Part shown: in pieces, positions 1 to 64,000 of the stretch | Layout of the letters: every line of letters starts with the position of its first letter | Numbering within the stretch: position 1 is the stretch's first letter | Made by a program: the position numbers and the translations under genes | Notes under the pieces: model-generated | What the model was told of the DNA's origin: nothing | The model's database searches: none | Seen by the model: only the letters and a program-made list of their open reading frames with translations | Assembly: GCF_003086795.1 (NCBI RefSeq) | Contig: NZ_CP026003.1 | Coordinates: 19,430 to 83,429, forward strand | Source of the DNA: Stenotrophomonas sp. SAU14A_NAIMI4_5 | GTDB lineage: Bacteria; Pseudomonadota; Gammaproteobacteria; Xanthomonadales; Xanthomonadaceae | Direction: 5' to 3' | Length of the DNA: 64,000 bases

Positions 1-113
1 GTATAACCCTTGGTCGTATTGGGAAATTTGGCTTTGGTGCGGTACTTGCCGTCGGACAGTGGCAGGGCAACATCAAAGGTCGCCTTGGCCATGTCATTGC
101 CGATTACTTGCAT
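1..113 (-). mobile_element. IS110-family transposase, N-terminal fragment cut by the window edge
   Basis: Translation from an ATG at 113 towards 1 reads MQVIGNDMAKATFDVALPL and continues to ...FPNTTKGY. This is the start of the DEDD (RuvC-like) domain of IS110/IS1111-type transposases, with the first catalytic Asp in the GNDMAK stretch. A GGAGC ribosome-binding site lies just upstream of the ATG. Only 37 codons are inside the window, so whether the gene is intact cannot be judged. The 114-300 stretch is its upstream non-coding end. Family assignment is from the N-terminal pattern only. Confidence 0.75.
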
Positions 114-354
114 GATCTTGCTCCAGCTTGAACTTACGATCGTGATCGGAAGCCGCCAGACTTGCCCTTGTGAGTGCAGGCTCTCACCCGAAGGTGGGCC
201 TAAGATACCGTTCAAGTTCCAAGGCGGTGTCAGGCCGCCGACGCGCTGAATCTACTTTGCAAGCTCGAAGGCTTAAGAGCCGAGGCAGCGTCATCGGAGC
301 CTCCCGGGGTCACCGGGGGAATTGTGCCTGATCAGGGCGCCATTCCAAGACACA
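114..354. other. Non-coding flank of the IS110-type element
   Basis: No convincing gene is seen here. The stretch is the 5' side of the transposase and probably contains the left end of the element. IS110 elements often lack inverted repeats, so the boundary cannot be fixed from sequence alone. Confidence 0.4.
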
Positions 355-452
355 AGAGCCGAGCCATGCTCGGCTGCGTTTCGCTCTTCTGTAGAGCCGA
401 GCCATGCTCGGCTGCGTTTCGCGCGAACCAGTCGAGCATGGCTCGGCTCTAC
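355..452. repeat. REP cluster, GAGCCATGCTCGGC type
   Basis: Two direct copies of a unit beginning AGAGCCGAGCCATGCTCGGC (355-384 and 393-422) are followed by an inverted copy ending GGCTCGGCTCTAC at 452. Each unit contains the palindrome GAGCCATGCTCGGC-like arm. This is the arrangement of Stenotrophomonas REP doublets placed downstream of genes; it lies at the 3' side of the minus-strand gene ending at 483. Confidence 0.8.
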
Positions 453-482
453 AAAAGCGGAGCCGTCGAGCATGGCCCGACG

Positions 483-1127
483 TTACCGGCGCGAGCCTTC
501 CAACTGCGTGGTCAGCAGCCGGGTCAGGTTCCGGCGCGCGAAATACCCCTGCAGCTGCGCGGCCTTGATGGTCCGTGCCTTCAGCTTCGGCGCGCCATCG
601 TCCCCGTATTCAATGCGGTAGCAGCGCGATGCGCCGCAGAGCTCGGCCTGGCTGGCGGTGACGATCACCACGGTGATCTCCAGGCTGGTGAAGGCGTTGC
701 CGGTCTTGATATCCGGGTTCTCGGTACTGGCGCGGTCGATGAGGGTGCGGAACCGGCCCAGGTCGCGCTCGCCGCCGCTGCTGAGCGGGCCGACATTGGT
801 GGCACGGCGGATGTCGTCGTCCTCGCTGGGCGTGGCCTTGCTCCAGTGCTCGGTGCGCTCGGGGATGACCGCACGTACGACCGTGCCATCGGGCTCGATG
901 AGGTCGATCACCACGTCCAGCAGGTACACCGGCTCCAGGCCGAGGTTGGTCACGAAACAGTGCGCATCCAGGTGCCGGCCGGCGCCGGAGGTGATGAGGA
1001 TGGAGGGCCGCTGCTGGCGGCGGTAGCTGCGCAGGAAGAAGTTGAGGTAGACCACCCAGATCAGGGCGGTCACGCAGGTCATCACCGCGGTCAGCAGCGG
1101 TGCGAAATGGAGCAGGTTCTGCAGCAT
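483..1127 (-). CDS. Hypothetical inner-membrane-anchored protein
   Basis: A 214-residue protein with a single clear hydrophobic segment near the N-terminus (about residues 10-33, ...AVMTCVTALIWVVYLNFFL) followed by a basic loop and a soluble domain of about 175 residues rich in beta-type sequence. It is therefore probably anchored once in the inner membrane. The start at 1127 has a CCGAGG-like site just upstream. I do not recognise the family. It is flanked on both sides by REP arrays and has no obvious operon partner. Confidence 0.65.
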   Translation of the reverse strand: MLQNLLHFAPLLTAVMTCVTALIWVVYLNFFLRSYRRQQRPSILITSGAGRHLDAHCFVTNLGLEPVYLLDVVIDLIEPDGTVVRAVIPERTEHWSKATPSEDDDIRRATNVGPLSSGGERDLGRFRTLIDRASTENPDIKTGNAFTSLEITVVIVTASQAELCGASRCYRIEYGDDGAPKLKARTIKAAQLQGYFARRNLTRLLTTQLEGSRR

Positions 1128-1211
1128 CCTCGGCGGAACTCATGGGCGTGGGGTGGCCCATGGTCGCGGTTGCGGTGCTTGTGGGTTGTGAAGTGGTCGG
1201 CGTCCACGTGT

Positions 1212-1345
1212 CGCGCGGCCATCCACGCGTGGCGTGGATCTACCGGCGTGCCCCTCGTTGCGCGGGCATCCACGCATGGCGTGGATCTACCGGCGTGCTC
1301 CTCGTTGCGCGGGCATCCACGCATGGAGTGGATCTACAAACGCGC
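1212..1345. repeat. Three tandem REP units, CATCCACGCATGGCGTGGATC type
   Basis: Three copies spaced about 48 nt apart, each with the palindromic core ATCCACGCATGGCGTGGAT (the first has GCGTGG in the middle, the third GCATGGAGTGG). The intervening sequence GGCGTGCTCCTCGTTGCGCG is also nearly repeated. A further single copy occurs at 12290-12318. They fill the gap between the convergent ends of the membrane protein and DUF1330 genes. Confidence 0.8.
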
Positions 1346-1347
1346 GG

Positions 1348-1629
1348 TCAGCCTTCGACGATCACCACGCTGGCGATGCAGTGCCCTTCGCGCCTGGCCC
1401 TGGCCTGCTGGTACTCCGGCGAGGCATAGCAGGCCTGCGCGGTTTCCAGATCTGCAAATTCAATCACCACGTGGCGGTCAGGCAGGTCGCCTTCCAGCAC
1501 CACCGAACGGCCACCACGGGCCAGGAACTTCGCGCCGTACTTTGCGAATGCCGCAGGCGCCAGCGCGGTGTAGCCGCTGTACTTCTCCGCATCCAGCACC
1601 TGAACGTGGGCGATCCAATAGGCGGCCAT
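1348..1629 (-). CDS. DUF1330 family protein
   Basis: A 93-residue protein with the compact alpha+beta ferredoxin-like pattern of DUF1330: an N-terminal AYWIAHVQVLD strand, a central YGAKFLARGG turn, the strand VVIEFADLETAQACYASPEYQ and a short C-terminal strand. The family is widespread and mostly uncharacterised. The ATG at 1629 overlaps the TGA of the upstream GntR gene (TGATG), with AGGAGC about 10 nt upstream inside that gene, so the two are translationally coupled. Being paired with the repressor of the neighbouring catabolic operon, it may have an accessory role in that pathway; this is inference. Confidence 0.8.
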   Translation of the reverse strand: MAAYWIAHVQVLDAEKYSGYTALAPAAFAKYGAKFLARGGRSVVLEGDLPDRHVVIEFADLETAQACYASPEYQQARARREGHCIASVVIVEG

Positions 1630-2300
1630 CACTTCTGCTCCTGTTCGAGCAAGGCATGGGCAATCGCCTCGGCCTCACCAATGTGTTCGGCCACGCGCTG
1701 CCGCGCCAGCGCTTCGTCGCGCTGCACGCAGATGGCATCGCAGATGGCCTTGATGCGTTCAAAACCGGTCTTCTCGCGGTCCACGTGGGTCAGGGTCATC
1801 GCGCGCAGGCGGCTGATGCGGCCGTTGAGGCGCTGCACGATTTCCCATGCGATGTGGTTGTTGCCGGCACGGAAAATGGTTTCGTACAGGGTGGACGAGG
1901 CTTCCAGCACCGGCGCGATATCCGGCGTGCCATACGAGGTGCGCAGGGTTTCCAGTGCCTGCTGGATCTGCGCGGCGGTCTCGTCGGTGAGGTTGCGCAC
2001 GCAGTCGGCCACCGCGCTCTGTTCCAGCACGAGGCGGATGCGGTAGACCTGGCTGGCCACGTCCCAGTTGAGCACGGCCACGATCGGGCCCTTCTGCGGC
2101 AGCACTTCCACCAGGCCTTCGGCCTGCAGGTAGCGGATCACTTCACGCACCACCGTGCGGCTGACCCCCAGCTGCTCGCACAGGGTGCGTTCGACCAGGC
2201 GCGCACCGGACGGGAAGTAGCCGGTGATGATCGCGTTGCGCAGCTTTTCCAGGCACTTCTCGCGCAGGGTGACCGGCGAGTGGTCGATTCTCAGGTTCAT
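1629..2300 (-). CDS. GntR-family (FCD subfamily) transcriptional regulator
   Basis: A 223-residue regulator. The N-terminal winged helix (about residues 10-80) shows the GntR pattern GARLVERTLCEQLGVSR followed by VVREVIRYLQAEGLVEV; the remainder is an all-helical FCD ligand-binding domain with conserved Arg/Glu/His-rich helices. It starts at the ATG at 2300; an upstream in-frame extension lacks coding character. It is divergent from the operon beginning at 2585, and the 284-bp gap holds TGGTATACCA-type palindromes, so it most likely represses that operon and itself and is relieved by a pathway metabolite. Such ligands are often carboxylic acids. Confidence 0.88.
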   Translation of the reverse strand: MNLRIDHSPVTLREKCLEKLRNAIITGYFPSGARLVERTLCEQLGVSRTVVREVIRYLQAEGLVEVLPQKGPIVAVLNWDVASQVYRIRLVLEQSAVADCVRNLTDETAAQIQQALETLRTSYGTPDIAPVLEASSTLYETIFRAGNNHIAWEIVQRLNGRISRLRAMTLTHVDREKTGFERIKAICDAICVQRDEALARQRVAEHIGEAEAIAHALLEQEQK

Positions 2301-2523
2301 CGTGTTTCGCAATCCCTTTAGGTGGCAGCCACGCCATGGCGGGCGCGCTGCCGGTAGTTCGTGTACGTCCACGCTATTCAACCACGGATCATGAATAGCG
2401 CACCCCGGCAGCCCGCTCCAACCCGACCTCACCACCCCCGTCTGCGACTTTCGTCGCGGGCTAAAAATGAATGCGCATAGACATATTGCAGGGCGTTTTT
2501 GGAGGGTGTACTGTCGCTGCCAA

Positions 2524-2550
2524 TGGTATACCAACATACCGTACACCAAT
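2524..2550. promoter_or_regulatory. Putative GntR operator pair upstream of the catabolic operon
   Basis: A perfect 10-bp palindrome TGGTATACCA (2524-2533) is followed at once by a second, imperfect site read on the other strand as TTGGTGTACGGTATG (2535-2550). TGGTATACCA-like sequences are typical of FCD-type GntR operators. The pair lies 35-60 nt before the start codon at 2585, where it could block transcription. I could not assign convincing -35 and -10 boxes. Confidence 0.55.
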
Positions 2551-2584
2551 ATTGTGACCGCCAGCGGCGGCGAGGAAGGACCAG

Positions 2585-3187
2585 ATGAGCCTGATACGAA
2601 AGACCGTTCTCCACGTGGAGACCGTGCATGTGGACGGGGGCCGTGACGCGGCCAGGCCGCTGAAGATGGTGGCCGCCGCCGCCGTGATCCGTAACCCGTG
2701 GGCCGGCCGTGGCTACGTCGAGGACCTGTCGCCGGAGATCCGGGCACTGGGCCCGCAACTGAGCCAGCACCTGACCGACCTGATCCTGGGTGAGGTCGGC
2801 TCGGGCGATGCGGTGGAGGCCTTCGGCAAGAGCGCGGTGGTCGGCCTGGCCGGTGAGCTGGAACACGCCTCGGCGCTGATCCACACCCTGCACTTCGGCA
2901 ACATCTACCGCAACGCGGTGCGCGCCAAGTCCTACCTGGCCTTCACCAATACCCGCGGCCCGGCCAATGCGCCGATCGTGCTGCCGATGATGGACAAGAA
3001 CGACGAAGGCCGCCGTTCGCACTACCTGACCGTGCAGTTCGCCATCGCCGATGCCCCGGCCGCCGACGAACTGGTGGTCGTGCTGGGCGCGGCCACCGCC
3101 GGCCGCCCGCACCACCGCATCGGTGACCGCTACCAGGACCTGAAAGAGCTCGGCCATGACGTCTCGAACCCTGCCGCTGTCAAGTAA
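2585..3187 (+). CDS. Amino acid synthesis family protein (DUF1185, PF06684)
   Basis: A 200-residue protein matching the DUF1185 family by its conserved blocks: IRKTVLHVETVHVDGG at the start, AAAAVIRNPWAGRGYVEDL, GKSAVVGLAGELEHASALIH and the RSHYLTVQFAIADAPAADE / GRPHHRIGDRYQD end. Structures of this family show a chorismate-mutase-like trimer fold, and the family has been suggested to act in amino-acid metabolism. It is the first gene of the operon, with AGGAAGG before the ATG. RidA/RutC proteins have a related fold, so it may do the imine/enamine or tautomer step of the pathway; that is inference. Confidence 0.85.
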   Translation: MSLIRKTVLHVETVHVDGGRDAARPLKMVAAAAVIRNPWAGRGYVEDLSPEIRALGPQLSQHLTDLILGEVGSGDAVEAFGKSAVVGLAGELEHASALIHTLHFGNIYRNAVRAKSYLAFTNTRGPANAPIVLPMMDKNDEGRRSHYLTVQFAIADAPAADELVVVLGAATAGRPHHRIGDRYQDLKELGHDVSNPAAVK

Positions 3188-3950
3188 CCAACAGGCGCAC
3201 TGCCTGGACCAGGGTGCGGGAGAGCCCCTGGTCCTGATCCACGGTGTCGGCATGCAGGCCGCCGCCTGGGGTCCGCAGATCGCCGCCTTCGCCCAGCAGT
3301 ACCGGGTCATCGCGGTGGACATGCCCGGCCACGGCCAGAGCACGCGCCTGCCGGGCGAACCCGCGCTGACCGACTACGTGGCGTGGATGGTGGAGTTCAT
3401 CAGTGCCCTGCAGCTGGGCCCGGTCAACCTGGCCGGGCACTCGATGGGCGCCCTGATCGCCGCCGGCGTGGCCATCGAGCGGCCGGACCTGGTGCGCCGC
3501 CTCGCGGTCATCAATGGTGTCCACCTGCGTACCGATGCCGCCCGCCACGCGGTGGTGACCCGTTCGGATGAACTGGCCACTGGCCGGATCGACGTGGAAA
3601 CCCCGTTGCAGCGCTGGTTCGACGAGGGCACCACGCAAGCCTCGCTGGTGGAGGACGTGCGCTCATGGCTGCAGAACGTGGATATGCAGGGCTATGCCGA
3701 TGCCTACCGCGCCTTCGCCCGTGGTGATGAGACCTACGCAGAGCGCTGGTCGGAAGTGGGCTGCCCTGCCTTGGCGCTTACCGGCGCCGAGGATGCCAAT
3801 TCGACGCCGGCCATGGCCCTGTCGATGGCAGCGCTGGCCCGCAACGGCAAGGCCGTGGTCATCCCGCACGAACGCCACATGGTCAACCTGACCGCCCCCG
3901 CCAAGGTCAACGCGGCGCTGGCGGAATGGCTGGGCACCGCAACGAACTAG
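3156..3950 (+). CDS. Alpha/beta-fold hydrolase
   Basis: A 264-residue alpha/beta hydrolase of the 3-oxoadipate enol-lactonase/RutD-like type. Visible features are the oxyanion segment LIHGVGM, the nucleophile elbow GHSMGAL (Ser near residue 97), an acidic residue in LTGAEDANSTP and the catalytic His in HERHMVN near the end. It probably hydrolyses a ring-cleavage product such as an amide, carbamate or enol ester. The ATG lies 32 nt inside the end of the DUF1185 gene, so the two are translationally coupled. Confidence 0.85.
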   Translation: MTSRTLPLSSNQQAHCLDQGAGEPLVLIHGVGMQAAAWGPQIAAFAQQYRVIAVDMPGHGQSTRLPGEPALTDYVAWMVEFISALQLGPVNLAGHSMGALIAAGVAIERPDLVRRLAVINGVHLRTDAARHAVVTRSDELATGRIDVETPLQRWFDEGTTQASLVEDVRSWLQNVDMQGYADAYRAFARGDETYAERWSEVGCPALALTGAEDANSTPAMALSMAALARNGKAVVIPHERHMVNLTAPAKVNAALAEWLGTATN

Positions 3951-3986
3951 CTGCACTCATTCCAGGCCATCGGTTGGAGGGAACAT

Positions 3987-4904
3987 ATGGCTATCGATCC
4001 AAAAGAGCTGAGGGAAGCCTTCGGCTCGTTCATGACCGGCGTCACCATCGTGACGTCCACCACCGCAGACGGTGAACCGATTGGTTTCACCGCGAACTCG
4101 TTCGCTTCGGTGTCGCTCGATCCGCCGCTGTTGCTGGTCAGCATCGCCAACGCATCGGGCAACTACGACAACTTCGTGGGCGCCAAGCGCTTTGCCATCA
4201 ACATTCTGTCCGAGGCACAGACCGACGCATCGAATACCTTTGCCCGGCGCAATCCGGATCGGTTTGCCGCGGTGTCCTGGACCAACAGCGCTCTCGGAAG
4301 CCCGCTCCTGGACGAGGTCAGTGCGTGGTTCGACTGCACCATGCACACGGTGGTGGAGGCGGGTGACCATGCCGTCCTGATCGGGCAGGTGGAGCACTTC
4401 CATACGGCCGGCCTGCCCGGGCTGGGCTACTACCGCGGTGGCTACTTCACCCCCGCCAAGGTGGCCACCGAGGTCATGACCGATACCAAGGGTCTGATCA
4501 GCGCGATCATCGCCCACGACGACAGCCTGCTGCTGGTGCCAGCGCCGGAAGGCGGCTGGGCCCTGCCCACTGTCGAGATCGGCAACGAGGGTGCGGACAA
4601 CGCATTGGAACGCATCTTTGCCCGGCATCAGCCTGGTGCCTCGCCGAGCTTCGTGTACTCCGTCTATACGGACACCGACACTCACCGGCAGTTCGTCACG
4701 TTCCTGTGCAGCACCCCGGAAGCCACGGCCCAGCAGGGCGAGTACATCCCGCTTCGGGATGTACCAGGGCTGGCCATTCCGGACGCTGCGGTCAAGAGCA
4801 TGCTGCAGCGTTACTGCCGCGAGAGCGCGCTGAAGACCTACGGCACCTATTACGGCAACCACACCTGCGGTGTGGTCAAAGAACTGATTGCAAGGGAGAG
4901 TTGA
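3987..4904 (+). CDS. Flavin reductase with C-terminal Nudix-like extension
   Basis: A 305-residue protein. Residues 1-165 form the flavin reductase (FMN-binding split barrel) domain of two-component monooxygenases: FGSFMTGVTIVTS, GFTANSFASVSLDPPLLLVS, NYDNFVGAKRFAINIL and YYRGGYF. The usual enzyme stops there. Here about 140 further residues follow; the LLLVPAPEGGWALPTVEIG segment looks like the start of a Nudix fold, but the catalytic Nudix box (REXXEEXG) is absent, so this part may bind a nucleotide or sense a ligand. It would supply reduced FMN to the next gene product, whose start is 1 nt after this stop. Confidence 0.88.
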   Translation: MAIDPKELREAFGSFMTGVTIVTSTTADGEPIGFTANSFASVSLDPPLLLVSIANASGNYDNFVGAKRFAINILSEAQTDASNTFARRNPDRFAAVSWTNSALGSPLLDEVSAWFDCTMHTVVEAGDHAVLIGQVEHFHTAGLPGLGYYRGGYFTPAKVATEVMTDTKGLISAIIAHDDSLLLVPAPEGGWALPTVEIGNEGADNALERIFARHQPGASPSFVYSVYTDTDTHRQFVTFLCSTPEATAQQGEYIPLRDVPGLAIPDAAVKSMLQRYCRESALKTYGTYYGNHTCGVVKELIARES

Positions 4905-4905
4905 A

Positions 4906-5949
4906 ATGCGGTTTTCTTTGTTCATCCATATGGAACGCGTCTCGGACCAGCAGTCGCAGAAGCAGCTGTACGACGAGATGATCGAGCTGTGCCAGATCGC
5001 CGATGAGGGTGGCATGCATGCCATCTGGACCGGCGAGCACCACGGCATGAACTTCACCATCGCGCCGAACCCGCTGCTCAACCTCGCCGACATCGCCAAC
5101 AAGACCAAGAACGTGCGCCTGGGCACCGGCACCGTGGTGGCCCCGTTCTGGCACCCGATCAAGCTGGCCGGCGAAGCGGCGATGACCGACATCATCTCCA
5201 ACGGCCGCCTCGACCTGGGCATCGCCCGCGGCGCCTACTCGTTCGAATACGAGCGCATGGTGCCGGGGATGGACGCCTGGGGCGCCGGCCAGCGCATGCG
5301 TGAGCTGATTCCGGCCATCAAGGGCCTGTGGAAGGGTGACTACGCCCACGAGGGCGAATTCTGGTCCTTCCCCAGCACCACCTCGGCACCGTTGCCGCTG
5401 CAGCAGCCGCACCCGCCGATCTGGGTGGCCGCGCGCGATCCCAACAGCCACGAATTCGCGGTGCAGAACGGCTGCAACGTGCAGGTGACCCCGCTGCACT
5501 TCGGCGACGACGAAGTGCAGAAGCTGATCGGCCACTTCAACGCGGCCTGCGAGAAGTTCAGCGAGGTGCCGCGTCCGAAGATCATGCTGCTGCGCCACAC
5601 CTACGTGGCCGACTCGGAAGCCGACGCACAGGTCGCCGCCGACGAGATCAACGTGTTCTACAACTACTTCGGCGCATGGTTCAAGAACGAGCGCCCGATC
5701 AGCCAGGGCCTGATCGCCAAGCTGAGCGATGAGGAGATTGCCGCCCACCCGATGTATTCGGCACAGGCGATGCGCAGCAACAACGTGATCGGTCCGGCCG
5801 AGGAAGTCATCGCCCGCCTTAAGGCCTACGAGGCCATGGGCTTTGACGAGTACTCGTTCTGGATCGACACCGGCATGTCCTTCGAGCGCAAGAAGGCCTC
5901 GCTGTTGCGTATGATCAACGACGTCATGCCCGCCTTCGCCCAGGAATGA
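4906..5949 (+). CDS. LLM-class (luciferase-like) flavin-dependent monooxygenase
   Basis: A 347-residue bacterial-luciferase-type TIM barrel: FSLFIHMER start, GGMHAIWTGEHHGMNF, RLGTGTVVAPFWHPIKLAGEAAM and a C-terminal GPAEEVIARLKAYEAMGFDEY. These enzymes use FMNH2 and O2 to oxygenate or cleave small substrates; RutA and pyridine monooxygenases belong to the superfamily. The ATG at 4906 is preceded by AGGGAGAG inside the end of the flavin reductase gene, which marks the pair as a two-component system. I regard it as the probable first, ring-attacking enzyme of the pathway; the substrate is unknown. Confidence 0.9.
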   Translation: MRFSLFIHMERVSDQQSQKQLYDEMIELCQIADEGGMHAIWTGEHHGMNFTIAPNPLLNLADIANKTKNVRLGTGTVVAPFWHPIKLAGEAAMTDIISNGRLDLGIARGAYSFEYERMVPGMDAWGAGQRMRELIPAIKGLWKGDYAHEGEFWSFPSTTSAPLPLQQPHPPIWVAARDPNSHEFAVQNGCNVQVTPLHFGDDEVQKLIGHFNAACEKFSEVPRPKIMLLRHTYVADSEADAQVAADEINVFYNYFGAWFKNERPISQGLIAKLSDEEIAAHPMYSAQAMRSNNVIGPAEEVIARLKAYEAMGFDEYSFWIDTGMSFERKKASLLRMINDVMPAFAQE

Positions 5950-7421
5950 CCATGGACAGCCCGTTCGAGCTCTACATCGACGGCCGTTTCGAAGCCGGTG
6001 CCGGTACGTTTGAAAGCATCGACCCGGCCACCGGCACGCCGTGGGCGACCATGCCCGAGGCGCGCCGCGAGCAGGTGGAACGCGCGGTCGAGGCCGCCGA
6101 CCGTGCCCTGCACGATCCGGCCTGGGCCACGCTGACGGCTTCCCAGCGCGGCAAGCTGCTGTACCGGCTGGCCGACCTGCTGGAGCAGGCGGCGCCGGAA
6201 CTGGCCGCCATCGAGACCCGCGACACCGGCAAGATCATCCGCGAAACCCGCGGCCAGATCGCCTATATCGCCGAGTACTACCGCTATTACGCCGGCATCG
6301 CCGACAAGATCGAAGGCAGCTTCGTGCCGGTGGACAAGCCGGACATGCAGGTCTGGATCAGCCGCGAGCCGATCGGCGTGGTCGCCGCCATCGTGCCCTG
6401 GAACAGCCAGCTGTTCCTGTCGGCGGTGAAGCTGGGCCCGGCCCTGGCCGCCGGCTGCACCGTGGTGCTGAAGGCGTCCGAGGAAGCGCCCGGCCCGCTG
6501 CTGGCGTTTGCCCGGCTGCTGCACCAGGCCGGCTTCCCGCCGGGCGTGGTCAACGTCATCACCGGCTTCGGCCCCGAGTGTGGCGCCGTGCTGAGCAGCC
6601 ATCCGAAGGTCGCCCAGGTGGCCTTCACCGGTGGCCCGGCCACGGCGCGCCACATCGTGGCCAACACCACCGGGAATCTGGCCCGCGTCTCGCTGGAGCT
6701 GGGTGGCAAATCGCCGTTCATCGTGTTCGACGATGCCGACCTCGACAGCGCGGTGAACGCGCAGCTGGCCGCGATCTTCGCCGCCAGCGGGCAGAGCTGC
6801 GTGGCCGGTTCGCGCCTGCTGGTGCAGGCCGGCATCAAGGATGCGTTCCTGGCCCGGCTGCTGGAAAAGGTGGCGGCCATCCGCATCGGCCCGCCCGATG
6901 ATGCGGCCACCGAGTTCGGCCCGCTGTGCACCGAGCGCCAGCGCCAGAACATCGAAGCGGTGCTGGCCGCGTCCGTCGCCCAGGGTGCCCGCGTGCTCTG
7001 CGGTGGTATCCGCAGCGAGCGCGCCGGCATCTACTTCCCGCCCACCATCGTCGACTGCAGCGCTTCGCCGCAGGCGGACAGCATCACCACCGAACTGTTC
7101 GGCCCGGTGCTGTCGGTGGATGTGTTCGACGATGAGGCGCAGGCGATCCACAAGGCCAACAGCACCGCGTTCGGTCTGGCCGCCGGCATCTTCACCCGCA
7201 ACCTGACGCGCGCGCACCGGCTGAGCCGGGCGATCCGTTCGGGCGTGGTCTGGATCAACACCTACCGCGCGATTTCACCGCTGGCTCCGTTCGGTGGATT
7301 CGGTCTTTCGGGCCATGGACGGGAAGGCGGCGCCGCGGCCGCCCTGGAATACACCACGACCAAGACGGTGTGGCTGCGTACGTCCGATGTCCCCATGGAT
7401 GACCCGTTCGTGATGCGCTAG
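5946..7421 (+). CDS. NAD(P)-dependent aldehyde dehydrogenase
   Basis: A 491-residue class 3-type ALDH. The catalytic Glu is in LELGGKSPF and the nucleophilic Cys in SGQSCVAGSR; IVPWN, the cofactor segment FTGGPATARHIV and the terminal SPLAPFGGFGLSGHGREGG are standard. The start at 5946 overlaps the monooxygenase stop as ATGA; an ATG two codons later is an alternative. It would oxidise an aldehyde released after ring opening or hydrolysis. A second ALDH in the same operon (9065) suggests two successive aldehyde intermediates or a branched pathway. Confidence 0.92.
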   Translation: MTMDSPFELYIDGRFEAGAGTFESIDPATGTPWATMPEARREQVERAVEAADRALHDPAWATLTASQRGKLLYRLADLLEQAAPELAAIETRDTGKIIRETRGQIAYIAEYYRYYAGIADKIEGSFVPVDKPDMQVWISREPIGVVAAIVPWNSQLFLSAVKLGPALAAGCTVVLKASEEAPGPLLAFARLLHQAGFPPGVVNVITGFGPECGAVLSSHPKVAQVAFTGGPATARHIVANTTGNLARVSLELGGKSPFIVFDDADLDSAVNAQLAAIFAASGQSCVAGSRLLVQAGIKDAFLARLLEKVAAIRIGPPDDAATEFGPLCTERQRQNIEAVLAASVAQGARVLCGGIRSERAGIYFPPTIVDCSASPQADSITTELFGPVLSVDVFDDEAQAIHKANSTAFGLAAGIFTRNLTRAHRLSRAIRSGVVWINTYRAISPLAPFGGFGLSGHGREGGAAAALEYTTTKTVWLRTSDVPMDDPFVMR

Positions 7422-7476
7422 GCCCCGCGCCCGGCACCCACACCCGTTCCCGCCTCCGGCCCGCGCGCCCTCACCT

Positions 7477-7488
7477 CCCCCCCCCCCC
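7477..7488. repeat. 12-nt poly-C tract in the intergenic region before the permease
   Basis: An uninterrupted run of 12 C lies in the 195-bp gap between the aldehyde dehydrogenase and permease genes, about 130 nt upstream of the permease start. Such runs slip during replication; its position allows an effect on promoter or leader spacing but not on a reading frame. The rest of the gap is C-rich with no recognised element. Confidence 0.7.
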
Positions 7489-7616
7489 TCGATGGGCGAG
7501 GTCGCGCAGCCCGGTTCCATGACCGGATCGTTCCTGCGCCCCCTGCACAGCCGGGCGCGCGCGACCGATCCCGACGCACGCCTGCCGGGCGACCGGCTGG
7601 CTCAGGAAATCCGCCC

Positions 7617-9008
7617 ATGAGCAATGCAAACAAGCAGGATGGCGCTTTCTCCATCGAGGGCCACTCCATCGGCTACATCCCCGAACAGGAGCGCCACGGC
7701 AACCCCCGTGACCTGTTCACCCTGTGGTTCTGTACCAACATCGCCCCGTTGGCGGTGATCACCGGCGCGATGTCGGTGCTGACGTTCAAGCTGGATATCG
7801 TCAGCGCGCTTCTGGCCATCGTCACCGGCCACATGTTCGGCGCGGCCATCCTCGCCCTTGCCTCGGCGCAAGGCCCGCTGGCCGGCATTCCGCAGATGAT
7901 CCAGAGCCGCGCGCAGTTCGGCCGCTTCGGCTCGCTGCTGGTGGTCGGCTTCACCACGCTGATCTACCTGGGCTACTTCATCTCCAACATCATCCTGTCC
8001 GGCAAGACCCTGCACACGGTCATTCCGGCGGTGCCGCTGCCGCTGGCCACCATCATCGGCGCCGCGCTGGCCACGGCCATCGGCATCATCGGCTACAACT
8101 TCATCCACGGCTTCAACCGCATCGGCATCTGGTTCATGGGCGGTGCGCTGGCCATCGGCCTGGCCATCATGCTGCCGCGCCTGGGCGCCGATGCCTTCAG
8201 CCACGGCAGCTTCTCGCCGGCCGGCTGGTTCTCGATGTTCGGCATCTGCTCGGTCTGGCAGATCAGCTTCTCGCCGTACACCTCGGATTACTCGCGTGCC
8301 CTGCCACGCAGCGTGGGCGTGTTCCGCCCCTTCATCTACACCTACCTGGGCTCCGCGCTGGGTCCGATCCTGGCCTTCACCTTCGGCATGCTGGCGGTGA
8401 GCGGTGGCGGGCAGACCGATGCGATGGAAGCGGTGCGCCTGCACACCGGCTGGTTCGGCTACGTGCTGATGGTGCTGTTCCTGGTCAACATCATCGGCCA
8501 CAACGCGATGAACCTGTACGGCGCGGTGCTGTCCTGCGTGACCTCCCTGCAGACCTTCTCCCCGTCGTGGACGCCGGCGCGGCTGGCCCGCATCACCCTG
8601 TCGTGCGCGCTGCTGGTGGCCTCTACGCTGTGTGCGCTGTGGGCCTCGGCCAACTTCATCGAGATCTTCATCAACGCGGTGTTCGCGCTGCTGTTCATCC
8701 TTGCGCCGTGGGTGTCGATCAACCTGCTGGACTTCTACGTGGTCAACGGCGGGCGCTACGACATCGCCTCGATCTTCGCCCGCGATGGCGGCCGCTACGG
8801 CCTGTTCAACGGCCGCGCCCTGCTGGCCTACGCACTGGGTGCGATCGCCCAGGTGCCGTTCATCAGCAACGCCTTCTTCCAGGGTTCGTGGGCGCAGCTG
8901 TTCGGTGGCGTCGATGTGTCCTGGGTGATCGGCCTGCTGGTCAGCGCCCTCGCCTACTACCTGCTGGCCGTGCGTGCGCCCCAGGGCGCCAGCGTCGCGG
9001 CCACCTGA
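7617..9008 (+). CDS. NCS1-family purine/cytosine-type permease
   Basis: A 463-residue polytopic membrane protein of the nucleobase:cation symporter-1 family. It shows about 12 hydrophobic segments, the conserved GAIPQ-like motif in LAGIPQMIQSRAQFG, the Asn-rich helix YNFIHGFNRIGIWFMGG, and the SFSPYTSDYSRALP loop typical of NCS1. Family members import cytosine, allantoin, hydantoins, hydroxymethylpyrimidine and similar N-heterocycles with Na+ or H+. Its place inside this operon is the best clue that the pathway substrate is an N-heterocycle or a related ureide. The ATG at 7617 follows the AGGAAATCCGCCC leader. Confidence 0.92.
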   Translation: MSNANKQDGAFSIEGHSIGYIPEQERHGNPRDLFTLWFCTNIAPLAVITGAMSVLTFKLDIVSALLAIVTGHMFGAAILALASAQGPLAGIPQMIQSRAQFGRFGSLLVVGFTTLIYLGYFISNIILSGKTLHTVIPAVPLPLATIIGAALATAIGIIGYNFIHGFNRIGIWFMGGALAIGLAIMLPRLGADAFSHGSFSPAGWFSMFGICSVWQISFSPYTSDYSRALPRSVGVFRPFIYTYLGSALGPILAFTFGMLAVSGGGQTDAMEAVRLHTGWFGYVLMVLFLVNIIGHNAMNLYGAVLSCVTSLQTFSPSWTPARLARITLSCALLVASTLCALWASANFIEIFINAVFALLFILAPWVSINLLDFYVVNGGRYDIASIFARDGGRYGLFNGRALLAYALGAIAQVPFISNAFFQGSWAQLFGGVDVSWVIGLLVSALAYYLLAVRAPQGASVAAT

Positions 9009-9064
9009 TTCCCTCCCGGCGCGGGCACCGGCTGCCCGCGCCCGACACGAACCACGAGGTATGC

Positions 9065-10522
9065 ATGAACGTTGAAACGTCCGCGCTGTTCCACCAGCGT
9101 GCGCTGGTGGCTGGGCAATGGATCGCCGCCGACAGCGGTGAAGTCGATGAGATCCTCGACCCGGCCACCCAGCAGGTGCTGGGTACCGTGCCGCGCCTGG
9201 GCCGCGCCGAAACCGAGCGCGCGATCGCCGCGGCCTCGGCCGGCTGGGCCGACTGGCGGGCCACCACCGCCGAGCACCGCTCGCGCGTGCTGAAGGCCTG
9301 GCACCGCCTTCTGATCGACAACACCGAAACCCTTGCCCGCCTGCTGACCGCCGAACAGGGCAAGCCGCTGGCCGAAGCACGTGCGGAGATCGTCTATGCC
9401 GCCAGCTTCGTCGAATGGTTCGCCGAGGAAGCCAAGCGGGTCTACGGTGACATCATCCCCAGTCCCTACCCCGATGCGCGGATCATGGTGACCCGCCAGC
9501 CGATCGGCATCGTCGCCGCGGTGACGCCGTGGAATTTCCCGGCGGCGATGATCACCCGCAAGGTGGCCCCGGCACTGGCGGCCGGCTGCCCGTGCATCGT
9601 CAAGCCTGCGGCGGAAACCCCGTTCACCGCCATGGCGATGGCCGACCTCGCCCTGCAGGCCGGTGTGCCGGCGGCGATGTTCAGCGTGGTGACCGGCCAT
9701 GCGGCGTCCATCGGCGATGCGTTCTTCGACAGCGAGGAGGTGCGCAAATTTACCTTCACCGGCTCCACGCCGGTCGGTCGCATGCTGTACGGCAAGGCCG
9801 CGAAGACGGTGAAGAAGGTCTCGCTGGAACTGGGCGGCAACGCGCCCTTCATCGTGTTCGACGACGCCGACCTGGACGCTGCCGTCGATGGCGCGATGCT
9901 GGCCAAGTTCCGCAACGCCGGCCAGACCTGCGTCTGCGTCAACCGGTTCCTCGTGCACGACGCCGTCCACGATGCCTTCGTCGAGGCGCTGCGTGCACGC
10001 ATCGCCGCGTTGAAGGTGGGTGCGGGCGACGCCGAGGGCACCCAGATCGGCCCGCTGATCAACACCGCCGCCGTGGCCAAGGTGCAGTCGCACGTGGATG
10101 ACGCGGTGGCCAAGGGCGGTCGGGTGCTGCTGGGCGGCGACGTCGGCGCGCAGGGCGAGTGCTTCTACCTGCCCACCCTGGTGGTCGATGCGACCGCCGA
10201 GATGCAGGTGGCGACCGATGAAACCTTCGGCCCGCTGGCCGCCGTGTTCCGTTTCCACGACGAAGCCGAGGCCGTGCGCCTGGCCAATGCCACCGATTCC
10301 GGGCTGGCCGCCTACTGCTACACCCGCGACCTCGGCCGCGCCTGGCGCATGAGCGAGCGGCTGGACTACGGCATGGTCGGCATCAACCGCGCCGCCATCT
10401 CCAATGAAGTGGCGCCGTTCGGCGGCATCAAGCAGTCCGGGCTGGGGCGTGAAGGTTCGCGCTACGGCATCGAGGATTTCCTGGACATCAAGTACACCCT
10501 GTTCGGAGGCATCAGCGCATGA
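9065..10522 (+). CDS. NAD(P)-dependent succinate-semialdehyde dehydrogenase-type enzyme
   Basis: A 485-residue ALDH closest in pattern to GabD-type succinate-semialdehyde dehydrogenases: VTPWNFPAAMITRKVAPALAAG, catalytic Glu in LELGGNAPF, catalytic Cys in AGQTCVCVNRF (with the second Cys typical of GabD), and EVAPFGGIKQSGLGREGSRYGIEDFLDIKY. The ATG at 9065 has ACGAGGT just upstream. If the assignment holds, the pathway delivers a C4 semialdehyde into the TCA cycle, as in bacterial pyridine and GABA catabolism. Glutarate- or malonate-semialdehyde specificity cannot be excluded by eye. Confidence 0.9.
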   Translation: MNVETSALFHQRALVAGQWIAADSGEVDEILDPATQQVLGTVPRLGRAETERAIAAASAGWADWRATTAEHRSRVLKAWHRLLIDNTETLARLLTAEQGKPLAEARAEIVYAASFVEWFAEEAKRVYGDIIPSPYPDARIMVTRQPIGIVAAVTPWNFPAAMITRKVAPALAAGCPCIVKPAAETPFTAMAMADLALQAGVPAAMFSVVTGHAASIGDAFFDSEEVRKFTFTGSTPVGRMLYGKAAKTVKKVSLELGGNAPFIVFDDADLDAAVDGAMLAKFRNAGQTCVCVNRFLVHDAVHDAFVEALRARIAALKVGAGDAEGTQIGPLINTAAVAKVQSHVDDAVAKGGRVLLGGDVGAQGECFYLPTLVVDATAEMQVATDETFGPLAAVFRFHDEAEAVRLANATDSGLAAYCYTRDLGRAWRMSERLDYGMVGINRAAISNEVAPFGGIKQSGLGREGSRYGIEDFLDIKYTLFGGISA

Positions 10523-10905
10523 GCGATTCCCGCTTCGAAAAAGGCCTGCAGATCCGCCGCCACGTGCTGGGCGATGAGTACGTGGACCGCGCCCTGGCCC
10601 AGGCCGATGCCTTCAGCCAGCCGCTGCAGGAACTGGTGACCGAGTACTGCTGGGGCACCGTCTGGGCACGCAGCGATCTCGCCCTGGCCGAACGCAGCCT
10701 GATCAACCTGGCGATGATTTCCGCGTTGAATCGTCCGCACGAGCTGAAGATCCACGTCAAGGGCGCGCTGCGCAACGGCGTCAGCCGCGAGAAGATCCGC
10801 GAGGTGCTGCTGCAGGTGGCTATCTACTGCGGCGTGCCTGCCTCCGTGGACAGCTTCCGCGTGGCCCGCGAGGCCATCGCCGAGTTCGACGCCGCCGAGA
10901 CGTAA
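10519..10905 (+). CDS. Carboxymuconolactone decarboxylase family protein
   Basis: A 128-residue all-helical protein with the CMD pattern: FSQPLQELVTEYCWGTVWAR, LAERSLINLAMISALNRPHELKIHVKGALRNGVSREKIREVLLQVAIYCGVPA. It lacks the AhpD CxxC pair, so it resembles 4-carboxymuconolactone decarboxylase (PcaC) rather than a peroxidase. It could decarboxylate or tautomerise a cyclic or unsaturated acid intermediate. The start overlaps the preceding stop as ATGA, which ties it firmly to the operon. It is the last gene before a 115-nt gap. Confidence 0.9.
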   Translation: MSDSRFEKGLQIRRHVLGDEYVDRALAQADAFSQPLQELVTEYCWGTVWARSDLALAERSLINLAMISALNRPHELKIHVKGALRNGVSREKIREVLLQVAIYCGVPASVDSFRVAREAIAEFDAAET

Positions 10906-11020
10906 GCCCTTTCAGCAGCCATCGGTGCGCCCTGCCCGTGCCCCGCGGCGCGGTGGGCGCCCTGTTGCCCGATGGCGTGCCGATTGCCCCTTTCCTGCTG
11001 TTCCTGCCTGGGAACCTGCC

Positions 11021-12283
11021 ATGCATCCTGCGTTCCGTTTCGCCCGTTCGCCTCTTGTCCTGGCCCTGTGCCTGGCGTGTGCCTCGCTTGCACATGCCGA
11101 AGCCCCCGCCGAAGAGGTCACTACGCCTGCCGACGCCCCTGCCGCAACGCCGGCACCGGCGCACACCGGCTGGACACTTGGCGGCGTCCTGCGCGGCCGC
11201 TGGGATGTGCGCTTCAACGACGCGCACGGTGATGGCAGCCGCCGCACTTCCAACCACCTGTCCTTCGACACGCTCATCCTCAAGGCCGACTATGACGGCC
11301 AGGATTACTTCGCCTCGGCGCAGTACCGGTTCTATGGCGGCAGCGTGCTGTACTCGCGTGCCGGCGGCTACCGCAACTACCCCGGCGAGGTGAGCTTCCC
11401 GCTGCAGGCCTATGCCGGCCGCCGCTTTGCCAATGGCGATCGCGTGGCCATCGGCCTGCAGCCAGTGGTGCTGGATGAGCAGTACTGGGGCGCGCAGGTG
11501 CTGGGCAGCATCGGCTTTGTGGTGGGCCTGGAAGAGGTCTATGCACCGGGCATCACCTACCGTCACGACGGCGATGGCTACCGCCTGGCCGCAGGCTACT
11601 ACCCCATCTCTACGCCCGACGGCAAAGGCATCAGTCGCGATGGCGCACGCTATTCCACTGCTTTCGTGCAGGGCGACAGTTACGTGCCGAATGGCACCAG
11701 CACCTCCGAGCGCGACCTGGTGGCGGCCACCGTCGACTGGGATCTGCTGAAGCATGACGACGTCACGGTGTCTGCCGCGGTATCCGGTCTGTACTCGCGC
11801 CTGCAGGACGAGAGCGGCACGCCGCAGGGCGACGGCACGCGGCGCGCTCTCGCAGCCAGCGTGAAGGTCAGCAATGGCACCTGGCGCGGCAAGGTCCTGG
11901 TCGCACGGCAGGACATCAGCCTGCCGGCTTCGCGCGACACCCACGTCATCACCGTGGGCGGCTTCGATGCGTCCTACAACATCGCCACCAAGGGCACGGT
12001 TGTGTTCGCCGAAGTGGGACGGCCGCTGACGGTCGCCGGGCAACCGTTCGACCTGTATGCCAGCCTGTCACGTTTCATCAAGGACGAGGCCGACTTCACG
12101 GACAGCCAACGGTTGACCCTTGGCGCTGCATGGAGCCATGGCCGCCTGCGCGTTTCCAGTGAACTGCTGGTCGGCCGCAACGATCCGTTCGTGGGTGCCG
12201 GGCAATACATCAGCGGCGCTGCCGAGGGCGGCGACGACCGCTACAAGACGTCGCTGTTCACGGTTGTCGGGTACCGGTTCTAG
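11021..12283 (+). CDS. Outer-membrane porin-like protein
   Basis: A 420-residue secreted protein. It has a signal peptide (MHPAFRFARSPLVLALCLACASLAHA, cleavage about residue 26), an Ala/Pro/Glu linker, then repeated amphipathic beta strands and a C-terminal Phe (VVGYRF) as expected of a beta-barrel recognised by BAM. It resembles porins that accompany catabolic operons; I cannot name the family. It lies 115 nt after the CMD-like gene in the same direction and probably gives the pathway substrate passage through the outer membrane, either by read-through or from its own promoter. Confidence 0.8.
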   Translation: MHPAFRFARSPLVLALCLACASLAHAEAPAEEVTTPADAPAATPAPAHTGWTLGGVLRGRWDVRFNDAHGDGSRRTSNHLSFDTLILKADYDGQDYFASAQYRFYGGSVLYSRAGGYRNYPGEVSFPLQAYAGRRFANGDRVAIGLQPVVLDEQYWGAQVLGSIGFVVGLEEVYAPGITYRHDGDGYRLAAGYYPISTPDGKGISRDGARYSTAFVQGDSYVPNGTSTSERDLVAATVDWDLLKHDDVTVSAAVSGLYSRLQDESGTPQGDGTRRALAASVKVSNGTWRGKVLVARQDISLPASRDTHVITVGGFDASYNIATKGTVVFAEVGRPLTVAGQPFDLYASLSRFIKDEADFTDSQRLTLGAAWSHGRLRVSSELLVGRNDPFVGAGQYISGAAEGGDDRYKTSLFTVVGYRF

Positions 12284-12289
12284 GGCACG

Positions 12290-12318
12290 CGGGCATCCAC
12301 GCATGGCGTGGATCTACA
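12290..12318. repeat. REP unit, CATCCACGCATGGCGTGGATC type
   Basis: A single copy of the same palindrome as at 1212-1345 (core ATCCACGCATGGCGTGGAT), 7 nt after the porin stop codon. It may act as an attenuating or mRNA-stabilising hairpin at the porin 3' end. Confidence 0.75.
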
Positions 12319-12392
12319 GGGCGACCGGGTTGCTGGTGCCAATGCTACCGCCTACCATCGACGCGGACGAGGACCCGACAAGGACGCCAGGG

Positions 12393-12857
12393 ATGCCGGG
12401 CAGAAGCAGATCCCCGCAGGGCCAAGCCACCTTGCGCGCATCGATCATCGGCGCGCTGTGCTGCACGATGGCCGCCTGCGGCCTGGTGATGGACAGCCGT
12501 TTCGACACACTGCAGGCCGCACGTGAGCAGGACATGGTGCGCAAGGGCTGGGTACCCGAATGGGTGCCGCCGGATGCGACCGATCTGCGTGAGGTGCATG
12601 ACCTGGATTCGAACGTGAGCGAACTGGCCTTCCGCAAGCCTGTTGCCACGCAGATCCAGCTTCCCGCGGACTGCCGGAAGACGAGGTATACGTCCAGCGC
12701 CCGCGCGTCCATCCAGCGCACCTGGTGGCCGCCGGAGCCGTTGCTGCAGATGTCCTACACCGTCTTCACCTGTGGGCCGGACTACGGCCGCGCCACCTTC
12801 GCGGCCATCAGCAGCTCCGGCGATCAGGTGCTGTTCTGGCGCACCTACCAGGATTGA
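12393..12857 (+). CDS. Small putative lipoprotein, member of a locally repeated family
   Basis: A 154-residue protein with a basic N-terminus, a hydrophobic stretch and a lipobox-like end at about residue 29 (CTMAAC followed by Gly). The mature part carries the segment RKGWVPEWVPPDATDLREVH. An equivalent segment occurs in the protein at 14158-14634 (GKSKWLPEWLPKDAVDIREAH) and in a decayed copy near 13755. The family function is not known to me. The ATG at 12393 is preceded by AGGACGCCAGGG. Members may be immunity or stress lipoproteins beside the Rhs region; that is speculation. Confidence 0.65.
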   Translation: MPGRSRSPQGQATLRASIIGALCCTMAACGLVMDSRFDTLQAAREQDMVRKGWVPEWVPPDATDLREVHDLDSNVSELAFRKPVATQIQLPADCRKTRYTSSARASIQRTWWPPEPLLQMSYTVFTCGPDYGRATFAAISSSGDQVLFWRTYQD

Positions 12858-13011
12858 TGCGCGCGCCGTCATCCCGACCCTTCGCCAGGTCGTCACGTTG
12901 CACGTGCCCTGCGTAGAGCGGAGCCATGCCCCGCCGCCATGCCCTACAATCCCTTGTTGCGGCGGAACACTGCACCTACCATCGGACCGCCCTTTCCCGA
13001 TCCCCGCCCCG

Positions 13012-13638
13012 ATGACGACCTACGCCGAACTCAACGCCGCCCAGCTGGCCAACCACGCCCTCAACATCTTCATCGCCGAGGGCCGCCACATCGAAGGCGC
13101 GCGCGTGATCTACCGAGCGCTGCAGCTCGACCCGCATCATCCCGATGCGCTGCGCAGCCTCAGCGATTTCCACGCAAACTCCGGCACCGAAGCCTTCTCG
13201 GCCGCCACCATGGAATACGCCCTGTCCGGCGCGATCGATCTGAGTGCGGAGGAACGCCAGAAGCTGGAAGCGCTGCATTTCCTCGACATCTGGACCTGGG
13301 GCTTCGCCCGTCACAATTCCGGCGAGGCACAGCTGGGTGCCGAGGCCTTCAAGAACCGTGACGACTTCGAGGTCGACCACGCCGCCTACGCGGCCTTCCT
13401 CGGCACCATCGTGGAGCCGGCCGGTTCACTGCAGGCTGCCTTCGAGGCCGCGCACCGCCTGTCGGGCCTGATGGCGGGCTTCCTGCAGCACGGCGGCAAT
13501 GACGATCCGGACCTGGACGATGTCCTGCGTGGCGAAGGTTTCGTTGAAACCGCCGAGTATCCGCAGTGGCTGCAGTCGTCCACCGACGACGTTGACGCAC
13601 TGGACAAGGCCATCCAGGAGCAGCGCCAGAAGGGGTGA
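13012..13638 (+). CDS. Hypothetical TPR-like helical protein
   Basis: A 208-residue soluble, strongly helical protein. The N-terminal 60 residues read as a TPR-like pair (NHALNIFIAEGRHIEGARVIYRAL, LDPHHPDALRSLSDFHAN). The rest is acidic, with WTWGFARHNSGEAQLGAEAF and a C-terminal acidic tail. No signal peptide is visible, so it is probably cytoplasmic. I do not recognise a named family. It has its own 154-nt leader and no operon partner; a REP element follows its stop. Confidence 0.65.
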   Translation: MTTYAELNAAQLANHALNIFIAEGRHIEGARVIYRALQLDPHHPDALRSLSDFHANSGTEAFSAATMEYALSGAIDLSAEERQKLEALHFLDIWTWGFARHNSGEAQLGAEAFKNRDDFEVDHAAYAAFLGTIVEPAGSLQAAFEAAHRLSGLMAGFLQHGGNDDPDLDDVLRGEGFVETAEYPQWLQSSTDDVDALDKAIQEQRQKG

Positions 13639-13670
13639 TCCGGCGCGTCGCCGGGCATGTATCAGCCCCG

Positions 13671-13722
13671 GTAGAGTCGAGCTTGCTCGATTGCTTTTTC
13701 AACAGCAGTCGAGCAGGCGCGA
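13671..13722. repeat. Degenerate REP doublet, AGTCGAGCTTGCTCGA type
   Basis: Begins GTAGAGTCGAGCTTGCTCGA and, after a T-rich loop, has the inverted arm CAGTCGAGCAGGCGCGA, in which the second half no longer matches. It lies 33 nt after the preceding stop codon. Confidence 0.65.
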
Positions 13723-13754
13723 TGCCCGCTTTACGCTGACGGCCCGTGGCTTGG

Positions 13755-13905
13755 TAAAAGGCAGTCGCTTGGACCAGCTGCAGGCCGCCATTCAGTAGGC
13801 CATAACGGTCATGGGCAGGTTACCCGTATGGGTCCACCCAGACGCAACCGGCCATCGGGATGGCCGAAGAGTTCGCGTCGCTGGGACTGCAATGAGCCAC
13901 TTGGC
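13755..13905 (+). pseudogene. Decayed copy of the small lipoprotein family
   Basis: Translation gives SRLDQLQAAIQ, a TAG stop, then ...GRLPVWVHPDAT. The intact gene at 12393 has SRFDTLQAAREQ...KGWVPEWVPPDAT in the same order and spacing. The nucleotide match is clear over about 100 nt, including CGTATGGGTCCACCC against CGAATGGGTGCCGCC. An in-frame stop and further changes downstream show it is not functional. Beyond about 13905 the similarity is too weak to follow; 13906-14157 holds nothing else I can support. Confidence 0.55.
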
Positions 13906-14157
13906 TTGACCTGGCAGCCAGTTGCACCCGTTCCCAGATCTCGTTCGACATCCCTGGTGAACTGAATAGACGGCGGTGACCGCCACATGGGTGCGCGGCC
14001 CATCAATAATGTAAAAGACAGCCGTCAGCACTTGGGCGGACTTTTGTCGCCAACTCAATGCGACGCTCGCTGGATATTCCCCCCGAATGGCAAGCGCACG
14101 CATCTTCAGGCGAAGCAGGATTGATCACTCACTCGGAGTCCATTTCGCTCAGGTCAG

Positions 14158-14634
14158 TCAGTACTTCACCCTACTGTAGACGAGGCCCAGCTCCTCATCG
14201 TGCATGATCCAGCGACCAGCAGATCTCTCTGGACACGAATAGAACACCCCAGCATGGTCAGATGCACGCGACCAGGAATTACGGGCGAACTGAGGAAATC
14301 GCCGCATGGTTGGCGCGTCGGGCATCTCTGCCCTGCCTGTTGGCCTGCAATCTTCGGGCAACGTCAGCGTCCCACTGGTCGGACGGAAGATCAACCAAGA
14401 CTCATTGGTGTCCATGTCATGCGCCTCGCGTATGTCGACAGCATCTTTGGGCAACCACTCAGGCAACCACTTCGATTTGCCGATTGCATCCCTAGAGATG
14501 GCGTGGTTACGGTCAGCATACTCAGTGCTTGCAACTTCCATGCAGCCAGAGACTGTAAATGCCAACACAATGACCGGCAGAAATCTATGTGCGTTTCTCG
14601 AAAGCTTGCCAGTCAACGACGTGGGAAATTTCAT
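14158..14634 (-). CDS. Small putative lipoprotein, second intact member of the repeated family
   Basis: A 158-residue protein read from ATG 14634 (an ATG at 14670 is possible). It has a basic start, the hydrophobic stretch FLPVIVLAFTVSGC and a lipobox Cys at about residue 31. The mature region contains KWLPEWLPKDAVDIREAHDMDTNESWLIF, homologous to the protein at 12393. Only moderate identity remains, so the duplication is old or the copies were acquired separately. It is inverted relative to the first copy and lies at the edge of the Rhs-associated island. Confidence 0.65.
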   Translation of the reverse strand: MKFPTSLTGKLSRNAHRFLPVIVLAFTVSGCMEVASTEYADRNHAISRDAIGKSKWLPEWLPKDAVDIREAHDMDTNESWLIFRPTSGTLTLPEDCRPTGRAEMPDAPTMRRFPQFARNSWSRASDHAGVFYSCPERSAGRWIMHDEELGLVYSRVKY

Positions 14635-14765
14635 TCGGTGCGATAGCCCCGCATAGTTGTTTTGGAACATCTCAGCGATTCAGTCAAGCAAGCTCGATGC
14701 AACTGCTGGGCCTCCAGCCCCGGAGCGTAACGATAGCCGGTACCAGTCGGCGTTGGGGCCGATAG

Positions 14766-15077
14766 TCAATCGCTACCCGGCTTCTTTCCGGTCAGAGTAA
14801 CCAGAAGTATCAGGACAAGCGCCACGCATACAGCAACATGGAACAAGAGGATGGGCCGGATGGCGAGATAGAGCTCGCCGACTCCAAGGGAATAGGACCC
14901 GCGGCCGGAATGCGAGCCCAGGGCTCTAGCAATGATCTGGATCCATACCAGCGCAGCTATCTGAACAGCGATGATTCCAAACGCGGGAAAGAGCCTCCTG
15001 GTAGGAGTTCTGCCGACCATTGCGAAGTACGTAAGCACCGAGAGAACCACATAGAATGCAACCAACACCCACGCCAT
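14766..15077 (-). CDS. Small membrane protein, three or four TM segments
   Basis: A 103-residue very hydrophobic protein beginning MAWVLVAFYVVLSVLTYFAM, with further hydrophobic segments around residues 30-48 and 70-95 and a short basic tail (GKKPGSD). The start is fixed by GGAGGATAG 7 nt before the ATG. It begins 4 nt after the stop of the small frame at 15082. Position downstream of Rhs tips is what one expects of an immunity protein against a membrane-acting toxin, but no direct evidence exists. Confidence 0.6.
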   Translation of the reverse strand: MAWVLVAFYVVLSVLTYFAMVGRTPTRRLFPAFGIIAVQIAALVWIQIIARALGSHSGRGSYSLGVGELYLAIRPILLFHVAVCVALVLILLVTLTGKKPGSD

Positions 15078-15081
15078 CAAC

Positions 15082-15294
15082 CTATCCTCCGCAGCCGCAG
15101 CCCTTGGGCCGGTTCCCCAGCATTTCATGCATTGCCCTTATTGCACCGGTATCGATGTCAGCTCGGCTATCCGCATCCCAGTTGCAGGGCCGCCCTCGGA
15201 CCACGTCTTCGACGTCACACACCATGACGGCGAGGCTCGTCTCTCCCCAGCCAACGGGTACCCACACCAGCATCAGGAAGATCTCCGGGCGCAC
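15082..15294 (-). CDS. Small frame resembling an Rhs tip remnant
   Basis: An open frame of 70 codons from a GTG, with no clear ribosome-binding site; the frame stays open upstream until a TAG near 15350. It ends GNRPKGCGCGG, and the Rhs tip ending at 16805 ends similarly (RRGCGCE). It sits immediately before the small membrane-protein gene. I read it as either a real small gene or the tail of a displaced Rhs toxin whose partner is the membrane protein. Confidence that it is expressed is low. Confidence 0.35.
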   Translation of the reverse strand: MRPEIFLMLVWVPVGWGETSLAVMVCDVEDVVRGRPCNWDADSRADIDTGAIRAMHEMLGNRPKGCGCGG

Positions 15295-15354
15295 CAGATG
15301 GATCGAGTGGATGCCCAGCCAGTCGATCTTTACCGCTGCTCGATCTTCAGTGCA

Positions 15355-15846
15355 CTAAAGCGCTGCCGAGCACCTGCCGAACACGTTGGCGGGCTTCTCC
15401 CGCAGACTCACGGCAACCACCCGGTGCTTCTGCTCACCGCACCCGCCCATGACCCCATACATGATGAGAAGTCCCTTGTCGTTGACGAAGCCTATGAACT
15501 TGCCATGTCCTTCGTCCGAAGCGGTCCTGACGAGATAAACGCTCTCCCCGGATGCTGGCTTCAGGCCAATCGACGGCATCGAATCAATCTTCCCTTCAAC
15601 CTCTGATGCTGATACCACGATCACCGAATTCCTCAACATCCACTCCGCAATGGCACCTTCACTATCCGGATCAAGCGTGGAAATGCGATCAAGCGGTAGA
15701 GCCATGGAATTTCCAGGGATGATCGCATCGGATGAAACATCTACCCAGTTCGATTTCCACTCCGCGTGTTGAACCTTGTTGATGCTGCACCCCCCAAGCA
15801 TTGGCAAGAGCAGCAGCGCTGCGCGCAGTATGGCTTCTACTTGCAC
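15355..15846 (-). CDS. Putative lipoprotein
   Basis: A 163-residue protein starting from GTG 15846 with AGAGGAG about 8 nt upstream. The signal sequence ends in a clean lipobox (LLLLPMLGGC, Cys near residue 20). The mature domain is mixed alpha/beta with SVYLVRTASDEGHGKFIGFVNDKG and a Cys-containing MGGCGEQKHRVV segment. I do not recognise the family. It is one of several small lipoproteins downstream of the Rhs modules and is a candidate immunity protein. Confidence 0.6.
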   Translation of the reverse strand: MQVEAILRAALLLLPMLGGCSINKVQHAEWKSNWVDVSSDAIIPGNSMALPLDRISTLDPDSEGAIAEWMLRNSVIVVSASEVEGKIDSMPSIGLKPASGESVYLVRTASDEGHGKFIGFVNDKGLLIMYGVMGGCGEQKHRVVAVSLREKPANVFGRCSAAL

Positions 15847-16079
15847 TTAGATCTCCTCTTAATGCTCTTCCGAACCCGATCATCTGGTAGACACAGATGA
15901 TCAGCCTTGGCGCCCCTTCCAACCGCGTACGGCATTCCCGCAGCACACGCTCCTCTGCGGCTTCTGCATTGTCCAGCAAGCTCAGGTCGAAGGTCTGTTC
16001 GTCTACGCCCAGCACTTACATCACCAGGTAATTCCAGACGTCGTCACGAGAACTGCCCTGCACGAACAGGCTCTCCTCA
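15843..16079 (-). pseudogene. Broken small open frame
   Basis: A readable frame SPEESLFVQGSSRDDVWNYLVM is stopped by TAA at 16016-16018 and continues in the same frame as LGVDEQTFDLSLLDNAEAAEE and on into the start of the lipoprotein gene. The continuity of coding-like sequence across a stop suggests a decayed gene. The family is not recognised. Confidence 0.25.
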
Positions 16080-16181
16080 GGGCTCGGTCTCGACCAGGAT
16101 CCTGTCCATAACAAACAGACCCCACGCCAAGATTACGAAATCAATAGAAATTCCAATAACTCGGAGCGGTACGGTCATCAT
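16077..16181 (-). CDS. Very small hydrophobic open frame
   Basis: A 34-codon frame from tandem ATGs reading MMTVPLRVIGISIDFVILAW then GLFVMDRILVETEP: one predicted TM helix. A second short hydrophobic frame (MIAWIFLAVLAIFW) ends just upstream, so a two-helix protein split by a frameshift is possible. No strong ribosome-binding site is seen. 16182-16386 otherwise shows nothing I can support. Confidence 0.25.
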   Translation of the reverse strand: MMTVPLRVIGISIDFVILAWGLFVMDRILVETEP

Positions 16182-16386
16182 TTTTAGCGCCAACTCACCA
16201 GAAAATCGCCAACACTGCCAAGAATATCCAGGCGATCATAGCGAGGCTTAGCGAGCACGGGTGAGGCGCATCCAACCTGAATCCCAAGATCTTCAGGCGA
16301 CAATCCAAGGGCTTAAATCTGCAAATAAATCATCCATACGCCAGACGCTCGCCGACTCCTCCCGCGCGGACCCACAGGCCAGCGCG

Positions 16387-16812
16387 CTAACCTTGTCGAT
16401 TGCAACTTACTAGAAATCCGTTCTTGATGGGCCCCCAGTCACCACTCAGGTCACGAGAAGAGAGCCTGACGTAGGTCGGTCCCTGAGGAGAACCAGTAGC
16501 TAATGCGAAAAGAACCACATCCGAATCACGTTGACGGGACTGCGCAATTATTTCGAAGCCATCAACGGCCGAAAGCCCTTTCACCAAAGTAGACGTAGAA
16601 AATCCTGGATGCCCACCCATCAGCACTTCAATCCTTCTGCCTGACTCCATGATCTCACCGACGTCATAGTCGAGGCCCGGCTCTAGTACTGAGTAGGTCG
16701 CGTTGCCGAGCTTGGCGCAGACATCGTAGCGACCACTTAAAACACTTAACTCATCTCTCCTGCATGACGAAAGCAATGCAGCAATAACCACGAGGAGGAC
16801 TATCCTACTCAC
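16387..16812 (-). CDS. Lipoprotein, candidate immunity protein for the metallopeptidase Rhs tip
   Basis: A 141-residue protein from GTG 16812 with a strong AAGGAGG site ahead of it. It has a short signal and lipobox (VVIAALLSSC, Cys near residue 17) and a mature domain with scattered beta strands (GRYDVCAKLGNATYSVL, GGHPGFSTSTLVKGL). The start overlaps the end of the Rhs toxin frame by 8 nt, the usual toxin-immunity arrangement. A periplasmic lipoprotein would fit a toxin that acts outside the cytoplasm. Partner assignment rests on position only. Confidence 0.6.
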   Translation of the reverse strand: MSRIVLLVVIAALLSSCRRDELSVLSGRYDVCAKLGNATYSVLEPGLDYDVGEIMESGRRIEVLMGGHPGFSTSTLVKGLSAVDGFEIIAQSRQRDSDVVLFALATGSPQGPTYVRLSSRDLSGDWGPIKNGFLVSCNRQG

Positions 16813-18485
16813 AGCCGCACCCCCTCCTTACCGCGCCGTTTCCCGCTCTACGTACGTCCTTGACGTTTTCCTCATTCACCGAACTCATGTCTATCCTTCT
16901 TCCCTTTATGCCCGGCCCGTAATCTCCAAGGCCCATGAGATGCCCAGCCTCATGCGCGAACGTGGTTTCACCAAGCTGGCCAGGCGTATACCAAAGCCCT
17001 TCATTCATGAATACTCGGTTAACCCACTACTCGCCAACGCCATCCCTGAGAACGACTGCATTTGTCGACACCTCATCGTAGCGCGCAATTGGGGTCACGA
17101 CGGTCGTCACTTGATACTTGCCAAATCGACCGGTCCAAGCCTTCTCAATCGCTTGTGAAACACTTCTTACCTGTTCACCAGATGCGCCTTGGAAATTGAT
17201 AGGGAGCGAAATGCCGACATTTGTGCCGTTCTTTACGCAAACATATGCGATAAGCCCGAGTGGATCTACTGACGATAGCACCCGTCCTCCAACGTAAGAA
17301 TACGTAGACACTCCTCCCAGCAACCCAATCGGATCACTCTGCGAGTACCTACCCACCGCCGGGTCATACTCCCGCTGGTAGTTGTAGAACATCCCACTCG
17401 CATCCGTCGCCTGCTGCCCCGGGAAGCGCAACGCGAGATCAAACGCCACGCCATCGCCGTCAGGATCATTGGCCGGCGCTTGGTCGCCAAACACCTCGGT
17501 CTTGTTGCTCCACTCCCAAATTGCAACATCCCGCACCGGGTCGATCACCACGCGCGGCGTGCCCAGGTGATCGGGCTGGATGTAAGCAAGTTCCGGAACA
17601 CCGCTGCCGGCCACATTGATGAGTGCTACCGGGTGGTTGTCCAGCCAGATCGCCTGCTGCTGGGCTTCCCCCGTTGCCGAGTAGTTGCCGAGCCACTGCC
17701 CGGCTTCGTCGTAGACCGTGATCTGCGCATCCCCGCCTTCGGGCGCGCGCAGTACGCGCTCGCCACGATGATTGTAGCCGTAGCGTTCGGCCACAATCTC
17801 ACCCAGCTTGACGGCATTCATGCGATTGGCGTCGTTGTAGGCGAAGGTCTTGCCACCGATGCTGGTCGTGTTGCCTGCTGCGTCGTGGTTTCGTGCATCG
17901 CCGCCCACCGCCACCAGATGATGGCTGTTAGCCGGATAGCTGTAGGTCGACGTACCCGCCGAGGTGGTCAACGAGGTGCGATTGCCCGTTGCATCGTAGG
18001 CATAGGTTTCAATTGGCGTGCCGGTTGCGCCGTCCTGGGTGTGCGTCAGGCGACCCAGCGTGTCATAGGCGTACTTCGCAAGCACGGCTGAACCGGTGCC
18101 GTTCTTCAATTCGGTGATCGAGCCCACCGCGTCATAGCCAAAGCCCAGGGACAGGCCACCGGCAGCCGGGTCGTGCACAGCCTGCGGGCGATAGTCCAGA
18201 TCCAGGGGGCGCTGCAACTGGCGGCCGTTGCCGTAGGTCCAGCCGGTGGCTGGGCCGATGGCTGCATATGTAATTCCATTGGCCAGCACCTGCCGCGCCT
18301 GCCCCGGCCGGGTCAGGCCATCTGGCTGATGCGGCCCAACGTGTCGCGCACGTAGTCAGCCACACTGCCATCCGGATAGGTCAGCGATGCGAGGCGACCG
18401 GACTTGTTGTACGCGTAGCGCAAGGTGCTGGCGACGCCATTCACGGTCTGCACCTTGCGGGTGATCTGGCCGAAGCGGTCATGGC
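16805..18485 (-). pseudogene. Orphan Rhs C-terminal module with zinc-metallopeptidase toxin, disrupted
   Basis: Contains the last YD-repeats of an Rhs protein, the junction YSQSDPIGLLGGVSTYSY, and a distinct tip of about 150 residues with the zincin motif HEAGHLMGLGD. Two lesions are visible: a 1-nt loss near 18310-18318 relative to the second Rhs copy, which breaks the core frame, and an in-frame TAG at 17027-17029 inside the tip, 25 codons before the HEAGH motif. There is no N-terminus. It is 1.18 kb homologous to the core at 19416-20590 and looks like a displaced (orphan) tip cassette captured by recombination. Confidence 0.8.
17310..18485 (-). repeat. Direct repeat, copy 1 of the duplicated Rhs core segment
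   Basis: About 1.18 kb nearly identical to 19416-20590. Similarity stops abruptly at the GGxHDRFGQ codons (near 18485) and at the DPIGL junction (near 17310), after which tip sequences differ completely. Between the module and the immunity gene, 18486-18564 holds no gene. Confidence 0.85.
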
Positions 18486-18564
18486 CGTGTTGTCGTCGGG
18501 GTGCGCCACCCTCAACGGACGTTTAAGCGCTTCATAGCTTTAGATCGGAATGATGCTGCGCGAT

Positions 18565-18876
18565 TCAGTGAGGATCAGAAAATACTTTCTTGTACCAGAA
18601 CGTATTACGACGCTTGAACCAATGGGAGAACTGCTCACAATCGAATACACGCAATTGTCGCATCGATACTCGGTAACGCTGAAAAAATGCGATTAGCTCC
18701 CTGAGTCCATCGTCATCCACCATCGACGTATCGACCGTTATTTCAATCACAAGGCCTCGACCTACGACATCCAATACGAATGGCATCTTGTCAAGCCACT
18801 CAAAGAATGACCTTTCATCTGTCATCGAGTAGAAGACTACTCGTTCCGCGTTCAGCACAACTTTTTGATCGTTCAT
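18565..18876 (-). CDS. Rhs-tip immunity protein candidate
   Basis: A 103-residue cytoplasmic-type protein with no signal peptide: MNDQKVVLNAERVVFYSMTD..., then an acidic alpha/beta region (VVGRGLVIEITVDTSMVDDD) and a basic aromatic C-terminus (HWFKRRNTFWYKKVF). Its ATG overlaps the Rhs stop as ATGA, the classic toxin-immunity coupling. I do not recognise a named immunity family. Lack of a signal fits a toxin acting in the cytoplasm. Confidence 0.7.
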   Translation of the reverse strand: MNDQKVVLNAERVVFYSMTDERSFFEWLDKMPFVLDVVGRGLVIEITVDTSMVDDDGLRELIAFFQRYRVSMRQLRVFDCEQFSHWFKRRNTFWYKKVFSDPH

Positions 18877-21311
18877 CGACGAAGTCCCCCTGGGTATACA
18901 TTGATGTATCCGCCCCGCTTCAACTGCACGTCCCAATGTGGGCCACCATGCGCATCATTGGGAGCATCCGTCTTGGGTCCCGTCGGGATCCAGACATTGC
19001 CTGAGCTATCTTCCCAACCGTAACCTCGGCCATTCGGAGCCTTCACCCATTTCGGGCCCTTCTTGCCCGGACAGAAGCCTTCTGAATCGCCCGGAAGTCC
19101 GGGAGCTTTCGCGCCGCTCGGGTCACGAGCATCCTTTGGCTCCTTTCGCGCAAAGATGTCAATGCCAAGTGGCAGCGCAGGGAACATAGTCTCCAGAGCA
19201 ATGTACCCCGGAATCAGGAAGTCGTGCGGGTAGAGCATCGGTCCTTGGTCTGCAGGGACGTATCCGAGGTCAGGGTGGTAGTAGTCTCCGCTCGAGGATG
19301 GGAAGCCTGTTGAATGGGCACGCTGTATTGCCGCTTGGCGGGCCGCTGCAGATTGGAGGCCCAGCGCATCGAGATCGCTAGTCGGTCTTGCCAGAGCGTA
19401 TGAGAAGGTACTTACTCCTCCCTTCAACCCAATCGGATCACTCTGCGAGTACCGCCCCACCGTCGGGTCATACTCCCGCTGGTAGTTGTAGAACATCCCA
19501 CTCGCATCCGTCGCCTGCTGCCCCGGAAAACGCATCGCGAGGTCAAACGCCACACCATCCCCGTCGGGATCATTGGCCGGCGCCTGGTCGCCAAACACCT
19601 CGCTCTTGCTGTTCCACTCCCAGATCGCAACATCGCGCACCGGATCGATCACCACGCGCGGCGTGCCCAGGTGATCGGGCTGGATGTAAGCAAGCTCCGG
19701 AACACCGGCATCAGCCACATAGATGAGTGCTACCGGGTAGTTGTCCAGCCAGATCGCCTGCTGCAGGGCTTGCCCCGTTGCCGAGTAGTTGCCGAGCCAC
19801 TGCCCTGCTTCGTCGTAGACCGTGATCTGCGCATCCCCGCCTTCGGGCGCGCGCAGTACGCGCTCGCCGCGATGGTTGTAGCCGTAGCGCTCGGCCACCA
19901 CGCCCCCCAGCTTGACCGCGTTCATGCGATTGGCGTCGTTGTAGGTGAAGGCCTTGCCACCAATGCTGGTCGTGTTGCCTGCAGCATCGTGGCCACGCGC
20001 TTCGCCGCCCACCGCCACCAGATGATGGCTGTCAGCCGGGTAACTGTAGGTCGAAGTACCCGCCGACGTGGTCAGCGAGGTGCGATTGCCGGTGGCGTCA
20101 TAGCCGTAGGTTTCGATCGGCGTGGCCGTTGCACCGTCCTGGGTCTGGGTCAGGCGACCCAGCGTGTCATAGGCGTATTTCGCAAGCACGGCTGAACCGG
20201 TGCCGTTCTTCAACTCGGTGATCGAGCCCACGGCGTCATAGCCAAAGCCCAGGGACAGGCCACCGGCAGCCGGGTCGTGCACAGCTTGCGGGCGATAGTC
20301 CAGATCCAGCGGGCGCTTCAGTTGCCGGCCGTTGCCATAGGTCCAGCCAGTGGCCGGGCCGAATGCCGCATAGGTCACGTCGTTGACCACGACCTGCCGC
20401 GCCTGCCCTGGCCGGGTCAGACCGATCTGATTGATGCGGCCCAGCGTGTCCCGCACGTAGTCAGCCACGCTGCCATCCGGATAGGTCAGCGATGCGAGGC
20501 GACCGGACTTGCTATAGGTGTAGCGCAAGGTGCTGCTGACGCCGTTCACGGTCTGCACCTTGCGGGTGATCTGCCCGAAGCGGTCATGGCAGTACTGGGT
20601 GCTGCCATTGGCATGCAGCACCTGCCCCAGCCGGCCGGTAGCAAAGCTCTCGTCGCTTGCACACACCGCCGGGGCCACGTCGTAGTGATAGCCCACATCC
20701 ATGTTGGGGTCAGGGTAGGCCACGCCAACCAGACGATTGAGCGCGTCATAGCTGTAGGTAGCGGTAATACCGCGCGCATCGGTGCGGGTCTTGCGGTTAC
20801 CTGCACTGTCCACGGTGAAACCGGTACTGCCGCTGTCCGGGCTGATCTGTGTGGTCAGGTCGCCGAAGCCGTTGTAGGCGTAGGTGGTATGCAGGCCCTT
20901 TGGGTCAGTCACCTGGGTCACCTGGTCCAGCGCGTTGTACTGGCTGCGGATCTCCGCCTCCACGCCGCCCACGTCCTGCAGGGTCTGCGCCAGCCGGTTC
21001 AGCGGATCATGCTGCTGGCGGGTCACGCGCTGCAGGGCGTCGGTGACCGTCTGCGGATTGCCGTTGGCATCGTAGGTGAAGCCGGTGGCGTGGCCGCTGG
21101 CATCCTTCAAAACGGTCAGCTGGCCCAGGGTGTTGTAGGTACGGGCCAAGGTACGCCGCAGCGTGCCGCCTGCATCCACGGTATTTTCGTCAAGGCGGTT
21201 GCCGGCATTGTCCAGCGTGTAATGGATCGTGTTGCCGGCACTGTCAGCCACGTCGGTCAGCCGCTGCGCAGCGTCGTAGACATAGGTCACGCTGCTGCCA
21301 TCGGGCTCGGT
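18873..21311 (-). CDS. Rhs/YD-repeat protein, 5'-truncated, with polymorphic toxin tip
   Basis: About 812 codons of Rhs core are present: many YD repeats (YDALNRLVGVAYPDP, YDTLGRLTQTQDG, YNHRGERVLRAPEGG) and the conserved junction YSQSDPIGLKGG. The tip that follows has about 175 residues and ends GYGWEDSSGNVWIPTGP ... HGGPHWDVQLKRGGYINVYPGG, resembling the type 37 polymorphic-toxin group (name from memory), a predicted nuclease. The N-terminal half of the gene is absent: homology stops exactly at the IS3-family end at 21312. The frame stays open into the IS to an ATG at 21377, so a truncated protein could be made. Confidence 0.85.
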   Translation of the reverse strand, partial: TEPDGSSVTYVYDAAQRLTDVADSAGNTIHYTLDNAGNRLDENTVDAGGTLRRTLARTYNTLGQLTVLKDASGHATGFTYDANGNPQTVTDALQRVTRQQHDPLNRLAQTLQDVGGVEAEIRSQYNALDQVTQVTDPKGLHTTYAYNGFGDLTTQISPDSGSTGFTVDSAGNRKTRTDARGITATYSYDALNRLVGVAYPDPNMDVGYHYDVAPAVCASDESFATGRLGQVLHANGSTQYCHDRFGQITRKVQTVNGVSSTLRYTYSKSGRLASLTYPDGSVADYVRDTLGRINQIGLTRPGQARQVVVNDVTYAAFGPATGWTYGNGRQLKRPLDLDYRPQAVHDPAAGGLSLGFGYDAVGSITELKNGTGSAVLAKYAYDTLGRLTQTQDGATATPIETYGYDATGNRTSLTTSAGTSTYSYPADSHHLVAVGGEARGHDAAGNTTSIGGKAFTYNDANRMNAVKLGGVVAERYGYNHRGERVLRAPEGGDAQITVYDEAGQWLGNYSATGQALQQAIWLDNYPVALIYVADAGVPELAYIQPDHLGTPRVVIDPVRDVAIWEWNSKSEVFGDQAPANDPDGDGVAFDLAMRFPGQQATDASGMFYNYQREYDPTVGRYSQSDPIGLKGGVSTFSYALARPTSDLDALGLQSAAARQAAIQRAHSTGFPSSSGDYYHPDLGYVPADQGPMLYPHDFLIPGYIALETMFPALPLGIDIFARKEPKDARDPSGAKAPGLPGDSEGFCPGKKGPKWVKAPNGRGYGWEDSSGNVWIPTGPKTDAPNDAHGGPHWDVQLKRGGYINVYPGGLRR
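19416..20590 (-). repeat. Direct repeat, copy 2 of the duplicated Rhs core segment
   Basis: The partner of 17310-18485, inside the longer Rhs core. It retains the undamaged frame, which is how the frameshift in copy 1 is recognised. Confidence 0.85.
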
Positions 21312-21364
21312 TGACCCGTCCTGAATTGGGTTGACACCTTTTCCCTCTGGAAAAGGAATGTTCA

Positions 21365-21766
21365 ATGAAATCAACAATCAGGCGCAGCCAGCGGGATTAC
21401 TCGCTGGCCTTCAAGTTATCGGTGGTCGATCAGGTCGAGCGCGGCGAACTGACCTACAAAAAGGCCCAGGAGCGCTACGGGATCCAAGGGCGCAGCACGG
21501 TGCTCTCTTGGCTTCGCCGGCATGGTCGGCAAGATTGGTCGGCTGGGGCATCATTGCCTCCCATGAGCACTGTCCCCAAAGCCGGGGCGGCCAAGCCGCT
21601 TACGCCGGAACAACAGATCAAGGCCCTGCAGGTCCAGTTGCGGGAGGCAAACGAGAAGGCGCAGCTCTTCGAGGCCATCGTGGACGTTCTCAAAGAGGAT
21701 TACGGGGTGAAAATCGTAAAAAAGCCTTCCGGCAAGTCCTCACGCAAAGGCGCCTCAAAGGCGTAA
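21365..21766 (+). CDS. IS3-family transposase OrfA (IS A)
   Basis: A 133-residue helix-turn-helix protein: MKSTIRRSQRDYSLAFKLSV..., RYGIQGRSTVLSWLRRHG, and a Leu-rich coiled coil LREANEKAQLFEAIVDVLKE for oligomerisation. Near its end is the slippery heptamer A AAA AAG (21718-21724), in phase for a -1 shift into orfB, so the active transposase is the OrfAB fusion. Confidence 0.9.
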   Translation: MKSTIRRSQRDYSLAFKLSVVDQVERGELTYKKAQERYGIQGRSTVLSWLRRHGRQDWSAGASLPPMSTVPKAGAAKPLTPEQQIKALQVQLREANEKAQLFEAIVDVLKEDYGVKIVKKPSGKSSRKGASKA

Positions 21767-22599
21767 GCGTGGCCAGGGCTTGCCGCCACTTCGGCATCAG
21801 TCGGCAGGCGTTCTATCAGGCTGGACACCGTCAGCAGCAGCGAGACGCTGCCGATGCCACGGCACTGGCGCTTGTGAACGACTGCCGCGCGCGCCAGCCT
21901 CGAGTAGGTACGCGCAAACTGCACCATCTGATTGAGCCGAAACTGCAGGCGGCGGGGATCGATCTCGGGCGTGACCGGCTATTTGACGTGCTGCGAGAGG
22001 CACGCCTGCTGGTGCCGCAACGTCGCGCGTATCACAAGACCACCGATAGCCATCATCGCTTCCGCAAACATCCCAACCTGCTCAAACCCGGAGAAGGCTG
22101 CGTAGTTCCTAATGGTTGCGAACAGGTGTGGGTGGCTGACATCACCTATCTGCCCACAGATGGAAAATTCGTTTACCTGAGCCTGGTTACCGATGCCTGG
22201 TCACGCAAGATTGTGGGCTGGAGCGTGGATGAGACGTTGCAGACCGAACATGCCGTGCAAGCACTGGAGATGGCCCTGAAAGCCCGGAAAACGAAGCAGC
22301 GGCTGATCCATCACTCGGACCGGGGCATCCAGTACTGCTCGGACAACTACCAGCGTATCCACGCCAAGCATGGCCTGACCTGCTCGATGACCGACGGCTA
22401 TGACTGCTATCAGAATGCTCTGGCAGAGCGAGTCAACGGGATCCTGAAATGCGAGTTTCTGCTTCATCGCCCGCGGGATCTTGGACAGGCCCGCCAGATG
22501 GTGGCTGAGGCAGTAGGTATCTACAACGCCGAACGCCCCCACCTGTCCCTTAAAATGCAGACGCCCGATGCGATGCATCGGGCGTCCTTGGCCGCCTGA
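21721..22599 (+). CDS. IS3-family transposase OrfB, DDE integrase domain (IS A)
   Basis: Read in the -1 frame after the A6G slippery site. It contains the HTH_21 segment VSVARACRHFGISRQAFYQ and the rve-type catalytic domain, with Asp in VWVADITYLPT, Asp in HHSDRGIQY and Glu in NALAERVNGILKCE. All three catalytic residues are present, so the element looks potentially active. It is expressed as the fusion with OrfA. Confidence 0.9.
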   Translation, partial: KAFRQVLTQRRLKGVSVARACRHFGISRQAFYQAGHRQQQRDAADATALALVNDCRARQPRVGTRKLHHLIEPKLQAAGIDLGRDRLFDVLREARLLVPQRRAYHKTTDSHHRFRKHPNLLKPGEGCVVPNGCEQVWVADITYLPTDGKFVYLSLVTDAWSRKIVGWSVDETLQTEHAVQALEMALKARKTKQRLIHHSDRGIQYCSDNYQRIHAKHGLTCSMTDGYDCYQNALAERVNGILKCEFLLHRPRDLGQARQMVAEAVGIYNAERPHLSLKMQTPDAMHRASLAA

Positions 22600-22685
22600 T
22601 GGCGGCCGGTTCATCCACCCCGTAGGTGTCAACCTATGGCAGGACGGGTCATGAAGTGACCCCCAAAAGTTGGACAGTTGGGGGA

Positions 22686-23519
22686 TCAGGCGGCCAACGC
22701 GGCCTGCTGCCGGTACTTTACCGGGCTCAGGCCCTTTAGTTTCAATCGGATACGGTCTTCGTTGTAGTACCGGATGTACTCCATTAGCCCGGCTTCCAGC
22801 CTTTCGATGCTGTCAAAGGTCTTCAGGTAGAAGAATTCCGACTTCAGCGTCCCGAAGAAGCTCTCCATGGCCGCATTGTCCAGGCAGTTGCCGCGCCGGG
22901 ACATGCTCTGTTTCAGCGAGTGCTTTGCGAGCGTGTGGCGGTATTTTTCGTGCTGGTAATGCCAGCCTTGGTCGGAGTGGATCATCGGTCGATCTTCGGG
23001 CGAGAGCTTCTTGATCGCTTGATCCAGCATCTCGCCCACCAAGTCGAACACCGGTCGGCGCTTCATCTGGTAGGCCACGATTTCACCGTTGTAGAGGTCC
23101 ATGATCGGCGAAAGATAGAGCTTCATGCCCTGCACCTTGAACTCGGTTACGTCGGTCACCCACTTCTGGTTGGGCATTTGGGCTTCAAATTGACGGTCCA
23201 TTTCGTTGGGCACCACGACGTTGGCCGCACCCTTGAACGCGCGGTAGCGCTTGATGCGCACCCGCGACTGCAGGTCCAGCTCGGCCATCAGCCGCTGCAC
23301 CCGCTTGTGGTTGATGGCTTCGCCCTGATTGGTCAGCTCCAGCGTTACGCGGCGGTAGCCGTAGCGCCCTTCGTGTTCATCGTAAATCGCACGGATGCGC
23401 TCGCGCAGTTCCTCCTCGCCCTCACCTGGATGGGCTAAGGCATTCACCTGGTAATAGAACGTGCTGCGTGAAAGCTCGGCCGCCTCGAGCAACAGCGGCA
23501 GTGCGTAGTTATGCCTCAA
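22686..23519 (-). CDS. IS150-type transposase OrfB (IS B)
   Basis: A 277-residue integrase. It has the HTH_21 N-terminal region (YDEHEGRYGYRRVTLELTNQG, NHKRVQRLMAELDL) and the catalytic domain with Asp in WVTDVTEF, Asp in MIHSDQGWHY and Glu in DNAAMESFFGTLKSE. The triad is intact. The start overlaps the OrfA stop by 4 nt; IS150 relatives also produce a frameshifted fusion. Confidence 0.9.
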   Translation of the reverse strand: MRHNYALPLLLEAAELSRSTFYYQVNALAHPGEGEEELRERIRAIYDEHEGRYGYRRVTLELTNQGEAINHKRVQRLMAELDLQSRVRIKRYRAFKGAANVVVPNEMDRQFEAQMPNQKWVTDVTEFKVQGMKLYLSPIMDLYNGEIVAYQMKRRPVFDLVGEMLDQAIKKLSPEDRPMIHSDQGWHYQHEKYRHTLAKHSLKQSMSRRGNCLDNAAMESFFGTLKSEFFYLKTFDSIERLEAGLMEYIRYYNEDRIRLKLKGLSPVKYRQQAALAA

Positions 23520-24037
23520 CCCTTCGATGGCTTGCGCTTTGCACGCTGCGCTGCCTGCTCTTCCCGGATCAAGGCATCGAGTTTTTTTAGGTAAGCGGTC
23601 TCCGCACGCAGATAGGCCACTTCCTTGAGGAGCTCATCGCGGCTCATGTCCTCGGCTGGCTTGGACGAGCGGGTCTTTTTCATCGGCTTTTCAGGCGGTA
23701 ATGGTGGAGGCGCCAACGCTTGGGCGCCGCCCTCAGCATACAGCCGCCGCCACTGTCCCACCGCGCCGGCATCGCCAATCTGGAAGTGGGTGGTGGCCTC
23801 CCGTGCGGACATGCCGTCCTGGCTCATCTTCTCCAGGACAGCCAGCTTGAACTGGAGATCGTAGGATCGGGCTTTGCGGTGAAACCCCTGTCGACCATGC
23901 AACCGGAAGGTCGCTGCCCACCGCCTCACCGTGGAGAACTCCAGACCATAGCGGCGAGCAACCGCCTTGACCGATGTGGAGGTCTTGCAGGCCTCTTTGG
24001 CCACCTGCAATTTGAAACGAACCTCATATCTATTCAT
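23516..24037 (-). CDS. IS150-type transposase OrfA (IS B)
   Basis: A 173-residue protein with two successive helix-turn-helix repeats (STSVKAVARRYGLEFSTVRRW and MSAREATTHFQIGDAGAVGQW), a Pro-rich linker and a coiled-coil C-terminus (LLKEVAYLRAETAYLKKLDAL). An A7 run (complement of 23582-23588) within the coiled-coil codons could support -1 frameshifting into OrfB, but I did not verify that OrfB is open that far upstream. Confidence 0.88.
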   Translation of the reverse strand: MNRYEVRFKLQVAKEACKTSTSVKAVARRYGLEFSTVRRWAATFRLHGRQGFHRKARSYDLQFKLAVLEKMSQDGMSAREATTHFQIGDAGAVGQWRRLYAEGGAQALAPPPLPPEKPMKKTRSSKPAEDMSRDELLKEVAYLRAETAYLKKLDALIREEQAAQRAKRKPSKG

Positions 24038-24085
24038 ATAACCCTCTGGGTTGGATCAGGTGTCCAACTCCAGGGGGTCACTTCA

Positions 24086-24212
24086 AACGCCGAACGCCCC
24101 CACCTGTCCCTTAAAATGCAGACGCCCGATGCGATGCATCGGGCGTCCTTGGCCGCCTGATGGCGGCCGGTTCATCCACCCCGTAGGTGTCAACCTATGG
24201 CAGGACGGGTCA
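24086..24212 (+). mobile_element. 127-bp duplicated right end of IS A
   Basis: Identical by eye to 22525-22651: the last orfB codons, the stem-loop, and the terminal inverted repeat CAGGACGGGTCA. It is the remnant of a second IS A copy whose left part is gone at the IS B boundary. It ends 16 nt before the stop codon of the aminotransferase gene. Confidence 0.9.
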
Positions 24213-24228
24213 ACTTTGCGGTGTTGCT

Positions 24229-25431
24229 TCAGCCCTTGGCGACGGTGGCCACGGCCTTGGCGACGTACTCCAGGTTGTTCTGGTTCAGCGCGGCCACGCA
24301 GATGCGGCCGGTGCCGACGGCGTAGATGCCGAACTCGTCGCGCAGGCGTTCGACCTGCTCACGGCTCAGGCCGGAGTAGGAGAACATGCCGGCCTGTTCG
24401 TTGATGAAGGCGAACTGCGGGGCACCGGCGGCGGCGAGCTTTTCGACCAGGCCCTGGCGCAGGGCGTGGATGCGCTCGCGCATCTCGGTCAGTTCCTGCT
24501 CCCACATCTCACGCAGGTCCGGGTTGGTCAGCACGCCGGCCACCAGCGCGGCACCGTGGGTGGACGGGCTGGAGTAGATCGTGCGGATCACGCGCTTGAC
24601 CTGCGACTGCACGGCCTTCGCATCAGCGGCGGTCGGGGCGACCATCGACAGCGCACCCACGCGTTCGCCATACAGCGAGAACGACTTGGAGTACGAGTTG
24701 GCGACGATGAAGCTGTCGATGCCGGCTTCGGCGATGATGCGCACGGCGGCGGCATCCTGCTCGATGCCCTTGTCGAAGCCCTGGTAGGCCATGTCGATGA
24801 AGGGGAACAGCTGCTTGTCCTTCAGGACTTCGGCCACCTGCTTCCACTGGCTGACGGTGAGGTCGGCGCCGGTAGGGTTGTGGCAGCAGGCGTGCAGCAG
24901 CACCACGGTGCCGGCCTGCAGCTTCTGCAGATCGGCCAGCATGCCGTCGAAATCCACGCCATGGGTGGCGGCGTCGAAGTAGGTGTACTCGACCACGTCG
25001 AAGCCAGCAGCACCGAACACCGCGCGGTGGTTTTCCCAGCTCGGGTTGCTGATGGCGATGGTGGCGTGCGGCAGCAGCTTCTTCAGCACGTCGGCGCCGA
25101 CGCGCAGCGCACCGCTGCCACCGACGGTCTGTGCGGTGGTGACGCGGCCGGCGGCCAGCAGCGGCGAATCCTTGCCGAACACCAGTTCACGGGTCGCCTG
25201 CGTGTACGCAGGCAGGCCGTCGATCGGCAGGTAGCCACGCGGTTTGGCTTCGGTGGCGAGCTGCTGCTCGATCTGCTTGACGGCGCGAAGCAGCGGAATG
25301 CGGCCGCTCTCGTCGTAGTAGATGCCCACACCCAGGTTGACCTTGGTCGGGCGGCTGTCGGCGTTGTACGCCTCGGTCAGGCCCAGGATCGGGTCGCCCG
25401 GGACCAGTTCCACGTTTGCAAAGAAGGACAC
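24229..25431 (-). CDS. tyrB: Aromatic amino acid / aspartate aminotransferase
   Basis: A 400-residue class I aminotransferase read from GTG 25431 (VSFFANVELVPGDPILGLTE). PLP-site features include GGSGALRVGADVLKKL, NPSWENHRAVF, HACCHNPTGADLT, DMAYQGFDKG and the PLP-lysine motif NSYSKSFSLYGERVGALS. The pattern is that of the AspC/TyrB subgroup; choosing tyrosine over aspartate specificity is by general similarity. Although an IS remnant ends 16 nt past its stop, the gene is complete. It is divergent from the PqqU-type receptor, 168 nt away. Confidence 0.85.
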   Translation of the reverse strand: MSFFANVELVPGDPILGLTEAYNADSRPTKVNLGVGIYYDESGRIPLLRAVKQIEQQLATEAKPRGYLPIDGLPAYTQATRELVFGKDSPLLAAGRVTTAQTVGGSGALRVGADVLKKLLPHATIAISNPSWENHRAVFGAAGFDVVEYTYFDAATHGVDFDGMLADLQKLQAGTVVLLHACCHNPTGADLTVSQWKQVAEVLKDKQLFPFIDMAYQGFDKGIEQDAAAVRIIAEAGIDSFIVANSYSKSFSLYGERVGALSMVAPTAADAKAVQSQVKRVIRTIYSSPSTHGAALVAGVLTNPDLREMWEQELTEMRERIHALRQGLVEKLAAAGAPQFAFINEQAGMFSYSGLSREQVERLRDEFGIYAVGTGRICVAALNQNNLEYVAKAVATVAKG

Positions 25432-25599
25432 GGCAGTACTCGTTCTATTTGAGGGGGAGAAGAAGCGCGGGTCGTGAAGCAGCGGCCGTCGGCCACAGCC
25501 ATGCCATCGTAACAAAGCGTGCCACCCGCGCGGCGGCCATCGTCACGCCGCAGCCCGTACCATGGCGTGTTGTTTCCCCGCCGTGCGTGTAGCTGAACG

Positions 25600-27723
25600 A
25601 TGAACGATTTCCTGGAGCCCCGCCGCCTGCCCCTGCTGATCGCCCTGCTGCCGTTGCCGGTGCTGGCCCAGAACGCCGCCGACCCTGCCACGCAGCAGCT
25701 GCCGACCGTGGAAGTGCAGGCCGCACGCGTGCAGGGCATCGATCCGTTCGCGCTGCCGGCCAGCCAGGACACGGTGTGGGTGGGCGACGACCGCAGCGGG
25801 CCCGGGGTGCAGGTGTCCGAGGCGCTGGCCGGGGTGCCTGGGGTGCTGGCCCGTGATCGCCAGAACTATGCGCAGGACACCCAGCTGTCGATCCGCGGCT
25901 TCGGTGCGCGCTCCACCTTCGGCGTGCGCGGCGTGCGGGTGCTGATCGATGGCGTGCCGGCCACCATGCCCGATGGCCAGGGCCAGCTGTCGCACGCCAG
26001 CCTGCTTGGTGCCGAGCGCATCGAGGTGCTGCGCGGCCCGTTCTCCGCCCTGTACGGCAACTCCTCCGGCGGCGTGCTGCAGGTGTGGAGCGCGCAGGGC
26101 CAGGCCGGCGATCCGTGGCGGCTGCGGGTGAACGCCGGTGCCGACAACACGGTCAGCGTCGGCGCGCAGCTGCGCGGTGCCGGCCCGGTGATCGACTACA
26201 ACATCGCCGCCAACCACTTCCACACCGACGGCTGGCGCGACCACAGCGAGGCGCGGCGTGAGTCGCTCAACGCACGGCTGGGCGCTGAAGTCGGCGGCGG
26301 CCGCCTGGAGCTGCTGCTCAACGCGCTGGATGCCCCTGATGCGCAGGACCCGCTGGGCCTGACCCGCGCCCAGGTGGCGGCCAACCCGCGCCAGGCCACG
26401 GCCGTGGCCGAGCAGTACAACACCCGCAAATCCGTGCGGCAGCAGCAGGCCGGCCTGCGCTGGACCCGCGAAAGCGGCGCCCAGCGCTGGCAGCTGATGG
26501 GCTACGCCGGGCAGCGCGCGGTGACCCAGTTCCTGCCGATTCCGCCCACCGCGCAGGCCAACCCGCTGCACGCCGGCGGCGTGATCGACCTGGACGGCGG
26601 CTATGGCGGCGCGGACGCGCGCTGGGGCTGGAACGGTGACCTGGCCGGGCGCCCGCTGGACGTGGTGGCGGGCATCAGTGCCGACCGCCAGCGCCAGCAC
26701 CGCACCGGCTACGAGAACTTCGTCGGCAGCACCCTGGGCGTGCGCGGCCGCCTGCGCCGCGACCAGATCGACACCGTGCAGAACGTCGACCAGTTCGCCC
26801 AGGCGTGGTGGCAGTGGAGCCCGCGCTGGTCGCTGCTGGCCGGCGTGCGCCACAGTGCCGTGCGCTTCGAATCCGATGACCGCTACATCACCGGCAGCAA
26901 CCCCGACGACAGTGGCCGCCGCCGCTACCAGGCGACCACGCCGGTGGCCGGGGTCAGCTTCGAGGCGACCCCGCAGTGGCGCCTGCACGCCGCCGTCGGA
27001 CGCGGCTTCGAAACCCCCACCTTCAACGAGCTGGGCTACCGCAGCGACGGCCAGGCCGGCCTGGCGCTGGACCTGTCGGCCGCGCGCAGCCGCAACTTCG
27101 AGGTCGGCAGCAAGTGGCACGCGCAGAACGGAACCCAGCTCGATGTCAGCGTGTTCCGCGCCGTTACCGACGATGAGCTGGCCGTTGCCAGCAACACCAA
27201 TGGCCGCAGCACCTACCGCAACATCGGCCGTACCCGCCGCCAGGGCGTGGAACTGCAGTACCAGCAGCCACTGGCCGAGCAGTGGGAACTGCAGCTGGCC
27301 TGGACCTGGCTGCAGGCACAGGTGCGTTCGCCGTACCTGACCTGCGGTGGCAGTGGTTGCCGCGTGCCCGACACGGTGGTGGCGGCCGGCAGCCGCCTGC
27401 CCGGCGTGCCGCGGCAGCAGGCCTTCGCCCGCCTGCAGTGGTCGCCCGGCGACTGGCAGTGGGCGCTGGAAGCCAATGCCAGCAGCGACACGGTGGTGAA
27501 CGACCTGGCCACCGAGCGCGCGCCCGGCTACACCGTGCTGAACCTGGAAGCCGGGCGCCGCTGGACCCTGCCCGGCGGTGACCTGCGTGCCTTCGCGCGG
27601 CTGGACAACCTGCTCGACCAGGCCTACATCGGCTCGGTGATCGTCAACGATGGCAACGGCCGTTTCTACGAGCCAGCCCCGGACCGGCGCGCCAGCGTGG
27701 GCCTGCAGTGGTCGTGGCGCTGA
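25600..27723 (+). CDS. pqqU: TonB-dependent receptor, PqqU/YncD type (PQQ uptake)
   Basis: A 707-residue outer-membrane receptor with a signal peptide ending about residue 23 and a plug domain. Long stretches match what I recall of E. coli YncD, now PqqU, the pyrroloquinoline quinone importer: the RQNYAQDTQLSIRGFGARST region, GVPATMPDGQGQLS, VEVLRGPFSALYGNSSGGV-like plug residues, GRGFETPTFNELGYRSDGQ, RRQGVELQYQQ and a C-terminal GSVIVNDGNGRFYEPAP. PQQ-dependent dehydrogenases would then use scavenged cofactor. Monocistronic; no Fur box was seen upstream. Confidence 0.85.
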   Translation: MNDFLEPRRLPLLIALLPLPVLAQNAADPATQQLPTVEVQAARVQGIDPFALPASQDTVWVGDDRSGPGVQVSEALAGVPGVLARDRQNYAQDTQLSIRGFGARSTFGVRGVRVLIDGVPATMPDGQGQLSHASLLGAERIEVLRGPFSALYGNSSGGVLQVWSAQGQAGDPWRLRVNAGADNTVSVGAQLRGAGPVIDYNIAANHFHTDGWRDHSEARRESLNARLGAEVGGGRLELLLNALDAPDAQDPLGLTRAQVAANPRQATAVAEQYNTRKSVRQQQAGLRWTRESGAQRWQLMGYAGQRAVTQFLPIPPTAQANPLHAGGVIDLDGGYGGADARWGWNGDLAGRPLDVVAGISADRQRQHRTGYENFVGSTLGVRGRLRRDQIDTVQNVDQFAQAWWQWSPRWSLLAGVRHSAVRFESDDRYITGSNPDDSGRRRYQATTPVAGVSFEATPQWRLHAAVGRGFETPTFNELGYRSDGQAGLALDLSAARSRNFEVGSKWHAQNGTQLDVSVFRAVTDDELAVASNTNGRSTYRNIGRTRRQGVELQYQQPLAEQWELQLAWTWLQAQVRSPYLTCGGSGCRVPDTVVAAGSRLPGVPRQQAFARLQWSPGDWQWALEANASSDTVVNDLATERAPGYTVLNLEAGRRWTLPGGDLRAFARLDNLLDQAYIGSVIVNDGNGRFYEPAPDRRASVGLQWSWR

Positions 27724-27800
27724 TCCATTCGGACGCGCTGCGTTACATACGCTTACATCTTCACGAACCGGTAACGCAGGGCGCGTCGCTATCATGACGC

Positions 27801-27821
27801 AAATGGGAATCGATCCCATTT
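27801..27821. promoter_or_regulatory. Putative Fur box
   Basis: AAATGGGAATCGATCCCATT (plus a final T) is a near-perfect dyad of the form GGGAAT-n-ATCCC, fitting the AATGAGAATnATTCTCATT-like shape of gammaproteobacterial Fur sites. It lies 25 nt upstream of the siderophore receptor start, so iron repression is expected. Confidence 0.65.
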
Positions 27822-27845
27822 GAATCTCCGATAAGGACTCCCCCT

Positions 27846-30161
27846 GTGACTGCTGATGCCCTCACCCGCGCGGGCCTGCCGCGCGCTGCCCTGCCGTGCC
27901 CGTCTGCCCTTGGCCGACGGGCTCTTGCCCTGGCTGTCGTCCTGGCGCTGCCGCTGGCGGCCCACGCCGAAGCACCGGCCGATGCCAACCCGACCACCCT
28001 GGATGGTCTGGAAGTGACCGCGCGTCGCCAGTCACAGGCGGACAGCTACACCCTGCCGATCAGCAAGGCCGCCATTGGCCTGGACCTGAGCCTGCGGCAG
28101 ACCCCGCAGTCGGTGACCACGGTCACCCGCCAGCAGATGGATGACCTGCAGATCGAGTCCATCAACGACGTGCTGACCAGCACCACCGGCATCACCACCT
28201 ATTCGCTGGACAACGCCGGCCGCACCACCTTCCGTGCGCGCGGCTTCGACGTCGGCAACTTCAAGGTCGATGGCATGCTGATCAACGGCGCCAGCAGCTT
28301 CAGCGGCGGCGGTGCCGGCCTGAACATGGACCTGTACGACCACGTGCAGGTGGTGCGCGGCGCCAACGGCCTGCTCGGTGGCACCGGTGACCCGTCGGCC
28401 ACGGTGTACCTGGAGCGCAAGCGCCCGACCCGTGAGTTCGGTGGTGCCGCCTCGCTGACCCTGGGCAGCCACGACAAGCGCCGCCTGATGGGCGACGTCA
28501 ACGTGCCGCTGACCGCCGATGGCCGCGTGCGCAGCCGCTTCGTGGTCAGCGCCGAGGATTCGGACACCTTCCGCCAGCGCGAGGACGTGCAGCGCCTGGG
28601 CGGCCTGGCCAGCTTCGAAGCCGACCTGGGTGATGCCACCGTGGTGAACCTGGGCGTGCAGTACGAGCGCACCCGCAACGGTGGCGGTTCGTGGGGCAGC
28701 AACGTGCCGATCTGGTGGGCCGACGGCACCCGCACCAACCTGTCGCGCAGCACCAACCCGGCCGCCGACTGGAGCGTGGCCAAGCGTGACAACACCTCCG
28801 TGTTCGGCAGCGTGGAACAGGGCCTGGGCGCGGACTGGAAGCTGCGCGTGGCGTTCGCCCATGACAGCGGCGAGAGCTACACCAACTACGGCGTGGCCAA
28901 AGTCAACAACGCCGCACCGGGCAAGGGCTTCGCCGGCTTCTGGAACCCTGATGGCAGCGGCGCGTTCCTCAACGCCATCCACAACGAATCGGAAACCCGC
29001 CGCGACAACCTCGACATCAGCGTCAGCGGCCCGCTGCAGCTGTTCGGCCGCGAGCACCAGCTGATGGCCGGCTTCAACGGCTACCGCAGCGAGATCACCG
29101 ACTACGCCTTCAGCGCCGCGCTGGGCAACTGCACCATCGCCGGCGTCGCCCCGTGGAGCGGCTGCCAGTACCGTGCGGTCGGCCTACCGATCGACGACTG
29201 GCGCACCTGGGACGGCAGCTACGCGCCGTTCGAGACCTTCCGCACCCCGGCCCGCACCAAGACCATCACCCAGAACGTGGGTGGCTACCTGGCCGGCCGC
29301 TTCAGCCTGGCCGAGCCGCTGTCGCTGGTGCTGGGCACCCGCGTGAGCAACTACAAGACCTACACCCAGACCTACAGCAAGGCCGACGTGCGCACCCGCG
29401 GTGCCGCCACGGGCGACCAGCAGGTGGTGACCCCGTACGCGGGCCTGGTGTGGGACTTCGCTGCGAACTACTCGGCGTACGTGAGCTACACCGATGTGTT
29501 CAGCCCGCAGGGCAACGTGCGTGATGCCAACGACACCCTGCTCGACCCGGTGACCGGCAAGAGCTACGAAGCCGGCATCAAGGGTGAGTGGGCCGACGGT
29601 GCGTTGAATGCCGCGCTGGCCGTGTTCCGCAACGAGCAGAACAACGTGGCCGAGAGCACCGGTGAAGTGCACCCGGTGACCGGCTTCAACATCTACCGTG
29701 CGGTGGACGGCGTGGTGTCCAAGGGTGCGGACCTGGAAGTGTCCGGTCGCCTGGCGCAGGGCTGGAACGTGTATGCCGGCTACACCTGGCTGCAGGTCGA
29801 CGGCCTGTCCTACCAGCAGGACCCGCGTCACCTGCTGCGCCTGAACACCTCGTGGACCCTGCCCGGCGCACTGTCGAAGCTGACCGTGGGCGGGGGCCTG
29901 TCGATGCAGAGCGGCACGGTGATGTCGACCAACCCGGGTCGCCCGCTGGGCGGCGGCAAGTACGACGCCAGCAACCTGCCGATGGGGGGCTACACCCTGG
30001 TCAACCTGATGGCGCGCTATGACCTGACCGACACCGTGCAGCTGGCGGTGAACGTGAACAACCTGACCGACAAGCTGTACTACACCCAGTACGGCTTCTA
30101 CGACGGGCTGATCTTCGGCGAGCCGCGTACCACCACCTTCAGCATCCGCGCACGCTTCTAA
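27846..30161 (+). CDS. TonB-dependent siderophore receptor (FhuE/FpvA-like)
   Basis: A 771-residue receptor starting from GTG 27846. It has a long basic signal region ending at AAHAEA (about residue 42), a TonB-box-like region (TLDGLEVTARRQS), a plug of the ferric-siderophore type (LRQTPQSVTTVTRQQMDDLQIESINDVL, RARGFDVGNFKVDGM, VQVVRGANGLLGGTGDPSATV) and a barrel ending in Phe. The TPQSV and ANGLLGGTG motifs are typical of receptors for hydroxamate-type siderophores such as coprogen or pyoverdine. The Fur box just upstream supports the role. A two-component system follows. Confidence 0.9.
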   Translation: MTADALTRAGLPRAALPCPSALGRRALALAVVLALPLAAHAEAPADANPTTLDGLEVTARRQSQADSYTLPISKAAIGLDLSLRQTPQSVTTVTRQQMDDLQIESINDVLTSTTGITTYSLDNAGRTTFRARGFDVGNFKVDGMLINGASSFSGGGAGLNMDLYDHVQVVRGANGLLGGTGDPSATVYLERKRPTREFGGAASLTLGSHDKRRLMGDVNVPLTADGRVRSRFVVSAEDSDTFRQREDVQRLGGLASFEADLGDATVVNLGVQYERTRNGGGSWGSNVPIWWADGTRTNLSRSTNPAADWSVAKRDNTSVFGSVEQGLGADWKLRVAFAHDSGESYTNYGVAKVNNAAPGKGFAGFWNPDGSGAFLNAIHNESETRRDNLDISVSGPLQLFGREHQLMAGFNGYRSEITDYAFSAALGNCTIAGVAPWSGCQYRAVGLPIDDWRTWDGSYAPFETFRTPARTKTITQNVGGYLAGRFSLAEPLSLVLGTRVSNYKTYTQTYSKADVRTRGAATGDQQVVTPYAGLVWDFAANYSAYVSYTDVFSPQGNVRDANDTLLDPVTGKSYEAGIKGEWADGALNAALAVFRNEQNNVAESTGEVHPVTGFNIYRAVDGVVSKGADLEVSGRLAQGWNVYAGYTWLQVDGLSYQQDPRHLLRLNTSWTLPGALSKLTVGGGLSMQSGTVMSTNPGRPLGGGKYDASNLPMGGYTLVNLMARYDLTDTVQLAVNVNNLTDKLYYTQYGFYDGLIFGEPRTTTFSIRARF

Positions 30162-30172
30162 GCGTGGCCGTG

Positions 30173-30202
30173 GCACCGGCCTGCAGCCCTGCAGGCCGGT
30201 GC
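30173..30202 (+). terminator. Strong GC hairpin after the siderophore receptor
   Basis: GCACCGGCCTGCA / TGCAGGCCGGTGC form a perfect 13-bp stem with a 4-nt loop, 12 nt after the receptor stop. There is no T-run, so it may be a terminator of the GC type or a 3' stabilising structure that separates the receptor from the regulator genes. Confidence 0.55.
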
Positions 30203-30223
30203 TGCATCTGGGAAGATGCGTCC

Positions 30224-30961
30224 ATGCCCGAGTCCCAAACCCCGCCCGCCCGCATCCTGGTCGTCGATGACGATCCGGAGATCGGCGCCCTGCTCGCCCA
30301 GTACCTGGGCCAACAGGGCCTGCAGACCGTCGTCGCCGGCGATGGTGATGGCATGCGCGCGGCATTGGCTGCCGGGACCTTCGACGCGGTGGTGCTGGAC
30401 CTGATGCTGCCCGGCGAGGATGGGCTGGCGCTGTGCCAGCAGCTGCGCGAGCAGACCGCCCTGCCGGTGATCATGCTGACCGCGCGTGGCCGCCCGGCCG
30501 ACCGCATCCTTGGCCTGGAAGTGGGCGCCGATGACTACATGGCCAAGCCGTTCGACCCGCGCGAGCTGCTGCTGCGGCTGCGTGCGGTACTGCGGCGGCA
30601 GGCGCCCGTGCAGGCGGCCCCGGCCGCCACGGCGGAGGTGGCACGGCTGCGTTTCTCCGGGTGGACCCTGGACCCGCGCACCCACCTGCTGCAGGCCGAC
30701 GATGGCCGCCGCCACCTGCTGGGCGAGACCGATTTCAGCGCGCTGCAGCTGTTCCTGCGCCATCCCGACGAAGTGCTCGAGCGCGATTTCCTGGTGGAAC
30801 AGGTGTACGGCCGCGACCGCATGCCCAGCGATCGCAGCATCGACATGTGCATCAGCCGGCTGCGGCAGATGCTGGAACATGACAGCCGCGCGCCGCTGCT
30901 GATCCGCACCGTGCGCAACCGCGGCTACTGCCTGGCCGGGCCGGTGCAGGCCGATGGCTGA
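30224..30961 (+). CDS. OmpR-family response regulator
   Basis: A 245-residue regulator. The receiver domain (residues 10-122) has the acidic pair VVDDDPE, the phosphoacceptor Asp in VVLDLMLPGEDG, the conserved Thr in MLTARG and the Lys in AKPFDPRELL. The C-terminal winged helix ends LIRTVRNRGYCLAG with the recognition-helix segment SDRSIDMCISRLRQML. ATG 30224 is the first good start. It overlaps the kinase gene by 8 nt, so the two form a two-component system whose signal is unknown; location after an iron receptor suggests envelope or metal sensing. Confidence 0.93.
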   Translation: MPESQTPPARILVVDDDPEIGALLAQYLGQQGLQTVVAGDGDGMRAALAAGTFDAVVLDLMLPGEDGLALCQQLREQTALPVIMLTARGRPADRILGLEVGADDYMAKPFDPRELLLRLRAVLRRQAPVQAAPAATAEVARLRFSGWTLDPRTHLLQADDGRRHLLGETDFSALQLFLRHPDEVLERDFLVEQVYGRDRMPSDRSIDMCISRLRQMLEHDSRAPLLIRTVRNRGYCLAGPVQADG

Positions 30962-32342
30962 GGCGCGCCTGGGCTGGCCGCGCACGCTGTACGGGCGGCT
31001 GGTGCTGGTGCTGGTGGCGGGCATGCTGCTGGCGCAGCTGCTGACCGGCACCGTGTGGCACGACGCCCGCTATGAGCGCGTGGCCGAGATACCCGCGCGG
31101 CTGACCGCCGCGCACGTGGCGCAGACCCTGCGCCTGCTGGAAGCCCCTGACTCGCCGCTGGCCGGTGCCGACCCTGCGGTGCTGTCCACGGCCGACCTGA
31201 CGGTGCGGGCCGTCGACGATGGCGGCCACGTCTCGCTGCGCGCGCGTGACCGCGCCGTGGAGCAGCTGCTGCGTGCATCGCTGCAGGGCGAACTGGGCAC
31301 GCCGCGCGAGCTGCACCTGCAGCGCCTGCGCCTGTACGACGCGCAGGGCCGCGAGGACGACAAGGTGCTGTCGGCGCGCCACGTCGCCGGCCAGTTCCAG
31401 CTGCGCGTGCGCACGGCGCAGGGGCACTGGCTGCAGTTCGACGTGCGCGAAGGCCAGGCCGGCCTGCAGCTGGAACCGGCACATGCGCTGGGCGACTACC
31501 TGCTGCGCATCTACGGCCTGCGCACCCTGCTGATCGTGCTGCTGGCCCTGCTGGTGGTGCGCTGGCTGACCCGGCCGCTGACCCGCCTCGGCGACGCCGC
31601 ACAGGCGCTGGGGCGCAATCTGAATGCTCCGCCGTTGCCGCTGGAAGGGCCGCGCGAGGTGCGCCAGGCCGCGCAGGCCTTCAACCAGATGCAGCAGCAG
31701 CTGCAGCAGGCCGCGCAGGGCCGCGAGGAACTGCTGGCGGCGGTCTCGCACGACCTGCGCTCGCCGCTGACCCGCCTGCGCCTGCGCACCGAACTGCTGG
31801 CCGACGAGGCCGTGCGCACGCGCTGGCGTGCGGACCTGGACGACATGCAGGAGCTGGTCGATTCCATCCTCGACTACAGCAGCGCCACCCAGCTGCGCGG
31901 CGACCGCGAGCCGATCGATATCGACGCGCTGCTGCGTACGGTGGTCGACGATGCACGCGAGGCCGGCCATGCCGTGCAGCTGACGGGCCGGGTGGGCGTG
32001 GCCTATCCCGGCTTCCCGCGCAGCCTGAAGCGCGCGCTGGCCAACCTGCTGGACAACGCCGGGCGCTATGGCGGCGGCGCGCAGGTCGAGGCGTCGGGCG
32101 ACGCCAAGGCCATCCACATCCGCATCACCGACCAGGGCCCGGGCATACCGGCCGGAGAACGGGCGCGGATGCTGCAGCCGTTCCAGCGGCTGGAGGCTTC
32201 ACGCAGCGCGCGCCATGGCGGCACCGGGCTGGGCCTGAGCATCGCGGTGGCGGTGGTGCAGGCGCACGGCGGCCAGCTGGCCCTGGAGGATGGCGACGGC
32301 GGCCGCGGGCTGTGCGTGCGGATCACCCTGCCCCGATCGTAG
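30954..32342 (+). CDS. Sensor histidine kinase
   Basis: A 462-residue membrane kinase. It has a TM helix at about 14-34, a periplasmic domain of about 150 residues, a second TM near 185-205, a HAMP region (RWLTRPLTRLGDAAQALG), the H-box AVSHDLRSPLTRLRLRTELL, the N-box LLDNAGRYGGG, and G-boxes DQGPGIPAGE and GGTGLGLSIA. The pattern resembles the RstB/EnvZ subgroup. It is translationally coupled to the response regulator. Its TAG stop is the TAG of the REP element that begins at 32339. Confidence 0.93.
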   Translation: MAEARLGWPRTLYGRLVLVLVAGMLLAQLLTGTVWHDARYERVAEIPARLTAAHVAQTLRLLEAPDSPLAGADPAVLSTADLTVRAVDDGGHVSLRARDRAVEQLLRASLQGELGTPRELHLQRLRLYDAQGREDDKVLSARHVAGQFQLRVRTAQGHWLQFDVREGQAGLQLEPAHALGDYLLRIYGLRTLLIVLLALLVVRWLTRPLTRLGDAAQALGRNLNAPPLPLEGPREVRQAAQAFNQMQQQLQQAAQGREELLAAVSHDLRSPLTRLRLRTELLADEAVRTRWRADLDDMQELVDSILDYSSATQLRGDREPIDIDALLRTVVDDAREAGHAVQLTGRVGVAYPGFPRSLKRALANLLDNAGRYGGGAQVEASGDAKAIHIRITDQGPGIPAGERARMLQPFQRLEASRSARHGGTGLGLSIAVAVVQAHGGQLALEDGDGGRGLCVRITLPRS

Positions 32343-32401
32343 AGTCGAGCTTGCTCGACTGCTCGTGCGGGTAACCGCCAGTCGAGCAAGCTCGACTCTA
32401 C
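32339..32401. repeat. REP doublet, AGTCGAGCTTGCTCGACT type
   Basis: Inverted copies of GTAGAGTCGAGCTTGCTCGA with a short loop (CGTGCGGGTAACCGC), giving a 24-bp arm hairpin. The TAG near its left end is the stop codon of the histidine kinase. Confidence 0.9.
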
Positions 32402-32413
32402 GTCTGGCAGGAC

Positions 32414-32441
32414 GGTAGCGCCGGGCCATGCCCGGCGGTAG
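32414..32441. repeat. REP unit, GTAGCGCCGGGC type
   Basis: GTAGCGCCGGGCCATGCCCG followed by GCGGTAGC: the GCCGGGC/GCCCGGC palindrome of another REP family, 12 nt beyond the previous doublet and just before the convergent gene end at 32447. Confidence 0.8.
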
Positions 32442-32446
32442 CAGGG

Positions 32447-34344
<1,898 letters not shown>

Positions 34345-34347
34345 GCC

Positions 34348-36810
34348 ATGTCGCTGCACCAGTACCGCCGCAAGCGCCGTTTTGGCGGTGGCAGCGGGCA
34401 GACACCGGAGCCGGATGATGGCCCGGCCGCAGGCAATCCGAAGCGGCGCCCGCAGTTCGTCATCCAGCTGCACCACGCCAGCTCGCGGCACTACGATTTC
34501 CGCCTGGAAATGGACGGCGTGCTGAAGAGCTGGGCGGTGCCCAAGGGCCCGTCGCTGCGGGTGGGCGAGAAGCGCCTGGCGGTGGAAGTGGAGGACCATC
34601 CGCTGTCCTACGCCGGCTTCGAAGGGGATATTCCCGAAGGCCATTACGGCGCAGGCCACGTGCAGGTGTTCGACCATGGCAGCTGGGCCTGCGAAGGCGA
34701 CCCGCTGCAGGCGCTGGCCGATGGCAAGCTCGACTTCGTGCTGCATGGGCAGCGCCTGAGTGGCGGCTGGAAGCTGGTGCGCACGGCCATGAAAGGGCGG
34801 CAGGTGCAGTGGCTGCTGATCAAGCGTGACGATGCCGACGCGCGCGACGCCGAGGCCGATGATCTTCTGGAGAACGCCATGCCTGCATCCAGGGCCGCAG
34901 CAAAGAAGGCGAAAAAGGCAACGCGCGCCGCGCCCCGCAAGGCAGACGCACGCTGGCATGCGCGCGCGCTGAAGCTCGCCGGTGCACGCGACCATCCGTA
35001 TCCGCGCGGCTTCAAGCCGCAGCTGACCGATCACCGCGACACCGCACCCGATGGCGAACGCTGGCTGCATGAGATCAAGTGGGATGGCTATCGCCTGCTG
35101 GCCGACCTGCACGACGGCGAGCTGAAACTGCGCTCGCGCAATGGCCTGGACTGGACCGACGACTTCCCCGAAGTCGCCCAGGCCGTGCGCGCGCTGCCGG
35201 TACGTGATGCGCGCCTGGACGGCGAGCTGGTCGTGCTCGACGAACAGGGACGCAGCGACTTCGCGGCCCTGCAGCGTGTCATCGATGGCAGTTCGAAACA
35301 GCCGCTGCGCTACATCGTGTTCGATCTGCCCGGTGTGGCCGGCGTGGACATCAGCCGCGCGGCATTGCTGGAACGCAAGGCCCTGCTGAAGGACCTGATC
35401 GGACCGGAGCCGGGCACGCTGGCCTACAGCGAACACGTGCTCGACCACGGCCCTGCGGTGTTCGCCGCCAGCGGTGAGGCCGGCTTCGAAGGCATCGTCA
35501 GCAAGCAGGTCGATGCGCCCTATGCGAACGCCCGCGCGCGCAGCTGGGTGAAGGTGAAGCACGAGGACACCGACGAATTCGTCATCGTCGGCCACACCGC
35601 GCCCAAGGGCAGCCGGGTCGGCTTCGGTTCGCTGCTGCTGGCCACGCCCGACGCCGGCGGCCTGCGCTATGTGGGTCGCGTCGGCACCGGTTTCGACGAT
35701 GCGGCGTTGAAGGCGCTGAGCAGCGCGCTGGAGCCGCTGGCGGTGAAGAAAGCGGTGCTGGAGCTGCCGGCGCATGTTCCCTTCCGCGCGGCCAGCGTGC
35801 GCTGGGTGAAACCGGTGGTGGTGGCCGAAGTGGCCTTCCGTGGCTGGGGCAAGGAAGGGCTGCTGCGCCAGGCCAGCTTCAAGCGCCTGCGCAGCGACAA
35901 GCAGACGCAGGACCTGGGCGTGACGCAGGCAGCAGGCAGCGATGACGTAGCGGTGGCCATCAGCCATCCGCAACGGGTGGTGTACCCGCAGCGCAAGCTC
36001 AGCAAGGGCGACGTGGCCGACTACTACCGGCAGATGGCGCGCTGGATCCTGCCGGAGATCGCCGGCCGCCCGCTGTCACTGCTGCGCTGCCCGGATGGCG
36101 TCGGCAAGGCCTGCTTCTTCCAGAAGCATCATGGCGCCGGTCTGGGCGACGCCGTGCATGCGGTGCCGCTGCAGCAGAAGAGCGGCCGCGAGGACTACGT
36201 CTACATCGATGACGCGCGCGGCCTGCTGCAGCTGGTGCAGATGAACACTCTGGAGCTTCACCCGTGGGGCGCGACGATCGAGGATCCCGAGCATCCGGAC
36301 CGCCTGGTGTTCGATCTGGACCCCGGCGACGGCGTGAGCTGGGCGCAGGTGAAATCGGGTGCGCGCGATGTGCGCGACCGCCTGCTGCAGGTCGGCCTGC
36401 AGAGCTTCGTGCGGCTGTCCGGCGGCAAGGGTGTGCACGTGGTGGTGCCGCTGCAGCCGAAGGCCGATTGGGAACAGGTCAAGGCGTTCTGCGAAGCCTT
36501 CGCCCAGGCGATGGCGCTGGAGCAGCCCGACCGCTACGTGGCAACGATGAGCAAGGCCAGGCGCGAGGGCGTGATCTTCATCGACTGGCTGCGCAATACG
36601 CGGGGCGCCACCAGCGTGTGTTCGTGGTCGCTGCGTGCGCGGGAGAGCGCAGGCGTGGCGGTGCCGCTGCGCTGGGAAGAGCTGGCGAGAGTGGGCGCCG
36701 CCGATGCGTTCCCGATGGACAAGGCGTTGGCCCGCGCGAAGCGCCTGAAGGACGACCCGTGGCGCGGCATGGAACGGTTGCAGCAGGTGTTGCCGACCGG
36801 TAATCGGTAG
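34348..36810 (+). CDS. ligD: ATP-dependent DNA ligase D (PE-LIG-POL)
   Basis: An 820-residue multidomain repair enzyme in the Pseudomonas-like order. It starts with a 3'-phosphoesterase domain (residues 30-170, QLHHASSRHYDFRLEMDGVL, GHYGAGHVQVFDHGSW), followed by a Lys-rich linker, then the ligase (motif I EIKWDGYRLLA with adenylated Lys 244, LDGELVVLDEQG, EGIVSKQ, SWVKVKH) and an AEP primase-polymerase domain (HPQRVVYPQRKLSKGDVADYY, catalytic Asp pair DLDPGDG, RLSGGKGVHVVVPL). It fills and seals double-strand breaks with Ku. Its stop codon TAG is the TAG of the adjoining REP element. Confidence 0.95.
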   Translation: MSLHQYRRKRRFGGGSGQTPEPDDGPAAGNPKRRPQFVIQLHHASSRHYDFRLEMDGVLKSWAVPKGPSLRVGEKRLAVEVEDHPLSYAGFEGDIPEGHYGAGHVQVFDHGSWACEGDPLQALADGKLDFVLHGQRLSGGWKLVRTAMKGRQVQWLLIKRDDADARDAEADDLLENAMPASRAAAKKAKKATRAAPRKADARWHARALKLAGARDHPYPRGFKPQLTDHRDTAPDGERWLHEIKWDGYRLLADLHDGELKLRSRNGLDWTDDFPEVAQAVRALPVRDARLDGELVVLDEQGRSDFAALQRVIDGSSKQPLRYIVFDLPGVAGVDISRAALLERKALLKDLIGPEPGTLAYSEHVLDHGPAVFAASGEAGFEGIVSKQVDAPYANARARSWVKVKHEDTDEFVIVGHTAPKGSRVGFGSLLLATPDAGGLRYVGRVGTGFDDAALKALSSALEPLAVKKAVLELPAHVPFRAASVRWVKPVVVAEVAFRGWGKEGLLRQASFKRLRSDKQTQDLGVTQAAGSDDVAVAISHPQRVVYPQRKLSKGDVADYYRQMARWILPEIAGRPLSLLRCPDGVGKACFFQKHHGAGLGDAVHAVPLQQKSGREDYVYIDDARGLLQLVQMNTLELHPWGATIEDPEHPDRLVFDLDPGDGVSWAQVKSGARDVRDRLLQVGLQSFVRLSGGKGVHVVVPLQPKADWEQVKAFCEAFAQAMALEQPDRYVATMSKARREGVIFIDWLRNTRGATSVCSWSLRARESAGVAVPLRWEELARVGAADAFPMDKALARAKRLKDDPWRGMERLQQVLPTGNR

Positions 36811-36879
36811 CGCCGGGCCACGCCCGGCGAGCGCGCAGCGCGGATACGTTGCCTGTCGCCGGGCACGGCCCGGCGCTAC
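36807..36879. repeat. REP doublet, GTAGCGCCGGGC type
   Basis: GTAGCGCCGGGCCACGCCCG and the inverted CGCCGGGCACGGCCCGGCGC enclose a short GC-rich spacer (AGCGCGCAGCGCGGATACGT). It separates convergent ligD and the receptor gene at 36899, and its first TAG ends ligD. Confidence 0.85.
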
Positions 36880-36898
36880 CAGATCAATGTGGCGTGGC

Positions 36899-39700
36899 TC
36901 AGAAGTCCGCGCGGATGCCGAAGGTGACGCGGCGGCCGGAGAACTCGTACTGGGTCGGGAACGCCTTGTCGATCGTGTAACCGCTGGTCTTCTCGTCCAG
37001 CAGGTTGATCGCTTCCAGGTTCAGCTTCCAGGTGTCATTGAGGCGGAAGCCGATCGAGGCATCCAGCTGGCCATAGGCATCGCGGTAGACCGGATACATG
37101 TTCAGGTGGATGTACTCGACGTACTTGTCCTTGTAGTTGTACGAGGCGCGTGCGCTGAAGCGGTCGTTCTCGTAGTACAGGGTGAAGTTGTACGCCTTCT
37201 CGGCCAGGCCTTCCGGCGGGGTCGGGATGTCCAGGTCCGACGCACCGGTCAGCGAGTTGTCCAGCTGGGTGTAGTTGGCGTTGATGCCCCAGCCTTCCAG
37301 TGCCGGATGCAGCATCGACAGCGGCAGCTGCGCGACCAGCTCGACGCCGGTGACCTTGTAGGAACCGTCGGCGTTGACCGGCTGGTAGACCTCGAAGTCG
37401 TAGTAGCCGTCCAGCGAGCCGTTGGCGTTGAGCTTCTCCACGTTCGGCACGATGCCGGTCAGCGACTGCCGCACCACGCCGTCGATCTTCTTGGAGAAGT
37501 ACGACGCGGCCAGCAGGCCACCGTTCTGCAGGTACTTCTCCAGGCCCACTTCCCACTGCTTGGCGGTGGTCGGCTTCAGCGCCGGGTTGCCGTCCATGAA
37601 GCGGAAGCTGCTCCAGCTGACGGTGCGGCGGTAGGCGATGTCGGTCAGCGACGGACGCATCAGCGTTTCCGAGGCGGCACCGCGCAGCACCAGGCCGTCG
37701 GCGATCTCGGCGGTCATGTTGAAGCTGGGCAGGATCTTGCTGTAGTCGCCGCTGCTGGAAATCGGGGTCGGCGTGTAGCCGTTGCTGCCAACGGCGTTCT
37801 GCACCGGGTGGAAGCCGGCCGAGTCGACATCAGTGTCGATCGAGCGCACGCCCAGGTTGGCGTACACCGGTACGGTGCCGATGTCGAAGTAGAAGTCGGC
37901 CATGGCATACAGCGCCAGGGTCTTCTCCTTCACCTCGTAGTACTGGCCCGGATCGATCGGGGTTTCATAGCCCGGGTAGCGGAACGTGGCGCGCGCATAG
38001 GCGTTGGACACCTGCTGCCAGTCCAGGTCGCTGGGGCGATACGCACCACCCGGTGCCAGCTGGCTGATCCACACCGGGTTGCTGTCGGCCAGCGTGCGCG
38101 TGTTGACCCACGCGGCGCTGCCGGCGGTCGGGCCCTGGATCTTGCCGCTGCCGAACTCGCGTTCCTTGGTCTTGTCGGTGTAGCGCGCGCCGAACTGCAC
38201 GCCGCTCAGTGCCGGGAAGAAGGCCAGGTTCATCTGCCGGCGCAGGTCGAGCTGCGCGGCGTACTTGTCATCCTTCACCTTCTCAAGCTCGGTTTCGTAC
38301 GCTTCGAACAGGTACTTGTCCGCGGCGTTGTACATGTCGAAACCGCCGGTGGTGCTCGGCACGGTCTCGCCGCCGTTGCTGGTCCAGCGCGTGCGCGACG
38401 GCGCGTAGGCCACGTGCTTGAGGTTGGCGTAGTCCGAATCCTTGCGCGCGCCGGAATAGCCGACCAGCGCGTCGATGTCCCAGCCACCCACCTTCCAGTC
38501 CAGCTTGCTGCTGAACTGACGGTAGTCGGTGTTGGCGTTGCGTTCCTTGCTGAGGATCTCGTGCTGGGTGGCGGTGTAGGACACGTCCTTCAGCACGGTG
38601 ATGCCGTAGGCCGACAGCGTGTCGCTGTCGTAGTCGTGGATGGTGTCCAGCGTGCTGCGGCTGGACGCCGAGTACGCCGCGGCATCGTACTCGTCCTCGT
38701 GCGTGTCATAGCCGCCGAGCATCGCATCGAAGCTGAGCGAGAACGTGTCGCTGGGCTTGAACTGCAGCGACGCGGTGGCGCCCCACTGGTCCTGCTCGTT
38801 GAGGTAGACGCGGTCGCCGACCTTGTCCTGGAAGATGATGCGGCTGGTCTCGTCCTTGTCCATGCGGTCCTGCACGACGATGCCGGCATCACGCGCCAGC
38901 ACGGCGGCGGCCTGCGAACCACGCGTGCCCGACGCTTCCAGGAAGCGGCCCATGGGACGGAAGTTGATGCCCGAGTTGGAGTCGGTGCGGTTGGTGCGCT
39001 TGGCCTTGGAGAACGACACCAGGCCGCCCCAGTCGCCCCAGGTGTCACTGGCGAGGAAGGAGATCTTCGGGTCGATCTTGCCGTTGATCGAGTTGTGCGA
39101 GGCTTCGGCCGAGGCACTGAACTTCGGCTCGGGGAAGTCGAACGGCTTGGCCGTTTCGATGTAGACCGAACCGGCGATGCCACCTTCCTCGTCGGCGGCG
39201 GTCGGCGACTTCTGCACGGTGACCGTCTGCACCACGTCGGCGGCGAAGATGTCGAACTGCACATCGCGCCCGCCACTGCCCGAAGCGGTGGCCAGGTTGT
39301 TGATCGAGACCAGGGTGAACTCGCTGGGCAGGCCGCGCACGCTGACCTTGCTGCCCAGGCCCTTGTTGCGCTCGATGGTCACGCCCGGCATACGCTGCAG
39401 CGCTTCGGCGAGGTTCTGTTCCGGGAAATCGGCGACGTCGGTGGCGACGATCGAATCGGAGAAGCCGATGTTGGCGCGCTTGAGGTCGACCGCGCGTTCC
39501 AGGCTCTTGGCATAGCTGCCGGAGACGGTGACGGTGTCCAGCTGCTGCAGCTGTTCGCGGGTATCGCCATCGGCGGCTTCTTCAGCCATTGCATCGAGGG
39601 GCAGTACGGCGAGGCCGCCGATCAGCACCGCATGCACGGCGCGGGACAAAAGCTTCGCATGGGGGGCCGCAGCGGCGGCCTCCCGGTTCTGGTAACGCAT
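36899..39700 (-). CDS. TonB-dependent receptor, large oligosaccharide-type
   Basis: A 933-residue receptor of the Caulobacter/Xanthomonas family. It has a signal region, a TonB-box region (LDTVTVSGSYAKSLERAVDLKR), and a plug with VADFPEQNLAEALQRMPGVTIERNKG, GSKVSVRGLPSEFTLVSINN and VQTVTVQKSPTAADEEGGIAGSV; the barrel ends in ...FGIRADF. This subgroup often imports plant-derived or amino-sugar oligosaccharides, but no partner enzymes flank it, so the ligand is unknown. It is monocistronic, with a 117-nt gap to the membrane protein gene upstream. Confidence 0.9.
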   Translation of the reverse strand: MRYQNREAAAAAPHAKLLSRAVHAVLIGGLAVLPLDAMAEEAADGDTREQLQQLDTVTVSGSYAKSLERAVDLKRANIGFSDSIVATDVADFPEQNLAEALQRMPGVTIERNKGLGSKVSVRGLPSEFTLVSINNLATASGSGGRDVQFDIFAADVVQTVTVQKSPTAADEEGGIAGSVYIETAKPFDFPEPKFSASAEASHNSINGKIDPKISFLASDTWGDWGGLVSFSKAKRTNRTDSNSGINFRPMGRFLEASGTRGSQAAAVLARDAGIVVQDRMDKDETSRIIFQDKVGDRVYLNEQDQWGATASLQFKPSDTFSLSFDAMLGGYDTHEDEYDAAAYSASSRSTLDTIHDYDSDTLSAYGITVLKDVSYTATQHEILSKERNANTDYRQFSSKLDWKVGGWDIDALVGYSGARKDSDYANLKHVAYAPSRTRWTSNGGETVPSTTGGFDMYNAADKYLFEAYETELEKVKDDKYAAQLDLRRQMNLAFFPALSGVQFGARYTDKTKEREFGSGKIQGPTAGSAAWVNTRTLADSNPVWISQLAPGGAYRPSDLDWQQVSNAYARATFRYPGYETPIDPGQYYEVKEKTLALYAMADFYFDIGTVPVYANLGVRSIDTDVDSAGFHPVQNAVGSNGYTPTPISSSGDYSKILPSFNMTAEIADGLVLRGAASETLMRPSLTDIAYRRTVSWSSFRFMDGNPALKPTTAKQWEVGLEKYLQNGGLLAASYFSKKIDGVVRQSLTGIVPNVEKLNANGSLDGYYDFEVYQPVNADGSYKVTGVELVAQLPLSMLHPALEGWGINANYTQLDNSLTGASDLDIPTPPEGLAEKAYNFTLYYENDRFSARASYNYKDKYVEYIHLNMYPVYRDAYGQLDASIGFRLNDTWKLNLEAINLLDEKTSGYTIDKAFPTQYEFSGRRVTFGIRADF

Positions 39701-39817
39701 CGGATGATTTCCCGGTTCCCTGTGGTGACTTACGCCGCGCCTGCCCGTGTTCCGTGGGTGCAGGCCCCTGCGCCGCGTTGCCGACGTTCGGCGGGCACCG
39801 AGCCTAGGGGGGAATTG

Positions 39818-40213
39818 TTAAGCCTGTGTTGCGCTGCGGGACGGACGACGACCAAACCACCAGCCACCGAGCAGCTGCACCGGCAGCGACACCAGCAGCG
39901 CGATGGCGAACCAGCGCGGGAAATCGCCGCCCATCACCCACAGGCCGTAGCCGCTGCCGAGTACCAGCAGGGTCCAGATCGAGGTGCCATGCGCACGCGG
40001 CCAGCACGGTGCGTAGTAGGTGGCAAAGGCGATGCCGGCGATGCCGCCGAGCACGGTGAAGGCCAGGTCCCAACCCAGTTGCGCTTCGCTGCCGGGGTGC
40101 AGGCCGAACAACGACGGCAGCCAGCCGCCGGCACTGCTGACCAGGGCCAGCGCGAGCAGCGCGCCGACCAGGGCGACGACGGACAGGAAAACGGTCTTGA
40201 GCATCTCGGGCAT
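39818..40213 (-). CDS. Small integral membrane protein
   Basis: A 131-residue protein with four predicted TM segments (FLSVVALVGALLALALVSS, AFTVLGGIAGIAFATYYAP, SIWTLLVLGSGYGLWVMGG and FAIALLVSLPVQLLGGWWFG) and a short basic C-terminus. Family not recognised. It lies between the TonB receptor and a REP doublet, with no obvious functional partner. Confidence 0.6.
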   Translation of the reverse strand: MPEMLKTVFLSVVALVGALLALALVSSAGGWLPSLFGLHPGSEAQLGWDLAFTVLGGIAGIAFATYYAPCWPRAHGTSIWTLLVLGSGYGLWVMGGDFPRWFAIALLVSLPVQLLGGWWFGRRPSRSATQA

Positions 40214-40241
40214 GCCGTCATTGTACGGCGCTCCGGGCTGC

Positions 40242-40305
40242 GTAGAGTCGAGCTTGCTCGACTGCTCTGTTCCGTGCGGCTGCAGTCGAGCAAGCTCGAC
40301 TCTAC
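40242..40305. repeat. REP doublet, AGTCGAGCTTGCTCGACT type
   Basis: Inverted arms AGTCGAGCTTGCTCGACT and CAGTCGAGCAAGCTCGACTC around a short loop (GCTCTGTTCCGTGCGGCTG), 6 nt before the stop of the minus-strand DUF779 gene. Confidence 0.9.
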
Positions 40306-40311
40306 AGGGGC

Positions 40312-40689
40312 TCAGGCCTTGCCGGCGGCCTGCAGCGCGGCGAATTCCTCGTCGCTGAACAGCCGCGAGCGCACCAGGAAGCGCTCGCCTTCGCCGTTCT
40401 CCAGCGAGAACATGCCGCCGCGCCCGGGCACCACGTCGATGATCAGCTGGGTGTGCTTCCAGTATTCGAACTGCGAGGGACTGATATGGAACGGCGCGCC
40501 GCCGATTTCGCCCAGGCAGACATCGCGATCACCGACGATGAAGTCGCCCTGCGCGAAGCACATCGGCGAGGAGCCATCGCAGCAGCCGCCGGACTGGTGG
40601 AACATCAGCGGGCCATGGCGCGCGCGCAGCCTGTCGATCAGCTGCAGCGCCGCGAGGGTGGCGATGACCTGGTGCGGAAGTTCGTTCAT
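40312..40689 (-). CDS. DUF779 family protein
   Basis: A 125-residue protein with the conserved Cys-rich DUF779 motif MFHQSGGCCDGSSPMC and the segment LGEIGGAPFHISPSQFEYWKHTQLIIDVVPGRGG. DUF779 genes are commonly found beside acetaldehyde-type aldehyde dehydrogenases; their role is unknown, perhaps aldehyde- or metal-related. Here it is the third gene after ALDH and ADH, separated from ADH by a 133-nt gap that contains a palindromic repeat. Confidence 0.88.
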   Translation of the reverse strand: MNELPHQVIATLAALQLIDRLRARHGPLMFHQSGGCCDGSSPMCFAQGDFIVGDRDVCLGEIGGAPFHISPSQFEYWKHTQLIIDVVPGRGGMFSLENGEGERFLVRSRLFSDEEFAALQAAGKA

Positions 40690-40702
40690 GAGTGCCTCGT
40701 CC

Positions 40703-40749
40703 GGGGTCAGAGCCCTCCACTCCTGGCGGAGTGGGAGGGATCCGACCCC
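40703..40749. repeat. Palindromic repeat, GGGGTCAGAGCCC...GGGATCCGACCCC type
   Basis: GGGGTCAGAGCCCTCCACTC and GAGTGGGAGGGATCCGACCC form a long hairpin. A relative with the same arms occurs at 61179-61219. It lies between the ADH and DUF779 genes, where it could attenuate or stabilise the transcript. Confidence 0.8.
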
Positions 40750-40822
40750 TTGCAGGGTTCCGTTGCACGGCCGCCGCGTCCGCGGGAGAGGGGGACGGGC
40801 GCGGCAGCCATGCGCGGGATGA

Positions 40823-41851
40823 TCAGGCGGCGAAGTCCAGCACCACGCGGCCCTCGATGGTGCCGGCGTGCATGCGCGCGAACACCTCGTTGATGTTTTC
40901 CAGGCGGTCGGTGCTGACCGTCGCCGCGACCTTGCCTTCGGCAGCGAACTGCAGCGATTCCTGCAGGTCCAGGCGGGTGCCGACGATCGAGCCGCGCACG
41001 GTCACGCCGTTGAGCACCATGCCGAAGATGTCCAGCGGGAAGTTGCCTGGCGGCAGGCCGTTCAACGAGACCGTGCCGCCACGGCGGACCATGCCCAGCG
41101 CCTGTTCGAACGCCTTGGGCGAGACCGCGGTGACCAGTGCGCCGTGCGCGCCGCCGATCTCCTTCTTCAGGAAGGCGGCCGGGTCGGTGGTGCGTGCGTT
41201 GACGGTGACCTGCGCGCCCAGCCGCCGGGCCAGGGCCAGCTTGCCGTCGTCGACATCGATGGCCGCCACGTTCAGGCCCATTGCACGTGCGTACTGCACC
41301 GCCATGTGGCCCAGGCCGCCGATGCCGGAGATCGCCACCCAGTCACCGGGCTTGGTATCGGTGACCTTCAGGCCCTTGTAGACGGTCACGCCGGCGCACA
41401 ACACCGGCGCGATCTCCACGAAGCCCACTTCCTTCGGAAGCAGGCCGACATAGTTGGCATCGGCCAGTGCGTACTCGGCGAAGCCGCCGTTGACCGAGTA
41501 GCCGGTGTTGCGCTGCGTTTCGCACAGCGTCTCCCAGCCACCCAGGCAGTGTTCGCAATGGCCACACGCCGAGTACAACCAGGGGATGCCGACCCTGTCG
41601 CCTTCCTTGACGTGCCCTACCCCGCCTCCCACGGCCACGACGTGCCCCACGCCCTCGTGGCCGGGGATGAATGGCGGGTTCGGTTTCACCGGCCAGTCGC
41701 CCTCGGCGGCGTGCAGGTCGGTGTGGCAGACGCCACAGGCCTCGATACTGACCAGGACCTCGCCCGCCCCCGGGCGCGGTACCACGACTTCCTCGATGAC
41801 CAGCGGCTTGCCGAACTCACGGACGACGGCAGCCTTCATGGTTCTATTCAT
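40823..41851 (-). CDS. adhP: Zinc-dependent alcohol dehydrogenase, AdhP type
   Basis: A 342-residue medium-chain dehydrogenase. Catalytic Zn ligands are in [15 protein letters not shown] (Cys) and [12 protein letters not shown] (His); structural Zn cysteines are in [17 protein letters not shown]; the cofactor motif is [23 protein letters not shown] 41851 follows GGAG with good spacing; a second ATG four codons on is possible. It oxidises ethanol and similar alcohols to aldehydes with NAD. It lies 75 nt after the ALDH gene in the same operon, so the pair takes alcohol through acetaldehyde to acetate. Confidence 0.92.
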
Positions 41852-41926
41852 GCGGGTTACTCCGTAGTGCGCTTGCAGACAGGATGGCGCGGGCCCCATG
41901 CCCGCGCCTTGATCCCGATCAATCCA

Positions 41927-43465
<1,539 letters not shown>

Positions 43466-43516
43466 CGTGGGCACTCCTTGGATGGCCCGGACAACCCGGG
43501 GCCTGCCTCCCCTACC

Positions 43517-43531
43517 GCAACGAGCGTGCCA
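43517..43531 (-). promoter_or_regulatory. Sigma-54 (-24/-12) promoter of the ALDH-ADH-DUF779 operon
   Basis: The minus strand reads TGGCACGCTCGTTGC, an exact match to TGGCACnnnnnTTGC. Transcription would start about 12 nt downstream, giving a leader of about 40 nt before the ATG at 43465. The divergent gene encodes a sigma-54 activator, as required. Confidence 0.88.
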
Positions 43532-43673
43532 ACCGCGCGCGTGCTGCGGCGCGTCACGGGCTGCGGCAGCGCAGTTGCTGGCGGCCCCCGCGTGGAATGC
43601 GGCGGCGCACCAGCAGTCGTCATCGCAACTGAAGCGCGGATGTGCTTTTAATCGGAACAGTGCCCGCAACAAC

Positions 43674-43690
43674 TGTCGCAGAATGCGACA
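43674..43690. promoter_or_regulatory. Putative activator-binding palindrome (UAS)
   Basis: TGTCGCAGAATGCGACA is a perfect inverted repeat of 7 bp with a 3-bp spacer, about 145 bp upstream of the sigma-54 promoter. That is the right distance for an enhancer site bound by the divergent AcoR-type protein. It also overlaps the alternative ATG of that gene, so it may give autoregulation. Confidence 0.6.
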
Positions 43691-43703
43691 CAGGAGCGTC
43701 AGG

Positions 43704-45590
43704 GTGTCCCAGCCGATTCTTCCCGAGCGCGTAGGTGGCGCGCGTCGTGCCTTCTTCGAGCGCGGCGCATCGCCGGCCGGGGCGGTGCCCGATGCCATCC
43801 TGCAGTCATGGCGGCGCTGCCAGCGCCAGGGCCTGTCGGTGGACGCGCGTCCCGACGTGGCCCCGGTACCCGAGCTGTCGCTGCGTGAACTGCGCCAGCG
43901 CCGCGAGCGCCTGTGGCGGCTGGCCCGTCCCGAGCTGGAAGGGCTGGCAAGCTCGCTGGCCAGCAGCGATGGCATCGTGCTGCTCACCGACGAGGAAGGC
44001 TGGGTACTGGACGCCGAGGGCAGCAACAGCTTCCTCGACCGCGCCGGACAGGTCGCGCTGATGCCGGGGGTGCGCTGGGACGAAGGCACGGTCGGTACCA
44101 ATGCCATCGGCACGGCCATCGTCGAAGGCCGTGCCCTGCAGGTGCGCGGCGGCGAACACTTCTTCGCCCCGCACGGCATCCTGACCTGCTCGGCCACGCC
44201 GATCTTCGATCCGTTCGGGCAGCGCGTCGGCGTGCTCGATATTTCCGGCGATGCGCGCCACGCCCACCTGCATGCGCTGGCGCTGGGCCGCCATGCGGTG
44301 GACCAGATCGAGCACCGCTATTTCGCCGACGGGCTGGATGACTGCGAGCTGCTGCACCTGCATGCGCAGCCGCTGTTGCTGGGCAGCCCGCGCGAAGCCC
44401 TGCTCGGCTTCCGCAACGGCCGGCTGGTGGCCGCCAACCGGGTCGGCCTGGGATTGTTCGGGCTGGACCGCCACGACATCGGCCACGCGTCCTACGAGGC
44501 CCTGTTCGACCAGCCGCTGTCGCGCCTGCATGACGACGGCATGCTGCTGGACCGGCAGGGGCGTGCGCTGTACGGCCACAGCGACGGCAGGCGGCACACG
44601 CGTGCCGCTGGCGCCGTGGTTGCGCGCACGCCCCGCGTGGACCCTGCCGCCGCCGCGCCCGCGCTGCTGGCGGCACCCGGCACGGTGCTGGCGGCGCCGG
44701 TGCAGCAGCAGCTGCGCCAGGCGGTGCGGGTGCTGGATGCGGGGCTGCCGGTACTGGTGCAGGGCGAAACCGGCACCGGCAAGGAAGTCTTCGCGCGCGA
44801 GCTGCATCGCCGCTGCGCGCGTGCCGGCCAACCGCTGGTGGCGGTGAACTGCGCGGCACTGCCTGAAGGCCTGATCGAAGCCGAACTGTTCGGCTACGAG
44901 GAAGGCGCGTTCACCGGCGCGCGCCGGCAGGGCAGTACCGGCCTGCTGCGGCAGGCGCAGGGCGGCGTGCTGTTCCTGGATGAGATCGGCGACATGCCGT
45001 TGGCCCTGCAACCGCGCCTGCTGCGCGTGCTGCAGGAACGCGAGCTGTCACCGCTGGGCGGTGGCCGCCCGGTGAAACTGGACTTCGCCCTGGTCTGTGC
45101 CAGCCACTGCGACCTGCAGCAGGCCGTGGCCGAGGGGCGCTTCCGGGCTGATCTCTACTACCGCATTGCCGATCATGTCGTGCATCTGCCGGCCCTGCGT
45201 GAGCTGGACGAGCGCGGTGCCCTGCTGCAGGCGCTGTGGTCACCGATGGCGCAGGGCCGCGTGCTGCAGGCGGAAGTCCTGCAGGTGCTGCAGCGGCAGC
45301 GCTGGCCAGGCAACCTGCGCCAGCTGCAGGCCTGCCTGCGCACGCTGGTGGCGTTGAGCGACCCGGGTGAGCAGATCACGCCTGCGCACTTGCCTGCCGA
45401 ACTGCTGAAGGTGCCGATGGTACAGGCGGCCAACGCCAGCACTGCATCGGGCGGGCTGCGTGACATCGCCGAGGACGCGATGCGGCAGGCCCTGCAGGAC
45501 GCCGACGGCAATGTGACCGCCGCAGCCAGGCAGCTGGGCATCAGCCGCAGCACGCTGTACCGGCGGCTGGGCCAGCCCGCCGCGCGCTGA
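43704..45590 (+). CDS. Sigma-54-dependent transcriptional activator, AcoR family
   Basis: A 628-residue activator from GTG 43704 (AGGAG about 8 nt upstream; ATG 43683 is alternative but lies in the palindrome). The N-terminal GAF-type sensor contains [27 protein letters not shown], typical of AcoR. The AAA+ domain has Walker [15 protein letters not shown], the sigma-54 contact [18 protein letters not shown] in place of the usual GAFTGA context, and Walker [15 protein letters not shown]. The C-terminal Fis-type HTH reads [19 protein letters not shown]. It probably senses acetaldehyde or acetoin and activates the divergent operon. Confidence 0.92.
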
Positions 45591-45608
45591 GCACGCGCAG
45601 CGGGCCTG

Positions 45609-45670
45609 GTAGTGGTCGAGCTTGCTCGATTGCTGTTCGCCAGAAGCCAGTCGAGCAAGCTCGACTCTAC
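45609..45670. repeat. REP doublet, AGTCGAGCTTGCTCGA type
   Basis: GTAGTGGTCGAGCTTGCTCG and the inverted AGTCGAGCAAGCTCGACTCT enclose a short loop. It sits between the convergent ends of the activator and eda genes and probably serves both transcripts. Confidence 0.88.
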
Positions 45671-45715
45671 GACGCAACGGCCGTCGCGCAGGGGCGACGG
45701 CCACCCGCGCGCAGC

Positions 45716-46354
45716 TCAGCCGGCCAGCACCGCTGCTTCGCGGGCCAGGCGCTCGATGCTGTCCCAGTCACGCGACTGCATCAGGGCTGCGGTGGTCAGC
45801 CACGAACCGCCCACGCACAGCACGTTGGGCAGGTGCAGGAACTGCGGCGCGGTCTGCGCGCTGATGCCACCGGTCGGGCAGAAGCGCACATCGGCGAACG
45901 GGCCGTGCCATGCCGACAGCAGCGGCGCGCCGCCGGACTGTACCGCCGGGAAGAACTTGAACGTGTCCAGGCCGGCCTCGAGGCCGAGGATCAGTTCCGA
46001 ACCGGTGGCCACGCCAGGCAGGTAAGGCAGGTCGGCATCGCGCGCGGCCGCATACAGCGTCGGCGTCGCACCGGGCGACACCGCGAAGCGCGCGCCGGCG
46101 GCCTTGGCCGCGTCCATCTGCGCCGGGGTCAGCACCGTGCCGGCACCCACCACCGCATCCGGCACGGCCTCGACCATCGCCTTGATCGCGTCCAGTGCAC
46201 GCGGCGTGCGCAGGGTCACTTCGATCACCGGCAGGCCACCGCGGAACAGCGCCTGTGCCACCTGCACCGCATCGTCCACGTCATCGGGGGTGAACACCGG
46301 GATCACCGGTGCAAGTTTCAGTACCGCACGTACGCGCGGATCAGCGCCGGACAT
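45716..46354 (-). CDS. eda: 2-dehydro-3-deoxy-6-phosphogluconate aldolase
   Basis: A 212-residue class I aldolase. It has LAPVIPVFTPDDVDDAVQVAQAL, GGLPVIEVTLRTPRAL (with the Glu of the KDPG aldolase site), VVGAGTVLTPAQM and the Schiff-base lysine in FKFFPAVQSGG, then FCPTGGISAQTAP. It cleaves KDPG to pyruvate and glyceraldehyde 3-phosphate. It is the second gene after kdgK, overlapping it by 14 nt, so together they complete the lower part of hexuronate breakdown. Confidence 0.94.
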   Translation of the reverse strand: MSGADPRVRAVLKLAPVIPVFTPDDVDDAVQVAQALFRGGLPVIEVTLRTPRALDAIKAMVEAVPDAVVGAGTVLTPAQMDAAKAAGARFAVSPGATPTLYAAARDADLPYLPGVATGSELILGLEAGLDTFKFFPAVQSGGAPLLSAWHGPFADVRFCPTGGISAQTAPQFLHLPNVLCVGGSWLTTAALMQSRDWDSIERLAREAAVLAG

Positions 46355-47360
46355 CGAATCGCTCCTCGCCCACCAGGGCCAGTACGTCAGCTTCGCTGAC
46401 GGGGTTGAAATCGCCGGGGATCGAGTGCTTCAGTCCACCGGCGGCCAGGCCGAAACGCACGGTGGCGTCGGCATCGAAGCCGGACAGGATGCCATGCAGG
46501 ATGCCCGCGGCGAATGCATCGCCACCGCCGATGCGGTCGACGATGCCCTGCAGCTGGCGCACCGGTGCCTGGGCGCGGGTGCCATCGCGGCCCAGCAGCA
46601 GCGCGCCCAGCGCATGGTGGTCGACGCTGTGGGTCTGGCGCTGGGTGCACGCCATCCACTGCAGCTGCGGGAAAGCGGCAAACGCCGCAGCGGCCGCGGC
46701 CTCGACCTTGGCCACCACGTCGGCCTGCTCGAAGCGCTGGCCGAGGATGACTTCGATGTCGCGGTAGTCGGCGAAGACGATGTCGGCCTGGGCGAACAGC
46801 TCGTGCAGGATCGCCTGCGCATCGCCACCCCAGCGCTGCCACAGCTTGGGCCGGAAGTTGCCATCGAAGGACACGCGCACGCCCAGCGCACGCGCCGCGC
46901 GCGCCGCCGCCAGGGTGGCCTGGGCCACGTCGGGGCCGAGCGCCGGGCTGACCCCGGACAGGTGCAGCCACTGCGCGCCCTGCAGCAGCACCGGCCAGTC
47001 GTAGTCGGCCGCGGTGCTGCGCGCGAAGGCGGAGTCGGCGCGGTCATAGACCACTTCGCTGGCGCGCTGCACCGCGCCGGTGGTCAGGAAGTACAGGCCC
47101 ATGCGCCCGTCCGGGTCCTGCCGCACGCTGCGCGTGTCGACTCCGTGCCGGCGCAGTTCACCCAGCACGTGGGCACCCAGTGCGTTGCCGGCCACGGTGC
47201 TGACCATGGCGACCTCATGTCCAAAGCGGGACAGCGAGACACCCACGTTCGCTTCCGCCCCGCCCACGTGCACCTGCAGCTGCGGCGACTGCATCAGCAG
47301 TTCGTTACCCGGTGCGCCCAGGCGCAGCAGCAATTCCCCGAAACATACGACACGACCCAT
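46341..47360 (-). CDS. kdgK: 2-keto-3-deoxygluconate kinase (PfkB family)
   Basis: A 339-residue ribokinase-fold sugar kinase. It has MGRVVCFGELLLRLGAPG at the start, the sugar-binding VHVGGAEANVGVSLSRFG, VSFDGNFRPKLW, and the catalytic signature DRIGGGDAFAAGILHGIL, where the Asp is the base. The family match is best to KdgK. ATG 47360 follows GGGAG. It phosphorylates KDG made from galacturonate, glucuronate or their unsaturated oligomers to KDPG. It is divergent from the TonB receptor gene at 47646, consistent with co-regulated uronate use. Confidence 0.9.
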   Translation of the reverse strand: MGRVVCFGELLLRLGAPGNELLMQSPQLQVHVGGAEANVGVSLSRFGHEVAMVSTVAGNALGAHVLGELRRHGVDTRSVRQDPDGRMGLYFLTTGAVQRASEVVYDRADSAFARSTAADYDWPVLLQGAQWLHLSGVSPALGPDVAQATLAAARAARALGVRVSFDGNFRPKLWQRWGGDAQAILHELFAQADIVFADYRDIEVILGQRFEQADVVAKVEAAAAAAFAAFPQLQWMACTQRQTHSVDHHALGALLLGRDGTRAQAPVRQLQGIVDRIGGGDAFAAGILHGILSGFDADATVRFGLAAGGLKHSIPGDFNPVSEADVLALVGEERFDVRR

Positions 47361-47539
47361 TTCCGCTCCCTTACGCTGGCCGCCAGCAGCAACTGCTGGG
47401 CGGCGTGGAATCGCGCCACGCACCCGCGTGGCGGTTGACCATCGGTGTCATCAAGAAACCGACCGGCCGTGGGCACAGCCTATCAAACTGTCGGAACCAT
47501 TGTCCCGCAAGCGTCTTGGAGACATTACAGGTCTGTTGC

Positions 47540-47597
47540 GGTGCAAGATGCCGCCGAGGGAACGTGCTGTTACCGTCGACTCTGACCAGCGGTGTCA
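47540..47597 (+). promoter_or_regulatory. Conserved promoter/operator block, copy 1
   Basis: Contains TGCGGTGCAAGATGCCGC, then TGTTACCGTCGACTC, then the 15-bp dyad-like TGACCAGCGGTGTCA (47583-47597). The same three pieces occur in the same order at 50478-50539 before the second receptor gene. The last element, as its complement TGACACCGCTGGTCA, resembles LacI-family operators (TGACAnCGnTGTCA shape). Confidence 0.6.
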
Positions 47598-47645
47598 TTC
47601 CGCTGAAACACTCGCGAGACCAGACCTTTGGGAGAGGGGAAAGGC

Positions 47646-50408
47646 ATGCATTCTCGGAACCACGCAAAAAAGACACCGGTTACCTTGCTCGCCATGGCGG
47701 TCAGCCTGGCCCTGTCGGCAGGCGCCGCTGCCCAGCAGCAGAGCGAGGCGCCCAGCGCCACCAACCTGGATACGGTGAACGTCACCGGCTACCGCGCCAG
47801 CGTGGAGAAGGCGCTGGACATCAAGCGCAGTGAATCCGGCGTGGTCGATGCCATCGTGGCCGAAGACATCGGCAAGTTCCCCGACCTCAACCTGGCCGAG
47901 TCGCTGCAGCGCATCCCGGGCGTGGTCATCACCCGCGAGGCCGGTGAAGGCCGCAACATCTCGGTACGTGGCCTTGGCCCCGATTTCACCCGCGTGCGCA
48001 TCAACGGCATGGAAGCGCTGACCACGGTCGGCGCCGGTGACCAGAGCGGCGGCACCAACCGCGGCCGCGGCTTCGACTTCAATGTGTTCGCCTCGGACCT
48101 GTTCTCGCAGCTGATCGTGCGCAAGACCGCCTCGGCCGACATCGAGGAAGGCTCTCTGGGTGCCACGGTCGACCTGCGCACGGCGCGGCCGTTCGACTAC
48201 GACGGCTTCACCTTCGCCGCCAGCGGCCAGGCCAGCTACAACGGCATGGCCGAAAAGGCCGACCCGCGGCTGTCCGCGCTGATCTCCAACACCTTCGCCG
48301 ATGGCACCTTCGGCGCACTGCTGTCGGTGGCCTACTCCGAGCGCCAGGCGCTGGAAGAAGGCTCCAACACCGGGCGCTGGGCCAACGGCCCGAGCAACGG
48401 CAACTTCTCCGCCGCCTCGCCGTTCACCGCGGCGCGCGCAGCCGATGTCTTCCACCCGCGCTTCCCGCGCTACGTGCAGATGGAACACGAACAGAAGCGC
48501 CTGGGCGTGACCGGCTCGCTGCAGTGGAAGCCGAGCGATGCCACCGAGATCTCGCTGGACGCGCTGTACTCCAAGATCGACGCCACCCGTGACGAGCAGT
48601 ACATCGAAGCGATCTCCTTCAGCCGCGGCACCAGCACCACGCCGCGCCTGGTGGGCAAGCCGAGCACCATCGTCAAGAACGGCGAGATCCGCGACAACGC
48701 GCTGCTGTACGGCGAGTTCGACAACGTCGACATCCGTACCGAGAACCGCCACGACGAGTGGAGCACCGAGTTCAAGCAGCTCAGCCTGAACGGCCAGCAC
48801 CGCTTCGGCGATGACTTCACCCTGTCCGGCAAGATCGGCATCTCGCGCTCCAAGCACGAGAACCCGGTGCAGACCACGGTCATCATGGACAAGTACGACG
48901 TCAAGGGTTACAGCTACGACTACCGTGGCAACAGCCGTTTCCCGGTCATCAACTACGGCATCGATCCGACCGATCCCAGTGACTGGGAACTGGCCGAGAT
49001 CCGCCTGCGTCCGCAGTACGTGGACAACGATTTCGACACCGGCCAGCTGGACTTCAACTGGAACATCAGCCCCGGCTTCCGCCTGAAGGGCGGCGTGCTG
49101 GCCAAGGACTACAGCTTCAAGACCACCGAACTGCGCCGCGCCAGCGAACTGGCCGTGCCCACCTTCGCCGATGGCACGAAGATCGTGCCGGTGGACCTGA
49201 CCAGTCAGGCCGGCCTGAAGGGCATCCAGGGCAGCCCGTCGAACTGGGTGGTGCCGGACCTGGATGCGATCGCCGAGCAGTTCGACATCTACAGCAACAG
49301 CGGCACCTTCGCCGTCGCGCCGCGCGCCAACAACGTGCGCAGCGTGGAAGAGAAGGACCGCGGCGCGTGGTTGATGGGCGAGTTCTCCACCGAGCTGGGC
49401 TCGCTGCCGCTGTCGGGCAACTTCGGCGTGCGCTACGTGCGCACCAAGCAGTCGTCCACCGGCCTGTCCACGCTGTCCACCGGCACCGCGCAGACCACCG
49501 TCAGCCGCAGCTACGACGACACCCTGCCCTCGTTCAACCTGGTGGCCGAAGTCACCCCGGACTTTCTGATCCGCCTCGGCGCGGCCAAGGTGATGAGCCG
49601 CCCGGGCCTGGGCAGCCTGACCCCGGGCGCGACCGTGGCAGTGGCCGGCGGTGCGCGCACCATCTCCAGCGGCAACCCGACGCTGGACCCGATCCGCGCC
49701 ACCAACGTCGACCTCGGCTTCGAGTGGTACTTCGCCGAAGGCGCGATGGCCGGCATCGGCCTGTTCTACAAGGACATCGAGAGCTTCGTGCAGACCACCC
49801 GCGAAGTCCGTCCCTTCAGCGACAGCGGCCTGCCCGAATCGCTGCTGGCCGGCACCGGCGCGTCGGCCAGCGATGACTTCACCTATACCCGTCCGGTCAA
49901 CACCCCCGGTGGCGAACTGCATGGCGTGGAAGCCAACTACACCCAGCCCTTCAGCTTCCTGCCGGGCAAGTGGTCGAACCTCGGCGTGCAGCTGAACTAC
50001 ACCTGGGTGGAATCGAAGATCCAGTACCTGAACTCCGCTGGCCAGCCGGTGATGAAGACCGACCTGACCGGTCTGTCCAAGTCGTCCTGGAACGCGACGC
50101 TGTTCTACGAAGGCGAAACCTTCGCCGGCCGCGTCTCGGCCACCAACCGCGATGACTACCTGACCCAGGCACCGGGCCAGGAAACCGGCTTCAACCTGGA
50201 TGGCTACCACGGCATGACCGGCACCACGGTCATCGATGCGTCCATCCGCTACAAGATCAGCGAGCAGCTGGAACTGAGCCTGGAAGGCATCAACCTGACC
50301 AACGAAGCGTCGGACGAGTGGGTGTACTCGCCGCTCACCGGTCGCCTGCCGCTGCAGTACACCGAAACCGGCCGCCAGTTCCTGCTGGGCGTGCGCTACA
50401 AGTTCTGA
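47646..50408 (+). CDS. TonB-dependent receptor, oligosaccharide type (first of pair)
   Basis: A 920-residue receptor of the Caulobacter-type family. It has a signal peptide (ending AGAAAQQ), TonB-box region LDTVNVTGYRASVEKALDIKR, and plug motifs DIGKFPDLNLAESLQRIPGVVITREAGEG, ISVRGLGPDFTRVRINGMEAL and SADIEEGSLGATVDLRTARP; it ends in ...FLLGVRYKF. ATG 47646 follows GGGAGAGGGGAAAGG. It is divergent from kdgK and has the shared promoter block with the next receptor. It probably imports uronate-containing oligosaccharides; the ligand itself is not shown by the sequence. Confidence 0.92.
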   Translation: MHSRNHAKKTPVTLLAMAVSLALSAGAAAQQQSEAPSATNLDTVNVTGYRASVEKALDIKRSESGVVDAIVAEDIGKFPDLNLAESLQRIPGVVITREAGEGRNISVRGLGPDFTRVRINGMEALTTVGAGDQSGGTNRGRGFDFNVFASDLFSQLIVRKTASADIEEGSLGATVDLRTARPFDYDGFTFAASGQASYNGMAEKADPRLSALISNTFADGTFGALLSVAYSERQALEEGSNTGRWANGPSNGNFSAASPFTAARAADVFHPRFPRYVQMEHEQKRLGVTGSLQWKPSDATEISLDALYSKIDATRDEQYIEAISFSRGTSTTPRLVGKPSTIVKNGEIRDNALLYGEFDNVDIRTENRHDEWSTEFKQLSLNGQHRFGDDFTLSGKIGISRSKHENPVQTTVIMDKYDVKGYSYDYRGNSRFPVINYGIDPTDPSDWELAEIRLRPQYVDNDFDTGQLDFNWNISPGFRLKGGVLAKDYSFKTTELRRASELAVPTFADGTKIVPVDLTSQAGLKGIQGSPSNWVVPDLDAIAEQFDIYSNSGTFAVAPRANNVRSVEEKDRGAWLMGEFSTELGSLPLSGNFGVRYVRTKQSSTGLSTLSTGTAQTTVSRSYDDTLPSFNLVAEVTPDFLIRLGAAKVMSRPGLGSLTPGATVAVAGGARTISSGNPTLDPIRATNVDLGFEWYFAEGAMAGIGLFYKDIESFVQTTREVRPFSDSGLPESLLAGTGASASDDFTYTRPVNTPGGELHGVEANYTQPFSFLPGKWSNLGVQLNYTWVESKIQYLNSAGQPVMKTDLTGLSKSSWNATLFYEGETFAGRVSATNRDDYLTQAPGQETGFNLDGYHGMTGTTVIDASIRYKISEQLELSLEGINLTNEASDEWVYSPLTGRLPLQYTETGRQFLLGVRYKF

Positions 50409-50477
50409 CCGCTGACGCGGCGGCGTGCAGTCACGCCGCCGCACTTCGAGTGCAACGAAGAAACGCCGCTGCAGCTG

Positions 50478-50539
50478 CTGCGGCGCAAGATGCCGCGCGC
50501 CCTGTGCTTTGTTACGTTCACGCGTGACCAGCGGTGTCA
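50478..50539 (+). promoter_or_regulatory. Conserved promoter/operator block, copy 2
   Basis: TGCGGCGCAAGATGCCGC, TGTTACGTTCACGCG and TGACCAGCGGTGTCA (50525-50539) repeat the layout found at 47540-47597, with divergent spacer sequence between the conserved pieces. Presence of a second copy implies that each receptor gene has its own promoter under the same regulator. Confidence 0.6.
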
Positions 50540-50633
50540 GCAAGTCGTTGCACCTGCGTCGTACCGGAGGAGGCCGGTACGCACGCTAGAACGCCTTCGC
50601 AACGCTTGAGGACACCCTGGGAGGGGATTTCAG

Positions 50634-53600
50634 ATGGATTCGTCGCTCGCGCTTCACCGCGGCCGCGCGCCGCTCACCGTGCTTGCCCTGTCGATCGGAC
50701 TGGTGCTGAGCCACACCGCGCATGCACAGCAGACCCCGGAAGCGGCTGCTGCCGCCCCTGATGCGGTCGACCTGGACAAGGTGGAGGTCAAGGCCACCTA
50801 CCGCGAAAGCCTGCAGCAGTCGCTGGATGAAAAGCGCTACAGCGTCGAGCAGGTCGATGCGATCTACGCCGAGGACATCGGCAAGTTTCCCGATCTGAAC
50901 CTGGCCGAATCGATGCAGCGCATCGCCGGTGTCTCCATCGACCGCGAAGGCGGCGAAGGCCAGCAGATCTCGGTGCGCGGCCTGGGTTCGGATTTCACCC
51001 GCGTGCGCATCAACGGCCTGGAAGCGCTGTCCACCGCCGGCAGCGGCACCACCGGCGTCAACCGCAGCCGCGGCTTCGACTTCAACACCTTCGCCTCCGA
51101 ACTTTTCAGCCGGGTCAAGGTCAACAAGACCCAGTCGGCGCAGATGGACGAAGGCTCGCTCGGCGCCACCGTCGACCTGCGTGCATCGCGGCCGTTCGAT
51201 TTCGAAGGCTTCCAGGCCTCGCTCAACGGCCAGTACGGCTACAACGAACTGTCGCGCTCGAAGGACCCGCGCGTGTCGGCGCTGCTGAGCAACACCTGGG
51301 CCGATGGACGCTTCGGTGCGCTGATGTCGGTGGCGTGGAGCAAGCGCACGATCTTCGAGGAAGGCTACAACCCGGTGCGCTGGGAGCACGGCAACTACCG
51401 CAACTCCAACCAGGCCACCGCCGCCAACAACGGCACCTACGGCTTCTGCAGCCCGGCCGGCTACGACCCGCAGACGCCGCGCAACCCGGCCGCGAATGAA
51501 GCCGCGCAGGGCGTCGGCAGCGCCGCCAACCAGGCGCGCAGCAACGGCTGGGGCAGCTACGGCATCGATGCCACCCACTGCGGCACCGGCATCGACCGCC
51601 CGGAAGCGACCGCCGGGAACATCGCCGCCTACGAGACGGCCACCAATGCGTGGATCCCGCGCTACCCGCGCTACATCCGCACCGAGCATGAGATCGAACG
51701 GCTCGGTGTCACCGGCGCGCTGCAGTTCCGCTTCAGCCCGGACAGCCTGCTCAACCTCGACCTGATGTATTCGAAGCTGGACAAGGACCAGCGCGAGGAT
51801 TCGATCGGCGCCAACCTGCACCGCACCGCGCAGTACGGCGGCAAGACCCAGATCGTGGTGCGCGAGGCGCAGGTGGATGCGCAGAACCGGCTGGTCTACG
51901 GCGTGTTCGACAACGTCGACTTCCGCACCGAGTCGACCGCGATCGAAGAGAGCACCGAGTTCAAGCAGGCCAGCCTGAACTTCGAACACCGCTTCAACGA
52001 TGCGCTGCGTCTGGATGCGCTGGTCGGCCATTCCTCGTCCAGCTTCGAGCGGCCGGTGTTCTCCATGGTCAGCTTCGACAACAGCAACCTGGATGGCTTC
52101 GTGCTGGACATGCGCAACGGCGCCAGCATGCCGTCGATGACCTTCCCCTTCGCGCTGGGCGATGCGGCGTCGTGGCAGTGGCTGGGCTACGGCACCGCGC
52201 CGGTGAATGCCAACGGGACCGCACGTGGCGGCAACATCAGCGAAGTGCGCCTGAACCCGCAGTACGTCGACAACAGCTTCGACACCGCCAAGGTCGACCT
52301 GACCTTCAACGTGTCGCCCACCTTCACCCTGCGCGGCGGCCTGGCCTACAAGGACTACGGCATGCGCACGCAGGAGTACCGCAACATCAGCTATGGCCGC
52401 ATGTCGCAGGCGCTGCCCGACGGCGTCAGCGTGGGTGACCTGTCCACCACGCTCGATGGGTTCGGCAAGGGCCTGGACGGCAGCACGCCGGGCAGCTGGC
52501 TGATCCCCGACTTCAACCGCATCGCCGAGCTGCTGGACATCTACTGCAACTGCAACACCGGCACTCTTGGCGGTGACTACCGCCTGGCCGGCGTTGGCCA
52601 CTTCGGTGCATCGAACAACAACTTCGACGTGACCGAAAAGAGCTACGCCAGCTACCTGCAGCTGGACTTCAACACCGAGCTGTGGGACCGCCCGTTCCGC
52701 GGCAACCTCGGCCTGCGTTACGTGCGCACCGAGATCGACGCCAGCGGCTACGCGCCGTGCCAGGCGGCCAGCAGCAGCGATCTGTCGGCAGCCTGCGAAC
52801 CGTTCCTGGGCGTGGCCAGCGCCACCGCCGATGCCGGCGAGCGCCTGCTGGTGGCCACCACCGTCGGGCACCGCTACGACGACTGGCTGCCCTCGCTGAA
52901 CCTGGCCTGGGACCTGACCGACAGCGTCGTGCTGCGCTTCGGTGCGGCCAAGACGATGGCCCGGCCGACCCTGTCCAACCTCTCGCCCAGCGTCAGCGGT
53001 GGCCCGACCAGCTTCCTCGACGAGGACCGCTACTACTCGATCAACCTGGGCAACCCGAAGCTGGATCCGTTCCGCTCCACCAACTACGACCTGAGCGCGG
53101 AGTGGTACTTCCAGGAAGGCGCCCTGCTGTCGGCGGCGGTGTTCTACAAGGACATCGAAACCTACGTGCAGCGCACCCGCCTGCTGACCACCTGGGGTGA
53201 CATGGGCTATTCGCTGGACCTGCTGCCGGCCGGCTTCAGCCCGAACACGCTGTTCAACGTGCAGAGCTACTTCAACACCCCGGGCGGTCCGTTGAAGGGC
53301 TATGAGCTGACCTACCAGCAGCCCTTCAGCTTCCTGCCCGGCTTCTGGAAGAACTTCGGCGTGCAGCTGAACTACACCCACGTCGATTCGAAGATCAAAT
53401 ATCTCTTCAGCTCCGGCAGTGGCGACACCATCGTCACCACCTACACCGAGAACGACCTGCTGAACCTGTCGCCCAACTCGTACAACGCCACCGTGTACTA
53501 CGACGACGGCCGCTTCAGCGCACGCGTGTCCACTAGCTACCGCGATGCCTACATCAACCAGATCCTGACCCAGGAAAACGTCTGGGACCTGGACGGCAAC

Positions 53601-53816
53601 CAGTACGCCACCGCCGACGTCACCGGCAAGTACAGCGTCAAGAACGTGGATTTCAACATGTCCTGGAAGTTCAACAAGCAGCTGACCGTCAGCTTCGAGG
53701 CGATCAACCTGCTGGACAGTGCCGACGAACGCTACGTCGATTCGGCGCTGTCACTGCCCGACCGCTACACCCACACCGGGCGCCAGTACTACCTGGGGCT
53801 GCGCTACAAGTTCTGA
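50634..53816 (+). CDS. TonB-dependent receptor, oligosaccharide type (second of pair)
   Basis: A 1060-residue receptor, clearly related to its upstream neighbour: signal peptide ending SHTAHAQQ, VDLDKVEVKATYRESLQQSL, DIGKFPDLNLAESMQRIAGVSIDREG, ISVRGLGSDFTRVRINGLEAL and SAQMDEGSLGATVDLRASRP; C-terminus YYLGLRYKF. It is about 140 residues longer than the first, with extended extracellular loops (for instance the Asn/Ala-rich region near residues 240-330 and a CNCNTGTLGG loop near 640). The difference suggests distinct ligands. It probably forms a transcription unit with the LamG protein 76 nt downstream. Confidence 0.92.
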   Translation: MDSSLALHRGRAPLTVLALSIGLVLSHTAHAQQTPEAAAAAPDAVDLDKVEVKATYRESLQQSLDEKRYSVEQVDAIYAEDIGKFPDLNLAESMQRIAGVSIDREGGEGQQISVRGLGSDFTRVRINGLEALSTAGSGTTGVNRSRGFDFNTFASELFSRVKVNKTQSAQMDEGSLGATVDLRASRPFDFEGFQASLNGQYGYNELSRSKDPRVSALLSNTWADGRFGALMSVAWSKRTIFEEGYNPVRWEHGNYRNSNQATAANNGTYGFCSPAGYDPQTPRNPAANEAAQGVGSAANQARSNGWGSYGIDATHCGTGIDRPEATAGNIAAYETATNAWIPRYPRYIRTEHEIERLGVTGALQFRFSPDSLLNLDLMYSKLDKDQREDSIGANLHRTAQYGGKTQIVVREAQVDAQNRLVYGVFDNVDFRTESTAIEESTEFKQASLNFEHRFNDALRLDALVGHSSSSFERPVFSMVSFDNSNLDGFVLDMRNGASMPSMTFPFALGDAASWQWLGYGTAPVNANGTARGGNISEVRLNPQYVDNSFDTAKVDLTFNVSPTFTLRGGLAYKDYGMRTQEYRNISYGRMSQALPDGVSVGDLSTTLDGFGKGLDGSTPGSWLIPDFNRIAELLDIYCNCNTGTLGGDYRLAGVGHFGASNNNFDVTEKSYASYLQLDFNTELWDRPFRGNLGLRYVRTEIDASGYAPCQAASSSDLSAACEPFLGVASATADAGERLLVATTVGHRYDDWLPSLNLAWDLTDSVVLRFGAAKTMARPTLSNLSPSVSGGPTSFLDEDRYYSINLGNPKLDPFRSTNYDLSAEWYFQEGALLSAAVFYKDIETYVQRTRLLTTWGDMGYSLDLLPAGFSPNTLFNVQSYFNTPGGPLKGYELTYQQPFSFLPGFWKNFGVQLNYTHVDSKIKYLFSSGSGDTIVTTYTENDLLNLSPNSYNATVYYDDGRFSARVSTSYRDAYINQILTQENVWDLDGNQYATADVTGKYSVKNVDFNMSWKFNKQLTVSFEAINLLDSADERYVDSALSLPDRYTHTGRQYYLGLRYKF

Positions 53817-53891
53817 GCGCACGCCCTGCCCCGCCGTACCGCACCGCCGCCATGCCGCTGCACCGTCGAATGCTGCTGAAAGGAAGGTTCC

Positions 53892-56800
53892 ATGCACCGT
53901 ACCGCTTCTGTCCTGCCCCGCCCACGCCGTCGCCTGCTGGTGGCCGCGCTGTCGCTGGCCACCGCGCTGCCCGCGCTGGCCGCACCGTCGCCGACGCTGC
54001 TGTTCCACGTCGACGCCAACCAGGGGCTGACTGCCGTGACGGCGCAGGGCGAAGCGGTGCCGAACTTCCGCGACAAGGCGGCGGTGGTCGATGACGGTGC
54101 ACGCGGCAAGGCGATCCAGTGGGAGGACGATGGCGTGCTGGCCTGGGATGCGCCGGGCAACATCCAGGCCCAGCGCGGCACCCTGGCCTTCGACTGGCGC
54201 CCGCGCTACGCAGTGGGCGAAGCGCCGTTCGTGATCTTCCGCGTCGGCTATGCCGACCACAGCAGCTGGGACATGGCCTGGCTGCGCATCGACTGGAACG
54301 GGCACGGCTTCGATGCCTTCGTCACCGATGCCAACCTCGCACGGAGCCGCGTGTCGTTCCGCATGGATACGCCGCCGCGGCCGGAGCAGTGGCTGCACCT
54401 GGCCTTCGCCTGGGACGAGGACCAGGGCGTGCGCCTGTTCGTCGATGGCCGCGAAGTGGCGCGTGCACAGGCGACCGGTGACTACGATGCTGCGCTGGAC
54501 CAGCTGGGGCTGGCCGGGCGGGTGATGGCGCCCTACCAGGTGCAGAGCCGCTACAACTTCCTGCGTGGCAGCGATTTCCAGCACATCCGCGTGTACGACC
54601 GCATGCTCGACGCCCCCGCCGTGCAGGCACTGGCGGGTGGCAAGGCGCCGGCCAGCGCGGTGGCGCCGGCCAGCGACGAGCGCGCGTGGCGCCATCGCTT
54701 CGGCTGGGAAGGCGCGGCACCGCCGGCACTGGCGTCGGCCGGTACGCGCATCCGCAAGATCGAGTTCGCCGATACGCGCGACCACAAGGCGTGGATGTGG
54801 AAGGCTACCGACGGCATCGCGGAAACCACCTGGCCGGGCGTCTACAACCGCTCGCGCCTGCCCGGCCGCAACGACTACTTCCAGCTGCCGGACTGGAACA
54901 CCTACGTGGAAAGCGGCCAGCACCTGGACCTGACCCTGCCGGCCGGCGAGACGGTGAACCGCATGGAGATCCGCGGTGCGGCCTTCGGCAGCCTGGCGCA
55001 TGGGCCCGATGCCGAGCATGCCACCGAGGTGCTGGCCACGCGGCCGCGCGGCGTGGTGCGCAGCGTGCAGGACATTCCCGCGCAGCAGGGCGGCGTGCTG
55101 CGTTTCAGCAACGTCGAACAGGAAACCCCGATCCAGGAAGTCTGGGCCTACAACGTGAGCGAGGGCGCCGAGCCGGAAGGCACGGTCAAGCAGACCTACG
55201 TGATCGACAGCCAGGCCCTGCCCGACTACACCAACCTCGATGCGCTGCGGCACTACATCGATGGCCGCTTCCCGGCCGCCGAACGCAGCACGGTGATGGC
55301 CCTGCCCAAGGGCGCAGGCTCGCGTCGCCGTGGTGCCGACAGCCTGCCGACGCAGCCGCGGCCGATCGTGCACGTGCTGATCCCCTCGGGGGTCGGCGAT
55401 GCTCCGGCCAACCAGCCGTTGATCCGCAGCTGGGCCTACAGCTGGGAAAACATGCATGACGGCCTGGACGGCGTGGCCATCGACCTTCCCGCGCTGGACC
55501 TGCCGGCTACCCACGACGGACTGATTCCGCTGAACCTCCGCATCAAGGATCCGATCTGGCCGGCACGCGACATGATCGATGTTTCGGTGTCGGTGCAGCC
55601 GGGGCAGAAGCGCACGCTGTGGCTGGACCTGCGCGACCGCATCCTCACCCCCGACAGCCTGTGGCTGAGCATCGCCTCGGCCGCGCCGGGCTTCGATGCC
55701 GCCGCGCTGGACGGCGCGCAGATCCGCCTGGTGTTCAAGCCGCGCGCCGAAGCGCTGAAGGAACACGTAGCCGACCGCTTCAACCAGGTGCGCGACAACT
55801 GGGGCTTCCTGGTCGAGGAACACACCACTTCCAAGCGCCAGCGCCTGTATGCGCGCGTGTACGCCGACCTCAGCGACCTGCTGCGGGTGGATCCGGACCA
55901 TGAGCTCGGCCGCCTGTACTGGAACTACATCAGCTACAACAGCCAGGGCCGCCCGCCCTACACCGCACCGGCCGTGCCCAAGGGCATGCCGGCGTGGGCG
56001 TTCAACCAGGTGCAGGATCTGGCCCAGGTACGCCAGTTCGTCGACTGGTGGATCGACGAGCGGCAGGTGGCCTATGGCGATTTTGGCGGTGGCATCTCCG
56101 ATGATTCCGACCTGACCCAACAGTGGCCGGGGCTGGCGCTGATGGGCGTACAGCCGGATCGCCTGAACGCCTCGCTGACCGCGCTGTCCGATGCGGTGTA
56201 CCGCAATGGCATGTTCAGCAATGGCCTGAGCACGATCGAGACCGACGAACTGCATTCCTACGAGGAAGGCATCAACACCAACAGCGCGATGCTCTACCTC
56301 AACTGGGGCGACCCGTTGACCGTGGAGCGCCTGATGGAAACGGTGAAGGCCTTCGACGAGCGCATCATCCTGCGCAACCCGCAGGGCAACCTGCTGTTCT
56401 CCAGCAACTGGTTCGGTGGCAACAAGGTCTACCGCGAGCCGAACTGGCAGTGGCAGAAGCCTTACTCCTTCCCGGTGCTGCACCCGGCGTTCCTGCTCGG
56501 CCAGTACAACGCCGACCCGACCGGCCGCAAGCTGGTGATCGGCCTGGCCGATGGCTACCTGGCCCACGCCGGCACCGACGAGAAGGGCCGCTTCACCCTG
56601 CCCAACGAGATCAACTGGGCCACCGGTGCCACCCGTGGCGGCGAGTTGAACAACGGCTCCGGCGGCGGCGACACCATGCATACGTTCTGGGCCGCGTGGC
56701 GCTGGACCGGCGATGCGAAGTACCTGCAGGCGCTGGACTACCGCGTGGCCCGGGGCGGGCCGGGCGCGCTGGCCAACCTCGGCGAGAACTACGTCGACGT

Positions 56801-57710
56801 CCTGGGCCGGCAGCAGGACTGGTACCCGAAGCTCACCGCCGAGGCCGACGCCGGCAAGACCGGCTTCGCCAGCCTGATGGCCTGGCAGGCCAGCGGCGAT
56901 ACGAAGTACATCGACGCGCTGCACGCCGACGGCCTGCAGGCCAAGGTGCAGCGCGCCTACATGAACACCGAGGGCCACTGGTGGTCCGACCGCGTGGAAG
57001 CGCCCAGCGAGTTCCTGCAGCGCGCGCGCCTGGGTGGCATCGCACTGAAGCGCAACCAGAGCTGGCCCGGCCACACGGTCAGCTGGCGCTTCGACCGCGA
57101 CGGTGCTGCCGAGCAGGTTGCCCTGCTGGTGCACGCGCCCTCGCGCGAACGCTTCACCGTGACCAGCCATAACCTGGGCACGCGCACCATCGCCGCCGAC
57201 ATGACCGGCTGGAACGTAGCCAGTGGCACCTGGCGCGTGCGCAGCGGCGTGGACGCCGATGGTGATGGCCGCATCGACGGCACCGCCGCCGAACGCAGCG
57301 TGCAGCTGGAAACCAGCGCCTCGGTACCGATGCAGTTCCGCCCGGGCCGCACCGAGGTGTTCGAGTTCGAGCGGATCAGCGCTGGCACGCCAGTGGAGAC
57401 CCGCGCGGACCTGGGCATTGGCCGTGGCGATGTGCGGGTGGATGGCCGCCAGGTGCACGTGACCGTGCACAGCCTGGGCCATGCCGGCAGCGGCGTGGGC
57501 GTGGCGGTGCTGGAGGATGCGCGTGGCCGCGAGATCGCCCGCACCGAGGTGCCGGCCATGGCCGCACCGGTGGATCTGCAGCCGAAGACGGTGGTGGTGT
57601 CGCTGCCGCTGCCAGCGGGTGACCGCAGTGCCCTGCGCGTGCGCGTGGCGCTGGCCGATGGCGGCGAGGAAGTGACCCGGTTGAACAACGTGGCCGACGT
57701 GCCGCGTTGA
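53892..57710 (+). CDS. Large secreted LamG-domain protein with predicted alpha-toroid, likely glycan-degrading
   Basis: A 1272-residue exported protein (signal peptide to about residue 31). Residues 35-215 form a LamG/concanavalin-like domain (RGTLAFDWRPRYAVGEAPF, WLHLAFAWDEDQGVRLFVDG). The middle has beta-rich modules, then a helical region from about 610 to 1040 resembling an (alpha/alpha) toroid, with YGDFGGGISDDSDLTQQWPG, ELHSYEEGINTNSAMLY and HTFWAAWRWTGDAKYLQAL. The C-terminus looks like a CARDB-type adhesion module. I do not recognise a CAZy family. Its place after two receptors and beside uronate and acetylesterase genes suggests a polysaccharide lyase or glycosidase. Confidence 0.75.
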   Translation: MHRTASVLPRPRRRLLVAALSLATALPALAAPSPTLLFHVDANQGLTAVTAQGEAVPNFRDKAAVVDDGARGKAIQWEDDGVLAWDAPGNIQAQRGTLAFDWRPRYAVGEAPFVIFRVGYADHSSWDMAWLRIDWNGHGFDAFVTDANLARSRVSFRMDTPPRPEQWLHLAFAWDEDQGVRLFVDGREVARAQATGDYDAALDQLGLAGRVMAPYQVQSRYNFLRGSDFQHIRVYDRMLDAPAVQALAGGKAPASAVAPASDERAWRHRFGWEGAAPPALASAGTRIRKIEFADTRDHKAWMWKATDGIAETTWPGVYNRSRLPGRNDYFQLPDWNTYVESGQHLDLTLPAGETVNRMEIRGAAFGSLAHGPDAEHATEVLATRPRGVVRSVQDIPAQQGGVLRFSNVEQETPIQEVWAYNVSEGAEPEGTVKQTYVIDSQALPDYTNLDALRHYIDGRFPAAERSTVMALPKGAGSRRRGADSLPTQPRPIVHVLIPSGVGDAPANQPLIRSWAYSWENMHDGLDGVAIDLPALDLPATHDGLIPLNLRIKDPIWPARDMIDVSVSVQPGQKRTLWLDLRDRILTPDSLWLSIASAAPGFDAAALDGAQIRLVFKPRAEALKEHVADRFNQVRDNWGFLVEEHTTSKRQRLYARVYADLSDLLRVDPDHELGRLYWNYISYNSQGRPPYTAPAVPKGMPAWAFNQVQDLAQVRQFVDWWIDERQVAYGDFGGGISDDSDLTQQWPGLALMGVQPDRLNASLTALSDAVYRNGMFSNGLSTIETDELHSYEEGINTNSAMLYLNWGDPLTVERLMETVKAFDERIILRNPQGNLLFSSNWFGGNKVYREPNWQWQKPYSFPVLHPAFLLGQYNADPTGRKLVIGLADGYLAHAGTDEKGRFTLPNEINWATGATRGGELNNGSGGGDTMHTFWAAWRWTGDAKYLQALDYRVARGGPGALANLGENYVDVLGRQQDWYPKLTAEADAGKTGFASLMAWQASGDTKYIDALHADGLQAKVQRAYMNTEGHWWSDRVEAPSEFLQRARLGGIALKRNQSWPGHTVSWRFDRDGAAEQVALLVHAPSRERFTVTSHNLGTRTIAADMTGWNVASGTWRVRSGVDADGDGRIDGTAAERSVQLETSASVPMQFRPGRTEVFEFERISAGTPVETRADLGIGRGDVRVDGRQVHVTVHSLGHAGSGVGVAVLEDARGREIARTEVPAMAAPVDLQPKTVVVSLPLPAGDRSALRVRVALADGGEEVTRLNNVADVPR

Positions 57711-57932
57711 TGGGAGGCACGGACGCAGCAACGCCCTGGCGTTGAACAACGTGGCCGACGTACTGCGTTGAGGAGGCGCACGGATGCGGCAACGCCCGGC
57801 GTTCGTAGAGTCGAGCTTGCTCGACTGCTCTTCGCATGGCACCAACAGCAGTCGAGCAAGCTCGACTCTACGAAGCGGCGCAGCGCCCAGCCGGTTGAAC
57901 AACGTGGCCGACGTGCCGCGTTGATGGGAGGC
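57679..57932. repeat. Triplicated 3' end of the LamG gene
   Basis: The last codons and stop of the gene (GTTGAACAACGTGGCCGACG followed by TGCCGCGTTGATGGGAGGC) recur at 57741-57778 and again at 57892-57932 with few changes; the original is at 57679-57717. A REP doublet lies between the second and third copies. Confidence 0.85.
57805..57871. repeat. REP doublet, AGTCGAGCTTGCTCGACT type
   Basis: GTAGAGTCGAGCTTGCTCGA and its inverted copy around the loop CTCTTCGCATGGCACCAAC. It is set between copies of the duplicated LamG gene end. Confidence 0.9.
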
Positions 57933-57934
57933 GG

Positions 57935-57961
57935 CGCCGCCGGGCATGGCCCGGCGCTACC
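57935..57961. repeat. REP unit, GCCGGGC type
   Basis: GCCGCCGGGCATGGCCCGGC followed by GCTACC, the complement-side version of the GTAGCGCCGGGC family, immediately before the convergent cupin gene end. Confidence 0.8.
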
Positions 57962-57976
57962 TGGGGCGTGGCGCGG

Positions 57977-58564
57977 TCAGGCCGCGTCGGTCTCCATCAT
58001 CTTCACCCGGCGCTGGTACCAGCCATCGGCGAGTGGATCGAACACGGCGCTGCGTTCCATCACCCCCTGGTACACATGCACCGACACTGCCACGTCGGTA
58101 TCGCTGGCGTTGCGCAGCGTGTGGTACTCGTGCGGCGGGATCAGGCTGCCGGCGCTGCCGCGGTAGCCGTACAGGGCTTCCTGCGCGGCGAAGCGGTGGC
58201 GGTCGCCCTGCCGTTCCAGCAGCGCATACGGGGTGACAATCAGCTCGCCCTGCCAGACGCCTTCCACGCACCACATCGCATCGTGGTCGTGCAGCGGCGT
58301 GCCCTGCCCCGGGCCCCAGCACATGGCGATGACGCTGTAGCCCAGGGTGGGGCTGCGGTGCAGTTCGCGGCGTGCGTAGTGGCCGTCCACCGGACGGCGC
58401 ACGCATGGCGGCAGTTCGATGAGCGGATCGATGATGGCCTCGCGCAGCACCTTCTGCAGGGCGTGGGTGATCAGCGCCGGATCCGCCAGGCAGACCGCGC
58501 CGTCGATGGCCGCCAGCAGGCGATCCCGGCCCGTGAACGGCAGTGGTGTGAACGTCGCTCCCAT
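57977..58564 (-). CDS. Cysteine dioxygenase-family cupin protein
   Basis: A 195-residue cupin of the type I cysteine dioxygenase family. Iron ligands are visible in PLHDHDAMWC (two His, with a Cys at the position of the Cys-Tyr crosslink in the mammalian enzyme) and in PPHEYHTLRN (third His). It probably oxidises cysteine or a 3-mercapto acid with O2 in the cytoplasm. It does not obviously belong to the glycan locus. The start is 120 nt from the end of the next gene, in an A/T-richer gap that probably holds its promoter. Confidence 0.82.
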   Translation of the reverse strand: MGATFTPLPFTGRDRLLAAIDGAVCLADPALITHALQKVLREAIIDPLIELPPCVRRPVDGHYARRELHRSPTLGYSVIAMCWGPGQGTPLHDHDAMWCVEGVWQGELIVTPYALLERQGDRHRFAAQEALYGYRGSAGSLIPPHEYHTLRNASDTDVAVSVHVYQGVMERSAVFDPLADGWYQRRVKMMETDAA

Positions 58565-58683
58565 GTCGGCCAGTCTAGGCGAGCCGGGTTAACAGAATGT
58601 TTTCAGACCTTCATCTTTTCTAGATAATGCGAATTGCGACAACGTTAGGCGCAATTAGATGCAATTAAGCGATATTGCCGCCA

Positions 58684-59541
58684 TCATGGCAGCAGCAGTG
58701 CGCGCAGCTCCGGCACCTCGCGCGCCAGTTCCGTGGCCACCAGGGTGGCGAACACCCGTGCGCCCTCGTCGCCCAGATGGGTGTAATCGAAGGCCTGCTT
58801 GGCCTGCCCCATCGGTTCCAGCGCGGCGTTCTGCACCGAAGCTGGCGCGCCGGCCAGGGACGGGCTGGCGCCGACCGTGCTGCCGCCCAGGGCGCTGGCC
58901 ACCTGCGCCTGCGTGGCGGGTGCCTGCGCAAGCCGCATCGCCGCCACCGGCCCCAGCGCCTGCACCAGGGCGCGGCTGCGGCCATGCAGATCCACCAGCG
59001 GCACCTGCAGTTCGCGCGCCACCGCACGCACGCTGTCGGCCCACGGTGCCAGGTCGTCCACCAGCACACCATCGGCGAACTGGCGTCGGGTCAGGGGGGT
59101 CAGCAGCACCGGTTTGGCGCCGGCCGCGCGTACCTGCTGCACATAGCGGCGCAGGTTGTCGGGGAACTCATGCTGCAGGTCGGTCGAGCGCCCCGGCTTG
59201 CCAGGCTGGTCGTTGTGGCCGAACTGGATCAGCACCCAGGTGGCGGCGTAGCCCGGCGTGCGCATCTCCGCCTCGACCAGCGCCCACGAACCCTCGGCGC
59301 GATAGTTGTAGGTGCTGCGGCCACCGCGCGCCAGGTTCAGGCAGGCGGCGAACGAGGTCACGTGGTCGGCGCAGAAGGCCGGGCCCCAGCCGCCCTGCAC
59401 GGCGGTGGTGGAATCGCCGACCAGCACGATCTTGCTGGCGCGGATCGGCGTGGGTGCCGGGCGGTCGCTGATCGACGGGTCGACCGCGGCGTGGGCCGCG
59501 CCGGCCACGGCCAGGGCAAACAGGACAGGCAGCAGGCGCAT
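58684..59541 (-). CDS. Rhamnogalacturonan acetylesterase-like SGNH hydrolase (CE12 type)
   Basis: A 285-residue secreted hydrolase with a signal peptide (MRLLPVLFALAVAGAAHA). It shows the SGNH blocks of the RhgT/YesT group: block I KIVLVGDSTTAVQGGWG (nucleophile Ser), block II LNLARGGRST, block III LIQFGHNDQPGKPGRSTDLQ and block V FDYTHLGDEGA (catalytic Asp and His). It would remove acetyl groups from rhamnogalacturonan in the periplasm. It is the third gene of a tight esterase operon, starting 1 nt after the preceding stop. Substrate is inferred from the family and context. Confidence 0.85.
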   Translation of the reverse strand: MRLLPVLFALAVAGAAHAAVDPSISDRPAPTPIRASKIVLVGDSTTAVQGGWGPAFCADHVTSFAACLNLARGGRSTYNYRAEGSWALVEAEMRTPGYAATWVLIQFGHNDQPGKPGRSTDLQHEFPDNLRRYVQQVRAAGAKPVLLTPLTRRQFADGVLVDDLAPWADSVRAVARELQVPLVDLHGRSRALVQALGPVAAMRLAQAPATQAQVASALGGSTVGASPSLAGAPASVQNAALEPMGQAKQAFDYTHLGDEGARVFATLVATELAREVPELRALLLP

Positions 59542-59542
59542 C

Positions 59543-61168
59543 TCAGGCAGTACCTCGTTGCAGGAAGGGGACGCGCTGGTAGAGCTCGCGCTCGCCACCG
59601 CGCGGGTCGTCGGCGCCGCGGCTGCGCACGTCGAACAGCATCGTGCGCCGCTGCGGCAGGGTGTACGGCGCCCAGTCCGCCAGCCCGGCATGATTGGGGT
59701 CGCCGTGGCGGGCGAAGGCGATCAGCGCGTCGCTCATGGTCGCCGCCAGTGCACGTGCGTCTTCGCCACCGCCGGTGCGCGCCGTGGGCAGGCCGGCGTT
59801 GTCGAACACCAGCGGGATGTCCAAGGTGTGGAAGGCGCGCAGGCGTCCCTCTTCCACCGGCGAGGGCCAGTCGAGCTGGTAGGACCAGGTCGGCGCCGCC
59901 GCGGCCGGCTGCCGCGCACGCGCTTCCAGTTCCTCCACCGCGCCACGCCAGGAGCGCCCGGCAGTGGTGGCCGCGAAGAACACCTCCGACGCCGTGTAGT
60001 GCGGATACAGGCGGCGGTAGTGCTCGATCACCACCGACGGCAGCAGGTCGACGAACTGCTGTTTTTCCAGCTGCGCCGGCAGGGTGTTCCAGTCCAGCGC
60101 GAAGTTGCCCGGGTCGTTGCCGAGGAAGGCGCGGGTTTCATCGTGGGTGTTGCCGATCACCATCGGGATGGCGGCCGACTGTGCCGGTGCCTGTGGCCAG
60201 AAAGGATGCACCGGCAGCACCACCTCGTCCAGCACCGGCCCGAAGTACAGCGCGGTGTCCTCCACCCGCGACGGATCGCGGGCACGGGTGGCGGCCAGCA
60301 GATCGGCGGCCGGCAGGCGCAGCAGCGCGGCCAGGTCCGGCGCGTGCACCGCCTCCATCGCCACCGCCGCGCGCTGTGCGGCCGCGCGTGGGCCGGCGGC
60401 GGTGACCTGCTGGCCGCTCATCGTCCACGCCCGCTGGAACAGGCCGCGTGCGGCCGGCATCGCCATCAGCGTGGCGATCTTGGCGCCGCCGCCGGACTGG
60501 CCGAACACGGTGATGTTGCCCGGGTCGCCGCCGAAGGTCGTGGCGTGCTCGCGCACCCACTGCAGCGCCTGCACCAAGTCCAGCTGGCCGGCATTGCCGG
60601 ACGCGGCGTAGCGGGGGTCGCCCAGCGCGCCCAGGTACAGGTAGCCGAAGGTGTTCAGGCGATGGTTGAGGGTGACCACCACCACGTCGCCGCGCCGGCA
60701 CAGCGCGCTGCCGTCGTACAGCGGGTCGCTGCCGGAGCCGTTGTTGAAGCCGCCGCCATGGATGTAGACCAGCACCGGCCGCCGCGCGCGCGCATCCAGC
60801 GCCGGCGTCCACACGTTGAGGAACAGGCAGTCCTCGCTGCCGGGGCCTTCGGCGCCCCCCTGCGCTGCCGCCGCGCCGTACTCCAGCGCGTCGGCGATGC
60901 CGCGCCAGGCCGCTTCGGGCCGCGGCGGCTGGAAGCGGTAGGCGGCCGTGTCCGCGCCGTAGCGCAGGCCGCGGAACACCAGCACGCCCTGTTCGCGCTG
61001 GCCGCGCACCCGCCCGCCACGCACCCGTGCCAGCACCTGGGCGTCATCGCGCGGGCCGGGTGCCGCCAGCGCGGCCGGCAGTGCCGCCACGGTGGCCGTG
61101 GCCAGTGCCCAGCGCGCGCTGTCGCGCAGGAAACGGCGGCGCTGCAGATCGTTCGGCGCGGTGTTCAT
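59543..61168 (-). CDS. Type-B carboxylesterase
   Basis: A 541-residue carboxylesterase. A twin-arginine-like signal (LQRRRFLRDSARWALATATV) precedes the catalytic domain: GLRYGADTAAYRFQPP, EDCLFLNVWTP, oxyanion YIHGGGFNNGSG, nucleophile elbow VFGQSGGGAK (Ser about 222), acidic NTHDETRAF and the catalytic His in IAFARHGDPNHAG. Its role with the SGNH acetylesterase and the other hydrolase suggests removal of ester groups from a decorated polysaccharide. The start overlaps the upstream hydrolase stop as ATGA. Confidence 0.9.
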   Translation of the reverse strand: MNTAPNDLQRRRFLRDSARWALATATVAALPAALAAPGPRDDAQVLARVRGGRVRGQREQGVLVFRGLRYGADTAAYRFQPPRPEAAWRGIADALEYGAAAAQGGAEGPGSEDCLFLNVWTPALDARARRPVLVYIHGGGFNNGSGSDPLYDGSALCRRGDVVVVTLNHRLNTFGYLYLGALGDPRYAASGNAGQLDLVQALQWVREHATTFGGDPGNITVFGQSGGGAKIATLMAMPAARGLFQRAWTMSGQQVTAAGPRAAAQRAAVAMEAVHAPDLAALLRLPAADLLAATRARDPSRVEDTALYFGPVLDEVVLPVHPFWPQAPAQSAAIPMVIGNTHDETRAFLGNDPGNFALDWNTLPAQLEKQQFVDLLPSVVIEHYRRLYPHYTASEVFFAATTAGRSWRGAVEELEARARQPAAAAPTWSYQLDWPSPVEEGRLRAFHTLDIPLVFDNAGLPTARTGGGEDARALAATMSDALIAFARHGDPNHAGLADWAPYTLPQRRTMLFDVRSRGADDPRGGERELYQRVPFLQRGTA

Positions 61169-62202
61169 CGGCTACCCCGGGGTCGGATCCCCTCGCCAGA
61201 GGAGAGGGGCTCTGACCCCACCCCCGTCTCACCCGCAGCTGCCAGCCACGCCTCCGCCAGCAGCGGCCACACCGCCAGCGTCGACCCCGCCGGCACGCGC
61301 ATCCCGAAACCATGCCCACCGTGGGCGAACAGGTGCAGCTCGTGCTCGACCCCGGCGTCGGCCAGTGCCGCAGCCATCAGCTCGCTGTTGTGCACGCTCA
61401 CCACGCGGTCGTCGTTGGCGTGGATCAGCAGGGTCGGCGGCATGTCCGCGCGCACCTGCTGCTGCATCGAGTACTGCGCGGCCAGCGCCGCATCGGGGTG
61501 CTCGCCGAGCAGGCGCCCGCGCGAGCCACTGTGCGCATGCGCGCCCATGTCGATGACCGGATAGACCAGCACCGCGCGCGCCGGGCGCGCGCTCAGCCGG
61601 TCGATGGCATCGCGTGCCGGGTACACCGCGGTATCGAAACCAGTGGCGAGACGCGCGGCGACATGGCCGCCAGCGGAAAAGCCCATCACCGAGACGCTGC
61701 CGGCATCCAGACCGCGCCGCGCGGCCTGCCCGCGCACCACCCGCAGCGCGCGCTGCGCGTCGGCCAGCGCGGCCTGGCGGTCGCGGCCGGGCTGCGGCAG
61801 GCGGTAGCGCAGCACGAACAGGGTGTAGCCGGCGCGGTCCACCCATTCCGGCACCAGCGCACTGTCTTCCTTGTCGATCACCACGCGCTGGTAGCCGCCG
61901 CCGGGGATGACCAGCAGCGCGCGCCCGTTCGGCCGTGCCGGTGCATGCACCAGCAGGTAGGGCGCATCGACCTGGTCGACGTAGCGGTCGGGGTGGGCCG
62001 GGTCGCTGCTGCGCTCGACCACCCGCGCCGGCCGCGCCGGGCCCTGCTCGCCGGGAACCTGGCCGTCCGGCCACAGGGCGATCCGCTCGCCAGCCAGCTC
62101 CTGGCCGGGGCGTTCGTTGTCGCGCGGCGGCGCGGCGGTGGAGGTCAACGGCAGGGCCAGCAACAGCCCGCACAACAACAGCACGACAGGACGCAGACGC
62201 AT
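61165..62202 (-). CDS. Secreted alpha/beta hydrolase (acetylxylan-esterase-like)
   Basis: A 345-residue exported esterase with a signal peptide (MRLRPVVLLLCGLLLALPLTSTAAP). It has LLVIPGGGYQRVVIDKEDSAL (oxyanion HGGG-type loop), the nucleophile SVSVMGFSAGGHVAARLA, Asp in LLIHANDDRVV and His in HLFAHGGHGFGM. This is the pattern of AXE/BD-FAE-type deacetylases. It is the first gene of the three-esterase operon. Its C-terminal 15 or so residues before GSR are encoded by a palindromic repeat at 61179-61219, so the native end has probably been replaced. Confidence 0.88.
   Translation of the reverse strand: MRLRPVVLLLCGLLLALPLTSTAAPPRDNERPGQELAGERIALWPDGQVPGEQGPARPARVVERSSDPAHPDRYVDQVDAPYLLVHAPARPNGRALLVIPGGGYQRVVIDKEDSALVPEWVDRAGYTLFVLRYRLPQPGRDRQAALADAQRALRVVRGQAARRGLDAGSVSVMGFSAGGHVAARLATGFDTAVYPARDAIDRLSARPARAVLVYPVIDMGAHAHSGSRGRLLGEHPDAALAAQYSMQQQVRADMPPTLLIHANDDRVVSVHNSELMAAALADAGVEHELHLFAHGGHGFGMRVPAGSTLAVWPLLAEAWLAAAGETGVGSEPLSSGEGIRPRGSR
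61179..61219. repeat. Palindromic repeat inside the hydrolase C-terminus
   Basis: GGGGTCGGATCCCCTCGCCA and GAGGAGAGGGGCTCTGACCC form a hairpin of the same family as 40703-40749. Here it lies inside a coding region and codes for the residues GSEPLSSGEGIRPR. Confidence 0.8.
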
Positions 62203-62284
62203 GGCAGGCAACGGCTCCGGCAGGACGGGGACAGGGTGCCTGGTGCATCCGGTGGCAGCACGTGATGCGCTGCGGCTTGCACGA

Positions 62285-62300
62285 TGACACCGGTTTACCA
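62285..62300. promoter_or_regulatory. Putative operator between divergent esterase and hydratase units
   Basis: TGACACCGGTTTACCA has the same first half (TGACACCG) as the complement of the operators before the two receptors (TGACACCGCTGGTCA). It lies between the divergent starts at 62202 and 62359, a position able to control both units. Match is partial, so this is tentative. Confidence 0.4.
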
Positions 62301-62358
62301 TATACACCTCCTGCAGACGCTGTCGATGGGCAGTGCAACAAACACAGGGAGACCGTTC

Positions 62359-63186
62359 TTGAGCAACGAACACGGCACACATGGGCAGACGCCGCCGCCG
62401 GACGATGCGGCCGCGATCGCCCAGGCCTTCACCACCGCCCGCCGCGCCGGGCAGTCATTGGCCGCATTCCCGGGCACCATCCCGGACACCCTGGTGGGTG
62501 CCTACCAGGTGCAGGACCTGGCCATCGCCGCCTGGGATGACCGCGTGGTCGGCTGGAAAGTGGGCTACATCGCCGCCGAGCGCCGTGATGTCTCCGCGGA
62601 TGACCGCCTGCTGGGCCCGGTTTTCTCTCGTCAACTGAAAAATGCTACCGGTGGAACAACGGACATTCCGGTGTTCGTCGGCGGCTTTGCCGCGGTCGAA
62701 GCGGAGTACGTGCTGGAGCTGTTGGAGGACGCTCCGGCCGGACAACTGCACTGGTCGCCGGAACAGGCTGAAGCCCTGCCCGCGCGCCTGTACATCGGCG
62801 TGGAAGTGGCCAGCAGCCCGCTGGCCACCATCAACGAACTCGGCCCGCGCGTGGTGGTGTCCGATTTCGGCAACAACAACGGCCTGGTGCTGGGGCCGGA
62901 GATCGTCGACTGGACCGCACGCGACGAAACCTCGCTGCGTGCCGAGACGCTGATCGAAGGCGAAGTGGTCGGCACCGGTGGTGCGACGCGCCTGCCGGGT
63001 GGCCTGCGCGCCGCCTATGCGTTCGCGCTGTCCCGTTCGGCGCTGCGTGGCCGGCCGCTGCGCAAGGGCGACCTGATCGCCACCGGCAACGCCACCGGCA
63101 TCCATGACATCACCGCCGGGCAGACCGCGCTGGTGCGTTTCGCCGGCTTCGGCGACATTGCCTGCCGGGCCGTGCCAGCGGGATGA
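62359..63186 (+). CDS. 2-keto-4-pentenoate hydratase / FAH-family enzyme
   Basis: A 275-residue protein of the hydratase-decarboxylase (MhpD-like) fold. It has VGAYQVQDLAIAAWDDRVVGWKVGYIA, the metal-site residues in FAAVEAEYVLEL, YIGVEVASSPLATINELG and LRKGDLIATGNATGIHDITAGQ. A TTG at 62359 has GGGAGA seven nt ahead and is my choice of start; ATG 62326 in the same frame is the alternative. In this locus it may act on an unsaturated or keto sugar acid rather than an aromatic product. The TRAP binding-protein gene follows 40 nt on. Confidence 0.78.
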   Translation: MSNEHGTHGQTPPPDDAAAIAQAFTTARRAGQSLAAFPGTIPDTLVGAYQVQDLAIAAWDDRVVGWKVGYIAAERRDVSADDRLLGPVFSRQLKNATGGTTDIPVFVGGFAAVEAEYVLELLEDAPAGQLHWSPEQAEALPARLYIGVEVASSPLATINELGPRVVVSDFGNNNGLVLGPEIVDWTARDETSLRAETLIEGEVVGTGGATRLPGGLRAAYAFALSRSALRGRPLRKGDLIATGNATGIHDITAGQTALVRFAGFGDIACRAVPAG

Positions 63187-63226
63187 CCGCCGGCCAGCCC
63201 TGGTGAACACGCGCGGGAGGGCGCAG

Positions 63227-64000
63227 ATGATCACACGACGTAATTTCCTGGCCGGTGGCGCTGCAGCCCTGGCCACGCCGATGCTCGCGGCCTGTGGCCG
63301 CGGGCCGGCCGCTGGCGTGGACGGCGGCACCCTGCTGACCGCCACCGACGTGCACGTGGCCGACTACCCCACCGTCACTGCGGTGAAGTGGATCGGCGAG
63401 ACGCTGGAACGCGAGACCAGCGGCCGCCTGCGGCTGCGCCAGTACCACTCGGGCCAACTCGGCCGCGAGTCGGAAGCGATCGACATGGCCCGTTTCGGTG
63501 CCATCGACATCACCCGCGTCTACGCCGGTGCACTGAACAACGCCTTCCCGCTGACCCAGGCGCTGTGCCTGCCGTACGTGTTCAAGTCGGTGGCGCACCA
63601 GCGCGCCGCACTGGACGACGGCGTGGCCGAGGCCGTGCTGCGCGGTTTCGAAAGCCGCGACCTGATCGGCCTGGCGATCTACGATTCCGGCGCGCGCTGC
63701 TTCTACAACACCAAGCATCCGATCGTTTCGCCGAAGGACCTGCATGGCCTGAAGCTGCGCGTGGCCTCCTCGGACATCTTCATCCAGCTGATGCGCCTGC
63801 TCGGTGCCAACCCCACGCCGATGTCGCTGGGCGATACGTTCTCGGGCATGGAAACGCACATGATCGATGGTGCCGAGAACAACATGCGCAGCTTCCACTC
63901 CAGCCGTCATTTCGAGGCCGCGCACTACTGGTCGCAGAGCGATCACTCCTACGCGCCGGACGTGCTGCTGATGTCGCGCGCCAGCTTCGAACGCCTTTCG
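63227..64000 (+). CDS. TRAP transporter solute-binding lipoprotein, DctP type (incomplete at window end)
   Basis: 258 codons are visible. A twin-arginine-like start (MITRRNFLAGGAAALATPML) leads into a lipobox AAC at about residue 22. The mature domain is DctP-like: ATDVHVADYPTVTAVKWIGE, RLRQYHSGQLGRESEAIDMARFGAIDITRVY, LHGLKLRVASSDIFIQLMRLLGANPTPM with the carboxylate-binding Arg, and FSGMETHMIDGAENN. Family members bind C4-dicarboxylates, uronates or keto acids. In this locus, uronates or KDG are likely cargo. The membrane subunits would lie beyond the window. Confidence 0.88.
   Translation, partial: MITRRNFLAGGAAALATPMLAACGRGPAAGVDGGTLLTATDVHVADYPTVTAVKWIGETLERETSGRLRLRQYHSGQLGRESEAIDMARFGAIDITRVYAGALNNAFPLTQALCLPYVFKSVAHQRAALDDGVAEAVLRGFESRDLIGLAIYDSGARCFYNTKHPIVSPKDLHGLKLRVASSDIFIQLMRLLGANPTPMSLGDTFSGMETHMIDGAENNMRSFHSSRHFEAAHYWSQSDHSYAPDVLLMSRASFERLS

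Follow-up and report, generated by a model that had tools for sequence, protein, structure and literature searches.

Gene organization of the cluster

The window analyzed here is a stretch of 64,000 bp from Stenotrophomonas sp. SAU14A_NAIMI4_5, and its genes were compared with a locus of Acinetobacter baylyi (L024; strain DSM 14961, not ADP1), to which the identities below refer unless stated otherwise. Two divergent gene arms are located between positions 1348 and 12283. On the minus strand, the gene at 1629 to about 2300, with an ATG start codon at about 2300, encodes a regulator that carries the Pfam GntR and FCD domains and shows 55% identity with the divergently encoded A. baylyi regulator. 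It represents a putative TgnR, and we take the known TgnR to be the product of this GntR gene. The gene for a small DUF1330 protein (1348–1632, minus strand; PF07045, E 1.6e-34; 61% identical) overlaps the gntR gene by 4 bases, its start being GTG at 1632 or ATG at 1629. This gene was missed in the sequence-only reading of the region, and the operon unit reaches to it, leftward beyond the limits given there. Between the two arms, the palindrome TGGTATACCA (2524–2533), a putative operator of the GntR regulator, is present as a single copy in the window as against a mean of 0.00 copies in 100 shuffles.

For the plus-strand arm, the letters of the tgn gene set except for TgnF were assigned by protein family, with D for the hydrolase and C for the aldehyde dehydrogenase being presumed. 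The arm begins with the gene for a DUF1185 (AA_synth) protein (2585–3187; PF06684, E 5.4e-67; 82% identical), the orthologue of the protein that bears the name TgnF (PMC7913881); two structures have been solved for this family. The following alpha/beta hydrolase (3156–3950), a TgnD orthologue, is 59% identical at 99% coverage to P0195, an A. baylyi protein that NCBI annotates as '(E)-2-((N-methylformamido)methylene)succinate hydrolase'. The flavin reductase with C-terminal extension (3987–4904; Flavin_Reduct, E 5.1e-40), the TgnA orthologue, is 57% identical to the protein encoded at the corresponding position of the A. baylyi locus, and residues 3–300 of its 305 match the solved chain 3rh7. 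For the luciferase-type monooxygenase (Bac_luciferase; 4906–5949), alignment with relatives indicated the start at ATG 4906 and not at TTG 4888. This TgnB orthologue shares 298 of 346 residues (86%) with the A. baylyi protein, and its Acinetobacter homologues P0003, P0009, and P0015 are named 'flavin-dependent trigonelline monooxygenase oxygenase component' by NCBI; TgnB itself corresponds to UniProt Q6F9F6 (PMC11354265).

Further downstream, an aldehyde dehydrogenase (Aldedh; 5946–7421; 73%, the TgnC orthologue) and an NCS1-type permease (Transp_cyt_pur; 7617–9008; 62%) are both encoded colinearly with A. baylyi. The succinate-semialdehyde dehydrogenase (9065–10522; GabD-like Aldedh; 68%), the TgnE orthologue, stayed under the GabD cut-off of 828 with 685.6 bits and narrowly missed that of the succinate-semialdehyde dehydrogenase model TIGR01780 (645.8 against 646.35 bits), on which the A. 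baylyi protein reached 682.6 bits. A PcaC-like CMD protein (10519–10905; 75%) exceeded the cut-off of TIGR02425 (158.5 against 155.7 bits), whereas its A. baylyi counterpart, encoded by the final gene of the cluster there, remained below it (148.6 bits). The last gene of the arm (11021–12283) encodes a protein 66% identical to its counterpart at the Xanthomonas cucurbitae locus and only 25% to that of A. baylyi. Since a Pfam search up to E 10 gave nothing for either this protein or the A. baylyi counterpart, 'porin' is solely a label from the sequence-only reading, and we refer to it as the porin-like protein.

Apart from the porin, the genes named in that reading, from AA_synth/DUF1185 to CMD and GntR-FCD on the minus strand, were confirmed in their families. 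From the DUF1185 gene onward the intergenic spacings are −32, 36, 1, −4, 195, 56, −4, and 115 bases, and it was therefore fair to describe the genes as overlapping or nearly touching over much of its length. A search of the whole window with Rfam at gathering scores gave no RNA family.

Identification as a trigonelline operon

Trigonelline is N-methylnicotinate, a plant alkaloid and osmolyte that is present in coffee. The operon for its catabolism (tgn) in A. baylyi is said to have been described originally by Perchat et al. 2018 (doi 10.1073/pnas.1722368115). All ten genes of the cluster have matches in A. baylyi, as do the DUF1330 neighbor, the divergent regulator, and its operator motif, and the gene order is shared except for the porin-like gene, which is last in the Stenotrophomonas cluster but lies between the permease and succinate-semialdehyde dehydrogenase genes in A. 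baylyi. The other nine genes are 55–86% identical, and the orthologues of TgnA, TgnC, TgnE, and TgnF (57%, 73%, 68%, and 82%, respectively) lie in one colinear cluster. Orthology, synteny, and a common motif thus connect the cluster with the tgn operon. On the basis of these comparisons, the cluster at 1348–12283 is very probably the trigonelline-catabolism operon of Stenotrophomonas sp. SAU14A_NAIMI4_5. The pathway is already known from A. baylyi, and the copy is ordinary except for one or two helper genes that are conserved.

The previous claim that no described pathway has such a set was wrong, as the published trigonelline operon has just this set of genes. By orthology, therefore, a named compound is already established as the substrate of such an operon, the very finding that had been named in advance as speaking against the proposal. 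The same reading was right in expecting an N-heterocycle as the likely substrate and a pyridine-like route to succinate semialdehyde. No trigonelline-enzyme model among NCBIfam matched the proteins of the window or of A. baylyi. The NCBI product names outside Acinetobacter are general, such as 'LLM class flavin-dependent oxidoreductase' in Xanthomonas, and 'alpha/beta hydrolase' and 'amino acid synthesis family protein' for the Stenotrophomonas homologues. Genes left with general names in public annotation are now flagged.

As had been proposed, the gene set was compared across other genomes, and 80 loci were kept. A chance grouping of genes was ruled out because the cluster is colinear in A. 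baylyi, X. cucurbitae and, for the core only, most of the 80 loci. Among the 78 relatives scored for the palindrome and DUF1330, TGGTATACCA was found upstream of tgnF with at most one mismatch in all 78 (58 exact), and the DUF1330 gene was present in the divergent arm at 71. The permease, succinate-semialdehyde dehydrogenase, and CMD genes are absent from the clusters of many relatives.

Comparison with the Rut and pyridine pathways

The genes had been considered to correspond one by one to those of the Rut pathway. A Rut-like pyrimidine or ureide pathway would account for the general kinds of parts shared with E. coli (L082), namely a two-component luciferase-type monooxygenase and an alpha/beta hydrolase, and the reductase and hydrolase do match RutF (32% over half the length of the reductase) and RutD (25%) weakly. 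The scores on the respective models are, however, far below the cut-offs (84.7 against 254.75 bits for RutF; 67.1 against 238.5 bits for RutD). The monooxygenase is 24% identical to RutA over 164 residues and is not its orthologue; the best match to the RutA model in the whole genome was 67.2 bits (cut-off 498.3). No similarity to E. coli RutC was detected for the DUF1185 protein, and the permease found no counterpart at E 1e-5 among the genes of the E. coli rut locus, so that it is not a RutG-type transporter. The one-by-one correspondence fails, and we regard a Rut-type function as extremely improbable. Membership in the Rut system was rejected, the resemblance being superficial, with distant superfamily matches at most.

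In a monooxygenase tree of 25 proteins picked by hand, the window protein grouped with those of Xanthomonas, Acinetobacter, and the Burkholderia group (11 rows, support 97/96), far from RutA and SsuD; RutA stood outside the group with support 99/99 on a very long branch. Pyridine degradation by a PyrA-type system shares its end product with the tgn route, as both the pyridine and the trigonelline routes end in succinate semialdehyde. An identity of 86% with the A. baylyi monooxygenase leaves little room for a PyrA-type system, which we consider to have hardly any likelihood.

Predicted pathway and related modules

In the trigonelline pathway as predicted for this strain, uptake of the substrate would involve both the porin-like protein and the NCS1 permease, the latter being the presumed trigonelline importer. 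TgnA would give reduced flavin to TgnB, which would open the pyridinium ring with O2, in agreement with the ring opening of trigonelline described for TgnA/TgnB (PMC8269262). The ring-opened aldehyde would be oxidized by TgnC to (E)-2-((N-methylformamido)methylene)succinate, which TgnD may then hydrolyze to formate, methylamine, CO2, and succinate semialdehyde; oxidation of the semialdehyde to succinate would be the role of TgnE. TgnF would stimulate the TgnE step, as has been noted for A. baylyi ADP1 (PMC7913881). The GntR regulator bound at TGGTATACCA may repress both divergent promoters, release being probably caused by trigonelline or an intermediate. The chemistry beyond the ring opening by TgnA/TgnB and the effect of TgnF is reportedly that of Perchat et al. 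2018.

Two sister groups, at about 60–62% and about 40–42% identity, keep a similar parts list, and the module therefore diversifies. This leaves some room for a close variant that would act mainly on a different N-substituted pyridinium, for example a different N-alkyl nicotinate, and only to a minor extent on trigonelline. The window, however, lies inside the trigonelline group, with 86% identity, the same neighbors, and the same operator, and homarine is described as unlikely to be opened by TgnA/TgnB owing to steric hindrance (PMC8269262). Such a variant is thus very unlikely. Among the matches listed in the homarine literature, no homarine gene cluster appeared in titles or abstract openings.

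A cluster on pSymA of Sinorhizobium meliloti (L085), located between nodulation genes and nifB, has a monooxygenase 73% identical to that of the window. It likewise includes GntR, DUF1185, hydrolase, reductase, aldehyde dehydrogenase, and succinate-semialdehyde dehydrogenase genes. In contrast to the Stenotrophomonas cluster, it carries ABC transporter genes, a NIPSNAP protein, and the regulator on the same strand, and gave no match to NCS1, DUF1330, or CMD. NIPSNAP is, like DUF1330, a family of small dimeric alpha/beta-barrel proteins. Besides the trigonelline assignment itself, we tentatively put forward a wider reading, to which we give somewhat less than even weight, that the gene list of the known pathway is unclosed. 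DUF1330 (or NIPSNAP) and the PcaC-like CMD protein would then be working parts, for instance for an unstable ring-opened lactone or aldehyde and for formylsuccinate decarboxylation, and the two sister modules would use the same kit to open the rings of other N-substituted heterocycles, in pathways so far undescribed. The substrates of these two modules are open to testing.

Distribution

The tgn cluster was found in 2 of 91 Stenotrophomonas genomes, and close relatives are mostly without it. No relative was confirmed on viral contigs. Among the matches listed from the Stenotrophomonas and Xanthomonas literature, there was no paper on trigonelline. An 'uncharacterised heterocycle operon' can now be given as a named and testable trait, trigonelline use by a few Stenotrophomonas strains and some Xanthomonas. 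At the site where the window has 11,768 bases, one species has 227. The flanking stretch at 14158–15128 of the window carries variable genes.

Gene Organization of the Operon

The genes proposed for the operon in the sequence-only reading are present in the window. By family models, the plus strand was found to encode a DUF1185 protein (2585-3187; the tgnF orthologue), an alpha/beta hydrolase (3156-3950), a flavin reductase (3987-4904), a luciferase-type monooxygenase (4906-5949), an aldehyde dehydrogenase (5946-7421), an NCS1 permease (7617-9008), a GabD-like dehydrogenase (9065-10522), and a CMD protein (10519-10905), with a GntR-FCD regulator on the strand opposite the operon. The gene labels of that reading held except for "porin" (11021-12283, plus strand), which no family model backs, and this product is referred to here as porin-like. 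Successive genes, from DUF1185 onward, are separated by -32, 36, 1, -4, 195, 56, -4, and 115 bases. A DUF1330 gene (1348-1632), overlapping gntR by 4 bases, had been missed.

Identity with the Trigonelline Operon

For comparison of the gene set with that of other genomes, relatives were collected by a pattern scan of genome contigs with the monooxygenase as query, and all locus counts refer to the best 80 of 237 relatives (L002-L081). All ten genes of the window were found, as had been proposed for checking, in both Xanthomonas cucurbitae (L002; colinear, 66-92% identity) and Acinetobacter baylyi DSM 14961 (L024), in the latter with the same order apart from the porin-like gene. A counterpart in the A. 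baylyi locus was found for GntR (55% identity), DUF1185 (82%), hydrolase (59%), reductase (57%), monooxygenase (86%), aldehyde dehydrogenase (73%), permease (62%), porin-like protein (25%), succinate-semialdehyde dehydrogenase (68%), and CMD protein (75%); when the two monooxygenases were aligned directly, 298 of 346 residues were identical.

Among the 120 monooxygenase homologues listed, three (P0003, P0009, and P0015, all Acinetobacter) carry the NCBI name "flavin-dependent trigonelline monooxygenase oxygenase component", and P0119 is likewise named a trigonelline monooxygenase oxygenase component by JGI. For the hydrolase, the homologue from A. baylyi (P0195) bears the name "(E)-2-((N-methylformamido)methylene)succinate hydrolase". 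Perchat et al. are said to have described in 2018 that TgnC forms a succinate derivative and that TgnD yields formate, methylamine, CO2, and succinate semialdehyde; support for this chemistry here consists of the gene families and of the name given to the hydrolase in the database.

In a legend of PMC11354265, TgnB, the flavin-dependent trigonelline monooxygenase, is given as UniProt Q6F9F6. According to a passage of PMC7913881, TgnF stimulates TgnE-dependent oxidation of succinate semialdehyde in A. baylyi ADP1, whereas no such stimulation was demonstrable for HcdD, a DUF1185-family protein homologous to TgnF. Because this passage names the homologous TgnF, the DUF1185 protein, too, is already named. 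In a literature search on the names of the tgn genes (A, C, D, E, F, and R), the pathway appeared, among the matches listed, only in PMC7913881, the rest being other uses of the letters.

The operon had been considered to belong to no described pathway with this exact set, a view contradicted by the ten-gene match to the A. baylyi locus and by the homologues named as trigonelline enzymes. The operon is a further member of a known pathway, with gene products annotated under generic names. Trigonelline would be the substrate in the source organism, and its uptake through the porin-like protein and the NCS1 permease is predicted.

Relation to the Rut Pathway

One-to-one correspondence with the Rut proteins had also been proposed, but the monooxygenase shares only 24% identity over 164 residues with E. 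coli RutA, DUF1185 lacks similarity to E. coli RutC, and the NCS1 permease gave no match to the E. coli rut locus at E 1e-5. At the same threshold the flavin reductase matched RutF (32% over half the reductase length) and the hydrolase matched RutD (25%), both below the model cut-offs (84.7 bits against 254.75 for RutF and 67.1 against 238.5 for RutD). No RutA above the model cut-off was detected in the genome. On these values, membership of the Rut pathway was rejected.

The suggested monooxygenase tree including RutA was built from 25 hand-picked rows. The window monooxygenase grouped with Xanthomonas (89/88) and next with Acinetobacter (85/89), both below strong support, and the Burkholderia group then joined these three with strong support (97/96). 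RutA and SsuD fall outside this grouping; their branches are so long (7 to 10 changes per column) that the exact placement says little except "far".

Palindrome Upstream of tgnF

The palindrome TGGTATACCA (2524-2533), located 51 bases upstream of tgnF, has a single exact copy in the window and was absent across 100 shuffles. The 260 bases upstream of DUF1185 were scanned in the 78 of 80 loci with DUF1185 on the monooxygenase strand; L080, of which the contig starts at the hydrolase gene, and L076, without DUF1185 and aldehyde dehydrogenase matches, were left out. With at most one mismatch TGGTATACCA was common to 78/78 loci (58 exact), a count that shows conservation and not independent discovery, because the motif was chosen from those very regions and the loci are related. 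For control stretches of the same loci, the frequency was 8/1560 (shuffled) and 22/1521 (random). A 28-base version, allowing up to 3 mismatches, occurs once in the genome. The operon may be repressed via the GntR regulator.

DUF1330 and NIPSNAP Genes

Of the 78 loci, 71, A. baylyi among them, carry DUF1330 in the divergent arm; the gene is lacking there from L009, L038, L042, L046, L048, L049, and L066. Directly after the aldehyde dehydrogenase gene, a NIPSNAP gene was found in the Sinorhizobium meliloti cluster (L085) and Paraburkholderia L088 (62%); a NIPSNAP gene is also present in the Agrobacterium cluster L108, and L038 has a NIPSNAP match at a distance of about 10 kb from the trigonelline-type cluster. 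No role of DUF1330 in the trigonelline pathway was found in a literature search that did not cover the primary tgn paper and in which none of the seven papers naming DUF1330 appears, by its entry, to deal with this pathway, and such a role is considered here as a lead, for which novelty is not claimed.

Variation among Relatives

A gene was scored as present when the match covered at least half of the query. On the strand of the cluster, flavin reductase was absent in 6/80 loci (L009, L037, L038, L042, L046, and L048), and hydrolase likewise in L037 and L046. CMD identity was 71-76% in Acinetobacter loci, 89% in X. cucurbitae, and 44-47% in those Burkholderia-group loci having CMD. For the 23 alphaproteobacterial loci, CMD was detected in 7 (46-54%) and not found in 16, and the NCS1 permease was detected in one (L060). 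Neither CMD nor the NCS1 permease is therefore a strict core part.

In Caballeronia L038, L042, L046, and L048, a second, paralogous cluster lies divergent to the trigonelline-type one, with identities to the window of 60-61% (monooxygenase), 64-65% (DUF1185), and 66-67% (aldehyde dehydrogenase). These paralogous clusters of about 60-62%, including that of L088, have their own DUF1185, hydrolase, reductase, and aldehyde dehydrogenase. The monooxygenase group of about 40-42% was examined in L087 (Rhizobium), L107 (Thalassospira), and L108 (Agrobacterium), all three with reductase, aldehyde dehydrogenase, monooxygenase, hydrolase, CMD, and DUF1185, and with ABC or betaine transport genes close by; L087 carries a PucR/GAF-type regulator.

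Distribution and Insertion Site

Distribution within the genus is patchy, the monooxygenase being detected at E 1e-60 in 2/91 genomes, the source genome and G066. G066 aligns with the window at 93% over the block 1311-12330 and also matches on either flank. Matches to the flanks occur in further species as well. In G067, from another species of the genus, the flanks (512-1173 and 12942-13660 of the window) are 227 bases apart versus 11,768 in the window (1174-12941), and therefore the whole unit was gained or lost there as a block.

Plasmid records with a relative at E 1e-40 numbered 326, of which 225 were from Rhizobium or Sinorhizobium. The S. meliloti relative (L085) is located on pSymA between nodulation genes and nifB. 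One short repeat (1212-1244), close to the left edge of the unit, has matches throughout the genus, and short repeats at 13671-13723, 32338-32404, 40230-40306, 45615-45673, and 57798-57886 match repeats of the G067 stretch in both orientations.
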